Assembly (NCBI GenBank): GCA_014871385.1
Contig: CM026423.1
Coordinates: 15,854,467 to 15,918,466, forward strand
Reading direction: 5' to 3'
Source of the DNA: Ceratodon purpureus
Lineage: Eukaryota > Streptophyta > Bryopsida > Pseudoditrichales > Ditrichaceae
Length of the DNA: 64,000 nucleotides
Shown here: one piece after another, positions 1 to 64,000 of the stretch
Numbering within the stretch: position 1 is the stretch's first letter
Layout of the letters: every line of letters begins with the position of its first letter
Made by a program: the position numbers and the translations under genes
The notes under the pieces: model-generated
The model's database searches: none
Told to the model about the DNA's origin: nothing
What the model saw: only the letters and a program-made list of their open reading frames with translations

Positions 1-300
1 TGCTCCCCGCCCCGCAAGATGAAAAGTATTCAATCTGTACATCAAGTTTAAAAGAAGAAATTCAACTTATAATGATACTTCATAAATGAAGAGGACTAAG
101 AACCTCCGGATAGCATAAGAATATTCAAGTAAAAAGATGGCCAAGTCTACCAGGGAAAACAAAACCTTTAGACAACAACAAGAACTCAGTCATATGATTT
201 CACTAAAAATGCGAGAATAGCTCTGAGGGCTTCGCATCTCTAATCTGTAAATCCTAGCAGCTTTTAATACAAGAGAAGAAGATGAGAGGAAGATACATAC
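1..300. other. AT-rich stretch, no exon recognised
   Basis: It lies just downstream of the last NRPA1-like exon. The next expected exon of that family, encoding the start of the trigger-loop segment after the [10 protein letters not shown] motif, was not seen. It is either outside the window or lost. Confidence 0.4.
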
Positions 301-2873
301 GTCATCTGAGTCGAGGGTTCGCCAACTGACTGTGCAGCAAGACATCGAACTGGTTCACCAGGTTGCGCAAGACTGGAAGCATATTTTAGCGACATCAAGT
401 ATCTGAAGTCCTCCCTTTCTTTGTGCTTTATTAGGTGCAATCTCTTCTTCTCTTCCTCAGATGACTTACTGGTGGCAATGAATCCTTCTACCTTGTCATC
501 GAAAGCCATAGACATACCCTCAAGTGATCCTCCTGCTCACTTGTTATCATCGTCATGTTCAACATCTTTGTGTTTGTGTTTCTTGTTTCGTTTTCTAGGC
601 CGTTCCATCTGATCTTTGCCAAGCCGTAACCAGACGAGGTCTTTGTTCTGCAAAATGTGCATAAACACACCAATTGCATTAAGGTCACTGCGAAATTGAT
701 ATGACATTTGGTACATCTATGACATGATTGCATAATAGCATGTTAGATTTATACCTGCCTTGGAAAAAGGCGGTATTAAATAATTGCAGAAGCACATCAA
801 ATCATTTCTCTTCTCTAACTGGGTTTTCTCAAAGCTTGGATATTCCCAAAGATAGTGAATAACTTTTCGAACTACTGTGATGAAGAAATCGGGAGTGTTG
901 TGCTTACAACTGCTAGGAGCTCAAACTTCAACAGATGGCCTGTCTTTGTCACATCAACACCATCCTCTCCGTAACGGAACTGCACTATTGAACCGTCAGA
1001 GTCACGGACAGTATAATCGTAGTGTACTTTCAAAAATTTCAAATTTTTCATAAGACATCTCTGTAAGTAACCACTTCGAGAGGTTTTGACAGCCGTATCC
1101 ACCAGTCTGTATCACAAAGAGTTAGCATCAGACCATAAGTATTCAAACAATATTACCAAAAATATGTTAACACTTGTGCGAATCTGAAAATTGCAGTCGG
1201 CCAGCGTCTGAAGCCCACTACGCAAACTATATACTGAACATAGATACGCCTTTCAACCAATCTGCTGACGCTATTGTTCGCTCATGCTTTCCTGAGTTTG
1301 GTCTGATATAGAATTCCAGACCACTATGAAGACGTATGGGCAAATAGAAAAACCACAAATTCAAAAGCATTGCATCACAATAAATAGTATCTGAAAGAAG
1401 GGAGGAGGCAATGTTCAGTACCCATCTCTGCCTGCCACACAATGGAAATAATATTCTTGTGGACGAAGACCAGTCAAAAACCGGTCTCCAATAAAGCCAC
1501 CAGGACGTGCGCTTGCGTCCCAAGGAGGAAAACACGGCAAAGTCTTCCCTGAACTCATACGAGGCACACGCTTGTCTTCAAGCTCCTGTTGTCCAAGCAA
1601 TGATGAGATTTGTGTGAAGTTGACCTGCAACAAAATCACGATGATGCGTGAGTTAACAGTTGAACATCCAGCGTAACATAGAAACGCAGGAAGAAATAGA
1701 ACCAAGACCGTAACACACATTACGGAATAGCCAGGAATATGTCAACACAATCACATAGTGGAGAGTTGCATACGCGCGATCGGCAACAGTAGCTGCAAGA
1801 GACAGAATACAGTAGAGGCTCAGGGCCTTACCAGCCCTCCCTTGGAACCGGTAATGGTCATCAGAGAAAGACAATTCGCGGGGAAAGGTTTAATGAGGCC
1901 CTTAGGGAAGATCGTACTGTTGATATCCGAAGTAATGCGGTTGAGGGCACTCGTCAGAAGCATATCAAGCCGTTTGCTAGCAGCCTCTCCTAATTTACTT
2001 TGCATTCGCTTTTCCACTTCATCCCTGATCTCCTCCATATTCAACTCTGCTTCTATCAAACCATCAAATGTTATAGAAAGGCACACATGATAGCATTGCT
2101 GTGTAACTATGTACATAGCTCCAGAGTAAGATCCTCGTTGAATAGATCCAATACAAAAGACGATTGAAGCATCTGTACCATACAGTTCGCTAAACTTCTG
2201 TAACCATGAAGATTTGTGGCGTTTTATCAAAGATATGATTAAGACACGGATGAAGAGTTTACCTCCTTCCTCATCAACACCAGCGAAGCGCGCATTGATG
2301 TTGTCCCCTAGATTGTCAGTTTCTGTCAACTTCTGGCGCCTCGCTTTCTCAGCCTTAGGAATTAAACGGAGGTCTCCAAATCCACAAGTGAACCCATGCA
2401 TCTGTTTCCCATAACAACAGAGATGCAAGCAGTATTATTTTTTCTATGCACTTAGATGTAGCAGAATAAAAACTTATACTGGGCTGGAAAAATCCAACCA
2501 CTTCCCACATCATATTTGGTGCTACATACTGTGCACTCCAAGTGAAATTGGTCAGAAAACGGTAACAAAGGCGTGCCACTCATCACCGTTTCACTCAAAC
2601 AGGGCATGCAAAAACCTACTCTACGTAGATAGGAGAATGTTGCCGTATGTGAACCTCTAACCATAATAGATGCTAGAGACAGCAAATCCAAAAGATTAAA
2701 CAGCCATGATACCCACCTGAAGGTAGGCAGTGAAGAGTCGACTGAAAACGGATAGCAAACGGCCAGCCATCTCAGGTCCATGAAGTTCCTGGAATGTGTG
2801 GACGATACCCTACTTTCCAAATTCCGCCTTATCCCACTCAACTGCCTTTTCTTGAAGGTCGCGTGTCCATCCT
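301..2873 (-). pseudogene. NRPA1: RNA polymerase I largest subunit, broken partial copy
   Basis: The segment corresponds to the middle and C-terminal half of the Pol I largest subunit, the catalytic subunit of rRNA transcription in the nucleolus. Exons read on the minus strand are 2717-~2873, 2263-2401, 1832-2052, 1422-1624, 908-1106 and 301-647. Diagnostic segments are [78 protein letters not shown] and [14 protein letters not shown] (bridge helix/trigger loop). Splice phases between exons agree. An in-frame TAG at 2810-2812 replaces the Tyr normally found before G-I-V-H-T. A TGA at 537-539 lies in the variable Lys/His/Asp-rich linker, although the overlapping GTGAGC could be a splice donor. 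The N-terminal half of the protein is absent upstream. I infer a pseudogene or captured fragment. A sequencing error at one base would weaken this. Confidence 0.8.
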
Positions 2874-4087
2874 GAGTCAGATATTCAGCATTTTACGAGA
2901 TGTACATTTCTTTTTGAGATCTTTGCAGCAGACCATCATTCACATTCAAAGTATGTCGTCCAATTCCCCCACCATACCTTGCAATTTTAGTAGAGAGGTC
3001 CCCGCTTGTCGAATTTTTGAAGTCTCGATACTGAAAGACACCGCGATCCTGACTCCGACTCAAATCACTAGCCCCTCAACCCTCGCCCCTGGAGACATAG
3101 TCTTGGAAGGTGATCGGAGATCCACTATTTCAGGCACTGTCCCTGGGTCCATCGTAAGAACGGTTGAGAGACCAACCATGAAGGGACCGTAAAGGGGCCC
3201 CTGGTGATTTTTTGGTGAAGCGAGCAGTGCGTATATTGGCAGGAGTTCCTGAAAGAAACTCATACGCATAGCTATGCTTAGCAACTTTAGATGTAGTAGC
3301 TGTCTCAGATGTTGTCTTCATACGGGCTCTTCCCAGATGTTGTCTTCATACAGGCTTTGAGTGGAGCACGTCGTGACGATGCTCTGCTTTAGGTCGATGC
3401 TAATCGCTGATGTGGATAAGAATCTGCGGATGTTGCTTTCAGTCGAGGAAGCTCTCAAAAATGCATACAATAATATAGGAGCGGAATTTTTGTCCGGCGA
3501 TTCACTTGGGGAGTGCTCTGATTGCGCAGACGCACCCTTGTAGTCCGACTCTTCCAAGAATTTGGATGCCTTGGACATCACCATTTCGCCTTCCCCGTCA
3601 GACCTGGCCAAATCGCCATCACTTTCGCTACAAGTGACGCAGTCGAACAAATCCGTTTGGCACGAGTTCTTCCTTGTCTTCACTGTCACTATGAGAGACA
3701 TGAGAGCCATTCATGCTGGCGCTTCGGCCGAGAGGCCTAGACGATGCACTACTCCGAGTGCTGATGAACTTCCCATTCACTTTGTGGTCATCGTCGCCAC
3801 TCTCGGAGGCACTCAAACTCTTCGCACTCCACGAAATGGCGGCAACGAGACCCCAATATTGTGGTCCGCTGCGATGCCGCCGAAAAAACCGGATGCCTTG
3901 CGGAGCTGGAGCGGCCGAGATGAGGTCTCCGTGCTATCAATGTGGCATTTGTTGTACCCTTTCTTCTCCTCTGTCCAGCTGCCTTTCTCCGCCGAGCTCT
4001 ATTCTCCACCTCAGATGTATCCTCACGTTATTTTAAAGGAGTCTTTAATGGATTCCAGACAGTCGTAATATCCTTCTTGATTGTCAA
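2874..4087 (-). pseudogene. Unidentified Ser/Asp-rich coding relic
   Basis: Several overlapping minus-strand reading frames (about 3060-3321, 3318-3710, 3628-3880) have protein-like composition. They include a Ser/Asp-rich stretch with ESGDDDHKVNGKF and GRSASMNGSHVSHSDSEDKEE, followed in another frame by SESDGDLARSDGEGE. No single frame spans them and no splice pattern was convincing. They could be exons of an unknown gene or a frameshifted relic between the two pseudogenes. I do not recognise the family. Confidence 0.3.
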
Positions 4088-6519
<2,432 letters not shown>

Positions 6520-7405
6520 CCTAGCTGAGATGGCAAGTCTTTGACATTGAAGATTGCAGGTGATGTTCGAGTACTTCCATAGGTGGAAGTTAAATTTCGC
6601 CCCTTCCCGGGTGAAGGGGAGGTTAAGGTGGAAGTCTTTGTGAACTTCGGAGAAGAGCCTCCGGATTTTAAAGTAGATCAGGGAGTTTGTGACGCGGCCG
6701 GCATGGATTTGATGGATATCTGTGCACGCGTTGTCTTGGTACACCGTACTTGTGGACCACTTCGACTTCGGGGAATGTGGTCTTCTTCAGACCAAGCATC
6801 GTGGCACGAAGCCGAATATATTAAGGGTTTCTTTGGACCTTTAACGTCGCTCAAGAACTGAACATGGCGACCACAAAAACAGAAGCCACCCGAAACCAAA
6901 TAGATAGACATTCGTAACCTCCACAGCACATGTTTTCAATTCATAGAGGACTACAGTTCCACCGCAAGTCCTACTCCCGTGTGAACCATCCATCCATAGT
7001 AGGCATGACATTAACCCTGCTCTCATTCCTTAAGCTTCACAGGGGACTTCTTTAGCGCTATTAAGACATGTGCAATTTCCCAGTGCACTTATATCGCCCG
7101 AAAATGATCACTGAAGCAGTGATCAATCTAGAAAGTAGAACATAGAATTCGCATACTCAATAACTTCAGACCAAGGTACGCGAGGGGACACCAAAAAAAA
7201 CAAACCCTAAACGTAGTAACGTTGGCGATGCAGGAACGAATGCCACATTCACTACAACAAATCTGCAGGGTTGTGGAACCTTGAAACCAACATCGACTGA
7301 CTGTCCTGAGGTGCACTGTAACCGTACCGAGCAAGTTCCGAACAACCTAACCCCATGGTACAAATATGAAGACCCAGGTTCACAAAAATAGGTAAAGTCA
7401 GGCAC
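6520..7405. other. Intergenic, no gene recognised
   Basis: The missing 5' exon of the GH9 copy would be expected here, but no segment with its conserved residues is visible on the minus strand. A short perfect hairpin, GATCACTG-aag-CAGTGATC, lies near 7105. Confidence 0.4.
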
Positions 7406-8083
7406 TCACAGCTTGGGACCTATCCCGGCGCAATCAGTCTCGGCATCTCCTAGCATCTCAACCACCGCCATGCTCTGATCCTCCGACCACGAAGTTCGCT
7501 CAGAGGTTGCTCCACCTTGACGTCGGTCCACACAAAGGCTTGCACCGTGCCCTACCTGTCCCGGACAGTGAATTCCCTGAAGCTCGTCCCACTTCGTGTG
7601 TAGAGCCTCCTCCACTCTGCCGTCCTTCTGCCACGAAATGTACTGTTTCCGACAGACGTCGTGTGCAAATTTTGCCCAGTTGATCTTGGCCTTCCCGTCC
7701 CTCTCCGCCAACCAACTCCTTAGAAAAAACCGCGCAAATTCCTTGTTTGGAGGTGCATGGTTGTACATAGCATGGTACTGCTGCCAGATTTCACCACACT
7801 CCTTCTCTGTGATAAACTCATTTGCCACAACTCGATACCCACTGCCTCCTTTGTTTGGAAACACTCTCTTGAAGTGAGCCTCGCTGACATGTGACGTCCC
7901 GCATTCTGTCTTCGCACAGATGCCGCTGTCCTCTAACTTCAGGTTCTCGGCAAACTCCTGAACAGTCCACCGACACCGTTGGTGGAGCCCTTTCGCGAAC
8001 TTGATCTTCTCGACATTTTTCCTGTTCAATTCAGGATCAGGTTTCGTGAGCACGCCCACCACCTCAGCCTTTGCAGAATCCAT
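7406..8083 (-). CDS. Hypothetical protein, about 225 residues
   Basis: This single open frame on the minus strand starts at the ATG at 8081-8083. An upstream GTG extension is possible. The product is rich in Trp, Lys, Glu and His, with a regular soluble-protein composition. It contains the segments RCRWTVQEFAENLKLEDSG, EFARFFLRSWLAERDGKAK and CRKQYISWQKDGR, and a Gly/Ser-rich tail. No membrane segment or signal peptide is evident, and I do not recognise the family. It lies between a GH9 relic and a retrotransposon, near a copy of an inverted-repeat terminus at 8790-8825, so it could be the remnant of a mobile element protein. It may also be an exon of a longer gene. Confidence 0.45.
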   Translation of the reverse strand: MDSAKAEVVGVLTKPDPELNRKNVEKIKFAKGLHQRCRWTVQEFAENLKLEDSGICAKTECGTSHVSEAHFKRVFPNKGGSGYRVVANEFITEKECGEIWQQYHAMYNHAPPNKEFARFFLRSWLAERDGKAKINWAKFAHDVCRKQYISWQKDGRVEEALHTKWDELQGIHCPGQVGHGASLCVDRRQGGATSERTSWSEDQSMAVVEMLGDAETDCAGIGPKL

Positions 8084-8789
8084 CCACACGCAAGTCCTAC
8101 GATCAGGTTACTCTGTAACAGCAAGTCCACCTGTGCAATCGCGAAGCCCTAAACCGAAGGACCCTGAAACCTGTTCTGTCGAATGCTTGGAAATTTGACA
8201 CACTAAACCCTCGAACCAAGGTCTGTTCCAACAGAATTCCCTCGCAAACTAAATCCCCGGCCACGCACCCCCTCAGACACAGGATCAACAAACATTCGGA
8301 AAGAAAAATTTCGCACTTTCTCCCAAACCCTCGCAGGCAACGTAATCCACCAACCAGACTATGCAACTCGCTTACTCTCCCGCAAAGTGTCAAGACAGTG
8401 AAGTGCACCATAACTGACTGTGAAGGTTCTATTTCGCTTGACCTATCCTCAAGCTGACTCCGTAGACCCTCACCAACAGACTCCGTAGACCCTCACCAAC
8501 ATAAATGACGCCGCAACGCACCTGCATGCATCAACTCCCCTGCCTTGGGAAAAGGTGTTGATCGGGTTGAAGGGTAGAATTGGCTGCGGAGCATTCACAA
8601 CACTTCCTTCCGGGATCCTCCACAATGAAGACGTTTAACTCGACTCCTGTGTCCACCCTTAAACCCTTCCAACAAGTGTCACCCTAAACCCTACTCTCTT
8701 CTGTGGCAGTTGAACAGCCCATCGCGTTCCCAAACGTTCCCACAGTACAAAAACAGGGCACTTTGAATTCACTGTAAATTGGTCACATT

Positions 8790-8825
8790 TTGCACTTTGT
8801 GGTCCACTTTATTGTGCTTCCCCCC
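8790..8825 (+). repeat. Solitary terminus of the GGGGGG-type inverted-repeat element
   Basis: This sequence, ending in TTATTGTGCTTCCCCCC, matches the right terminus of the 738-bp element at 33542-34279 apart from one base. No left terminus is visible about 740 bp upstream, so it is a solo end or part of a longer, decayed relative. Confidence 0.55.
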
Positions 8826-9072
8826 AGTTTCTACTCTACACTCTACTTGATCTTCTCAAGCTGAAGTGTTAACCAGGGAACTGACTGTGGAATTGTACCT
8901 GAAGTATACGCCGTGCAATTGTCAGGGCAATTAGAGTGTGCACTCCCACTGTGCTGATCTTGGATAGCTGAGTTGCTGGGCCAGCACGTCGGCATTTGTC
9001 GTGTGAGGCTCTACACGGTTGAATCAAATCCCAGCTGCTAATCGATAACCAAGACCTTTCAGCTATCTTACA

Positions 9073-9382
9073 GGTAAAATCGCAGCTTCACTTCTAGCAC
9101 TCTACTCTAGACAAATAAAGAGAATGACTCGTAATACCTCAAGGCAACCTCTTTCAAAGCCAAAGACGAATCTTTCTTCATAATTCTTCTAAGCAAGAAG
9201 CGGTTACCATTACAGACCAAAACTGCTGTCATACCAAAACTGTTGATCAGATGCACAATCTGATCCAGTCATTCCACTTCTGCGCCTCACGGCCAGATTG
9301 AAAACAGACACACAGATTCAGCGAATCCCAATGCCCAACATTGATTGGTATGTCATGTCCTCAGGTGGAAGCATCACGAACC
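9073..9382 (+). repeat. Left half of a duplicated segment (second copy at 37014-37310)
   Basis: About 310 bp closely match 37014-37310. Together with 32723-32865 it makes up the pre-insertion target of the Copia element. The second copy continues across the site without the retrotransposon. Confidence 0.85.
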
Positions 9383-9387
9383 TATAA
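9383..9387. repeat. Copia target-site duplication, left copy (TATAA)
   Basis: TATAA directly precedes the left LTR and is repeated at 32718-32722 after the right LTR. A 5-bp duplication is normal for Copia integrases. Confidence 0.9.
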
Positions 9388-9806
9388 TATTGAAGTACTG
9401 TAGAAGGCAAAACACTTTCACTGACTCGTACAGATCATTCGATACATTAAGCCAGATGCAAGTATGCCAAACAGACTATGCATTACACTGAAACACTCAC
9501 ACGTACAGAGCTCTGACTTACACAGAATCTTGGAGCATGTAACCAAGCTAACCCTATGCTTCCACAGATTCGTGTCAAGAGAGAGAGAGAATAACATTGT
9601 AACAGTTACTTATCCTACGCAGCTCCATGCTAACGGCTAGGATTATGTGGTGGGAACATCTTCTTGGGTCTTGACTTGTAATGAGTTTGTCTCTCGACAC
9701 TTTGTCTGCCAGAACCGTGAGTGAGGTAATTTGTCTGTGTAGTGGCAATCAGTTAACCAGTACCGTGGGTGTGGTAAGTTGTCGGGAGGGAGGGGTAACT
9801 CCAATA
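9388..9806 (-). repeat. Copia LTR (3' LTR relative to coding strand), 419 bp
   Basis: It begins TATTG and ends CAATA, giving 5-bp inverted ends. By eye it matches the other LTR at 32299-32717 over the full 419 bp with no difference noticed, which points to a recent insertion. Confidence 0.93.
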
Positions 9807-9816
9807 CTCCCACTCG
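9807..9816 (-). promoter_or_regulatory. Polypurine tract of the Copia element
   Basis: On the coding strand a purine-rich run, GAGTGGGAG, directly abuts the 3' LTR, where plus-strand DNA synthesis is primed in LTR elements. It lies about 25 bp after the pol stop. Confidence 0.7.
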
Positions 9817-9839
9817 GTACTGGTTAACGGTGCGCACAT

Positions 9840-12800
9840 TCACTCGGCGGTGCACGGGGTGGCAGTGATGTTGAGCAGGGTAAGGTGGCGCTGGAATGCA
9901 TCGCGAGGTAGTGCCTTCGTTAGAATGTCGGCGACGTTATCCCCAGTCTTGACATAAACGACCTTGATGAGCCCATTCTGTGCGTGTTCACGGATGATGT
10001 GGTACTTGACGTCCACATGCTTCGTTCTCTTGTGAAACTCGGGATTCTTCACGAGGCGGATCGCAGCTTGGTTGTCACTGCGTAGAATGGTGGCCGGGAT
10101 TTGCGGGTAAGTGAGGTCCTCCATAAGTTGCCGAAGCCAGAGAATCTCTTGAGTCGCAAGGTGCGCTGCTACATACTCTGCTTCTGTAGTAGAGCTGGCT
10201 GTCCCGCCCTGCTTCCTGCTCCCCCAAGCTATGGGGCCGCCATTCAGCAAAATGACATAGCCACTGCGGGATTTTCTGTCGTCCAAATCGGAGGCAAAAT
10301 CAGCGTCGCAATACGCCTCTAGGGTATTCGGATTGGCACTTGTACTGTACGTGAGGCGCAGGTCGGGTTTCCCACGGAGGTAGCGGAGGATTCGCCGAAC
10401 CCCTGCGATGTGGCTGCGTTTAGGGTTCTGCGAAAATTTGGAGGCGTGACTCGTGGCATAGGTGATGTCCAAGCGAGTACCTTGGCTCGCAAAGTGTAGA
10501 CTGCCGACAATTTCCCCGTAAGGGAAGGCAGGATCCGAAAGCTCGTCTTCGGAAGACATAAAGTCAAGGTGGGTGTGTGGATCCGCCGGCACAGTGAGAG
10601 GCAGAGCATCTGTGAAGCCATACTCGGCCAATTTGGTGGCGATATACCGCGCTTGATCAAGTTGGAGCACGCCCTTGTCCCGGTTGCGAGTAATCCGAAG
10701 GCCAACATAAACCTCAGGGGCTCCTGCGGTGACTTTGAAGGCTCCTCCCATGTCGAGGATAACTTGGTCAATACGCTCATGTTGCTGACTACAGATAATG
10801 CCGTCATCAACGAAAATGCCAAGGATGAGCTTGTATAAACCTGCACCGAAGTATACACAAGGGTCTGCCTTGGTGGGCAGGAAATTGTAACGAAGCAGGA
10901 AGGAGTTGAATGTGTGATTCCACACTCTCGAACTCTGTTTGAGCCCATACAGAGCTTTCTTCAACCGGCATACTTGGGCGGGATGCGTTGGGCTGGTGAA
11001 TCCTTGGGGTTGGGTCATATAGATCTCCTCGTCAATTGCTCCATATAAGAATGCTGTTTCAACGTCAAATTGGGTGATTTCCATGTTGTCAGCGGCAGCA
11101 ATGGACAATATGGCCCTGATGGAATCAAATTTAACAACAGGTGAAAATGTCTCGGTGTAGTCAAGGCCTTCTCGCTGGGAGAATCCTTTTGCCACAAGTC
11201 TTGCCTTATACCGAGCAATGGTGCCATCTGGAGCAAGCTTCAACTTGTATACCCATTTGTTGTGGACGGCTTTTCGGCCAGGTGGGAGGTCCGAAAGTTC
11301 CCAGGTGCCGTTGTTGATGAGAGATGCGTACTCCTGGTCCATGGCAGCTTGCCAATGGTCTGCTTCTGGGGACTTCAGCGCCTGGGCAAATGTCCTCGGT
11401 TCGATTGGGAGCGATGGCGGAGTGTGTGCCATACCTGCATAAATACCAGGCCCCTCTGGGTAGACCCATGCACCGAAGCGGTCTGGAGCTCTCCTTGTTC
11501 GTGGTACGCGTGTGTCAGGAACACTGCTGCCCCGTGGTCCTGTGATCGGCGGAGTGGCCTGAAGGGGTTCACTGGGTTCTGCGGCGTGATGGACGTGAAC
11601 GGTGGCTGCTGTTTGTTGATCAGGGTGCGACGGCAGATCATAATCATTCGCGCGTGGTGACGTTGGGAGGGGCACTGTACCGTATAGAACTCCCACTGAC
11701 GGTGGGATTTGCTGCTCTTGCAAAACTCCCACTGGTTGCTGCATGGGTACGTCAATGGAGAGATCAGTAAGCGGATGCTGGGGTACATGGCATTGTGTTA
11801 CCTCTGGGGTATGGTTGATGCGGTGCTCGTGGTCGAGAAGATCTGCGTCTGTGAGGGTGATGTCCGACCATCGCGCCAAAGTGTCATCTCCACTTGGTCT
11901 GGGTCCGCCATAGATTTCTTCGAGGGAGTCCTCTTCGGCAGCCTGGGTACCTGAAGTGGGGCTGTCAATGTCGGGGTGCTCTAAGGTCTCCTGAGACTCA
12001 GGCTCTGGATAGAGCGGATGAGCTTGTGCAGGTGGCTGCGGGACTTGTTGCATAGGGATAATTGGCGGCTGTGGAGCTTGCGGCATAGGAGCGATTGGCT
12101 GCTGCTGAGCTTGTGGCACAGGGGCGATTGGTGGTTGTGGAGCCGCGACAGGGGGTATGAAGAACAGCGGTGTGTTCACAAAAGTCTGATCACGATGAGG
12201 CTTCTGAGATGGCTCCTCGGCAAACAACCCTTTGAGAACAGAGGACTCATCAAAAATGACGTCTCGACTCTCCTGTATCTTCTGTGTCTTGTTCACCCAG
12301 ACTCTGTATGCCTTGCTGCTTTTACTGTAGCCCATGAAAATTCCTCGGGTACTCTTCGGATGTAACTTGCTCCGCAACTCCTTTGGAACGAGAATATATG
12401 CGTCGGCTCCAAATACACGCATGTGGGAGACTGATGGTTTCTCACCGTGCCATGCATGGAACGGTGTTAAGTTCGGGATGACACGAGTGCCAGTGCGGTT
12501 GAGGCAATACACAGCAGTGTGTAGAGCCTCTCCCCAGAACCGAAGATGAACATTCGCAGAGTACATCATGCTGAGTACTGACTCCATGATTGTGCGGTTA
12601 TCCCTCTCAGCTACGCCATTTTGCTCAGGGGTGTACGGCGTTGTCATCTCATGATGGATAGCCTTCTCCTGTAGGAAATCTTGGAAAGCACCATTTGTAA
12701 ACTCTGTTCCTCGGTCTGTACGCAGAGTTGTGACCTTGCAGCGTGTTTCTCGTTCCAACTGCGCAACGTAGAGTTTGAAGCAGTTAAGGGTGTCCGACTT

Positions 12801-13426
12801 CTTGACGAGGCAGAAGACCACCCTATATCCTGTGGCGTCATCCTTGAAGAGTGCAAAGTATGCAGCTCCTGATACCGTCTTGACGTGCATGGGACCGCAG
12901 ATGTCAGAATGAATCAGTTGGCCCGGTAGAGTTGCTCGTACTCTGTCCACATTAACAGGAAATTGTGTGCGGTGATTCTTGCCATAAGCGCAGCCTGAAC
13001 AGAAGGGATGTGGACCAGGATTTGGAGGAAGGGTCATGCCGTCGACCAGTTCCTGTCGTGCGGTGTTGCGGATGGTCTCATGGCTAACATGCCCCAGCCT
13101 CTTGTGCCACACATCGAGGGTTTGGGCGCTGTCCTTCTTGGTGCTAACGCCAAAGCTGCCAACGTGAAGTGCACAGTGCTCAGGTGGTTGTACAGGTGCG
13201 ATGAGCAATTTGTACATCTTGCTAATCAGGACTCCACGCATGACAACCTCGCCTGTCTGGGTAACGAGTCTGCAACTGGACTTCGAGGTTATTGTATCAA
13301 TGTTACGCTGTGCGGCCCTCTGGGAGGAGAAAAGACTCGTACCAAGATCCGGCACGAAGAGTACGTCGGTGAGAGTCGCTGTATCCTGTCGGTTCTCAAG
13401 ATCGACAAGTACATTGATGCTGCCTA
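9840..13426 (-). CDS. pol: Copia polyprotein, integrase-reverse transcriptase-RNase H part
   Basis: This part begins at the protease/GAG-pre-integrase junction. It then shows WHKRLGHVSHETIR with the zinc-binding CSGCAYGKNH, and an integrase core with Asp in HSDICGPM, Asp in RTDRGTEF and Glu in NGVAERDN. A long Pro/Gln-rich spacer follows, then reverse transcriptase with ARYKARLVAKGFSQ, ITQFDVETAFLYG and the FVDDGII active site. RNase H has YCDADFASD, SSTTEAEYVA, RSDNQAAI and the TKHVDVKYH tail. No stop or frameshift is seen. The 5' end at 13426 is where the nested transposon begins. Upstream in-frame codons to 13586 belong to that transposon's terminus, not to Copia. Joined with 31121-32162 it gives one continuous frame. 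Confidence 0.95.
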
Positions 13427-13436
13427 TTCCCATCAC
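13427..13436. repeat. 10-bp target-site duplication of the giant MULE, left copy
   Basis: TTCCCATCAC here is repeated exactly at 31121-31130. A duplication of 9-11 bp is the hallmark of Mutator-superfamily transposition. Keeping one copy restores the Copia reading frame. Confidence 0.93.
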
Positions 13437-13495
13437 GGGGAAAGTTCGTACGTGAGCGGAGAGCGTAGAGCGGAGAGCGGTGAGCGCAGAATGGA
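13437..13495 (+). repeat. Left terminal inverted repeat of the giant MULE
   Basis: It starts GGGGAAAGTTC. From GTACGTGAGCGG at 13448 it matches the reverse complement of the right end perfectly for 43 bp. The repeat is itself built from GAGCGGAGAGCG-like units. A subterminal motif, GACCCTATAACCGTGGAA (about 13540-13557), is also present inverted near 30913-30930. Confidence 0.93.
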
Positions 13496-14206
13496 GAGCA
13501 CAGAATTGAGAATTAGGAAAATTTTCAAAAGCAAAGTAGACCCTATAACCGTGGAAAATTACTAAATTAAGGCTAAATTTTGACACTTTTTTTAGAAAAA
13601 GAGTATATTACCGTGGAAATTAGAGATTATCTCTGGTAAGAATTTATTACGTTTGTTCTCTAAGATACAAATTAGGGCTGATGTCATGATGACGTCATGC
13701 ATATATTTTGTTATATTTCTCATGGATTTAGGCAAGATATAATGATCAGGCGTTAAGTTTTAGATCAAACAAATAATTCTTTCGTAGGATTATCTAAATG
13801 CACAAGGAAAAAACAAATTTGAAAGAACGTAAAGGAGGCAAGGTTTGAAAACTTCCTGGAATATTTCAAAATTCGTGTATAATATCTTAACTGCTGAAAC
13901 CAAGATATACCTTGTTAGAGTCCTTGTCTTCATCGAAGAGTACTCTCTCTTTGTAGGCAGCAAAGCATCTTCATTTGAGTGATACAAGTAGGAGATTTTC
14001 ATCATCAAACAACACTTGGTAAGCTGGGTTCCAGAGAAGGAGGTCACTCTTGGTTTCTTGAGCTTGTCTCTAGATGGCGTATTTGGATAGTGACACAGTC
14101 CTTGGCATGCTGTGCTGTATGCGAAGGTAGCGTAGGAGTTCGGGGATGTCAATCTGCAAGCTTGCCTGTAACGTTTTAAGACTACAAGAATTCAGTGTGT
14201 TGCGCG
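13496..14206. other. MULE left subterminal noncoding region
   Basis: AT-rich. It contains TGATGTCATGATGACGTCATG near 13680, with overlapping palindromes. A segment near 13850-13915 recurs in diverged form at 14730-14795 (TGGAATATTTCA, TTCGTGTA, GAAACCAAGAT), so the small ORF is flanked by a direct repeat. No gene is seen. Confidence 0.5.
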
Positions 14207-14578
14207 ATGCCGAAGGTGTGTAATGCGAGATCCAGGAGGACGAGAGCGGCTGTAGGTTTGCCCCCAAAGGCACCGGCGAGTTATGAGGAGCTGCGGCCGT
14301 GGCTGCTGGAGGTGGAGCGCGCTAGAGAACGAGGCATGGACCTGCCACCGTTTAGGCACATCGGAAGCCTCCATGTTGGTGAAGGTGAATGGCGTTGGAC
14401 AGTGCTTTGTACCAATGAGCTTCTCCGTATTATGGAGTTGTCCCTAATCCCGTATCCCTTGCTATCGAACGTCGATGAGAATCCAGTTGTTCAGCTGCCC
14501 GAAGTGATCATATCGGATGGCGAAACTTGCTGGTTTGATATGGACAAGAGTTGGACTGTATATCCTTCGAAGGATTAG
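14207..14578 (+). CDS. Small MULE accessory ORF, 123 residues, unknown
   Basis: This open frame from ATG 14207 has a basic N-terminus (MPKVCNARSRRTRAA) followed by a compact region with ASYEELRPWLLEVERARERG, GEWRWTVLCTNELLRIMELS and EVIISDGETCWFDMDKSW. The composition is typical of a small globular protein. It is single-exon as read, but an upstream exon cannot be excluded. It lies in the left arm of the giant MULE, upstream of the converging 3' end of the methyltransferase-like gene. I do not recognise a family. Its position fits an accessory gene of the element. Confidence 0.5.
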   Translation: MPKVCNARSRRTRAAVGLPPKAPASYEELRPWLLEVERARERGMDLPPFRHIGSLHVGEGEWRWTVLCTNELLRIMELSLIPYPLLSNVDENPVVQLPEVIISDGETCWFDMDKSWTVYPSKD

Positions 14579-15091
14579 TACTGTGAAGTCTAGTGGGGTG
14601 TTCGAATACATTACTTTAGATGTGGTACCTCATTGGATCTAGATACGAGTATTCCACCATGATGGTTTTAGATAATATAGATGATTCTAGGAATAAGAAA
14701 AGAAAAACCAACTAAAAGAAATGGTCTTAAAAGTCCATGGAATATTTCAGAGTTCGTGTACAATAATGGAGTAGCCGAAACCAAGATGTACACCAAGTGA
14801 AGAATAGGTAACATGGCTATGCAAATGTGGGATTTTGAATGAGTAAAATATAAATAACAGCACAATATTACACTTGAGCCTTTCTTTTGTAACATTTTAT
14901 TCTTCATATTATATTTTGAGCATTACAGTTGTGACATTTCATCCTTTACAAACACGGAGACAAATTGGACATGAGAATTATAACAAGTTTAGGTTCAGGG
15001 AAGTAGAATAGACGAAGGATTACCCAATGAACTCCAATTAAATCAAATCAAATCAAATGAAAACAACAATAGACCGAAGCCTCCTTCAACC
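14579..15091. other. Spacer between converging MULE genes
   Basis: AT-rich, 0.5 kb. It has the second copy of the diverged direct repeat at about 14730-14795 and an AATCAAATCAAATCAAATG microrepeat near 15040. It probably holds the 3' untranslated ends of both neighbours. Confidence 0.45.
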
Positions 15092-18000
15092 TCAGAACAT
15101 GCTACAGTCACTACTTTCACTCTCAGAACTAGATGACTCCGTATCTCCTTCTACCGCCTCGTCATCGACAAATTGAAGGGCCCTGGGATCAAAAGTAGTT
15201 GGCCGACTAGGAACATATGTAAGGGCTCCAGATTGAAACGCCTGTGCTAAGCCCTCTGCGTAGTCCGGAAGTATGAAAGGCTGAATCGGGCTGGAATGAA
15301 GACGCCACGATGGAGTGGACACAGCTCTTGGCACACGTGGCGGTGATGCTGAAACTACTCTGCAATAGAGAACCGATTGTGGTTAGATAGAGTACGTAGA
15401 GCTGGAAAGAGAAGTAATGATTGGATAATTTGAACAAAGAATAGAAGACTTACACCACTTATCAGGCCTTGGTCTCTTTGGAGGCGCTTCGCCTGCTGCT
15501 GCCGGCCTTGGATGTTTAGGAGGGCCCATGGCGGATGGTTTGAGAAGGGCGTTGAATATGGCTTCGTCCTCCTCAAAAGCGAGAATGTGGCGACCAGTAG
15601 CCTGGGCAGCCTTGATGGAGGCTCCTGAAACTCGGAGAGATACAAAGAAATGAGAAACTGTGGTAAAAACGAGAGGAATAATTCAGAAAAGATATGCATG
15701 AATAGTTACCTGTCCCAGCATTCCAATCAACAACTATGTCGCCGGGCTTCGACAGCTCCTCAATTATGCCCTGCATCATCTCGATGGATTTCTCCCTTGG
15801 GCCTCTCCACGGCACCTCCCCATTCATGAGCTGCGAATCCACATCGGTCAAGTTGAAAATGGCATCACTCTCGGTAATGTTGAGGAGCCCATGTATCAGG
15901 TCTTCCTTCTTCGTCTGGAAGGAGAAGGTACTGCCACTACGAACGTAGACGCGAATCCAGAATCGCATAGTCTGCAGTCAAGCAAAACTAGTGAGTAAAT
16001 TGAAGCGGAAGGGTTATCAGTAAGCGAAGAGAAGGGCATGTTCAGGAAAAGTACCAAGTTCTCGGGGTTCGTAGGAGAAGTGAGGCCGAGGACATTGACA
16101 CCCCACCAGTCCTTGAACAGCACGTATCCACCATTAGCAGCTTCGTCCTCGATATCCTTAGCCAGCTTCTGATCAGTGTTGTAGATGAGGCAGATAGCAC
16201 CATCTTTCTGCAGGAAATCATCTGCGAAATGGAAGATGTCGTACAAATAATCCTTGTAGCGAGAGTTCCAAGGCGGAATACTCGTGGGGGGAACGGAAAC
16301 GGATGGGACGGGAAGATTCTCAGGGATGTCGGCAATGATCAAGTCGACTCCCAGATGGTCCTCTTGTTTGCACCGGTCCCCAACTATGTTTTCGCGGCCT
16401 GCTCCAAACTTGAGGAAACAAGAAAGCAGAGTTAGTAACTACATAGCGAGTAGAGGTGGCAGAATCCAGTGAATGTCAAAATATAGGAACAAACCTTGCG
16501 AATGAAGTCTTGAGTCTTGATCCAATCCGGGTCGCCACCTTTTCTCTCCTGTCTCCTATTTCGCCGTAACATGGAATCCACAGAGGAGTTGAAGACGGAG
16601 ACATGTGTGGAAATCGAAGCTCCAGCGGAAGAAGTTGTTTGAGGATATAGTTTGGCCTTCCTCTGCTGAAGGAGACCTCTGGTGATCTCCGAAGCACTGA
16701 TCGATGAAGGAGCCGGTGAAGAAGCTGGAGAAGGGTTGGTAACGACAACACCCGGAGACGGATCTGGTGCCTTGTCAGCTGGCGCGGAAGACTCCGCACC
16801 AGTTTGCTGTGATGCCTCTGACTGAGAACGTAGAGATTTCAATCGCCTTCCTCTCCCTTTCTTCGGTGGAGGAGCAGAGGATTGATCTTCAGGGCTTCCA
16901 AAATCGTCTGCACCATCCTCTGTGTCCTCGACCACCACCGCACCCCCATCGTGTAGAGTCTTGACTTCGACCTCTGAATCAATCGTGAAACCACGAGAGC
17001 AATCAAGGTACCAGCATCCCTCAAGCAAGTGAGGAGCTTTGTACCTTTGCAGCTGCTGGGGAGAATAGATACACTGGTCCGAGGTTGTCTCCGTCCAAGA
17101 ACGGAAGTAGTTGGGTAGCTGCTGGACTGTGATGACCCCCTTCAAAACAAGCTCTCGCATGAAGTACCTAAGAGAAGAGATTTAGAAGGTTAGTAGCATA
17201 GAAAGCTCTAGCGAATTAGAATACACGAATGCGAAAAAGTAACGCAATATACCGGTAAATAACCCGCTTGACAACATCAGCGGTTCCAGGGAATTTAGCG
17301 AAGTCGGACTTCTTCTCAAAGGGCTTCTTTGCTCTCTTTCCAATGAACGAAGGGAAGGCCTTGTCCCAGAACATAATACGTGAACTCTCGACGTAATCGC
17401 CCGGCTGTTGGACATCAGGAAATGCCCTCCAGTCGATATCGAGGTTCTCCGACTTGAATATGTCCTCGACCTCGTTGACGACGGCCTCCTCCAACTGAAA
17501 TACAGAATTGAAATAAGTACCAATGAGAAAAGAATTCAGAAAGCATGTTGTCATTGGTAAGGCATTTTTCGAAACCATACCCCAGCCCAGAATGAAGCCC
17601 TGTTTAACCAAGGGTCAAAATCAGTATCCTTGAATCCTGGCGGTGGAAATCTGTAAGATAGTCTGGAACTCAGAGATGAGTTCCACCACCGCAGCCACCG
17701 AACCTTGTATTTGGGCTCAACGGCCGCCGGACAGATCTTCTGGAGCTTATCAAGGGACATTTCAGGTTTGGAGTTTAGACTGTAATGCCGATTGATCTGC
17801 CAGGAGCAGAGAAGTATTAGAAAATAGTATTCAGAACTTTGAATCAATTCCAAATTCTTAAATGATATTGAATGAAGTAGTTACCTCATTCAGGAAGTCG
17901 TCTCCGTTTTTGGGGTTTGCAATTGCCAAGTACTTGGTGAAGTCCTTATTCTTTATGGATTCCACCATTTTCTCAGACGCATCATTCATGATTTCCCAAA

Positions 18001-21000
18001 CCGCAGATGCAGTCTGTTCATCCGCCGGTGTCTTCTCCATGTAGGCATTAGCTGCTTCATCCGAGGCCACAGCAATTTCCCGCTGTAGAAGGATAACCAA
18101 TTTTTAGAAAATTCATAATTGGACGAAATTAATCTTTCAAAGTATGAGAGAAGATAGAACGAGCGAAGACGGAGAGGAGGTCAAACTTACTCGGTAGAGA
18201 AAGGCGATGAAAACTCGAGTAGTTAAGGGAAACCATGACGGGTTCGGCGGCTTGTTTTTCAAACAAGCTTCGTATTCTTGAGGGTTCAGGAGGTCCTTGA
18301 ACTCCTCCAGCTTCATCATTCCGAATGAGCGGATTCGAAACAATTTTGCTGGGAGATTACTCTTCACGTGGTCATTCTCGGTCGACCTGAATATCAAATT
18401 AGTAAATAAGTTGAAGAAATATTATAGAAAATGATTCCAAGTGGATAACATATACTTAAGTTTTTTGAACGTACCAGTTGATGTCGTGCATAGCGTGCAG
18501 GAGAATACCCACATGGCCACGAGGGTCAAGTACAATGCAATGCACAGAGATGTGCCAGGATGGGTCGTCCGCGTGATGCTTGTTGATGTGCCGGAGCCAA
18601 GCGGAGAGGCGATGATTACCCTCCCAGACATAGAACATCTTGTGCGAGAACTGCAGCAACTCCTCGTCCCCAGAGACCTCATCATCAAAGCGATCACTTG
18701 CGGCCCTCCATAAAGGGCTCCAAGTGGCCATGATCTCCGCCGTCACATTCTTCGTTTCCTCTTCGGTGTTGTACATGGAGATGTACATGACGCGGTCCCC
18801 ATCTCTATATCCCTTAACAAACTCTCGCTCCAAGTGTTGTACCCCCATTTCTCCCACTGGTCTAACCTTGGCCATTGGAATCATCCTGCATAAGGGCACC
18901 AGCATTCGAGACTTCTGCGACGGTTTGATCCTACAGTTGTTGATGACGGCGTTGGAGTCCAACTTGTATGTTATTCGATGCTGCAATTCCCCTTCCATAG
19001 CAGTCTTCAAGTCGATCGGGCAAGATGGTTTTGCCAACACATCTTGTGTTAGCGTGACCTGCGAAGAGGTGTTCGAATAAAGAGAGGAATCACAATCAGA
19101 GGAAGTCATGCAAAGAAGACAAGTATGTAAAAGAAAGTAACAATATATCTTCATACTGTCATTTCTTTTGTAACAAGTCAATCGTCATCTGCGATGGGAG
19201 GAACTATCTACGTGATGCTCGACTATAGTACTCCTTGGACTGTCTACAGTTCCAGTGACGGCGCCTCCTCCAAAACCGCCTCGTCTGCTGAACCGGGCAC
19301 GGCAGAATTGCCGGAAGCGCGAAGACCACATGTGCTGGCCTTCTTACTCTAATAGGCGAGGAAGGCGAGGGTGGAGACATCGGCGGTGAGCCCTGTGGAG
19401 GGGAGGTGGGCATGTAGCCCGGAGAGGTAGGCTCATACACTGGGGAGGTAGGCATGTACACGGGAGAAGTAGGCATGTACTGGGGAGAGTGGACCTCGAA
19501 AGGTCCACTATCTCCAAGTACAGGGTTGGCTACATCACAGATACAATAAGGCCGATCAAATGAATCCGAGAGATCGGAAACATTGATGACTGAAATGGGG
19601 GATGTGGCGGACATCTCAGGAGCATCTGAATATACCTAGTGTACATAAAATAATTTAAGGTTAAACTGCAGATCCAAAAATGAGAGAAACAACAACGCAG
19701 AGGTCGAGGACAAACTATTAGGATCAAAAGAATCATAGGTTTTCAGTAGAAAGTAAAAAAGTACCTCGGTTTCTGCGGGAGTCGGATCTTGACCTTGGCT
19801 CTCCATGTTGTCCTCAGAGGATTCCTAAGTCACAAGGAACGTTTATGATGTTACATCAAACATGGAAGAACAATCTTGTAACTGTTAAGTTAAAAGAAAA
19901 TTGAAATGAAAAACTAAACAAATAAAAAACCATCACGCATTCACTCTCATGGAGCCCCAAACAACAACAGCCGAGAATTTGACCAAGTCACTAACAGAAG
20001 CCCTTGCAACCAATCCTCCCCCTCGAAGACAGTAGGCAAGTACGGCACTTAATTTTAAATATTTTTAAAAAAAAAAAAACCACAAAAATTAGTAAGAGCC
20101 GCATAGGTTAGCAATGCTAACATGTCAAAATTAAAACATGTCCAGCCTACTGTCGTCACAGACAGTAGGCTGGGAGGGTTGTTTATTTTAAAATATATTA
20201 GAAAAAAAAAACAATATCAATAAATAAGCAGCCCCAAGGAATCGATTATGGACCATCAATTATTTTTAATTTAAAATTTAAAAAGCATAGCAGCCCTCAA
20301 GCATATCAGCTAGCATCATGCATATCAGCCCCCATGCATATCAGCCCCCATGCATATCAGCCCCCATGCATATCAGCCACAAGCATAGCAGCCCACAAGC
20401 ATAGCAGCATTCAAGCAAATTAAAAAAATTTAATAAATAAATTAGTAAGAGCCGCATAGGTTAGCAATGCTAACATGTCAAAATTAAAACATGTCCAGCC
20501 TACTGTCGTCACAGACAGTAGGCTGGGAGGGTTCTTTATTTTAAAATATATTAGTAAGAAAATACCAATATCAATAAATAAGCAGCTCCAAGGAATCGAT
20601 TATGGACCATCAATTAATTTAAATTTAAAATTAAAAAAGCATAGCAGCCCTCAACATATCAGCTAGCATCATGCATATCAGCCCCCATGCATATCAGCCC
20701 CCATGCATATCAGCCCGCAAGCATATCAGCCCACAAGCATAGCAGCATTCAAGCAAATTAAAAAAATTTATAACAGAAATTAGTAAGAGCCGCATAGGTT
20801 AGCAATGCTAACAAGTCAAAATTAAAACATGTCCAGCCTACTGTCGTCACAGACAGTAGGCTGGGAGGGTTCTTTATTTTAAAATATATTAGTAAGAAAA
20901 TACCAATATCAATAAATAAGCAGCTCCAAGGAATCGATTATGGACCATCAATTAATTTAAATTTAAAATTTAAAAAGCATACCAGCCCTCAAGCATATCA

Positions 21001-24000
21001 GCTAGCATCATGCATATCAGCCCCCATGCATATCAGCCCCCATGCATATCAGCCCCCATGCATATCAGCCCGCAAGCATATCAGCCCACAAGCATAGCAG
21101 CATTCAAGCAAATTAAAAAAATTTAATACAGAAATTAGTAAGAGCCGCATAGGTTAGCAATGCTAAGAAGTCAAAATTAAAACATGTCCAGCCTACTGTC
21201 GTCACAGACAGTAGGCTGGGAGGGTTCTTTATTTTAAAATATATTAGTAAGAAAATACCAATATCAATAAATAAGCAGCTCCAAGGAATCGATTATGGAC
21301 CATCAATTAAATCCGAATGAGCTGGATTCAAAATTAAAACATGTCCAGCCTACTGTCGTCACAGACAGTAGGCTGGGAGGGTTCTTTATTTTAAAATATA
21401 TTAGTAAGAAAAAACCAATATCAATAAATAAGCAGCTCCAAGGAATCCATTATGGACCATCAATTAAATCCGAATGAGCTAGATTCAAAATTAAAACATG
21501 TCCAGCCTACTGTCGTCACAGACAGTAGGCTGGGAGGGTTCTTTATTTTAAAATATATTAGTAAGAAAATACCAATATCAATAAATAAGCAGCTCCAAGG
21601 AATCCATTATGGACCATCAATTAATTTAAATTTAAAATTTAAAAAGCATACCAGCCCTCAAGCATATCAGCTAGCATCATGCATATCAGCCCCCATGCAT
21701 ATCAGCCCCCATGCATATCAGCCCGCAAGCATATCAGCCCACAAGCATAGCAGCATTCAAGCAAATTAAAAAAATTTAATACAGAAATTAGTAAGAGCCG
21801 CATAGGTTAGCAATGCTAACAAGTCAAAATTAAAACATGTCCAGCCTACTGTCGTCACAGACAGTAGGCTGGGAGGGTTCTTTATTTTAAAATATATTAG
21901 TAAGAAAATACCAATATCAATAAATAAGCAGCTCCAAGGAATCGATTATGGACCATCAATTAATTTAAATTTAAAATTTAAAAAGCATACCAGCCCTCAA
22001 GCATATCAGCTAGCATCATGCATATCAGCCCCCATGCTTATCAGCCCCCATGCATATCAGCCCGCAAGCATATCAGCCCACAAGCATAGCAGCATTCAAG
22101 CAAATTAAAAAAATTTAATACAGAAATTAGTAAGAGCCGCATAGGTTAGCAATGCTAACAAGTCAAAATTAAAACATGTCCAGCCTACTGTCGTCACAGA
22201 CAGTAGGCTGGGAGGGTTCTTTATTTTAAAATATATTAGTAAGAAAATACCAATATCAATAAATAAGCAGCTCCAAGGAATCGATTATGGACCATCAATT
22301 AATTTAAATTTAAAATTAAAAAAGCATAGCAGCCCTCAAGCATATCAGCTAGCATCATGCATATCAGCCCCCATGCATATCAGCCCCCATGCATATCAGC
22401 CCGCAAGCATATCAGCCCACAAGCATAGCAGCATTCAAGCAAATTAAAAAAATTTAATACAGAAATTAGTAAGAGCCGCATAGGTTAGCAATGCTAACAA
22501 GTCAAAATTAAAACATGTCCAGCCTACTGTCGTCACAGACAGTAGGCTGGGAGGGTTCTTTATTTTAAAATATATTAGTAAGAAAATACCAATATCAATA
22601 AATAAGCAGCTCCAAGGAATCCATTATGGACCATCAATTAATTTAAATTTAAAATTAAAAAAGCATAGCAGCCCTCAACATATCAGCTAGCATCATTCAT
22701 ATCAGCCCCCATGCATATCAGCCCCCGTGCATATCAGCCCGCAAGCATATCAGCCCACAAGCATAGCAGCATTCAAGCAAATTAAAAAAATTCAATACAG
22801 AAATTAGTAAGAGCCGCATAGGTTAGCAATGCTAACAAGTCAAAATTAAAACATGTCCAGCCTACTGTCGTCACAGACAGTAGGCTGGGAGGGTTCTTTA
22901 TTTTAAAATATTTGAGTAAACCCACAGCACTACGAGTCACTCGCAGCAACAAACCCATTGGCATCGTGCTGAGGTATCCCCCCCCACCGGCACCACTTGA
23001 GGTAACAGCCCCGGGACTTACACTTACGCTTAGCTTGCTCCCGGGTGGCCACTCACTGCGGATGGACAGTCCCACTTGGCCGCGAGCCACCGAGAACAAA
23101 CCAGCCCAGACACAAACAAACACTCACGGGGAAACATGAAACCAACATCACGTAACCCCCAATCGTTGATGGCAAAATGCCGAGGCAATGATATTATTGA
23201 ATGTGTGTGACCCTTTTAATTGATCACAACTGTGCTATTACAGTTGAGTGCGCATCGTCGTGCCCAATTGACCACCCTATCAACAACCCTGTGCAAGGTT
23301 AGAGCAAGGTGGGGGCAACGGAGCAAACAACCCGCCACAACTCCCCAAATCCGAACCCGAAATCTCTTCTCATTAAAAACCTTGAAGCCACAACCAAATC
23401 TTCGCAAACCAACTACCCAAAACTGAATCTGTTCGAACAGCAATCATTACTCATGCGGTACAGTCGAGTACAGCCCACAATACCATTGCCCGAATTCAAA
23501 CCTCAATCATTCACATTAAAAATTTCGTTCAAATGCAGACAATCCACAATCCAAAAACCAAGCAACCAGGCAAACCACGCAGCCACAACCAGCTGCAACA
23601 TAGCGAAACCCAACTCCGAAATCTCTCATCCGCAACCCAACTACCCACAATCAAGTTCCAACAATCCCCAACATCAAATCCCGACAGAACACCCACATCA
23701 ACATTGAGTACCATAAAGTCGCAACCCGCAACCACATATGCACACCCCAAACACCGAATCCCGAAACCCAACCTCAAAGTCAAACGTGAATAAAGAAGAT
23801 CCGTACTGAAGAATATCCGTACACTCTGAACGTACAATCGAGTAACCCCAACCTTCAAATGCGTCACCATCACAAGACTTGCTGCACACTACGGATACAT
23901 ACCTCTTCTCCATCTTCTGGGTCTTCTTCCGCGTCGTCCCCGTCCGTCGTCACCTGCTCGTCCGTGGCATTCCCAACCTGCCTGACCTGATCCTCTCCTC

Positions 24001-24869
24001 CTCCAAGCTCCTCCGCGGCCATCTCCTCATCACCCTGCCCTGCAGCCCCAAGGCCGACCTGCTCATCTTCCTCTCTCCCCATCTGCTCGTTTCTTGCTGC
24101 CATTCTCTCGCCCCCTTCCCCTGCTTCGAAAATCGCACTCCTTGCTCGCCTCGCAATGACTCGCAACTGGTCCAGTTCGCTCCCCGCCCCTGGTAGTGAT
24201 CCTCTACTCAAGTCTCCGAGATTCCTCATCCTTGGAGTACTCTTCGCATATAATTAAAATGTTTACATCCATCAGTTCTTCGGCCTTCATGTGTTCTAAA
24301 GAAGAACATTCGGAAATTTGCATATTACAAGGTAAATATCGTAAATAGTAAAACATCTTTTTATTATAATACCGCATTAATATTAACAAGCAATAGAATC
24401 TAGAAGGTAATGTCATACTAACCTCATCGGAGTTCAAATGCAGATTAGATTGAGAATCCGTCTCCCCCGTCAAAGAGTCATTGAATGCGATAGACGGCTG
24501 CGGTGACTCTACTCTTTGACTACAATTAAAAACTAATTCTTCCGTCATGGCCTCACTTTGAACTCCTCTTAAGATTATCTGCTGTCCCTGCTCCTGATTC
24601 TCAACGGCGGTATTCTCTATACTCTCTTCTTCCTCCTCCACAATAGAGTCTAGAATGAGTTTACGAATACTACAGAACTTTAAGGCTACAGGTAAACCTG
24701 ATCCTCTCGTTTTCACTGGAGCACTCACATGGTCACGTTGAAATTCTACCTTCTTACGTGACTCTCTCCTCTTCCTCGCTCTTCTATCCGTAAAATCTGT
24801 AACACCTCGTTTTCGTCTAGGTTTAGGAGTGACATAAGTGGAGGGAGATGGCCCTTCACTCTGCTTCAT
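15092..24869 (-). CDS. ParB-like / beta-class methyltransferase-like protein with CTD-type heptads (14 exons)
   Basis: Exons on the minus strand are 24423-24869, 23903-24241, 19765-19824, 19348-19635, 18475-19058, 18191-18386, 17885-18082, 17581-17796, 17253-17494, 16495-17167, 16055-16408, 15710-15971, 15454-15624 and 15092-15348. All junctions are GT-AG, phases agree, and the total is 4,287 nt (about 1,428 residues). The N-terminus is basic (PKPRRKRG, RRARKRRESRKK) and then acidic. Four heptads Y-x-P-T-S-P-x occur at residues 335-362. A ParB-like segment (about 430-573) has EGNHRLSAW at 524-532. A Pro/Ser-rich linker contains KKGRGRRLK. The C-terminus has LIIADIPEN (about 1104-1112) at the place of motif IV (DPPY), then GDIVVDWNAGTGASIKAA with GRHILAFEED (about 1277-1306) as motif I. 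That order is beta-class. ParB-methylase fusions are known in phage and bacteria. DIPE instead of DPPY makes catalysis uncertain. Confidence 0.8.
19396..19479 (-). other. RNA polymerase II CTD-like heptads in the methyltransferase-like protein
   Basis: Four consecutive heptads begin at Tyr 335, 342, 349 and 356. Each reads Y-(M/E)-P-T-S-P-(V/G/P), matching the Pol II consensus Y1-S2-P3-T4-S5-P6-S7 except at positions 2 and 7. The Tyr, Thr4 and Ser5 phosphorylation sites are retained. Confidence 0.85.
19825..23902 (-). other. Intron 2 of the methyltransferase-like gene (4.1 kb) housing a repeat array
   Basis: The donor is GAG|GTATGT at 23902 and the acceptor CTTAG|GAATCC at 19824, both phase 0. 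The array occupies about 20040-22912. The remaining 22913-23902 is Cys/Ala/Pro-codon-like CA-rich DNA with no convincing coding. Every other intron in this gene is under about 350 bp. Confidence 0.7.
20040..22912. repeat. Tandem array with ten perfect hairpins
   Basis: Units of about 340 bp, with two shortened units near 21300-21500, each carry CCAGCCTACTGTC-GTCACA-GACAGTAGGCTGG (13-bp arms, 6-nt loop). They also contain GTTAGC-AAT-GCTAAC and a sub-array of CATGCATATCAGCCCC-like 16-mers. Hairpins start near 20142, 20495, 20833, 21188, 21345, 21502, 21841, 22180, 22519 and 22857. The palindrome is invariant while the surrounding bases vary, which suggests selection or recent homogenisation. 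Confidence 0.92.
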
Positions 24870-25410
24870 GTGTCTAACCAAAGGACTGACTCTCTCACAA
24901 AAAGACTCTCTGAAAAACTTCCTGCCCGCTTAAATACCTATAAGGAACAACTATTTGGATACAACCCTAAGTTCATATAGCATCTTAACAGTATAATCAT
25001 TTTATACACTCTTTATTTTAAGAATATTAATAATAGTTCTATTCTTAAGTGTAGTTTAAAATATTAAGCTTTAAATATATAGGCGAAATCCAAGCACACT
25101 CTAAATTAAAAGATTAGAATCAAGCACTTGAAAGCATGCTCCTCTTTATATTCACTGATTTAAATGTAGAATTTTAAAGACGGCGCAATCCAATCTTACC
25201 AAACTTTATAACTAATAGAATCTGCGCCACGATTGAAATTATTAAAGTACAGTTATTAATATCTTACCTGCTATACTTCGGCCAGCAAAAAGTCACATTC
25301 CAAATAGTTAGAGCCGTCCCTCTTAAATCGCACATTCGTTACGTAACAGAATGAATCATTCTCCACCTGTTCACACGGACATTCCGACCTGAATATAATG
25401 ATCAACAGCG
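24870..25410. promoter_or_regulatory. Bidirectional promoter region of the MULE
   Basis: About 540 bp, AT-rich, separate the divergent start codons of the methyltransferase-like and transposase genes. TATA-like runs (TTTAAATATATAGG near 25070) are visible. The shared spacer implies that both genes could be expressed or silenced together. Confidence 0.5.
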
Positions 25411-28400
25411 ATGCATCATTCCTCTCACTTTGCTCTTGCAACATTGCTTCGCCAGTACAGTCACACTTCTCTCTTCTTGACTGAGGTTCTTGCGATCATG
25501 GGGATGGTCTGTCTGTATGCCCAAGGCATGGGCATCCCTCTTAGGTTTCGCGTAGATGACGATGGTCTAGCTACAGTTTCCTCTCTTCGCCTGAGTGTCA
25601 GATTCCATTTCCGTGAGGATTCGATCAGTATAGAGGAGGAGATGTTTGATGACGTTACTATGGAGGTTACCCACACCCTTGGGCAACCTTCAGTGAGAGA
25701 TGAAAACAATATGTTACAGTGGAGACTCCTCCCTGGATCCTATAGAGTCTATGGTCTTACTGATTCTCTGATGGCTGCATCCACTGAGATCCTCACCCCC
25801 CGTCGCTCTTCTACTTGCACAATTCAGACTCCCTTACCTCGTGATGTCAAAGTCAAAGTCGAGCCTGGTACCGAGACTTCAGATGTAGAGAAACCTCCTC
25901 CGACCGTCATATCTCTCTCCTCTGATGACGAAGTCAGTCCCGTCAAGTTGGTGCCTAAGGTCCACGCTGATGCTCCTCCTTCCAATGTGTCTCCTCCATT
26001 GTCCCAGGTCACAGTTAGCATTGTTCCGCTCCTTAAAGAGATTGCTAAGACGCGTGGGTCCAAAAACGTTTTGAAGAAGATAGACTATTCCACTATTAGA
26101 CACGAGAGAGTTGAGTACTTGCCTGCGAAGTTTGATGGTCCGGTTCTTTTTGAGTTGCCCCCAGCTGCTGCAGGATCCTCTAAGCTCGCCGCCAAGTCAA
26201 TGCAGGGAATGGACAAACGATACGACGGACACTTGTGGACCAAGACCATCACAACAAACATCAAAAACGACTTCGGACTCTCTTTTCGAAGTTCCACCTG
26301 CGTCGGATGGCTGCGGTGCAGCAACCAGGAGTGTGACTTCCTCAAGCGTGTTCCCAAGATCTTCGAAGTCAACGAGACTGAGTTCGAAGGCTGTACCCTG
26401 CAAGCTTTTGTCATGGACCAGCCTCCTCCATCTGACTCCACGCTAGTGTGCAAGGTATGTAAAGAACCTCCATCATGTGTAGCTACATGCGAGGCTAAGA
26501 TTTATTACGTTGTGGGCAAACCGAATCAGACTAGAGCGTGTATTCACATAGGAACACATCATCATCCAGTGAAAGTAGGAGACTACAGAGACTCTAAAGC
26601 AGAGATTAGTAGCTTAATAGAAGAGCAGGTAGAGATGAACAACAAAGCAACAAAGAGCGCCGTTGTCCTAGAGGCGAGCAAACTCCTCATCGGGAGCTAC
26701 CTCCTACAGCCCGAGGATGCTCCACCGAGGAAACTGACGATGGAGGAGCTGGTTCCTGTTCTGGATCGATGCAAAGACATGGCGTCACCAAACATCCGCA
26801 ACAAAGTCGCCACCTTCAAAAAATTCGTAAGGTACGGAATCATGGACGGTATCACCAAGCTCCGTGGTAACAGTCTCTGGGCGTATGTCCAGGAGAATAG
26901 GTTTCCTGGTCAGGGAGCGATGCGTGACAAAGTCTTCGTCTTCAAGATGTCGGAGGTCGGGCCGGGAAGTGGTGTCGACTTGGTCAGCCGTATGCAAGCT
27001 GGTGGCGACTTGGAGAACGCATGGATCATGTTCGACCATGTCAAACGCGTCAAAGACTGGTCGACGATGGCGTGCCATGTGTACGACGCCACCTACTGCC
27101 GCGTGATGACAATCGCCACTTGCGACATGCAGTCCGAGGACACGGACGCCCAGCTCGTCTTCTGGAAAAACCTGAACCTGGTCATGGAGATCAATGGCGT
27201 TGCAGCGCCGAACTTCAAGGGGTTCATGGCGGATAACGCACAGGCGAATTGGAATGCAGTGCGAATCCTTTACGGCAATGGCAACAAAGAGGACCCAATG
27301 GAGGACCGGGAGAGGTCGTGCTTGTTCCACTGGACTCAGAACATGGTGGCGTATACGCAGAAGCACTTCCCCGAAGAACTCTGGGAACAGCACAAGAAGA
27401 TGTGCACTCAGTACAAGAATGCGACCAGCATGGCAGAGGCGGAAACTCTGTACCACGCGTTGCGAGCATGGTGGGCATCCACCGGGGTCGTTGGCGAGAG
27501 CGGGCTCATCAAACTCGATCAGTGGCTGTCATTCTGGCACCACCGCTTCCGCCAGTGGGGGGGATTCATGACCGAGGTATTATCTCTGGACTCTGTTTTC
27601 ATATTCTTGATACTGGTTTCCTATCCCTAACCTACAAAACTGTAATTGGTGAATCTAACGGCATGTACTGTCAAATCTGCAGAAATTCACGAAAGAAGAA
27701 CTCACAGAGATGCCCACCTGTAACCTCGCCGAAACGGTTCACAACAAGTGGCTCCAAGCTTCAGGAAACAACGGGAGCGACCTGTACGTTGCTACCGTGG
27801 ACGATTTCGTTCGGGCATTTCTACAGGTTGTCAACTACTACCAGTTCCTCAAAGGTGACGTCGGCGGAACAGGACCATCCAAGAAGGAACTCAGGCTCCG
27901 GATGGCTGAACGCAACGCGAAGAAATGGGGAAATCCTACAGTGCTCGACAAGCCCATGCTCGATATGCCAGGCGCGGATGAGTTCTGCACTCGTCAGCCT
28001 ATCATGCCTGGAGCGGAAGTCTTCGGTTCACAGAAGCGAAAAGCCGACGTCCTTATCGGAGCTGACGAGGAGTCTCATCGCCCGGATAAGACCAACTTCT
28101 CACGACCAAGAGGCCCAAGACGTGCCGTCAGGGCTCGCCCTATGCAGATGCCCGTCATTGTGGAAGACGACTCCGAACACGACACCGACGTACAATGTAC
28201 CCAACCTCCTGCCCAGGAAGTTGATTCCCCTTTACCTTCACCTGTGAACAAGGGCGGCATTCGCCATGTCAACGCGGTTGAAGAAACCAAGGTGGACGTG
28301 AAGGAGTGGCACATTTCGAGACTTCACAAACTTTCTGCAAAGTGCTGCTGGGCCCAAAGAGCTGAAACGAAGAAGAAGTGCACTGAGAGAATCGTCAGGG

Positions 28401-29176
28401 GGCCCCTTTGCACAGCTGCACCGACCTACACTGGGCTGTGGACTAACTATCGCAGGAACACAGTCGAGAAGACTGAGTTCTTCTTCTGCTCCGACGATAT
28501 TGAGCGTTGCGTGAAAGGCTCTAAGCGCAAGTGGGTAGCCCACTACTCAAAGGACCAGGAATTCCCCTCCATTCCAGAGGTCTGGCCAGTGAAACTAGGT
28601 ACTAATCTAAAACTGACTGAGATTCTTGCCCTCGAAGCAGCAGGCTTTCAACTTCCGCCTAAGAAGCCGGTCTCCCCAAGACGCCTCTTCTCCTCTGCCC
28701 CGCCCCCTGCAAATCTCAGCTCGGTGCCAGTCCCTGCAGACGCTGACCGCTACCCAGGCAAGAGAGACGGCAAGATGGTGAAGCGCACTGCCACTCGTCC
28801 CAATCCGGCGCAGCGACTATCCATGGGCTCCTCCGAGTCTCTCAAAGCGCGCCTCCGTTCCGTCACCATGATACCTGAGCCGGGCCACGGTTGCATCATT
28901 GGGCTGGATTCGGGCGTCGCTCCTCACATCACACGTTACCAGATTACCATCAGTTCTTACCCTGGTTGCACTTGCCCAGCATTCAAGAAGACGATGACTA
29001 CGTTCAAAGGCAGGACTCAGTTCACGTATTGTAAGCACCTTTACTACATACTCTTGAAGGTCTGCAACCGTGATCCCGAAGCCGAGCTTTTCATCCATGC
29101 GCCTACCTTTAGCTTCAACGAGGTCAAGCTTCTCCTAGAGAGTGGAATCTTGCGTCACCCCTTGGCGAAGAAGTAG
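25411..29176 (+). CDS. Mutator-like transposase with GCM/FLYWCH-like and SWIM zinc fingers
   Basis: Two exons, 25411-27576 and 27683-29176, join at ACCGAG|GTATTA...CTGCAG|AAATTC in phase 0 (1,219 residues). A variable N-terminal region is followed by a zinc-finger-like block. That block has Cys303 and Cys308, more Cys around CKVCKEPPSC, and His383-385 in GTHHHPV. The MULE-type catalytic core has Asp559 (VYDATY), Asp608 (GFMADNAQANW) and the C-x-x-H of CLFHWTQNM (637-640), with Glu739 in CNLAETVHNKW as the likely third acidic residue. A C-terminal SWIM finger has C1151-x-C1153 and C1172-x-H1174 (CTCPAF ... YCKHLYY). SWIM fingers are usual in MULE transposases. No stop or frameshift is seen, so the gene appears intact. 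The start codon choice is uncertain, since an in-frame Met lies 29 codons downstream. Confidence 0.85.
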
Positions 29177-29430
29177 GTAGCCCTCCTACTTTAGAACTGC
29201 CATTTCCACAATGGCCATTTGTCACGTAGTGAATGACTTTAGTAATATACCATGTACTAAGTCTGCTATTCAGAAGCTGTATTGACTTTTTCATTATATT
29301 AAAGGCTTTGTCGTTCACATTGATTGCATTCTATTTCAATACATTCAATCTTGAAGAAGTGCACTATATACCTCGTATCCTCTGACATGTACCCTTTATT
29401 ACACCAAACATATACTTGTTATTAGATGTC

Positions 29431-29883
29431 CTAATCTTCGAACCTAACACGTTTAGGGTTGCCCACTACACTATCAGCAGGGCTCCGAACCTCTGACTCT
29501 ACTACAGGACAAACTACATTCGCTTTCACTTTCGTTCCCACGCTTGGAGCGTGTCCTTGGTATGATCGTTTCAGCAATGGCCCACCTCCCCGCCTCCGAT
29601 TCACTGATTCCCTGGAATAGGTTCCCCTTGGGATCTTTCCAACCTTGGAGTATGCATGAGGTTGCAAAGGCACATCTGCGTCCTCCTCCAGCACTCTGAT
29701 ATCATCCGAATTTTCTGAACGTGGAGGGTCAGCTCTAACATCCGGTTGCACGTCAACAGCCGTTGTTAAAGGACGCCCTTGACTGCTGGCCATCACCTCT
29801 TCTTCGTCCTCCACCTCAACATATGGTTGAAATGGACAAACATCGTCAGCAAGTGAAACAACAATATCTCTGACGTCTTCCAT
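29431..29883 (-). CDS. Small acidic MULE accessory ORF, 150 residues
   Basis: It opens at ATG 29881-29883 (MEDVRDIVVSLADD) and ends NPKRVRFED. It has an acidic middle (YVEVEDEEEVM, ENSDDIRVLEEDAD) and a basic, Arg/Gly-rich second half (SRESVNRRRGGGPLLKRS), with no recognisable domain. It converges on the transposase gene, 255 bp apart, inside the right arm of the MULE. It could be an accessory protein or a terminal exon. I do not recognise the family. Confidence 0.5.
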   Translation of the reverse strand: MEDVRDIVVSLADDVCPFQPYVEVEDEEEVMASSQGRPLTTAVDVQPDVRADPPRSENSDDIRVLEEDADVPLQPHAYSKVGKIPRGTYSRESVNRRRGGGPLLKRSYQGHAPSVGTKVKANVVCPVVESEVRSPADSVVGNPKRVRFED

Positions 29884-30180
29884 AACTGCTGTTCCGCAGT
29901 ACGGAAAAGAGCTTCACAAAACACCAACAGAAAAGAGGAAGAGACATTCCATAATCCTAACTTAAATATCCGTGAAGGAGATGCTTGGCGCCCTTGAAAA
30001 TCGGCTATTCATTCATTTGAAAGTTGCATCTTCCTCAACTGAATGGAAAAGGATGAGGGTTGAGCAGAAGTCATTTAGCTTTTAAAATTTAAAAATAATA
30101 AAAAAAAATTAAAAAAATTATAAAAGCAAAAAGGAAAAAAGGCTAAAATAAATATTAAGGTTGAAAATAATATGAAGGCG
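29884..30180. other. MULE right arm, noncoding
   Basis: The stretch between the small acidic ORF and the low-complexity tract is AT-rich with no gene seen. It probably contains that ORF's promoter. Confidence 0.4.
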
Positions 30181-30600
30181 ACTAAGAAAATGAAAGAGAA
30201 AATAAAATGAAAGACAAAATAAAATGAATGACAAAATAAAATGAATGAGAAAATAAAATGAATGAGAAAATAAAATGAATGAGACAATAAAATGAATGAG
30301 ACAATAAAATGAAAGAGAGAATAAAATGAAAGACAAAATAAAATGAAAGAGAAAATAAAATGAAAAGGAAAATAAAATGAAAGAGAAAATAAAATGAAAA
30401 GGAAAATAAAATGAAAGAGAAATTATAATGAAGGAGAGAAGAAAATGAAAGAGAGAATAAAATGAAAGAGAAAATAAAATGAAAGAGCGAATAAAATGAA
30501 AGAGAAAATATAAGGAACTAGAAAATAAAATGAAAGAAAAAATAAAATGAAAGAGAGAATAAAATGAAAGAGAAAAGAAAATGAAAGAGAATTAAAGGAA
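30181..30600. repeat. AAAATAAAATGAAAGAG low-complexity array
   Basis: About 420 bp of imperfect 16-17-bp units (AAAATAAAATGAAAGAG and variants) lie in tandem in the right arm of the MULE. The minus-strand translations full of Phe/Ile/Ser are artefacts of this repeat. Confidence 0.9.
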
Positions 30601-31065
30601 AGGAAAGATAGATAGAGTAATGGAAGTTAAAATGAAGAATAAAAGAAATAAACCATGTAGACCATGGCGGATGATTTCTAACAATGTTAAGAAATTGTTA
30701 CGATATTAAATGTTACTTTATCCCTCTTAAGAGCTTTAATACCAATACATTTTATGCGGTAATTTGCATATAAATTTGAGGAGATAAAGGGAATTAATGT
30801 ATGCCTAAACTAGTTAGAAGGAGCTGGAGCATAGTAATTAGTGCACGTTAAAAAATTAATCATCAAAAAAAGAGAAAACGAACTACAAATTCAATGAAAA
30901 CACTGTAATTATTCCACGGTTATAGGGTCAATAAAATTACTAAAATTAGTATTTTTCTAAAAATATACTGAGAATATTCGAATCTTCTAATTTTATATTT
31001 TATTTTTAGTAAAAAAAGTGCTATTTTTAGGTCCTGTCCCCCACTCTGTGCTCTCCGCTCTCCAA
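30601..31065. other. MULE right subterminal region
   Basis: AT-rich. It includes the inverted copy of the subterminal motif (TTCCACGGTTATAGGGTC, about 30913-30930) shared with the left end, plus a short poly-A-flanked GCACTTTTTTTA-like motif also found on the left. Confidence 0.6.
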
Positions 31066-31120
31066 ATCTGCGCTCACCGCTCTCCGCTCTACGCTCTCCG
31101 CTCACGTACAAGCTACGTCC
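31066..31120 (-). repeat. Right terminal inverted repeat of the giant MULE
   Basis: Its reverse complement starts GGACGTAGCTTGTACGTGAG and matches the left end perfectly for 43 bp from GTACGTGAGCGG. The GAGCGGAGAGC units continue inward on this side with an extra copy. Confidence 0.93.
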
Positions 31121-31130
31121 TTCCCATCAC
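31121..31130. repeat. 10-bp target-site duplication of the giant MULE, right copy
   Basis: TTCCCATCAC is identical to 13427-13436. Confidence 0.93.
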
Positions 31131-32162
31131 TACGAGTAGTATACCACCGACTCCTGTGACTGTGCGACGTTCATGAGAAATATCAGTATACGTTGCAAAG
31201 AAGGTGTTGTTGTTTGTCATGTGCTCTGTGCATCCAGAGTCTACGTACCATGCGTCTGTATCAACGGCACTGGCGGCAGTCGAGAAGGTCATGTAAGCTC
31301 TGTGTCGGGGATTGTCTGCAACTACCGACGTAGGGTGAGCAAGTGGGGAGCTACTAACGGCTGACGGTAGCTGAGTGTCACCTGACTCTGGGCACTCATT
31401 GGCCCAGTGCCCCTGTTTACCGCACTTCCAGCAGGTTGTAACCTTCTTGCGTTCCGTGATCTCCTTGCGACGTTCTTGGCGTTGCTCAAAGGTGAGCGGT
31501 GGACGGCTACCAGGGTAGGCTTTGGAGGTATTAGCTGAGGCGACATAAGCTAATGCTACTCTCGACTCATCTACAAGCTCCTCGGCCTGAAGTCGCTGTT
31601 CTTGTCTGATAAGACGAGTGGTCAGGTTACCCAGTGTTCGTGACGCATCCTCGACATTGTCCCACGCGGAAATGAACGGACCGTACTTGGGGGGAAGACT
31701 GGAAATCACCTTCGACATGAGACTGGAGTCCGAGATGGAATTGTCTCCGAGGTTAACAAGCTGACTCTTGATTATCTCCAGTTTACCAAGATACGATGCT
31801 ATTGAGTCAGCGCTATCAAGCTTGCACTCATAGAAACGTTGCTGCACATGGTGGACAGATTCATGAGCCTTTTGATCATGCAACAATTTGAGCTTGTCCC
31901 AGATCTGTTTAGACGTGGTGCAGTTAAGCAAGACCTCGAGAACACTCTCATCAACGGCTTTGCACAGTAAAGATGTGCATTGGTTGTCTTTTTTAACCCA
32001 TTCTAGCTCAGCAGCTGGGTCATCGCTGGGTTTTGGAACAGTGCCGTCCACAATACCCATGAGATCCTGTCCCAAGAGTATTGCTCGGATCTGGAATTTC
32101 CACAGATGGAAATTCTGTCCATTGTACACTTTAATGTTACGGAGTTCTGCTGTGGAATCCAT
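31121..32162 (-). CDS. gag: Copia polyprotein, Gag-protease part
   Basis: It starts at ATG 32160-32162 with a Copia-type Gag (KVYNGQNFHLWKFQIRAIL, then the KQIWDKLKLLHD region), followed by a CCHC zinc knuckle (CWKCGKQGHWANEC) and the aspartic protease active site (WYVDSGCTEHM). The frame is open to the right target duplication of the nested transposon. Beyond that, a stop appears within the transposon terminus. With 9840-13426 it makes one uninterrupted 1,543-codon frame including the stop. Confidence 0.95.
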
Positions 32163-32285
32163 GACTTGACTCTACAAAGAGTAATACTGGCAGTTTTCAG
32201 CTACGTAGGCACGCAGCTTTTGCGACGACTGTGGGCACAGTCTTTACTATAAACGACTTTAACTTAGACTCGGAAAGTGTAGAAG

Positions 32286-32298
32286 TGGGCCCATAACC
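32286..32298 (-). promoter_or_regulatory. Copia primer-binding site, initiator tRNA-Met anticodon-arm type
   Basis: TGGGCCCATAACC directly abuts the 5' LTR. It equals the anticodon arm of eukaryotic initiator tRNA-Met (anticodon CAT inside GGGCCCATAACCC), so the RNA is complementary to an internal tRNA segment and not to its 3' end. Half-tRNA priming of this type is known for Drosophila copia and yeast Ty5. Confidence 0.8.
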
Positions 32299-32717
32299 TA
32301 TTGAAGTACTGTAGAAGGCAAAACACTTTCACTGACTCGTACAGATCATTCGATACATTAAGCCAGATGCAAGTATGCCAAACAGACTATGCATTACACT
32401 GAAACACTCACACGTACAGAGCTCTGACTTACACAGAATCTTGGAGCATGTAACCAAGCTAACCCTATGCTTCCACAGATTCGTGTCAAGAGAGAGAGAG
32501 AATAACATTGTAACAGTTACTTATCCTACGCAGCTCCATGCTAACGGCTAGGATTATGTGGTGGGAACATCTTCTTGGGTCTTGACTTGTAATGAGTTTG
32601 TCTCTCGACACTTTGTCTGCCAGAACCGTGAGTGAGGTAATTTGTCTGTGTAGTGGCAATCAGTTAACCAGTACCGTGGGTGTGGTAAGTTGTCGGGAGG
32701 GAGGGGTAACTCCAATA
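32299..32717 (-). repeat. Copia LTR (5' LTR relative to coding strand), 419 bp
   Basis: Same length and ends (TATTG...CAATA) as 9388-9806, and no mismatch noticed by eye. It is followed by the TATAA duplication at 32718-32722. Confidence 0.93.
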
Positions 32718-32722
32718 TATAA
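32718..32722. repeat. Copia target-site duplication, right copy (TATAA)
   Basis: Identical to 9383-9387. Confidence 0.9.
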
Positions 32723-32865
32723 TCACAAGGTTACCATCACCTAACAAATCACACACACATATTCAAGCACGTCGCCAAGCAACGAATGCATTCAAAGCTG
32801 TTCACGACGAAGTCCCAGCAACCTTTCACACTTGAGTCCCGGTGAAGCTTCACCACCATGTATCA
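32723..32865 (+). repeat. Right half of the duplicated target segment
   Basis: It matches about 37315-37462 (TCACAAGG, ATATTCAAGCACGTCGCCAAGC, TTCACCACCATGTATCAGAC). It directly continues 9073-9382 when the Copia element is removed. Confidence 0.85.
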
Positions 32866-33499
32866 GACAGTATGAGAAACCACCAAAGATAACGTTGGAC
32901 ATAGTGGGACTCAAAGAAGGAATCCGTGACTCAACAATTCAGGCATCCAGTTCCGTGTGAGAGGTATCATGCAGCCAATCTGTCAAGAAGTTGTAAAAAA
33001 TGGATTGCACATGGAACTGACTAGTACAACTTATGCACCCGATTGTATTCAGAGAGACAGTCTCCCAACTAGAAAAGCGCTATGTGACACCACAATCATC
33101 AATGGACGGTAGGTCCTGATTCCTAATCAGCTCCTAATAACCCGAGAGCTCCAATCGGCTCTAACCCATCCCACATGCTAGCATTAATCCTCCGAACATG
33201 TACTCAAAAGCAAGGATGGCCTACATTACATCATGTCAGTGAAGCGGCTATGGAGGACAAAGACTCAGACAGTAGCTGCTAATGCAAAGCTCCTCACTAA
33301 TCATACCAGCTTGATAATAAAGTTTCACAAGGTTGTGATCGTCGAGGTATTTATACCAAGATTTCTTTGACAAACTGTATGCCGCACACCGCCCAACAAG
33401 ATTGCAAATGAGGATAGAACCTGCACTCTGGGCAATCTTACACTGCATTATACAAACTCGGTGTTCAAGATCGTGACCAAGTACCTAGTGGAGCAAGTC
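32866..33499. other. Intergenic, 3' side of the F-box gene
   Basis: No gene recognised. It probably includes the 3' untranslated region of the interrupted F-box gene. Confidence 0.4.
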
Positions 33500-35194
33500 C
33501 TATGGCATCTCTGTCAGCAGAATGCTCTCCATCTTGGCGATGGGGGGAGAGCACAATAAAGTGTACCACAAAGTGCAACATGTGATCACTAGGAAGTGAA
33601 TATGAAGTGTGCTGTTTTTTATTGCTCAAAGCTGATTTTGAGCATTTTGGTGTAGTTTTTGAGCATTTTAGTCACTTTTTAAGGTGTCACAAGGTATCTT
33701 ATAGGCATCTCCATAAAAAAAACATCTTCAATTGAAACTTAATTTGACCGCTAGTTCTAAATCATGAAAATAAACTTTTCCAAAGTCTTAATTTCTTCAT
33801 TTGGGGCCCTCTATTGTCTTTAGAGGATGTTTTTTCCAATTTAAAAAACAATGTTCGGTGAAAAAAACCTCACAAAAAGTTTCGTCGAAAAGAGCTCCCT
33901 GAAAACGTCTCAACGAAACTTTTCGGCTGTACAAACTTCCAAAGGAATTGCTTAGGCCCATTTTTGAAACCGCAATTCACAATCGGAGGGTACAGCGCAG
34001 TCAAAAGTGATTTCTAACATTTGTGCACTCTTTTTTGTCCACTTCTTCAAATGACTGCATTCACTTTGGATCACTTGCCATGACTCGTAAGGCTTCGTAA
34101 AAGGCACATATCGGTTCCAAAATTTCATAGACTCAAGATGACCAAGTCTATTTTCTATACCCAAAGCCCCTTCCAACATATCATCAAATTATATGTCACT
34201 TTTCTTAGTGTTTACAACAATGGCTGAAATTGGCAATGAGCTGAGCACTTTTGTGGTACACTTTATTGTGCTTCCCCCCGATGTTGATTTCGAAAATTTC
34301 AACTGAGGGAAAGTCACAAAAATCGTCGTCAATTGGAATGACACAGAATAGCATGTCTTTGCTAACTAAAAGGTGCGATGTGGGGGCCAATGGTATATCG
34401 ATACCTGCAAGATCGGAAACCTCCCCTGTCTCCTTATCGTAAGAAACAATCCCTCCACGAGAACCTTTCTCGGCGATGCAATAGTGTTGGTTTCTGAAGA
34501 TGGTCAGAGTGTCCCACCATACCTTATAAATGGGGTAGTTTACTGGGGGATTCAATGGTTTGTAGAGAGTCTGCCTCCAATTGCCAATCTTGGATTCATA
34601 AACAAAAATTGAATGTGGCTGAGAGTAACCACTCACTAAATGTATATTGACAACAAAGATCTCATACTCCATTGAGACCCTATCAGTATACATCATTGTC
34701 ACACGATCATGAGTTCCGCTACTCACTACAAGGTGTGGAATCTGCTTGATAGTCTTCAGAACAGGATTGTACACGAAGTAAGTTGAAATATATGTTTTGT
34801 AGCACATACACTTCATGCAGAAGAGCCCTCCAGCACTTGCCAGCAAAGAGGGTCCATTTTGGCCCAATGGTATAAGTCCTTGCTGTTGTAAATAATTTGT
34901 TAGGAACTCGTCGTTGAAAGTGAGGAACCTCCTCCTCGCCACATCCAATACATACCAAATATTTCGGTATATCCAACTCCGTTGCGCAACAATGAGCAGA
35001 TACTCTTCCGGAGATACGTTTGACGCTTGTGCATGCCTAAAAGCATGGCTAGTTATGAGTCTATTCCAGCTCTTAGACACTGTTCTAAATCGGCACACTG
35101 AGGCAATCGGAAGAAACGTAAAGACTCTCTCTAGGATATCTGTAGGCAAATTACTCCACATACTCTTTATTTCCCATGTCGCCGACTCCTCCAT
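33500..35194 (-). CDS. F-box protein gene with a transposon inserted near its 3' end
   Basis: It starts at ATG 35192-35194. Residues about 15-55 form an F-box (NLPTDILERVFTFLPIASVCRFRTVSKSWNRLI), the Skp1-binding module of SCF ubiquitin ligases. A plant-type F-box-associated beta-propeller-like region follows, with FVYNPVLKTIKQIPHLV, MEYEIFVVNIH, IFVYESKIGNWRQ and CVIPIDDDF. The original frame runs to 34280 and, when the 738-bp insert and one GAT copy are skipped, continues at 33541 for 13 more codons to TAG at 33500-33502. With the insert the frame instead reads into transposon sequence and stops near 34205, replacing the last residues with about 25 foreign ones. The F-box and most of the substrate domain stay intact, so it may still function. 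Confidence 0.8.
33539..33541. repeat. 3-bp target duplication (GAT), left copy
   Basis: GAT flanks both ends of the 738-bp element (also 34280-34282). Removal with one copy restores the F-box reading frame. Confidence 0.7.
33542..34279. mobile_element. 738-bp non-autonomous TIR element inside the F-box gene
   Basis: The termini are inverted repeats of about 34 bp (GGGGGGA..GCACAATAAAGTGTACCACAAA) with a 3-bp GAT duplication. The interior holds a 75-residue minus-strand frame (33952-34179, with GHLESMKFWNRYVPF) of unknown origin, and no transposase is recognised. A 3-bp duplication fits PIF/Harbinger- or CACTA-type superfamilies. The GC-rich first bases and lack of CACTA favour the former. 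Confidence 0.75.
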
Positions 35195-37013
35195 CTTGAA
35201 ATAAATCAAATACTATCTTAGAATAAATTAAACAAGTCTTGTTGTTTTTGTAAGAAACTTGTCATAAATATAACAAATAATGAACAATGTAGGCAATTAT
35301 GATGTGTTGAAGACACCCATATAATATATAAGTAAAAGTAGAGTCCAACAATATGATGATCCTAAGCTCAGCCATCCAAAGAAAAAGAAGAAATATCAAT
35401 ATGAGATTGTCACTCCAACTTTTCTACTATGTTTTTTCATCATAGTCTATTTATAGTCTTATTCTTTTCTATTTATAAATTTTTTTGATCCATTATAGAT
35501 CTTTTAGTTCTTTTCCAACTTAATTTAAAGTCATTTGGTCTTTTATAGTCATCAATCATCTAATTTTGGAAATGTTGTAGTTCTCCTTTATTTCATCTTG
35601 AGTTGCTAAATTCTACTCTACAAGTTCTAAATTAGAATTGGTTTAATTTTGGTGCACTAAATGTAGAAGTGTTAAAGAGTTGTTTAACTCCAAGTGCACA
35701 TGTTGTCAACTTAGAGTTGTTTGTTTCTAGTCTATCCATCTTCAATTTGGATTTTTTTATACACTTTTATACAAATTTAGAGACTATGCCCACACTATGT
35801 ATTAAAGGTAGACAAACCTAAAGTTGATCACTTAAGGATTTCAGCATATGTGTTTGAGGTATATAATTTGAAGAGGATTTTTCATGTGTACAAACACAAG
35901 GTTCTTGTTGAATGCAAAAATTTCCGTAATTTTATTTCCAATATTGAAATAATTACAATTATTTGAAGTGAAACGTTGAAATCACACATGGTGGACATAT
36001 AGGCTAATGTAAAACTGACCACCATGACACCAAAACGTCTACCTGAACCCTTTAATGCCCAGAGTGGTTCTAGAGGAACCACTGTTTTTTGGTTGATGTA
36101 TCTTTAAAACTCTCTTTGTTGAAATTAGTGATACAATTTATACTATCCAACCGTATGAATGTAAGCATAGCTTAATGACACAAGTGTCGTTTAAATCTTG
36201 GTAAGATTGAACCATTGGATTGGAAGATTATAATATGTCTTTGATTTGTATAATGCACACTCAAAATTGAAATTTTTGGGGGTGTCTGACTTCAAGGTTA
36301 AGTAGAATTTGGATTAAATTTTCAAAATTAAAAGTGAAGATGTTCAGCAATGGCCTATATCAACACTTCTTCATTGCAATCTTTCATGTCAAGAACACAC
36401 TCATACATAATTATTGTAGATTTTATAAGTGAGAGTAACTTATCAATGTAAAGTTTAGGACAAAATTTATACATTAAAATAAGAAAGGACTTGGTACATT
36501 GATCAAGATTGGAATATATACACTACTAGAACATGAACAAGAGAACACAATCCAAAAAATATATACAAAATAACATACTTACAAATAGAAAAAATACCAC
36601 ATAGTACATGTGTCGTATTTGTGAGTATATGTTGTATTTTAATGTATTTGCAATATTTTGGTGTTTTGAACATAGATATTTGAATAGCTAAGAAAGTTAG
36701 ATTTCAAAAAAAAAATTGACATCATCTACAAAATCAAAAGTTGCAACTTGCACATCTGAACTTCAAAAGTTAAACTGAGATGGTTCGCAGATTTTTAAGC
36801 ACTTCATTTTCTAATGATCCGGTGACCACTTAGTGATCACCTTGGCACTGAAGGGTTAACGCCTTCTTTGAACCCTTCAAATATTCCATGTGCAAAGCAT
36901 CAAAATCGCAGAGTTTGAAACTTCTACACAACCATTCCTCTCCATCCAAAATGCAAAGTACCCAGTTCTCATAACACTCACGTGACATAATTTAAATAAG
37001 TCCTGTTCTTAAT
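35195..37013. other. AT-rich intergenic region, no gene recognised
   Basis: Very AT-rich, with the F-box promoter at its left. GTGACCACTTAGTGATCACC near 36830 is partly palindromic. No frame has protein-like composition. Confidence 0.5.
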
Positions 37014-37462
37014 CCCAGCTTCACTTCTAGAACTCTACTCTAGACAAATGAAGAGAATGACTCGTAATACCTCAAGGCAACCTCTTTCAAAGCCAAAGAT
37101 GAATCTTTCTTCATAATTCTTCTAAGCAAGAAGCGGTTACCATTACAGACCAAAACTGCTGTCATACCAAAACTGTTGATCAGATGCACAATCTGATCCA
37201 GCCATTCCTCTTCTAAGCCTCACGGCCAGATTGAAAACTGACACATAGAATCAGCGAATCCCAATGCCCAACATTGATTGGTATGTCATGTCCTCAGCAT
37301 CACGAACCTTATATTATCACAAGGAAAACATCACCTAAACAAATCACACACATATTCAAGCACGTCGCCAAGCATCGAATGCATTCAAAGCTGTTCACAA
37401 CGAAGCCCCGGCAACTTTTCACAGTTGAGTCACGGTGAAGCTTCACCACCATGTATCAGACT
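37014..37462 (+). repeat. Unfilled paralogous copy of the Copia insertion target
   Basis: The segment reads continuously from the sequence found left of the Copia element (9073-9382) into that found right of it (32723-32865). The junction is CACGAACCTTATATTATCACAAGG with no insert. It differs from the filled copy by scattered substitutions and a short gap (TCAGGTGGAAGC versus TCAGC), so the duplication is older than the retrotransposon. Confidence 0.85.
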
Positions 37463-38932
37463 ACTGTCCAAATTCTGTACTGCACCAAGTCTGCTCACTT
37501 AATGTGACTTGCAATCCCCACATCAGCATGTAATTCCAATATAACTCACAAAGATTCCGAGGATCAAGTCTCTGCTGAGCATGTAAGGATAACATAAGTT
37601 ACTGTACTCCGTTCACTATTAATGTCAATTCTACCACAAGGAGGAAAAACAACTTCTTAAACCCTGTCACAGAGCCTGTGCGACACAAACACTACACGGG
37701 AAATGAATTCACGGACAGCAGTAAACGCAAACCTGCATGGAACTATGTATCGAATCATGCCTACTCAGAAACCTATCACCTCCAAACTCTAGAGGAAGAT
37801 CACAGGTAACATTCTAGTCCAGTGGACAAAATTCTCAGCAGATCAAAACGCCAAAGCAGATCAAAACCAATTTCCTTCAGAACGTAGACAGGATGTTCAG
37901 AAATGTGGCAGGCTCCACATGCATCGAAGCAAACTTGGGTGCGGAAGGTGGTATTCATGCAGACACAATGCAGGGAAAATCTGGGTGATTGGGCACAACC
38001 AAGGAGATGGGCAAGACCGGCGCTGCTGTACAAAGATCTGTCGGAAAGGCAAAGCATTGATCCGAACAAAATGAGAGCGCGTTTGGTGCCTTGCATGAAG
38101 GTCAATCCCAAATACGCGTGACGATAGTGCTCATGAAAATTATGACATGTTGACAGATCCACACCGCCTTATTCCGTGTTTTCCTTTTTCTCTTTTTCCT
38201 AACTCCACACTGTTATTTGAATGTACAAATGCTCTGAATTGGGAATCTTCACTTCTTATTTAAATGTAGTGAGGACTATATATATGGATATTCACCTACT
38301 TAGAAGACCCTAGATGCTTCTACGGTATTACCATTTTGTTTTTATATTAATTTCTTTCGAAACAAGTGAAACCGTACGTCTTCATTGTTCTGATGGCGAC
38401 AAGCATCCAAGGATGCCGAGTGAATCCAAAGCGCTGATCTAAGTATCATGAGAACAAGGATTCCGGTTACGTTGCCTAGCGTCCTCGATGTTTTCTTCAT
38501 GAAGCTCCATGGAGAAAAGTTGCCGGTCCTGTGAGATCTACAATGATCGTAATGGTGGGTTCTACACCACGCCACATCCCAACATGCCATTCGATGAGCT
38601 GACTAAACTAATATAACACTAATACTTCATTCTGTAAACATGCCATCAAGCTCATCCAAATCAAACTACCTAGACTAATATTAATTATCTGAATAAGAAA
38701 ATAAAGTTTGATTAAATTTATAGGTACTGTAGTGGAAAAGAATAAGATTACTTTACAAATTGGTCCTTCAAACCATATGGTAGAAGGTTGAATCGAATAC
38801 AGAGTAATTCAAATCTGGTAGCAGTTCTAGCTCGGGACACTGAGAGTGAATGGTATGTACTGTACAGTTAACTAAATTACGACGAAACCCATCATTAGCC
38901 CCAACACGATGTGAAACTAAACAATCTGCACT
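37463..38932. other. Intergenic, no gene recognised
   Basis: A 120-residue minus-strand frame at 37800-38162 is present but lacks domain or codon evidence. The rest is AT-rich and leads to the 3' end of the ABC ATPase gene. Confidence 0.45.
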
Positions 38933-41814
38933 TCAGTACCGAATTGGACCAAGTAAGCTTCCATCTGCGAACTGCACAACCAATGAAATCACACGAGTCG
39001 TCAATGACAAGAAACACATTCCTGAACACCTTCGCTTTACATTATCTCTCACAATACGCAGCTCAAGCTGAACCCTTTCAGACGATTGTGAATCTTTGGT
39101 CTATAAGCTAGCCTCAGCTTCAACCACAACGCATTCCAGACATAAGCAGAAGTTTATAGAAAGTTCTATTGCAGTCAACATTGATATGATGATTACCTGC
39201 CGCACGATTGGTTCCATAGACGTATCAAACTCAGCAGTTGGACCTTCCCATACCACTTTCCCTTCATGTAAAAATAGTATTCTGCAACATTGTTGAACGC
39301 AAACAGATTACAACAAGATATTGCCGAGCACTTGCACTGAAGACAACTGCTAAAAATGCACTGCAATCCGCAAAAATTTAACGCAAAAGAATTGTATAAT
39401 TATGAAGATGGTAACAATATACCTATCAACAGCTCGGCGAATAGTGCTATGTTGATGCGTGACAACAACGTAAGATGATATTGTTCCAGGTTTTCCTTGT
39501 GCATCGCGACCATTTCTATGAACCGAACGTATCAAATCCTCAACCACAGTTGAAGCAATCGGGTCCAGCCCTGCTGTAGGCTCATCATACATTACCAGCT
39601 GCAGCCAGCAATAAGATAACAAAACTCAGCAAAAATATTGACCCCAGGCTCTTTTTTCGAAAACGAGTCTCTTATCGCCAAATGCTAGCCAGGACACAGG
39701 CAAGATGAGCATTATCTTCTTACCTCTTGTTCGGAATGGCCGGGCTTGTCATCAGATATGATAGCACGGGCTAGTGCTACTCTTTTCTTCATACCACCTG
39801 ATAATTCTGACGGCAGCCGCTCTTCAACATCCTAACATAAGAGATCAATAGGTGGGATCAGTCCCATGTAGTGGAATGCAATAAATCAATACAATGTCCG
39901 GCTTATAACGTATAACTGAACCTGGAAAGGATTTTCTCCTGCTAGTCACCGATTACGCGACAATCCAAACTAAGAACCTTGTACACTTACTTTCAACCCA
40001 ACGGCTGCTAAGCTTTCCCGAACGAGCTCAGCGATTCTCTCATCAGACAAATTAGAATGTTCATACCTGCAAACCAGTTGATGCAAGTGCTCAGAATGGT
40101 CAGCAGAATCATGAGAATATCATGTAAACACACGATACACACAATGCAGCCACAAATTTTGATCCTGCGATTATACAAAGAATATCATCAGTCCCCTAAC
40201 AGTAACATATGCCAGTAGTATCCAGGAAATCCAGACAAAATATGTGGTGGCATGGAATAGGATACATACAGCATAAAGCCAACATTTTCTCGGACGGTCA
40301 ATGAATCGAACAATGCCGCACTCTGAAATACCTGCACACCACATGGAATTGAAGAAATCAGAACACCGATACATGCATGAGATCCTCCTCGCTAACCAGT
40401 GCATGTGTTCAAACAACAGTTGAAAAATGCATGTGAACTAGAAAGCAAGTTTCTAAACTTGTCCGACAACTGAACAACATAACAGACACAGGTTCACCGG
40501 ACTCACCAAACCAATTCGAAGCCCACCAAGATCTTCATCATCACTAGCCAGACCCTCTCGCTTAATCCCGCGTATATACACCTCTCCCTATAAACGATTG
40601 AAGCGACAAAATCAGATAGATTGCCTCTCAAGAACCTTGAACTTCATAAAACCAGGAGGACAGTCCGTGCTGTCAGGCGCGGAAAACAGAAACATCTTCA
40701 CACTCAGCAAAGAAATCACCAACACCGCATCATAACTTTCTCACCAATAATCAAGTTATGAAATCCACTTTGCACAGCTAATAAAATTCCATTAATATTC
40801 ATGCTCACCTTATCTGGAGCAAGTAGTCCAGCCATGATGCGGAGCACAGTAGATTTGCCTGTGCCAGAGGGACCTATGATACCGACCGCTTCCCCATCTC
40901 GTATCTGACAATCATAGCAAATAAAAAAATTCGGATAAAGCCAAATCAACTCGGATTAACAAACTGATACTTCCGAGACTAGGGTAAGTGCATGTGTGTG
41001 ACGACAATCAAATGCAGACCTGATTGCATGCTAGACTGAGTCAGATCATGATTCAAAAAGTCTAAGTAGCAGAGATGAGCTTACCTTAAAGCTAGCACCT
41101 TGCAAGATGTGCTTCTCACCAAAGGATTTGTAAACATTACGACATTCGATTAAAACTTCCGCATCATCTTCATCTCCAGCTGGATTGAAGCTTGGTCTTG
41201 CCGCATCACCAACATTCTCAGACGAATGAAGCTGAGTACTCTGCAATTTATTTGTAAAACTTCAAAACCCTACCCTTATCGGTCACAATCACTGCTTCAT
41301 CAATCTCCGACAACAAATACTCACACCAGCATCTGCAACCTGGAATCACGTAATTTGCAAACAAACTTTACATCTTGCCAGATGTGCATGAGCTTTCAAA
41401 ATGCTACCACAGGCACCTGAATCTCTATCCATTTTCCCGGCTCCACATTGCCACCACTGGAGCGGGTCGCCGCCTCTGCCACCACCCTAGTCTCCAGCAA
41501 GATTCTAGTGAGCTCGGATATAAATCAACAGCAATGATTATAAAGTCTGAAGACGCAATCAACTGGGAACATAATGCTACAAAAATAATGAAACCAATGG
41601 GGCTTCTGCTCTTGCACATTCTTTACAGAACACCATACACGAATGATTACATGAACCCCAACTGATACATCCAGAAAACTCACCTTTCCATCTCACATCT
41701 CACACGACAGTGTCCAAACCCGGCACGCCGCCGTCCAAAGCTGGAGCCAGAGATTGTTGAGACGGCCGTGGCAACGCCAACACTTCCACGTGGAACCGCA
41801 AACATGGTGTTCAT
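38933..41814 (-). CDS. TGD3: TGD3-type plastid lipid-import ABC ATPase (11 exons)
   Basis: TGD3 is the ATPase of the plastid inner-envelope TGD1-TGD2-TGD3 complex, which imports ER-derived lipid. Exons on the minus strand are 41684-41814, 41417-41504, 41085-41240, 40809-40904, 40507-40587, 40270-40331, 39991-40066, 39724-39831, 39423-39598, 39197-39281 and 38933-38971. All phases agree and the product has 365 residues. The N-terminus (MNTMFAVPRGSVGVATAVST) is Ser/Arg-rich without acids, as in plastid transit peptides. Walker A is GPSGTGKST, the Q-loop VFQSAALFDSLTV, the signature LSGGMKKRVALARA, Walker B VMYDEPTAGLDP, and the H-loop VTHQ. The C-terminus, FADGSLLGPIRY, is the TGD3-type tail. 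The exon 2 donor (GTGCCT) is weak. The gene appears intact. Confidence 0.92.
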
Positions 41815-42816
41815 CGTACAGAAAACCCCCTGCACCACACATAAAATCAATCAACTCAGCTATTAAAAAAAATAAAAAATAAAAAAAACCCAATTGCCCT
41901 GCCATTCTCCTCCAATTGACCCCAGGAAATAGTCCTCAAATAAAACATCCTTCACTTCTCCAGTAAACCAATACAACTCCCCAATTCAAGACAAACCCTA
42001 AAGCCTCAAATACTCCAACACTAAGCCCTCCATCAAAAAATGCACCTACCAAAAGCAACCAACCAAACAAACAAACAATCCCCTACACCCTCAACAAACC
42101 CTACCCATAAGACACACAAACAAAAACCAAAATCCTCTACCCAATCCGCACCACAAAACTCATCACCCCTTGAAAAAACTCCCTTCCTCGTTTCTCAAAG
42201 ATTTCTTTTTCTGTAGCTTCACCCAGTGTAGCAAACTCAGACCCAATCAACAAAGCTACATTGAAAAACATGAGGAACACAATGGGGTGATGATGGTGAG
42301 TTGCATACCAGTGAAGTGATTCTCCTTGAAAATGCAGAGCTCCTCGTTGGAACGAATGTGTGAATCTCTTTGAAAAGATCAGAGTGGAGTTCTTTTGGGG
42401 AACTTGAGGATGGTGAATTGAGGTAAGTAGAAACTGGACTGTAGTGTTGGAGTGAGTATGGAATTGTGGACGCAGGTGGAGGTGGAGGTGGAGGTGAAGG
42501 TGGAGGTCGGGATTTGCAGCTGTGGAGTTGGCCACCCGAGTGATCAGGCGTGAGCGAGTGAGTGGAGATTGCGTTTTGCTCAATACTGGGAGCGTCACCC
42601 ATTTGCGTCACCCCCGGAGAGGGCGAGGGCGATGAGCTCCCTCTTGGATGCATTTCATTCGCTTGTTCCCGGGACTTATTTCATTCGTTCGTTTCATCGT
42701 GTTACTATCACGAGTCCCTCTCAGGCTGGGGCAGGATGGAAGGTCGGCCCTATTCAGAATGGTTTCAGCCCCTCGGACAAGTTTTGGTCCATGTTCGTGG
42801 TCTCTCTGAGGCCTAA
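41815..42816. promoter_or_regulatory. TGD3 upstream region with a GGTGGA microsatellite
   Basis: It is CA-rich near the start codon. A GGTGGA hexamer run lies at about 42475-42510 and a GC-richer block at 42230-42660. It probably holds the 5' untranslated region and promoter. Several overlapping frames are open in the GC-richer block, but none has protein evidence. Confidence 0.45.
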
Positions 42817-43033
42817 GGTAGACACACTCATTATCACGAATTGACCCAATACCACCAACTTCTACACCTCTCCTTCATTTCAGGAAGAGAATGTAGACTA
42901 TGAGTACATGGCTTATGTATTGACCACATATTCATAAGTCATGTACTCATGACCTACATTCTCTTGCTGAAATTAAGGAGAGGTGTAGAAGTTAGTGGTA
43001 TTGGGTGAATTCGTGATAATGGGTGTGTGTACC
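42817..43033. mobile_element. Fold-back MITE, PIF/Harbinger-like
   Basis: Two arms of about 105 bp form a near-complete inverted repeat (42817-42921 and 42930-43033). The left includes CATTATCACGAATTGACCCA and the right its complement with few changes. The end GGGTACACACACC and flanking TAA on both sides fit a TWA target duplication. Confidence 0.78.
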
Positions 43034-43894
43034 CTAATCCATACGGGAGCTAGAGGATGTTTCACAACTTTTTTCCAACATGGCACTTTGTTTTTTGAAA
43101 ATCTTCTTTTTCGGTATTTTATGTGGAATTCCAAGCACTATAGTAGTGCCCGATAGTATTGAATTACATTTGTTATACCATATCACTCTACTTTATTGCA
43201 GGTAGATTCCAAAGCAATATCTAAAGCAAGATCTAAAGTTAAAAAGTCATCGTTGCCACTCTCCATACTTCCTCTCATGTGGCAACCACTTGCTCATTTG
43301 AACAAATGCTATTCATCCAACTCATTGTCGTTCATGCAAGTTTCCTACCGTGTGGTTTGGACTTTAATGCCCCCGCGAACGTTGCACCCAGGCAGTGCCC
43401 CTATACAGCAGCCGGATGGCCGGATGAGAGTTCATCCATCCACGACTCTCCTCAGTTTGCTCCCCTCCCCGCCCATTATTTGCTCCTACTCCTCTCCAGC
43501 GATTCCTCTCCTTCACAGTTCCTCTCCTTCACACAATGCTCAACTTGCCATGGCCCTTGCTACGGCCGTGCTTGTGATCTTTGACATTTTTCTTATAGTT
43601 GACTTATATTGGTCTTTGTTGGTACTTGTGTTTCAAAATTTGTCCTTTCATCAATGCTATGCATATAAAGTGGGGTCTTAATCAACTTTTTATATTCAAT
43701 TTGCCACTCTCCATGTTTGATATCCTCCAAATGGTATGCACATAATTCATGTTAAAATTTAAATCTAATCATCTTAACCCTTTATTTGGATAGTTGCCTT
43801 CGGTAATGTAAACGACAACATATCCACGAGATTATAAATAGGAGTTGTAATAAACAGTTGCAAAAAGAATTCTCAAAGAGACTATGACAACAAC
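43034..43894. other. Intergenic, no gene recognised
   Basis: It contains a 161-residue plus-strand frame (43196-43681) with low-complexity Ser/Leu/Pro content. No start context or domain supports it. Confidence 0.4.
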
Positions 43895-46892
43895 AAAAAA
43901 CTCGTTTGAAATAATGTGCACTAATCACACTTAGTTTTTAAAAAGAAGGTCAACAACACCAAAAGACTTCCAATATGCCAACTCTAAAGTTGAAGACCAT
44001 TACAACACAAAGAAAGACCATCGCAAGACAACCACAAAAACAACAAAGACCAAGACAAGACAACCACAAGAACAATGACAAAGCTCACGAGATTACAAGC
44101 AGGGCAAGGGCAAGAGCGAGTTAAACAGCAAGTGATGAAGATCTCTTGTGTGAGAAAAATGAGAGAAAACCCTAGAGTTGTAAAGGGGGGAAATTGGAGA
44201 ATCTAAGAGAGGTAACCGGTGATCCTCAAGCCGCGAAACATCCAAATATTGAGGGTCCTGAGGCTTAGCAGTGTCGCACCGGCCCTCCAGACCGCATATT
44301 CAGGTTCGCGGGCTCCATAGAATATAACCCGGGCTTTGGAACCTGAAGAGTCTAGCGAAGACCCTCCAACGAGATTCTCAGGTGATCAATGCGAGACTCT
44401 GCTCCTTTTCTGCTGCCTTTCAGTTCTCGTTTATCATGGACCCAAAGATGACGAGGGAGATGAAGGTGCCACATGGATAGCGCGTGGTTGTTGTTGGAGC
44501 ACTGCTGCGGGACTTCCTAGGCACATTTTCAAGGCGCGTCAGGCCTCCGCAGCAGAGTTGAGGACTTGCGGTAGGGATACTCTTAGAAGATATAGGCACA
44601 ATATCTAGGCAAGTCACAGCGTTTGAATATTGAAGGCATGTACAAAAAACTCGTTTGAAATAATGTGCACTAATCACACTTAGTTTTTAAAAAGAAGGTC
44701 AACAACACCAAAAGACTTCCAATATGCCAACTCTAAAGTTGAAGACCATTACAACACAAAGAAAGACCATCGCAAGACAACCACAAAAACAACAAAGACC
44801 AAGACAAGACAACCACAAGAACAATGACAAAGCTCACGAGATTACAAGCAGGGCAAGGGCAAGAGCGAGTTAAACAGCAAGTGATGAAGATCTCTTGTGT
44901 GAGAAAAATGAGAGAAAACCCTAGAGTTGTAAAGGGGGGAAATTGGAGAATCTAAGAGAGGTAACCGGTGATCCTCAAGCCGCGAAACATCCAAATATTG
45001 AGGGTCCTGAGGCTTAGCAGTGTCGCACCGGCCCTCCAGACCGCATATTCAGGTTCGCGGGCTCCATAGAATATAACCCGGGCTTTGGAACCTGAAGAGT
45101 CTAGCGAAGACCCTCCAACGAGATTCTCAGGTGATCAATGCGAGACTCTGCTCCTTTTCTGCTGCCTTTCAGTTCTCGTTTATCATGGACCCAAAGATGA
45201 CGAGGGAGATGAAGGTGCCACATGGATAGCGCGTGGTTGTTGTTGGAGCACTGCTGCGGGACTTCCTAGGCACATTTTCAAGGCGCGTCAGGCCTCCGCA
45301 GTAGAGTTGAGGACTTGCGGTAGGGATACTCTTAGAAGATATAGGCACAATATCTAGGCAAGTCACAGCGTTTGAATATTGAAGGCATGTACAAAAAACT
45401 CGTTTGAAATAATGTGCACTAATCACACTTAGTTTTTAAAAAGAAGGTCAACAACACCAAAAGACTTCCAATATGCCAACTCTAAAGTTGAAGACCATTA
45501 CAACACAAAGAAAGACCATCGCAAGACAACCACAAAAACAACAAAGACCAAGACAAGACAACCACAAGAACAATGACAAAGCTCACGAGATTACAAGCAG
45601 GGCAAGGGCAAGAGCGAGTTAAACAGCAAGTGATGAAGATCTCTTGTGTGAGAAAAATGAGAGAAAACCCTAGAGTTGTAAAGGGGGGAAATTGGAGAAT
45701 CTAAGAGAGGTAACCGGTGATCCTCAAGCCGCGAAACATCTAAATATTGAGGGTCCTGAGGCTTAGCAGTGTCGCACCGGCCCTCCAGACCGCATATTCA
45801 GGTTCGCGGGCTCCATAGAATATAACCCGGGCTTTGGAACCTGAAGAGTCTAGCGAAGACCCTCCAACGAGATTCTCAGGTGATCAATGCGAGACTCTGC
45901 TCCTTTTCTGCTGCCTTTCAGTTCTCGTTTATCATGGACCCAAAGATGACGAGGGAGATGAAGGTGCCACATGGATAGCGCGTGGTTGTTGTTGGAGCAC
46001 TGCTGCGGGACTTCCTAGGCACATTTTCAAGGCGCGTCAGGCCTCCGCAGTAGAGTTGAGGACTTGCGGTAGGGATACTCTTAGAAGATATAGGCACAAT
46101 ATCTAGGCAAGTCACAGCGTTTGAATATTGAAGGCATGTACAAAAAACTCGTTTGAAATAATGTGCACTAATCACACTTAGTTTTTAAAAAGAAGGTCAA
46201 CAACACCAAAAGACTTCCAATATGCCAACTCTAAAGTTGAAGACCATTACAACACAAAGAAAGACCATCGCAAGACAACCACAAAAACAACAAAGACCAA
46301 GACAAGACAACCACAAGAACAATGACAAAGCTCACGAGATTACAAGCAGGGCAAGGGCAAGAGCGAGTTAAACAGCAAGTGATGAAGATCTCTTGTGTGA
46401 GAAAAATGAGAGAAAACCCTAGAGTTGTAAAGGGGGGAAATTGGAGAATCTAAGAGAGGTAACCGGTGATCCTCAAGCCGCGAAACATCCAAATATTGAG
46501 GGTCCTGAGGCTTAGCAGTGTCGCACCGGCCCTCCAGACCGCATATTCAGGTTCGCGGGCTCCATAGAATATAACCCGGGCTTTGGAACCTGAAGAGTCT
46601 AGCGAAGACCCTCCAACGAGATTCTCAGGTGATCAATGCGAGACTCTGCTCCTTTTCTGCTGCCTTTCAGTTCTCGTTTATCATGGACCCAAAGATGACG
46701 AGGGAGATGAAGGTGCCACATGGATAGCGCGTGGTTGTTGTTGGAGCACTGCTGCGGGACTTCCTAGGCACATTTTCAAGGCGCGTCAGGCCTCCGCAGC
46801 AGAGTTGAGGACTTGCGGTAGGGATACTCTTAGAAGATATAGGCACAATATCTAGGCAAGTCACAGCGTTTGAATATTGAAGGCATGTACAA
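43895..46892. repeat. Four tandem 749-bp units, nearly identical
   Basis: Units begin near 43895, 44644, 45393 and 46142 with AAAAACTCGTTTGAAATAATG. Only a few variants were seen: a CAG/TAG change in copies 2 and 3, and CATCC/CATCT in copy 3. Each unit contains a plus-strand 90-codon frame (from a TTG, product with EPEESSEDPPTRFSGDQCETL) and an 85-codon frame on the other strand. Neither has a recognised domain. High identity indicates recent amplification or gene conversion. Confidence 0.95.
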
Positions 46893-47146
46893 AAAAATGC
46901 CTTGCATAGGTAGCCGCAGACGCTTGGATCATTTTTTGGCACAAATTGTACCAATAAAGAGCAATAGTCTAGAATACTATGCAACAAAGATAATTTGTCC
47001 TAGAATGGAGAGTAGATCGAATGCATTGAAGATTTCCAATCTTAATCATCAAAGTTTGAAGCGTCATATATATCTCAAAATTTAGCACTTCAAAATTCTC
47101 CATTTTCATTGTCAGTTCAAGTAAAAATAAATAGGATAACAAATTA

Positions 47147-48034
47147 GGGCCTCTTTACACTAGTAACCAAGGGCCGTGGCCAAGGGAAAATCTGCAATAT
47201 GATTGGAGGAGAAGAGCCGGCCAGTCCGAGTACACTTTACACTAGCGATAAAAGGAGGAAGTGACCAAGAGGAAAAACGGAAGAAAAAATGACATAGAAT
47301 CCTACATGTCTTGAAATGGATAAGGTTTCATGGTCACCCGGATAATGCGGCGAGACCACCAAAAGAGGTTTTCTCGCCGCAATATCCTGGTGACCAAGAG
47401 CTGAAAAAATGAAGAACCAATGAAATTTGTTTTTTAAAAAAATTCTAAACATTTTTCACCCTGGCCTTTGTCACCGGCTCCACCCTCCTCCGTGGAGGGA
47501 GATTACACACCCTCCACCACCATGTCCTCCTACTTTCTTAGTGTCTACTATACTCTCGCACTTCTCTTTATGCTAAATAGAGCCACCAAATGTGTTGTCC
47601 TAGTTTTTTAGGAGCCAATTTGATGGCCGTAGAGCATTTTTTTGACATTTTCTTGGTGGTTTCTCTCTCCTACCACAAGGAAAAACACATGGATCAAGTT
47701 ACAAGCTCGGGAATTAGAGGATCTATAGTGCATAAATGATATATTTTTACAACCAATAAGTGTTTGGTCTTAATACATTTTTGAATAATTAAGATTTAAC
47801 CGCACATCGCTATAAAATCTAAGTTAATATCAAGAAATGTAAGTTATCAAATCTACTCTTTTCAAAAATACATAAAAAAATTCAGCCCACTTAGCCGGCA
47901 GGTCCAAGTTCACTCTACACTATTGGAAGTGACCAAGGGATGAGAAAATTGGCTCTTGGTCATGGCTCTTGACCAAGGGCCGTGACCAAGAGAATTATTT
48001 GTCCCGGCCCTTGGTCACTAGTGTAAAGAGGCCC
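47147..48034. mobile_element. 888-bp PIF/Harbinger-type MITE, TTA target duplication
   Basis: The termini are inverted: GGGCCTCTTTACACTAGT-(A)-ACCAAGGGCCG at the left, and its complement ending CACTAGTGTAAAGAGGCCC at the right. TTA flanks both sides (47144-47146 and 48035-48037). Subterminal CTTGGTCA/TGACCAAG repeats recur internally. No transposase is encoded. Confidence 0.9.
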
Positions 48035-48037
48035 TTA

Positions 48038-50668
48038 GTAGCAAAATCTCAAAGTGTTCCCTTCTCAATTCCTAAGTTCTGACCGGAACCTTCCTTCAGA
48101 ATCTTCGTGGACACGACTGTTCTGTGTGGTACAGCTTCCATCATAGTGACTACACTGTTCTTCGTTATGAACAGTGAAGCCACGTGGCGTGATACTATTC
48201 TGTACGAGTTATAGAAGTCACAGCTGTAATTTCCTTAGATTTTTTATATTTCTATTTATATTTTAGAGTCATTTTCTCTTTTTTATTTGAATGAAGAACA
48301 GTGGGAATATACTTTCTGTAATTTAGATGAAAGACAAAACAACAGAAGGTACGTATTTCTCTTATATTCACCATCAATGCAGAGCTTGTGAATTCAAACA
48401 AAATTAGCCCAAATGTTGGTGTATTTTATTCAAGTCCTACCTACTTACTAAAAGTACAATATGTGAATTTGAATTTTGTGTGCTCATTGAATACAGACTA
48501 GGTACAATACCAGCAATGTATTATCTGGTTTTGGTGTTTTGTGTTGAGCAAGGATATTTCTAAACTGAGACCAAATAGTTATCCAATGGTTGTGGGTTTT
48601 GTAACTGTTTTTATTATCCCTCTTTCCCTTTTGATTTTGACGCTGGTGACTAGATTGGGACAACTTTCCATTCCTCAATCCTTTTGCAAGCAACCTTATA
48701 TTTGTAAACAACTATATTTGGAAGAATATGTCTGTGGAAATCTGTCATGGTAGAAATCTCTCAGTTGACTCAACTTTGTAGAACTCCTATCAAATTAAAG
48801 AATACTGAAGTTTATATCAAACATGAATATTTTTCATATGCGTGGAAACTAATGAGAAGTATATGACAATTTTGTTAAAAATAAAAATAAAAATAATCTA
48901 ATGTTTATGATAGATTTGAATGTGACATTTCAATCTATAATTCACAACTCAATTGATCAAAATGAATTTACTTGAACAATAATATAGAAATACCATGAGT
49001 TTTGTTTGATTTCCCTTCAAATTGTTTAAATCAATTCTAAATAGCTTTGATGTTTATAATTGCCTCAAAGAAGAGAGATGAAATTAATATTCATTGAACA
49101 TTATTTTGGCTCTTCCTTAATCCTCAAAAGTAGTTGATTCCCTTAGGTTGAAAAAACAATGGCTATACTTCATACTTCGTACCGTTCAAATTGTAGTCGG
49201 TTAACTACTTATTGTCTTATATTTAATAATTATCTACAATAGTATATTCAAACAAAATTCATAGTATCCGAGTCAAACTTTGTATGGCTTTCTAAATATT
49301 TTGATTATTTTTTATATCATAAGAAGATTCCAATTGTTTGTCAGATAGATAAAGAAACCCTAAAAAAAAATTAAAGAAAATCTATACTTTGTTAATCAAG
49401 TTTTAGAAGTGTAAGATTTCTATAGTTTTTTTGAACCAAAATTACTCATAACAAGTAGTGAGTTTTTACATAATATTGTTTCATCAATATATGTATTACA
49501 AACATCACTTTTAAAATCCAAATAAATAAATTATCAAAATTTTAATCTTCGTTTTTTACAAAAAGTATTTGAAATGACTCAAGATGTTTGTTATATTTAT
49601 ATATATAAAAAGATTGATATTACAAATGTAATTGTTCCCTTATAAACCTTCAAATCCAATAATATTACTCATAATCCACCTTCTAATCCATAAAAAATGT
49701 AGAAGACAATACCTCATACCATTGACCAAACACAACGAGGCTACCATCATAAAACCATAATACAAAATTGTACGTTAAACATACGAACCATTCCTAAACT
49801 CTAACCATCCACAATGCCAGGATATCATAAATTTACTTTTGAAAATTACAAAATAGATCCCCCAAAGTACCAACACCTCAATTAAGGACCCCATATAGAT
49901 TTGACAAGTAAATAATACCACCAAGTTATACCATCAAATAGTACCACCAAGTTATACCATCAAACAATACCACCAAATTATTCCATCATGACATGGTACC
50001 ATCAAATAATACCACTATATACTATAGTTGACTATTCACAATGCCAAGATATCATAAATTTACTATCACGAACTACAAAATAGATTCCCCAAAGTACCAA
50101 CACTACAATTAAGGAAGGTCCCATATAAATTCAACAACAAAATAATACCACCAAGTTATACCATCACACAGTACCACCAAATTATTTCATCATAACATGG
50201 TACCATCAAATAATACCACCATATAGTACTGTAGTTGACCAAAACACACAAGTGCAATGTGTTACCAAATACACAAGCCGAATGTGTTGACACAAGCCAC
50301 TTGTGGGTGATTCTCAACAGCATCTAACAAACTCCAAGGCAAACAACAACACAGAGTTCAATGATCAGCATATTAACAAGCAATCCAGGAGGCACTGCAC
50401 ATCAGACGAGTCTACAGCGGAGACATACTATAAAGAGCCCAGTGCATAATGAACCTGCAGCGATCAGTCTCACAGTCTGCTCAGTGCCTCGCTGTAGAAA
50501 TCATCTGCAAATTTCATGTGCTACTTGTGTTTCGTATGCAGAAGATTCACCAATCTCACACAAGCTGTGATTGTTGATCGGGGACTGAGCGAAGCTGATT
50601 CTTGGTGTGTTTGTTCATAGAGGAATTTTTTATGTGAGAGACTGATTTCCATCTAGATCACTAGAATC
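48038..50668. other. AT-rich intergenic region with a local duplication
   Basis: About 230 bp at 49800-50030 are repeated in tandem at about 50030-50235 (AATGCCAGGATATCATAAATTTAC, TACCACCAAGTTATACCATC). No gene is seen. The last 300 bp probably form the promoter/5' UTR of the following gene. Confidence 0.5.
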
Positions 50669-51301
50669 ATGACGTCCAATACTACACCACCAACAAAACA
50701 GTGGCTGGAGGTGAACTGCAGAAACACTGGTCGCTTTGACATACTATGGGAGAATGTCGACCGCCACTGGGAGGTCGTGGAGAAGAGTGGTTCGATGATC
50801 GCTCAGCTGCAACAAGACCTGGACCGGCGGAAGGCGGAGAACGACGCACTCCAGGCGGAGCTAGACAAGCTGAAGGGATGCGCCGCGCAGAGCTGCGACC
50901 GCAACCAGCTGGCAGACAGGATCCGGCAGTTGGAGTGCGAGGTGCGGGAGAAGCAGAACGCCATCGCCGACGCCGAGGCCAAGTCCGAGAGGGCCCAGGA
51001 GGAGCTGGCCAAGCAGACGAAAGCCGCTGCAGATGCCAAGGCACAGGCCAAGAAGGCCCAGGAGGAGCTGGCCAAGCAGAAGAGCAGGCTGGGAGGCCGC
51101 ATCGGCAAGCTGACCGACAAGGTGAAGGAGCAGGCGGCCAAGCTTGCAAAGGGCGTCAAGGTCATTACCAAATTCTCTAGACAAGTTGTAACTAAGACTG
51201 TGGAAAGGGTGGTGGCTTGCGGCAGAATTGTCTCCGAGAGGGTCGCCCGGTACCGTCGGCACCGGCACTGGGGTCGCCGTGTACGTTATCACAAAATGTA
51301 A
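50669..51301 (+). CDS. Coiled-coil protein, 210 residues, unknown
   Basis: A single-exon frame from ATG 50669 is markedly GC-richer than the AT-rich surroundings. Residues about 40-165 form a long coiled coil rich in Ala, Lys, Gln and Glu (QQDLDRRKAENDALQAELDKLKG, then QEELAKQTKAAADAKAQAKK). An internal repeat of QEELAKQ occurs 20 residues apart. The C-terminal 45 residues are strongly basic (VTKTVERVV, RYRRHRHWGRRVRYHKM), suggesting nucleic-acid binding or a membrane-surface contact. No signal peptide or membrane span is seen. I do not recognise a family. Open frames on the other strand over the same bases reflect GC-rich codon use. Confidence 0.75.
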   Translation: MTSNTTPPTKQWLEVNCRNTGRFDILWENVDRHWEVVEKSGSMIAQLQQDLDRRKAENDALQAELDKLKGCAAQSCDRNQLADRIRQLECEVREKQNAIADAEAKSERAQEELAKQTKAAADAKAQAKKAQEELAKQKSRLGGRIGKLTDKVKEQAAKLAKGVKVITKFSRQVVTKTVERVVACGRIVSERVARYRRHRHWGRRVRYHKM

Positions 51302-51460
51302 CCCCGTATTGAAGCTTATTTCCCACCCGGTCACCGAATTTTTTCTCCCGGTCATCTGATTGGGCACCCGGTCGCTTCCTTTGGCACCGGTCACCTCGCG
51401 TGGTACCCGGCCATCATGTTGGCTACCTGGTCATGTCGATTGGTACCCGGTCATTTCAGA
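51302..51460. repeat. Degenerate CACCCGGTCA repeats after the coiled-coil gene
   Basis: About six imperfect copies of (G)(C/T)ACCCGGTCA occur, spaced 20-30 bp, directly after the stop codon and probably in the 3' UTR. Confidence 0.7.
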
Positions 51461-54400
51461 TGTAGTAGTGAGGGAGAAATCGATGTCTTAGAGTTTTAGT
51501 AACTGGTGATGGTGATAATGGTGCGGGGTGGAGGTAGGGTGTGCCCCTTCGGAGTATGAGGTGGCATTTTTGGATCAGGGAAGGGGAAGAAAGGGGCTGG
51601 TAATGTTAGAATTTTGGAGGGGAATAGCTGTAGGATCTAATACCTTACTTGTAGATGTATATGTACCCCAAATCTTACATTCAAATTCTTTACTGTTTAT
51701 GAGTACTTAATGCTCAAAGTTGAAAAAAAAAAGTTTTTTTCCTTGTTGCAATATGGATTTGAAGTGTTTTGTGAAACAAAAAAAACAATTTCAAAAGTAA
51801 ATTTGGTGTGAGGCTTTTAAAATTATTATTTTTAGGTGGGTTAAGAATATGTCCATGCACTTTTTCCCCTCATACGACCTATAAAACTTAAAGAAATGCT
51901 TCATGTTTCACATGGAGGTATGCTGAGATTCAAATACAAAGGCGTGTCTTTGATAGCAAAATAGGCATATGGAGAAATATTGGATTGAAAGTCCAAGCAG
52001 TGTAATCATGCCTGAAAATCTTATTTACAAGTTCAAAAAACAAAACTTGAAATATAATAAACTCTCAATTTATGATGAATTTTTAAAGTTTCTATAATCT
52101 GATTAATTTTGGGGAGATTTTGAGCATATATAATAGTTTTGGGTAGATTTCAATATGCCCTAATAGTGTTTTCAACCTTTGACTACAAACGTCTCATAAA
52201 ATATGTTGAATTTTGAAGCATGAATGGTCTTGTTGTAAAGATATGATAATTGTCTATAATGTGCTAGAATTACAACTTCATCCTATAAAAATTAGGCTAC
52301 TTATGGGGAGCCTCAACGGACCCTAAATCATACCATTTTTATTGGGTTGATGCTTTAGAGAAAAATTATAAATTATATATTAATTGATGTTATATAATTT
52401 TTCACTCAAACATACTAAGGATTAGCATTTTCTTTAGCATGATATTAAAATCCTCTAAATACACAAGCATTTTGATTTCAAACATTGCATGGATATTCTA
52501 TACATTTACATATAAATCTATATATTATATATTTTTTTATATATTTAGTTATAAGTAAATATAAAAAAAGTTATCTATATAAATAATAAGTTATAAGTAG
52601 CAAATTGTACAATGGATTGTGCTCTAAATTAAGAAAACATGTTTCTATCAATAAGTGTGTATTTTTGACAGTTTTGGCTCTAAAATTCACCAAAAGCCTT
52701 TAGAGGTGAATAATTACAATATTAATGAAGAAATTCAAATCATTACATTATAGTTCATAGCAATAAAAAAAAATGTTCAAATTAAATATTCAAGATAAAC
52801 CTAAATTATTCTTTACCACATTGAGAAGTCGGGCTTTTGTATTGAAGTTTGCACCTTCAAGAACTTAAAAAATAACTTAAAAAGCATTGAAAAGTAATTT
52901 TTTTGAAAATTATATAAAAAAAAAACAAGAATAGAATAAATTAGTTTTTGCAATATTTTGTTATTTCTAAGCCATTTAAGGTCATTTTTATGGATACACT
53001 GTTCTAAAACCAAAATTGAGAGATTCAGTTTTTGAAAGGCTAACCTTACATTTTTTCAAAAAAAAAATATTCGTTTGCCAGATGACAAACCAGCCATGGT
53101 GTTATAATATTTGTACAACGCAAGATAAATAACAAATGTAAAAACTTAAACTCTAAATAAGCAGTCAAACCACCCTCTACAGTCACACTTCCTGTAAAAT
53201 ATCATTTGCATGAAAGAAAAACGAAAAGGAATTCTGCCATTGGGTAGAATTAATCTTGTACTCACCACTGTTCTTTTACGTGGAACGTCCAATTAAAGAT
53301 ATACTTTCTACATTGAATGTCTGTTGTTTTCAAATCAAAATAATTCACCACTTGCTGCAGAAAATGTAACCAACTCGTTTTGTTTTTTCACTCCTCTATA
53401 AATGCAAGACAGGAGGAATCACAGGCCCGGGAGTCTCGGTATTGGATACCCACCCATACCCGCGCTCCCATGTCCGCAGACACCATCCGTCCCGCCCGGA
53501 TGATAGCATAACTATTCATCACCCCAAATCACGTCTAAACAGTTTCGTCCACCAAATTTCATTCGTTACAGCACCACCCCTCTACTGTACTGTACAAACA
53601 GTCCCATTCACATTTGAACCGGGTGTTTGGTTATATAATGTGGGAATAGCCTTTCCTCATTTGGAGCCCTAATTCTATGACTACCGGTCATCTTTTTTTT
53701 TTTTTTTTTTTTTCATTTTATGTTCATTATTACAATTGAATTAAACCAATTTTAACCAATAATATGGAGTAATTCCACCTCCCAATCACAATCAAACCCC
53801 AAATTTCCGGTTTAAGCATAAATAGTTAATATAGTGGACTCAAAACAATACCACTAGTATTTACTCTAGTGGTGGAAAGCCATCTCACTTTCTTGATCTA
53901 AAAATTCAACTTTCTTCTTATACTTGTCAATATTTTCAACATTATACTACCAATTTCCATCCAAAATGATTAATAATTTTATACACGGGTAGAACATGTT
54001 CTAATTTTGGATGAAAATTAATTTCTATCTAATTGGGATTAGTGCAGTGGTGATTTTTTCACAAGTTCTCTAACATGTCCAGGGACATGTTCATGAAAAA
54101 AAAACATTTCTTGTGGACGAGTTCTTAGAAAATGAACCGATTTTTGGATGTGTCAAATTTAATTTGCACATGTTCTAAAAATATGTGTATTTTTTGGATA
54201 ATTTTTTTCCAAAAAACTAATGGTATAAATATCAATTACATTATGTCATATGTGACATGTGCATATAAACATAATGAAATCAAACCTCTAATTATCTATT
54301 CAAAATACCATATGTTAGTAGCAGCTTAGGTAGAAAACAATTAATTAAAAAATTGTATTAATTTTATGGAAATTCTTGACTTTGTTTGTTGAAAAAATTA

Positions 54401-55420
54401 AAACAAAAAATTGCGGTACTGTCCAAAATTACATGAATTCAGCTGCATGTTGCAAAATCCACTTTACTTTTCTACAATATCTTTTTTTAAATGACATAAC
54501 TCATAAAATCTTTGACCTATAAGGCTACATATAAAACCACTAACACACAACATTATGTGTTCTTGAAGTACTATTGCATGCGATTAGGATCAAGTTAAAG
54601 GTAGAAGTAGCGGCCATCCCTAATGAAAGTAACCTTAATTTTAAAACTGCCCAACTTTGAGATAGTATTTTTTGAACTATCTAACCGCTTTTTGAACTCT
54701 AATTAATTATTTGGGGAAGTGGCGCCTAGACTGCTAATAGCTTACTGTATCAATCTTGAACGGCTCAATTCACCTACACACATTGATTCATCAACGACAA
54801 ATTTAGAATTTTTTTAACACAATGTCAAAGATTATAATTGAAGGTTAATTTAGCTATTAAATTATAATTAACTTATATAAACACGTTCAATTTTGTTTCT
54901 TCAATTGCTACTTACTTTCAAATAAGTAGATGAATGCTCTTATCTTTCATGTATCATAGCTCCCCAACTAGGCCGAATGAGTATGTATCTATTTTTTTAT
55001 TTTTATAAATTTTGATTTAAAAAATAAAATTACAAACAATGTGAAAGGTTTATTTATACCTTTAGCGGGACGGGTATTTCAATTTCCAACCAGTTTTGGG
55101 ACGGGTTTTTTTTTAACCTTTCCATCGACGGGTTGGTTTTAAAATTACAAGTTTGGGAACTGGTTGCATTTTTTTTTGCCTTTCAATTCAAGGTTTTTGG
55201 ATATGGATGGGCTATAACTTTGTGAGAAATCAGCCCTGGATGAGGGATTTCCCGCCTCAGACACACGAATTCGCAATACAAATTACTCGTCCACCCAAAA
55301 TCACGCCGAAACGCAATCATCGTACCCTGAAAGATTCATAACGAACTGTCATCCACGATACAACGACAGGTGAGTGGATGAAGAACTAGAGATTCATCTA
55401 ACTTAAAGCCCGAGATCACG
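51461..55420. other. AT-rich intergenic region, no gene recognised
   Basis: Very AT-rich. It includes a T-tract of about 23 bases near 53692-53714 and TATA-rich stretches near 52510-52600. No frame has protein-like composition. Confidence 0.55.
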
Positions 55421-57614
55421 CGGAGGAGGGCTCATCCATCCATCCAGCCGGGGAGGGCGAGCGGCGGCGAAGGCATCGAACAAGGAACGGAGGCTCCACG
55501 CCCGGCACCCGCGGCGACGATGCGATGGCGGGGAGTCCAGCAGCGGAGAAGCGAGTCCAGCGACGCGAGCCTGTCGTCGGATGGGCCGATGGCTATAACG
55601 GGGAAGCGCGGGCTAATAATACTGTTTCCTTTGCTGCCGCGCATTACTATAAGCGTCGCGGGGTTGGGAACCGGCTCCACTGGAGGTCGACTAGAGCGCA
55701 CCATGACATGCTCGGCGCTGCCAGCTCCAGCGCGGAACCAGGGAGGCAGACGAATTGCCAGCACTCATCATGCAGGGATGTGGGATAGTGATCATGATGA
55801 TACTTGTCGCTGGTTCTGTCTAGTCTCACTGGGATCGCTTTGTCTGAGCGCGACCGGGATCAGGGATCATCGACATCAGGCTCCAGTGCGGACCTCGACG
55901 GTGCAGTGTCTAGATTGTATCGTCGATGCACAGGTCTGGATTAGGCGGTGGAGTGGGAGTCGGTGGTGAGGAGGGGCGGCATTGGTGAGTTTCGGAGGTT
56001 TGTTTTAAGGAGCGGGTTTAGTACCAGGTTTTAGATCTTGTGTGGGCGTGAGATCGTGCCTCGTGGAGGGCGGCGCCGCGTGGGTCGAGGCGGCACGTCG
56101 TGGGGCGCTTGCAGTTGATTTTTTGGACTGGTGGTACGTTGGGACTGCTCCTGGTCTTGAATGGTGTTGGAGATTCGGCTGTCATGTTTGACTCTGTGTT
56201 GGATTTGTCTTGGATTTCGGGTAATGTGGGGGTTGTGTTAGTGAGTTGAGGGGTTTAAGGGGTTTAGGTTGTCAGATCTGTGGGTGAGGGGAGGTGTTGG
56301 ATTAGTTGGGATTAGTGTCGAGTTGGGATTCGAAGTGGTGGGCGTTTTTGAGGTTCTAGAATGTGGATGAGCTTTGGTGAAGGAATGGCAGGGCATTGAC
56401 ATTCTCTGTTGTTTTCCTCAGATCTGTGCATTTGAAGGGCAGCGGCTATGCGAGGATCTAGTAAACGCATTTGCTGAGGGTAGACGCACACTGTCGGGAG
56501 AGGAGGGGACGCTGTGAGCTGGGGACTCTTTCGGGTATGTTTTTTTTGATACAACAATGCCATTGATAGTGGTAGCTGATATTCCATAGGATTTCGTGAG
56601 CAATGCGGATGAGCTAGTGAGCAATGCAGCGGAGAAATCTGAAGTTTTAGGACAGTTTGTGCCTATGATGTTATTTTTGAATTGAGCGTATTGACAGTCA
56701 CCGATTGTCACGTGATGCCCAATAACATTGTCACTACCACTGAGGCACTTCTAGAAAATAAGCGGAACAATCATACGAATCTGTTTTTTTGGGCCATACG
56801 AATCTGTTGCAATGGCGATTTATATATTTTCGCCGCGCTCTTCTTATCGTTTCTTCGACCGTCTTCAGAGACCTAAGGGATAACCTATATCCATTCCTGT
56901 TACTCTTGCCGATGACGATATTTTTAAATCAAGCATTTGACACATTGTCGGACTGTTACGTGTTGCTGATTCTAATTGTCACTACCACTAAGGCAATTCC
57001 GTTGCTAGTTCATCTAATTTTGATACGGTACCAGTGATGTGAATTATTTGAATTGAAGAGCAGTGCATATCCTTGCACCATGATTCTTTTTCAATTGTCA
57101 CTACCACTGAGGTACAGAGCCGAAATTAGTTGAATAGACGTGGGTATTCGATGGGAACGCTCACAGTTGTAATGTGGCTTTTGAGCACCCCAGTTAGTGT
57201 ATGGAATCAGTTTCTGTCGCACGCTGAAACTTAAGATTTTTGCGTTTTGTTAGATTCACATTCTCTCGGGCCGCTCGACATTTCTGCTTGACTTGCATGC
57301 ATTGCTGATGCAGTATTTGCTTGTGATGTTGCAGATCTTTACTGATCCTGGATGTGGACACATCATTCAATCACACTGGCGACCTCAGGCTCTTACATTC
57401 GGCTCAGGTTTAGTATGGATCTGATACAACGTTGTTCGCATTGAACTCGTCGACCATTTTTTGGGTGACCACACGACGTAGTTGTGGGAAAAAAAATGCT
57501 GCTTTACTGTCTCCGTAAAGGAGATTAAGGTTAGGAACGCTGGAGAATTCACCAACAGAGCGGTCGCCGGAATTCTGCTCCAAAATCTGCAAAGGCCTGC
57601 GCAGCCTGGCCAAG
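55421..57614 (+). promoter_or_regulatory. GC-rich leader/promoter region of the DUF688-type gene
   Basis: An abrupt rise in GC at about 55420-56100 (CCATCCATCCAGCCGGGGAGGG, GGCGGCG) suggests a transcription start and long 5' UTR, possibly spliced. Overlapping short frames here lack protein evidence. Three copies of ATTGTCACTACCACT lie at about 56728, 56977 and 57096. Confidence 0.45.
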
Positions 57615-60171
57615 ATGATGATGATAGGCGCAGATCCGGATCGGGGCGCTCTGACTCCTCGTTCCGACCTTTCTGGCGATTCTTCTGACATCGTGGGCAC
57701 CCCTGGCGTGATCCCGTTCACATGGGAAGAGGAGCCAGGCCGCCCCAAGGGACCCGGTGAAAAGATTTTCGAGTCTGTTCTCTCCAGAGATTTTGACAGG
57801 AGTGAGTCTCTCCAAGGCTCAAGCTCGAACTGGCCACGTGAGATAGTGGAACAAACCGACGAGCTTGACACTTCTGGCACTGACGGATCCAGCCCTGATG
57901 CCCACATCATGAAGCTTAACCTCCGAGCAAGTCTCATGGGAGTGCACATCCTCGATGATGAGACAGAAATGTTCTTCAGCAGGCAAGTGAGTAACGCAAG
58001 CAGAGATACTCACAACTTCCAAACTAGCGGTGCAGTGCCCTTTACCTGGGAGGTGGAGCCAGGTCGGCCGTTGCAGCCGGCCGCTTGGCAAGAGCCGAGC
58101 ATGGGGCCTCTCACTCCTCCTCCTGGAAGCAGGCCTGTCAGTGGGATCCTCTACCCTAGTCAATTTGCTAACAGACCTACAAGTGGGCTGCTCTACTATG
58201 GACCTCCTCAAAGTGGGAGCAGACCCTCAAATGGAGCTCCCTACCCTGGCCAGCCTGACCTTGGGCCTGATACTCAGTACAGTGGTGGGATGCACTTCTC
58301 TGAAAAGCTTTTCAAAAAATTAGTCGGGCAATCGAGGACGGCACCAAATACGACTTCGATTACGCAGTATGATGGTGTGACAGTGTCCAAGTCGAAGAGA
58401 AGGGGGGAAAGCTCAACCGAGACCTTGGATCGACACTTTGGTCATTATAGTTCTGACATGAGATATGATCCGGACAATGATTCAGTGTCTCCAACCAGCA
58501 CACTAGACCATCATGAAACCGAAACTTCGCCTTCCTCTGAGTCAGAAAGATATTACCCTTCCAGGAACCCTAATCTCACACGGTACCTGGATGCACACAC
58601 CTCTCGGGGCAGGTATTCCTCGCAGGATATTGCTGCCTCTGTGGGTCGTCCTTCCTCCCAGCTAGCCCAGTGCTTACTCTCGCTCACAGCCATGGCCGAC
58701 GATACAACAGATGAAGATGACATTATTTTCGAGCAGCCGAGCACGAGCGCTCCCTTGTGGCAACCCCAAGTGCAACCTCAAGTGCAGCCTCAAGTGCAAC
58801 CAGCTGAGCCGCACATGGACTGGCCTATCGTGCAGTACCAAGGACCACCAACTAAACCGCAGCATAGGCATCCGAAGAGTAGCACAACATCCCCTAAAAG
58901 TGGGAGAACCATTGAGAGATGGTCCTCTAACAGCAGTTCATGGAATCTGTCGTTGTTGTCGAAACCGTCCAAGTCGACGGTGACGAAGGTTTCGGTGTCT
59001 GGCAGCAAGAAACCCAGGAGACACTCCTCTGGAACCTCCAATGGTGTTACTTTGAGAGAGGTACACACTGGAGCCAGCTCTTCCACTGCATACGATCGAA
59101 GTGGAGATGCACATGGGAGGCACAAATGGGAGAGAGACTCGTCTGGATCTCTACCGAGTGTGGAGGAGCTTGGCTTTGAGGCTTATGATCGACCTGGAGA
59201 GGTAAGTGGTTTTCCGCGCAATTCCAATTAAGAAATGTTAGTTGTGACGAGGTGACGATTGCACCTCGACGATGAGCTTTTATGGTGCTATTTGCAGAAG
59301 TAAGCCTGTATCCTAATGAAGTTGTTATTGTTTATCAGCAGATGGTGCACACGTTGGATGAGGAGGATTTCCCCTTCTCTCCTATCGCATCTTCTTTCGT
59401 TTTCGGCGAACACAACAACTCAGTGGAGTTTTCACAAAGAGGTGGTCGAAGTGGCATACCAAGAGCTGTGGGACCCATTGTGCAAGAATTTACATCTTCC
59501 AACTTCGAGTTGATTGATTTCCATGAAACGATGTCAAACCTAAGTGAAGGGTCTCACACCTACTCCCTGGAGGGTGGTTTCTTACAACCTGAGCAAGACT
59601 GGATTCCGACCAAGAGCTTTCATTACATCAAAGGCCCGAACGTTGAGATCGTGGAATTGGGAACCTCAAACCGCGTATTCAATGGGTACATCGAAATCAA
59701 TCACTCTGGAAGATTTAGCATCGATCTTCAAAGAGGGCCTAGACTTGAGCGCCATCAAGGCTGGAGCGCCGCCATCGAGAAGACTCCTGATGTGTTGCTC
59801 AGAATCGTGGAAGAGGCCAGTAGCATGAGCCACAGGAGACGATCAAATGCTACCAAATATGGATGTTTCTCCACTTGCAGATGCCTGGTATATAACACCT
59901 TGTAAACTTATTATTATTTGGCTTAATTTCATTCACCGGCTCTGTTCGAAAGTTGTGTGTCTTCTGAACTCGTATACTAATTTGGACCTTTATGTGGGGA
60001 TGTTGTTTTTTGCAGCCGGTTCGCAAAAAAGGACTCCTTGGCAGATGCTTGACATCGAATCAGACACACCGGGTTGCTGTTGCTAATAGCTTTGAGTCAC
60101 GGCTGAGGTCTCGTTCATTGGGGTCAGTGAGCGCTAAAAACCATAGTACAAGCCCCTTCCAATTTTTCTGA
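57615..60171 (+). CDS. DUF688-type protein, 762 residues (3 exons)
   Basis: Exons are 57615-59201, 59342-59887 and 60016-60171 (TGA 60169-60171). All are phase 0 with GAGAG|GTAAGT, CAGCAG|ATG, CTG|GTATAT and TTGCAG|CCG. The family mark, P-F-T-W-E-x-E-P-G-R-P, occurs twice (VIPFTWEEEPGRPKGPG at about residues 32-48 and VPFTWEVEPGRPLQP near 140), as in plant DUF688 proteins. The rest is Ser/Pro-rich and probably disordered, with a repeated VQPQVQPQVQPAEP stretch. The C-terminal exon is basic (PVRKKGLLGRCLTSNQ). The molecular function is unknown. The conserved short motifs suggest a scaffold or regulatory protein. The start is the first ATG of an ATG-ATG-ATG run. Confidence 0.85.
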
Positions 60172-62813
60172 CTAAGATGGCTCCATTTCAACTTTGTGTA
60201 TAGGTAGGATGTTATCTACTTCACCTCTGAACTTTTTTTCCGTTCGACCTGTCCTACGGATCCTTTCGATGTACTCGGTTACTAGCATGTCTTGTCTTAA
60301 TATCTACAGTCACTCATAGCAGATACAAATCGGACAAGAGATTATTTATAACACCAGGCACCATACTGACTATTCAATCTCTGGCTGTGGCAGATGAAGA
60401 TGTTGGAGTGGAGCACGTAAATTATCAAACGAAGTTGCATTTCTCACTTCAGAAATGTATTGGATATGGTCACGACGATGCTTCCCACTGTGGGCGAAAG
60501 ATGCAACAACTCTCTGGCGTAATTTGAACGTCCCTAATGGCTCTGAGAATGTTCTTCTCATAAATATGAGATTCTGCCAAGTGCCAGCGTATACCAGAAT
60601 TGGATGAACCACTGCCCAATCGGAATGCCTATTTCAAATACAAACTTTTAGTAGGTTAGATCAATTTGTACATTAGAACTTTGTTGGAATCTGTGTTGCT
60701 CTTCAACACTTCCAACATTCACTACGTTAAAGGCATCCAACAATCAAAGTGGTTCTCGGAAATTAAATTTATTCTTTCAGGGTTTTCAGTGGTCCCTTGG
60801 AAGTTGGGCTGTTGTCTGCTACAAGGATATGGCTCGCTCACATTTTTTCTATTGATTGGTAGGCCACTCCTGCGCTTTTTAGCAGGAGTTTTGTAAATTC
60901 TCCAATGTTGGATCAGATTTGCTTGTTGTCAAAATCGTCGTGACAGTTTGGTGAACATGTCATATGCCTCACGTCTATTTGTGCATGCCCTTTTGGTAGT
61001 TTTCAAGTAAATGATTCGTTAGAACAAGTACAGGTTGATGTGAATCCAGTTTTCGGTGTGGCAGTTTTACTTGTGGAACGTTAGAAGCTAGTTTTTTCAT
61101 TTGCATGTTTTACGTTCTATTGTGCCCATTTTGTTCCATATTCTAACAAACTTTGGGACCATAAATATATTGATATAGTGCATGTAAAGTTAATCCTGAT
61201 TTATATAAGGTATAGTGTTTCGACCATCATATATTTACAATCAAGTATTATAGCGATTTCTCAAAATTCATGTTCTCCAAAGCCTCGGAACTTCGGAACG
61301 ATCAGCTCCAAAAACACCGCTTCATTTCGGACTTGAACCCCATTGTGAACACTTTGGTTCAATTTCCAGCTCTCAATCAACAAGTCGTAACTGCCTGACT
61401 ATTTGAGTCTTTTCCCAACCTTGACCTCGGCGAAGAACCACCCTTCCTCAACATGCAAAGTCTCTCCCGCAAATTCATGCAAGTTGTTCTCAACACACTG
61501 TTTCATAGACTACCCGAATCATGGCATCTTACTGTTCACATATCGGATGAAATTCCCGGGATAAAGAAAGTAAGGAGGAGCTGGACGAAGAGCAGACAAA
61601 AGACACTGGGCATTCTAACCGGACACCTTTGATAGATCAGCGGCTCGATTTCAATCGGCATTGTTTAATGCTCGACGCAATTGGAACGGTGTAGACGTAA
61701 GTCATCGCTTTCCTTAGTTATCACGGTCAAGCGGCGCAGTGTGCAAGTCTAGACTGCATTGCAATATACCATGCATATGAGGGAGGGCAGGGGAATTTAT
61801 TAATGGTCGATGTCGTACGTCTCCGGCTTGTCTGTACCCAATTGTTACCTTTAACTCCGGTGGGGAGGCTCGTTTTCACTGAGACTGGTGTGTATTGAAG
61901 GTTTTGAAGGTAAGATGGAGTGCTGGTGGCATTTTCCTAAGCTTTTCTTTGTTGACGTAACTTGTCAAGATTTCTAAGTTGAAGAGGAGACATTAAGTTT
62001 GTCATTCGCTATCTAGGTTGCGGTCACCGGTGGTATGGCTTGACCTAAAGAGTTCCAAGTTTTTGCCACTGCAGGAGTGATTCGAACGATTATTATTTTC
62101 TGAAAGGTTGTTTAGTGTTTGATTGTTCCGGCTGAAGGCTAGTTTCCTTTGCTTCAGTTTGATTACGTTTGAGTGCGGTGAAGACAATTAGTTCAGTTCC
62201 GATGCCCTAGTGGTTTTCTTCTTGCACGGTCTCCCTTTTGGGCTTCTAAAATCTATCATCAAGTTTTCTCTGTTTTTTCTGATAGTAGCTAGACTTATGA
62301 TCTGTGTTGGAAATCTAGCATAACTTCGTATCGTCTAAGCAGAGAGTAAATCATTCAATGCACTGAACATTCTTTCCTGTAATCTCAAAATAAGTGAGGT
62401 TCTCGGATTAAGTTAGAGTAGTTTGCTATGTGCTGTGGCCGTTTCCTTGTTTCACAAATTATTTGTTTTGTGCGTGTCTTTGTTAGGTTTCCGGATTCGG
62501 GATTGTGCCACAGATGGCCGTTGGTCAGGACCAGTGCGAGCAGACGGAATCGCAAGTGGGGATTCTAGTCAAGCTGGACAGTGTCTGGATCATTTTCGAG
62601 GCAGTGTGGCCTCCCTTACCTTCGGACATTCTGCTTTATTTGTCTGCTTGCTGTGGGACTTGGAGACGACAGTGGTTGGCCTCCCAGATTGGATAATAGC
62701 CAAGAATTTCTGTTGGAGAGTGAGCAGTAGTTTTTGTTTTCTGTAGAAACTTGATTCCTGGAATATTTGTGAGTGGTTTTGGAATCTATATGCTGAAATA
62801 GAGGGCATTGGTA
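60172..62813. other. Intergenic and probable 5' leader of the last gene
   Basis: No gene is recognised in 60172-61650. The GC-richer part from about 62420 probably contains 5' UTR exons of the downstream gene. An 80-residue minus-strand frame at 60370-60612 has no support. Confidence 0.45.
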
Positions 62814-64000
62814 ATGGAGCCGAGTTATGATCCCCCGGCGAGTTACTATTCTTCGACGTCTCGAGACATGAATGCAAATCAGATGTATCCTCCGTATGCT
62901 CCTGCGAACACGAGCAGCGAATACACTGGAAATATTGGCCAGGTGACGACTCCTTCCCTGCCATCATCTCGATAGTGGGCATGAGTTTAGAGAAAGGGCG
63001 AGAAATTGGTTGTTTGATGTCTTCTGAATGAAGGATGTGACTTTCTGATATGGGTGATTGTCTCGCAGGGTGTCAATTGCATGGTGTCGTCTCCAGGATT
63101 CCCCACTCTACCCAATTTACAGGCTGGAAGGCTCAACATGCAGAGCCCTTACGAGACGCATCCATATCCGAGCCAAATTTACAACTCGAGCAACAGCGCA
63201 TATGCTCAGCCACTAGCGGGTCCCGGCTACCCTCCGACGGCAGGTTCTTCATATCTAAGCTGCGGCGCTATGGAGCTCCAATATACATCCGTGGCAGGAA
63301 CCGTAAGTGTTGATTCTGGTTCAGCACAATGGATAGGGTATAGTAATGGCAGGGAAGGAACCATCATGACAACGATACCTGCAGGGTGTGCTTCAAATCC
63401 TGCGATGCTAGGGGCCAATGCATATGTGAACACGTCGCATTACAATGCCAGCACTCCTAACGTTGAGCAGCAGGTATTGGCCGTGTTGTGCTGAAGGTTC
63501 TTTGTTACGATTTGTCTAGTGAATCAGGATTTGCAGGGGTTTTTGGTTTGTAGGTTGAACGGTCTCAATATTCAGCGAGGGTTGATTGAGTGGGTGAGCA
63601 GCTTTGGTATGATATAGGTTTCGGAGGAAGGTCTTGGCTGAAAGTTCACATTGTTGTTGATTGGCAGCAGGGATATGATTCAACGGTGTCAAACCAGGCA
63701 TCCTTGCCACGGGACATGGGGATTTCAGGGGCCATGCTTACGAGCTCGCCCTACAACTTGGCGACGCACAATGGATATGAACTCTCTGAGCAACCGATTC
63801 AGGGTCACGCACATCTAGAATTTGCATGTGCGGATCAGTTGTATCCTCCTTGTGCTCCACAGGTCATACAGGATGTGAACCACATTTTCAACTCTAGCAA
63901 CAGTGAGTGTGCCCAGCCTCCGGTGAATTCCAGTTATCCTCCAGCAGCTTCGTTGTATCCAAGCAGCGAAGCCACGGATGGGAGCTTTCTCCCATGGACC
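62814..64000 (+). CDS. Tyr/Pro/Ser/Asn-rich protein, 5' exons (gene continues past window)
   Basis: Exons are 62814-62942 (MEPSYDPPASYYSSTSRDMN...), 63069-63473 and 63668 to beyond 64000, all phase 0 (GGCCAG|GTGACG, TCGCAG|GGT, CAGCAG|GTATTG, TTGGCAG|CAG). The 289 residues seen are low in charge and rich in Tyr, Pro, Ser, Asn and Gln, typical of a disordered prion-like or transactivation region. A module is repeated: IYNSSNSAYAQPLAGPGYPPTAGSSYL (exon 2) and IFNSSNSECAQPPVNSSYPPAASLYP (exon 3). A second motif also recurs, MYPPYAPA (exon 1) and LYPPCAPQ (exon 3). No folded domain lies in the window, so the function cannot be assigned. Confidence 0.75.

Follow-up and report, generated by a model that had tools for sequence, protein, structure and literature searches.

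A Mutator-like transposon family of the moss Ceratodon purpureus carries a ParB/methyltransferase-like gene beside a conserved palindrome array and may encode its own DNA-recognition system

The VANC proteins of Arabidopsis VANDAL elements are of the DUF1985 type. VANC21 binds a nine-base motif that is tandemly repeated in the non-coding DNA of VANDAL21 (PMC5735166). As far as described there and in PMC10398659, VANDAL21 and VANDAL6 resemble the moss element studied here in that they are plant Mutator-type elements with cargo, in that a short element-enriched motif lies in fast-diverging non-coding tandem arrays within the element, and in that the recogniser has variable and conserved parts. 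The moss protein is an unrelated fusion of a ParB fold and a methyltransferase fold, and Pfam scans of the five element products gave no VANC match of the DUF1985 type. According to the same accounts the VANC21 motif has nine bases in a single orientation and VANC6 targets carry other motifs, whereas the moss site spans 24 bp as a 9-6-9 palindrome whose arms are fixed; anti-silencing, proven for VANC, is a proposed function in the moss element.

As described in PMC12704722, ParB-N6/N4 methyltransferase fusions of phages and prophages are likewise carried by mobile elements and combine a ParB-CTPase fold with an N6_N4_Mtase domain, and sulfiredoxin is named as the commonest eukaryotic member of that fold. 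Compared with these, the moss gene is spliced, eukaryotic and part of a DNA transposon, and its product has a degenerate motif IV, a long middle region and heptads resembling those of the RNA polymerase II C-terminal domain (CTD). A predicted ParB fold together with clustered palindromic sites also recalls bacterial ParB-parS. However, nothing ParA-like appeared in family scans of the five moss products, and a partition role was dropped for this reason; the palindrome itself is unlike the parS sequence.

DNMT retrotransposons (PMC5890265) and fungal TET/JBP transposons (PMC12730594) are likewise mobile elements with a DNA-modification-type gene, of another enzyme fold and element class, and the available parts of both reports mention no recognition array. 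The Lanisha elements (Maumus, McDaniel and Carey 2020, via PMC12730594), described by a team sharing authors with the Ceratodon genome preprint (PMC8000587), are summarised there as cut-and-paste DNA transposons placed with CACTA-like elements, with a C(2)C motif, mostly CA..TG ends and 2-5-bp target site duplications (TSDs). Membership in Lanisha or the CACTA-like elements was rejected, since the moss element begins with GGGG, has a C(2)H motif and is flanked by 10-bp TSDs. No Mutator element with a ParB or methyltransferase gene, nor the moss family itself, appeared among the entries listed by literature searches; Repbase and the Ceratodon genome paper lay outside the scope of these searches and may list the element.

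The element lies in a 64,000-nucleotide stretch of C. purpureus DNA (the window; positions count from its first letter) and is delimited as follows.
13437..31120, unstranded: whole Mutator-like element, 17,684 bp, based on terminal inverted repeats (TIRs), an exact 10-bp TSD, the restored Copia frame and 10 further elements
13427..13436, unstranded: left TSD, TTCCCATCAC
31121..31130, unstranded: right TSD, TTCCCATCAC
13443..13490, plus strand: left TIR core, 48 nt, 96% complementary to the right end
31067..31114, minus strand: right TIR core
13540..13554, plus strand: left subterminal 15-mer, ACCCTATAACCGTGG
30914..30928, minus strand: right subterminal ACCCTATAACCGTGG, inverted
25498..29176, plus strand: transposase, exons 25498 (or 25411)-27576 and 27683-29176, with a zinc-finger region, a predicted DDE-type domain, a C(2)H motif and a C-terminal SWIM-like finger

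These boundaries, already drawn in the initial annotation, are borne out by the exact duplication on either flank. The matching inverted termini and common subterminal motif that it reported were recovered as well, the former with further subterminal matches and the latter as a 15-mer near both ends. The element sits inside a Copia element, the open frame of which is regained once the insertion and one TSD are deleted. Because the LTRs of this young host are identical over 419/419 bp, the insertion must itself be young. Its description as an apparently intact, large Mutator-like element also stands: the sequence is intact and multicopy, and the transposase frame of the window copy crosses one intron without a stop.

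Several features expected of a Mutator-like element were found, namely exact 10-bp TSDs (9-11 bp expected), long TIRs, a transposase fold of the Mutator/IS256 kind and C(2)H. A new superfamily was weighed since Pfam is silent (nothing above cut-off for the Mutator families; one of the 41 members reached Transposase_mut at E 0.034), but the TSD, C(2)H and IS256-like fold favour Mutator. Among 41 aligned sequences (alignment A1, the window sequence and 40 of its 41 relatives, P0001 being left out) conservation is complete for D579 and at least 90% for D530, the two aspartates of the predicted DDE triad, the E of which was not located; C608 and H611 of the C(2)H motif, which follows the second D, are invariant. 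The SWIM-like finger (CTC...YCKH) was seen by eye in the translation and has no Pfam match. Position 25498 is preferred over 25411 as the start because the frameshift in copy C7b lies upstream of 25498 and none occurs downstream; with that start it falls outside the gene and was dropped as a gene defect. The transposase has a dN/dS of 0.15 (window versus C1a); a stop is present in 3 of 10 copies, and C1b has one within the matched stretch. Viral-contig searches with the transposase found no relative.

In the 362-Mb genome the left end (43-mer 13437-13479, up to 3 mismatches) has 619 matches and the transposase core 562. The first figure does not equal 619 whole elements, as some matches are closely spaced (e.g. 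C3:3483030 and 3483591), and it contains no right ends, since those of the ten copies differ from the 43-mer at 5-6 positions. Among the matches listed, pairing was followed for the exact ones on C1-C4 (83 of the 619 left-end and 79 of the 562 transposase matches), and 39 of the 83 exact left ends had no listed exact transposase match 7-40 kb inward, so that a good number of copies may be incomplete or diverged. Ten copies were aligned (window, C1a, C3a, C6a, C6b, C7a, C7b, C8a, C10a and C12a), and C1b was read as an eleventh element. All 11 elements read at both ends, the window element and 10 others, have exact 10-bp TSDs; additional copies bearing this gene set and duplications of 9-11 bp, which the initial annotation had proposed to look for, thus exist. 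The window element represents a large transposon of which the moss genome contains several hundred recent copies, and we think it fairly probable that the family is a recently active, autonomous-type Mutator-like transposon with its own DNA-recognition system.

Beside the transposase, all ten aligned copies retain four genes, not three as previously counted, giving five in all.
14207..14578, plus strand: gene E, 123 aa, open in 10 of 10 copies
15092..19806, minus strand: ParB-MTase-like gene, 12 exons, 1163 aa, all introns GT-AG, single open frame
19806-19765, 19635-19348, 19058-18475, 18386-18191, 18082-17885, 17796-17581, minus strand: its exons 1-6
17494-17253, 17167-16495, 16408-16055, 15971-15710, 15624-15454, 15357-15092, minus strand: its exons 7-12
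19396..19479, minus strand: four heptads (YMPTSPV YMPTSPV YEPTSPG YMPTSPP) resembling RNA polymerase II CTD repeats
18475..19058, minus strand: predicted ParB/sulfiredoxin-fold exon (VWEGNHRLSAW), based on 64 homologues and an AlphaFold model
15454..16408, minus strand: N6/N4 DNA methyltransferase-fold domain of permuted type, with a degenerate motif IV (DIPE) and DWNAGTG as motif I
24420..24869, minus strand: first exon of gene D (MKQSEGPSPSTYVTPKPRR...), frame kept from the ATG in 10 of 10 copies
29431..29883, minus strand: gene C, 150 aa, open from its ATG in 10 of 10 copies

Genes E and C have dN/dS values of 0-0.15 and 0.30-0.38, respectively (four comparisons each); family searches with gene E gave no match, and several copies of gene D have stops upstream of the ATG. 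As its main cargo the element encodes a bacteria-like protein with a ParB-fold and a methyltransferase-fold half, and the earlier assignment of this gene to the element is upheld. It lacks internal stops in nine of the ten copies (one occurs in C12a) and starts with ATG in six and with CTG in four (C1a, C12a, C7a, C7b). A frameshift suspected in exon 6 was dropped, as the exon is open in phase. The gene is under purifying selection, with a dN/dS of 0.20 over its whole length (window versus C1a) and of 0.13-0.34 for its domains across diverged pairs, the diverged ParB halves having 0.13-0.17. A fifth CTD-like heptad, due to an in-frame step of 21 bp, is present in C6a and C8a as well as in the B-type copies (defined below), the last one of C7b being degenerate. 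The whole protein had no homologue at E 0.001 among the best 8000 candidates, which we attribute to the comparison of a 12-exon gene with databases of unspliced predictions. Viral-contig searches with the protein and with the ParB exon found no relative.

The AlphaFold model of the ParB exon (mean pLDDT 84) has Srx, Noc, ParB, SbnI and PadC chains as its top Foldseek matches. Ranks 1-31 all belong to these proteins, with E 0.045-1.8, none below 0.001, and a best TM (target) of 0.58, so that the predicted ParB/sulfiredoxin fold is assigned on individually weak matches; alignment A2 holds 32 of the 64 relatives and the window sequence. The methyltransferase domain matches Pfam N6_N4_Mtase at E 4e-9, above cut-off, as well as PHROGs (to 1e-10) and PDB DNA methyltransferases. 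Active N6/N4 methyltransferases have a motif IV of consensus [DNS]PP[YFW]. In the moss domain DIPE aligns with DPPY of a phage DNA methylase; it occurs in 10 of 11 elements and is replaced by DVPE in the remaining one, the domain of which is just 67.5% identical and nevertheless keeps the D-x-P-E form. The GTG of motif I is retained in nine of ten copies (GTW in C1a). Since motif IV is thus altered in 11/11 elements of a gene under purifying selection, methylation by the cargo protein is unlikely, and the earlier suggestion that the cargo marks the DNA of the element finds no support; its alternative, unmarking in the sense of anti-silencing, is the function we would prefer.

Between the ParB-MTase-like gene and gene D lies a further feature, absent from the initial annotation.
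20082..22919, unstranded: internal tandem array of 339/355/157-bp units with 10 exact palindromes, CCAGCCTACTGTC-GTCACA-GACAGTAGGCTGG
The array lies 5' of the ParB-MTase-like gene in the 11 elements read, and the palindrome, CCTACTGTC-N6-GACAGTAGG in general form, is present in 11/11 arrays. The genome contains 3328 such sites against a chance expectation of 0.0035, and the reversed control has none; those placed in elements are the 113 exact sites of the ten copies and the listed ones within C1b. One viral contig has a single site. The units differ almost completely between lineages, whereas the palindrome is common to all: among seven copies (C10a, C6a and C6b, near-identical to the window, being left out) the array consensuses are identical at all 18 arm positions in 21/21 pairs, against 30-69% for the flanks, and with the palindromes masked 12 of 15 array pairs have no match below E 0.001 (6 of the 11 elements, C1b being represented by 1.3 kb of array). 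The number of sites per array ranges from 3 to 20 across ten elements, and the array of C1b extends over about 15 kb. The terminal repeats contain no exact arm, and each copy has 0-2 isolated half-sites beyond its array.

The six bases between the arms vary with the ParB half. Elements with an A-type ParB (window, C10a, C6a, C6b, C8a, C1b) have GTCACA or GGCACA in either orientation, some spacers in C1b being GGCAGA; those with a B-type ParB (C1a, C12a, C7a, C7b, C3a) have GTTGAC/GTCAAC, with 2 exceptions among 28 sites in C12a and C7a and none among 32 in the other three. Spacer class tracks the ParB half in 11/11 elements, a co-variation that linkage alone could explain because the array adjoins the 5' part of the gene, and that represents few independent events because there are just two well separated ParB types. 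Gene D, the 3' part of the transposase, the right end and the methyltransferase domain each group the copies otherwise; C7b and C3a combine an A-type transposase 3' part (0.987-0.993) with the B spacer. The sequence comparisons suggest that the cargo protein probably recognises the palindrome.

On balance we favour a self-recognition system analogous to VANDAL/VANC anti-silencing and assembled from unrelated parts, its binding and function being what we infer. The ParB half, probably as a dimer, would bind the palindromes, and the row of many sites would concentrate the protein on the element. The methyltransferase-fold half, lacking the catalytic motif, might act as a cofactor-sensing or interaction domain instead of a methylase, and the bound protein would keep the genes of the element open against host silencing and so allow it to spread. 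More tentatively, this could be a ParB-parS-like system in a eukaryotic transposon, in which a ParB-fold protein with a dead methyltransferase loads on the clustered palindromes, spreads and blocks silencing, protein half and array being swapped as one specificity cassette. A protein that simply regulates transcription of the genes on its own element, with the array as operator or enhancer, is likewise possible if doubtful: the position of the array upstream of the ParB-MTase-like gene, an isolated half-site some 0.2 kb before the ATG of that gene in four A-type copies and the CTD-like heptads near the N-terminus would suit it, but an array of up to 15 kb exceeds the needs of an operator. In practice this reading overlaps with anti-silencing.

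Other roles for the domain and the palindrome appear less probable. An active domain placing adenine or cytosine-N4 marks on the element, perhaps at the palindromes, would agree with the DNA methyltransferase matches, the retained glycine-rich motif I and the phage fusions on record (PMC12704722), and is quite unlikely given D-x-P-E in place of DPPY, even in a domain of 67.5% identity. It is improbable, too, that the arrays are selfish satellite DNA in which the palindrome persists, with no protein partner, as a hairpin promoting repeat turnover; turnover is indeed fast, as the range of array sizes indicates, and the arms are near-perfectly inverted, but a hairpin requires complementary arms and not 18 fixed letters that stay constant while the units are replaced, nor does it account for the empty reversed-letter control. 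Some transposases use several internal sites. With palindromes and transposase on the same element, the former could therefore be transposase sites acting as an internal transposition enhancer, which we consider very unlikely, as the terminal repeats lack exact arms, half-sites outside the arrays are scarce and the spacer is independent of transposase type, as C7b and C3a illustrate.

If the preferred self-recognition reading is true, plant Mutator-like elements would have acquired sequence-specific means of self-recognition on at least two occasions, with unrelated proteins, and a ParB/methylase fusion of bacterial type would have become a eukaryotic recognition device. Since a single genome offers the site together with the protein and natural variants in the hundreds, how a transposon evades silencing while leaving its host untouched would be directly testable in a moss.

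The initial annotation described one Mutator-like transposon at window positions 13437-31120, and the genome searches show that it belongs to a family. Its 43-bp left end has 619 matches with at most three mismatches (307 + 312) and a 60-bp core of the transposase gene has 562 (281 + 281), the reversed control giving 0 in both cases, and an exact 10-bp duplication flanks 11 of 11 elements (the window's own and ten further copies). The right ends of ten copies fall outside the count of 619 because they differ from the left 43-mer by 5 or 6 positions. Among the matches listed on contigs C1-C4, an exact transposase core lies 7-40 kb inward on the correct strand of 44 of the 83 exact left ends and is lacking there for 39 (outward controls: 2 and 5). 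When the 564-bp left end served as query, 40 of 1583 candidates were scored and 42 stretches listed, the window's own included, 41 at 96-100% identity and one at 87%. Nine further elements, of 16.5-18.0 kb, were read whole; the tenth, C1b (29.4 kb; G000 C1:2460060-2489469), was read by both ends. The right end includes 25 successive units of a 17-bp AT-rich repeat (window 30163-30591), a stretch less conserved among the elements than the genes next to it (identity of 0.74-0.80 for C1a, C12a, C7a and C8a). In another source, relatives of the transposase (P0033) and of the ParB exon (P0068) each lie on a contig of 674,632 bases, which hints at linkage of the two outside this genome.

The element resides in a Copia retrotransposon, the frame of which is restored when the element and one TTCCCATCAC, the target site duplication, are excised. 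Since the Copia LTRs are identical (419/419 bp), the insertion is younger than an already young retrotransposon. Features of the window are:
9388-9806 and 32299-32717, LTRs of the hosting Copia element (Retrotran_gag_2 match)
19396-19479, four perfect YxPTSPx heptads in the cargo gene
34205-35212, minus strand, F-box gene with At3g26010-like propeller, a plant-type host gene
57519-59231, plus strand, gene for a DUF688 protein, a plant-type host gene
At 43893-46896 a 749-bp unit stands in four tandem copies at 99%. The genome comprises 362.5 Mb in 151 contigs, of which contig C6 makes up 110.5 Mb (30% of the total). For Ceratodon purpureus a genome of 360 Mb is described in which the U and V chromosomes each exceed 100 Mb, about 30% of the genome (PMC8000587); C6 is probably a sex chromosome. 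It carries 19 of the 40 scored ParB-exon copies, a share that ranking by likeness may bias.

The main cargo gene (15092-19806, minus strand) has 12 exons, all introns being GT-AG, and encodes 1163 aa. From N to C terminus the protein shows YxPTSPx heptads, a ParB/sulfiredoxin-fold exon, a long middle and a permuted N6/N4 methyltransferase domain (Pfam, E 4e-9; PHROGs; PDB DpnA, E 0.002). The exon structure is preserved in ten copies, nine of which lack an internal stop (C12a has one). Six of ten copies have ATG as start codon; C1a, C12a, C7a and C7b have CTG there, the frame being otherwise intact. The first exon of these four B-type copies is therefore doubtful: they may start at a non-AUG codon, use a different first exon or be decaying. 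The four or five heptads near the N-terminus (five in most other types) look like the tail repeat of RNA polymerase II and possibly mimic it; the match to Pfam RNA_pol_Rpb1_R stays below the cut-off (E 0.024), and the window's heptads differ by synonymous codons where their amino acids are identical. Genes C (150 aa; open), D (frame of the first exon maintained from its ATG) and E (123 aa; nearly identical) persist in 10 of 10 copies. Family searches gave no convincing match for any of the three; that of gene D to C2-set_2 (E 0.006) is below cut-off.

The initial annotation proposed that the cargo serves the element, for example by marking or unmarking its DNA; marking by methylation is unlikely, given the aligned catalytic motif of a gene under selection. 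In the alignment with a phage DNA methylase VDLIIADIPENLPV falls on VDLILTDPPYNLGV, so that the catalytic DPPY reads DIPE, as it does in ten elements, or DVPE in the diverged C8a. The dN/dS ratio between the two main types of the gene is 0.20 (0.073/0.365), with 0.13-0.34 by domain in diverged pairs and 0.15 for the transposase. Selection thus keeps the protein in a form that, judged from this motif, should not methylate in the usual manner.

Every element read contains a tandem array between the cargo gene and gene D, with a palindrome CCTACTGTC-N6-GACAGTAGG in each array. The palindromes are spaced at 339/355/157 bp in the window, 211 bp in C7a and 211/137 bp in C3a; the spacing is mostly 190/210 bp in C12a, close to 200 bp in C8a and 128 bp in C1b, where they run on through some 15 kb of array made up of 128-bp units. 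Across the consensuses of seven copies all 18 arm positions agree in 21 of 21 pairs, as against 30-69% in the flanks. Once the palindromes are masked, pairwise comparison of six arrays yields no match below E 0.001 in 12 of 15 pairs; in the other three, short stretches 32-46 bp long match (E 4e-6 at best). Ten elements hold 3 to 19 exact palindromes each, 113 in total. Genome-wide, inside and any outside elements, there are 3328 (reversed control none; 0.0035 expected in random sequence of the window's composition). A lone half-site lies about 0.2 kb upstream of the cargo gene's start codon (20028-20036), and likewise in three other A-type copies; it possibly serves self-regulation.

The copies are mosaics. 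C1a, C12a, C7a, C7b and C3a are only 78-79% identical to the window in their ParB halves, versus 94-95% in the methyltransferase and 95-99% in the transposase parts; C8a shows the opposite pattern (ParB half 90%, methyltransferase part 71%). The spacer type goes with the ParB half. Copies of the window's type have GTCACA, as does C8a, there mostly reversed in orientation. C1b, which resembles the window at 96% in its left part, has GGCACA and some GGCAGA. The five copies named first have GTTGAC/GTCAAC, save for a single site in C12a and another in C7a. Gene D, though it also borders the array, does not predict the spacer: between C7a and the window it is 96% alike, yet the spacers differ, as do those of C8a and C7b, in which gene D is 97% alike. 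Nor does the spacer track the right end or the 3' part of the transposase, where C7b and C3a group with the window. Two cautions apply to the pairing: the ParB half is the neighbour of the array on its other side, and only two ParB types are well apart.

ParB-N6/N4 methyltransferase fusions are already known from phages (PMC12704722), and transposons that carry epigenetic cargo have likewise been described (PMC5890265, PMC12730594); the present combination was not found in the literature consulted, including these three sources and PMC6431247, Repbase lying outside the search.

Because the site is symmetric and its spacer pairs with the ParB type, we expect that the ParB half would read the palindrome as a dimer, the numerous palindromes concentrating the protein on the element. 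More speculatively, AdoMet sensing or partner binding could be the role of the dead methyltransferase domain, and recruitment of transcription factors that of the CTD-like heptads. In the main rival reading, the protein would simply regulate the genes of the element itself. Protection from silencing is favoured on the model of VANC: this protein binds a motif repeated in tandem within Arabidopsis VANDAL elements and causes methylation loss (PMC5735166, PMC10398659). Here too a tandemly repeated motif inside the element is putatively bound by the element's own protein, and the most likely outcome of the cargo system would be protection of the element from silencing.
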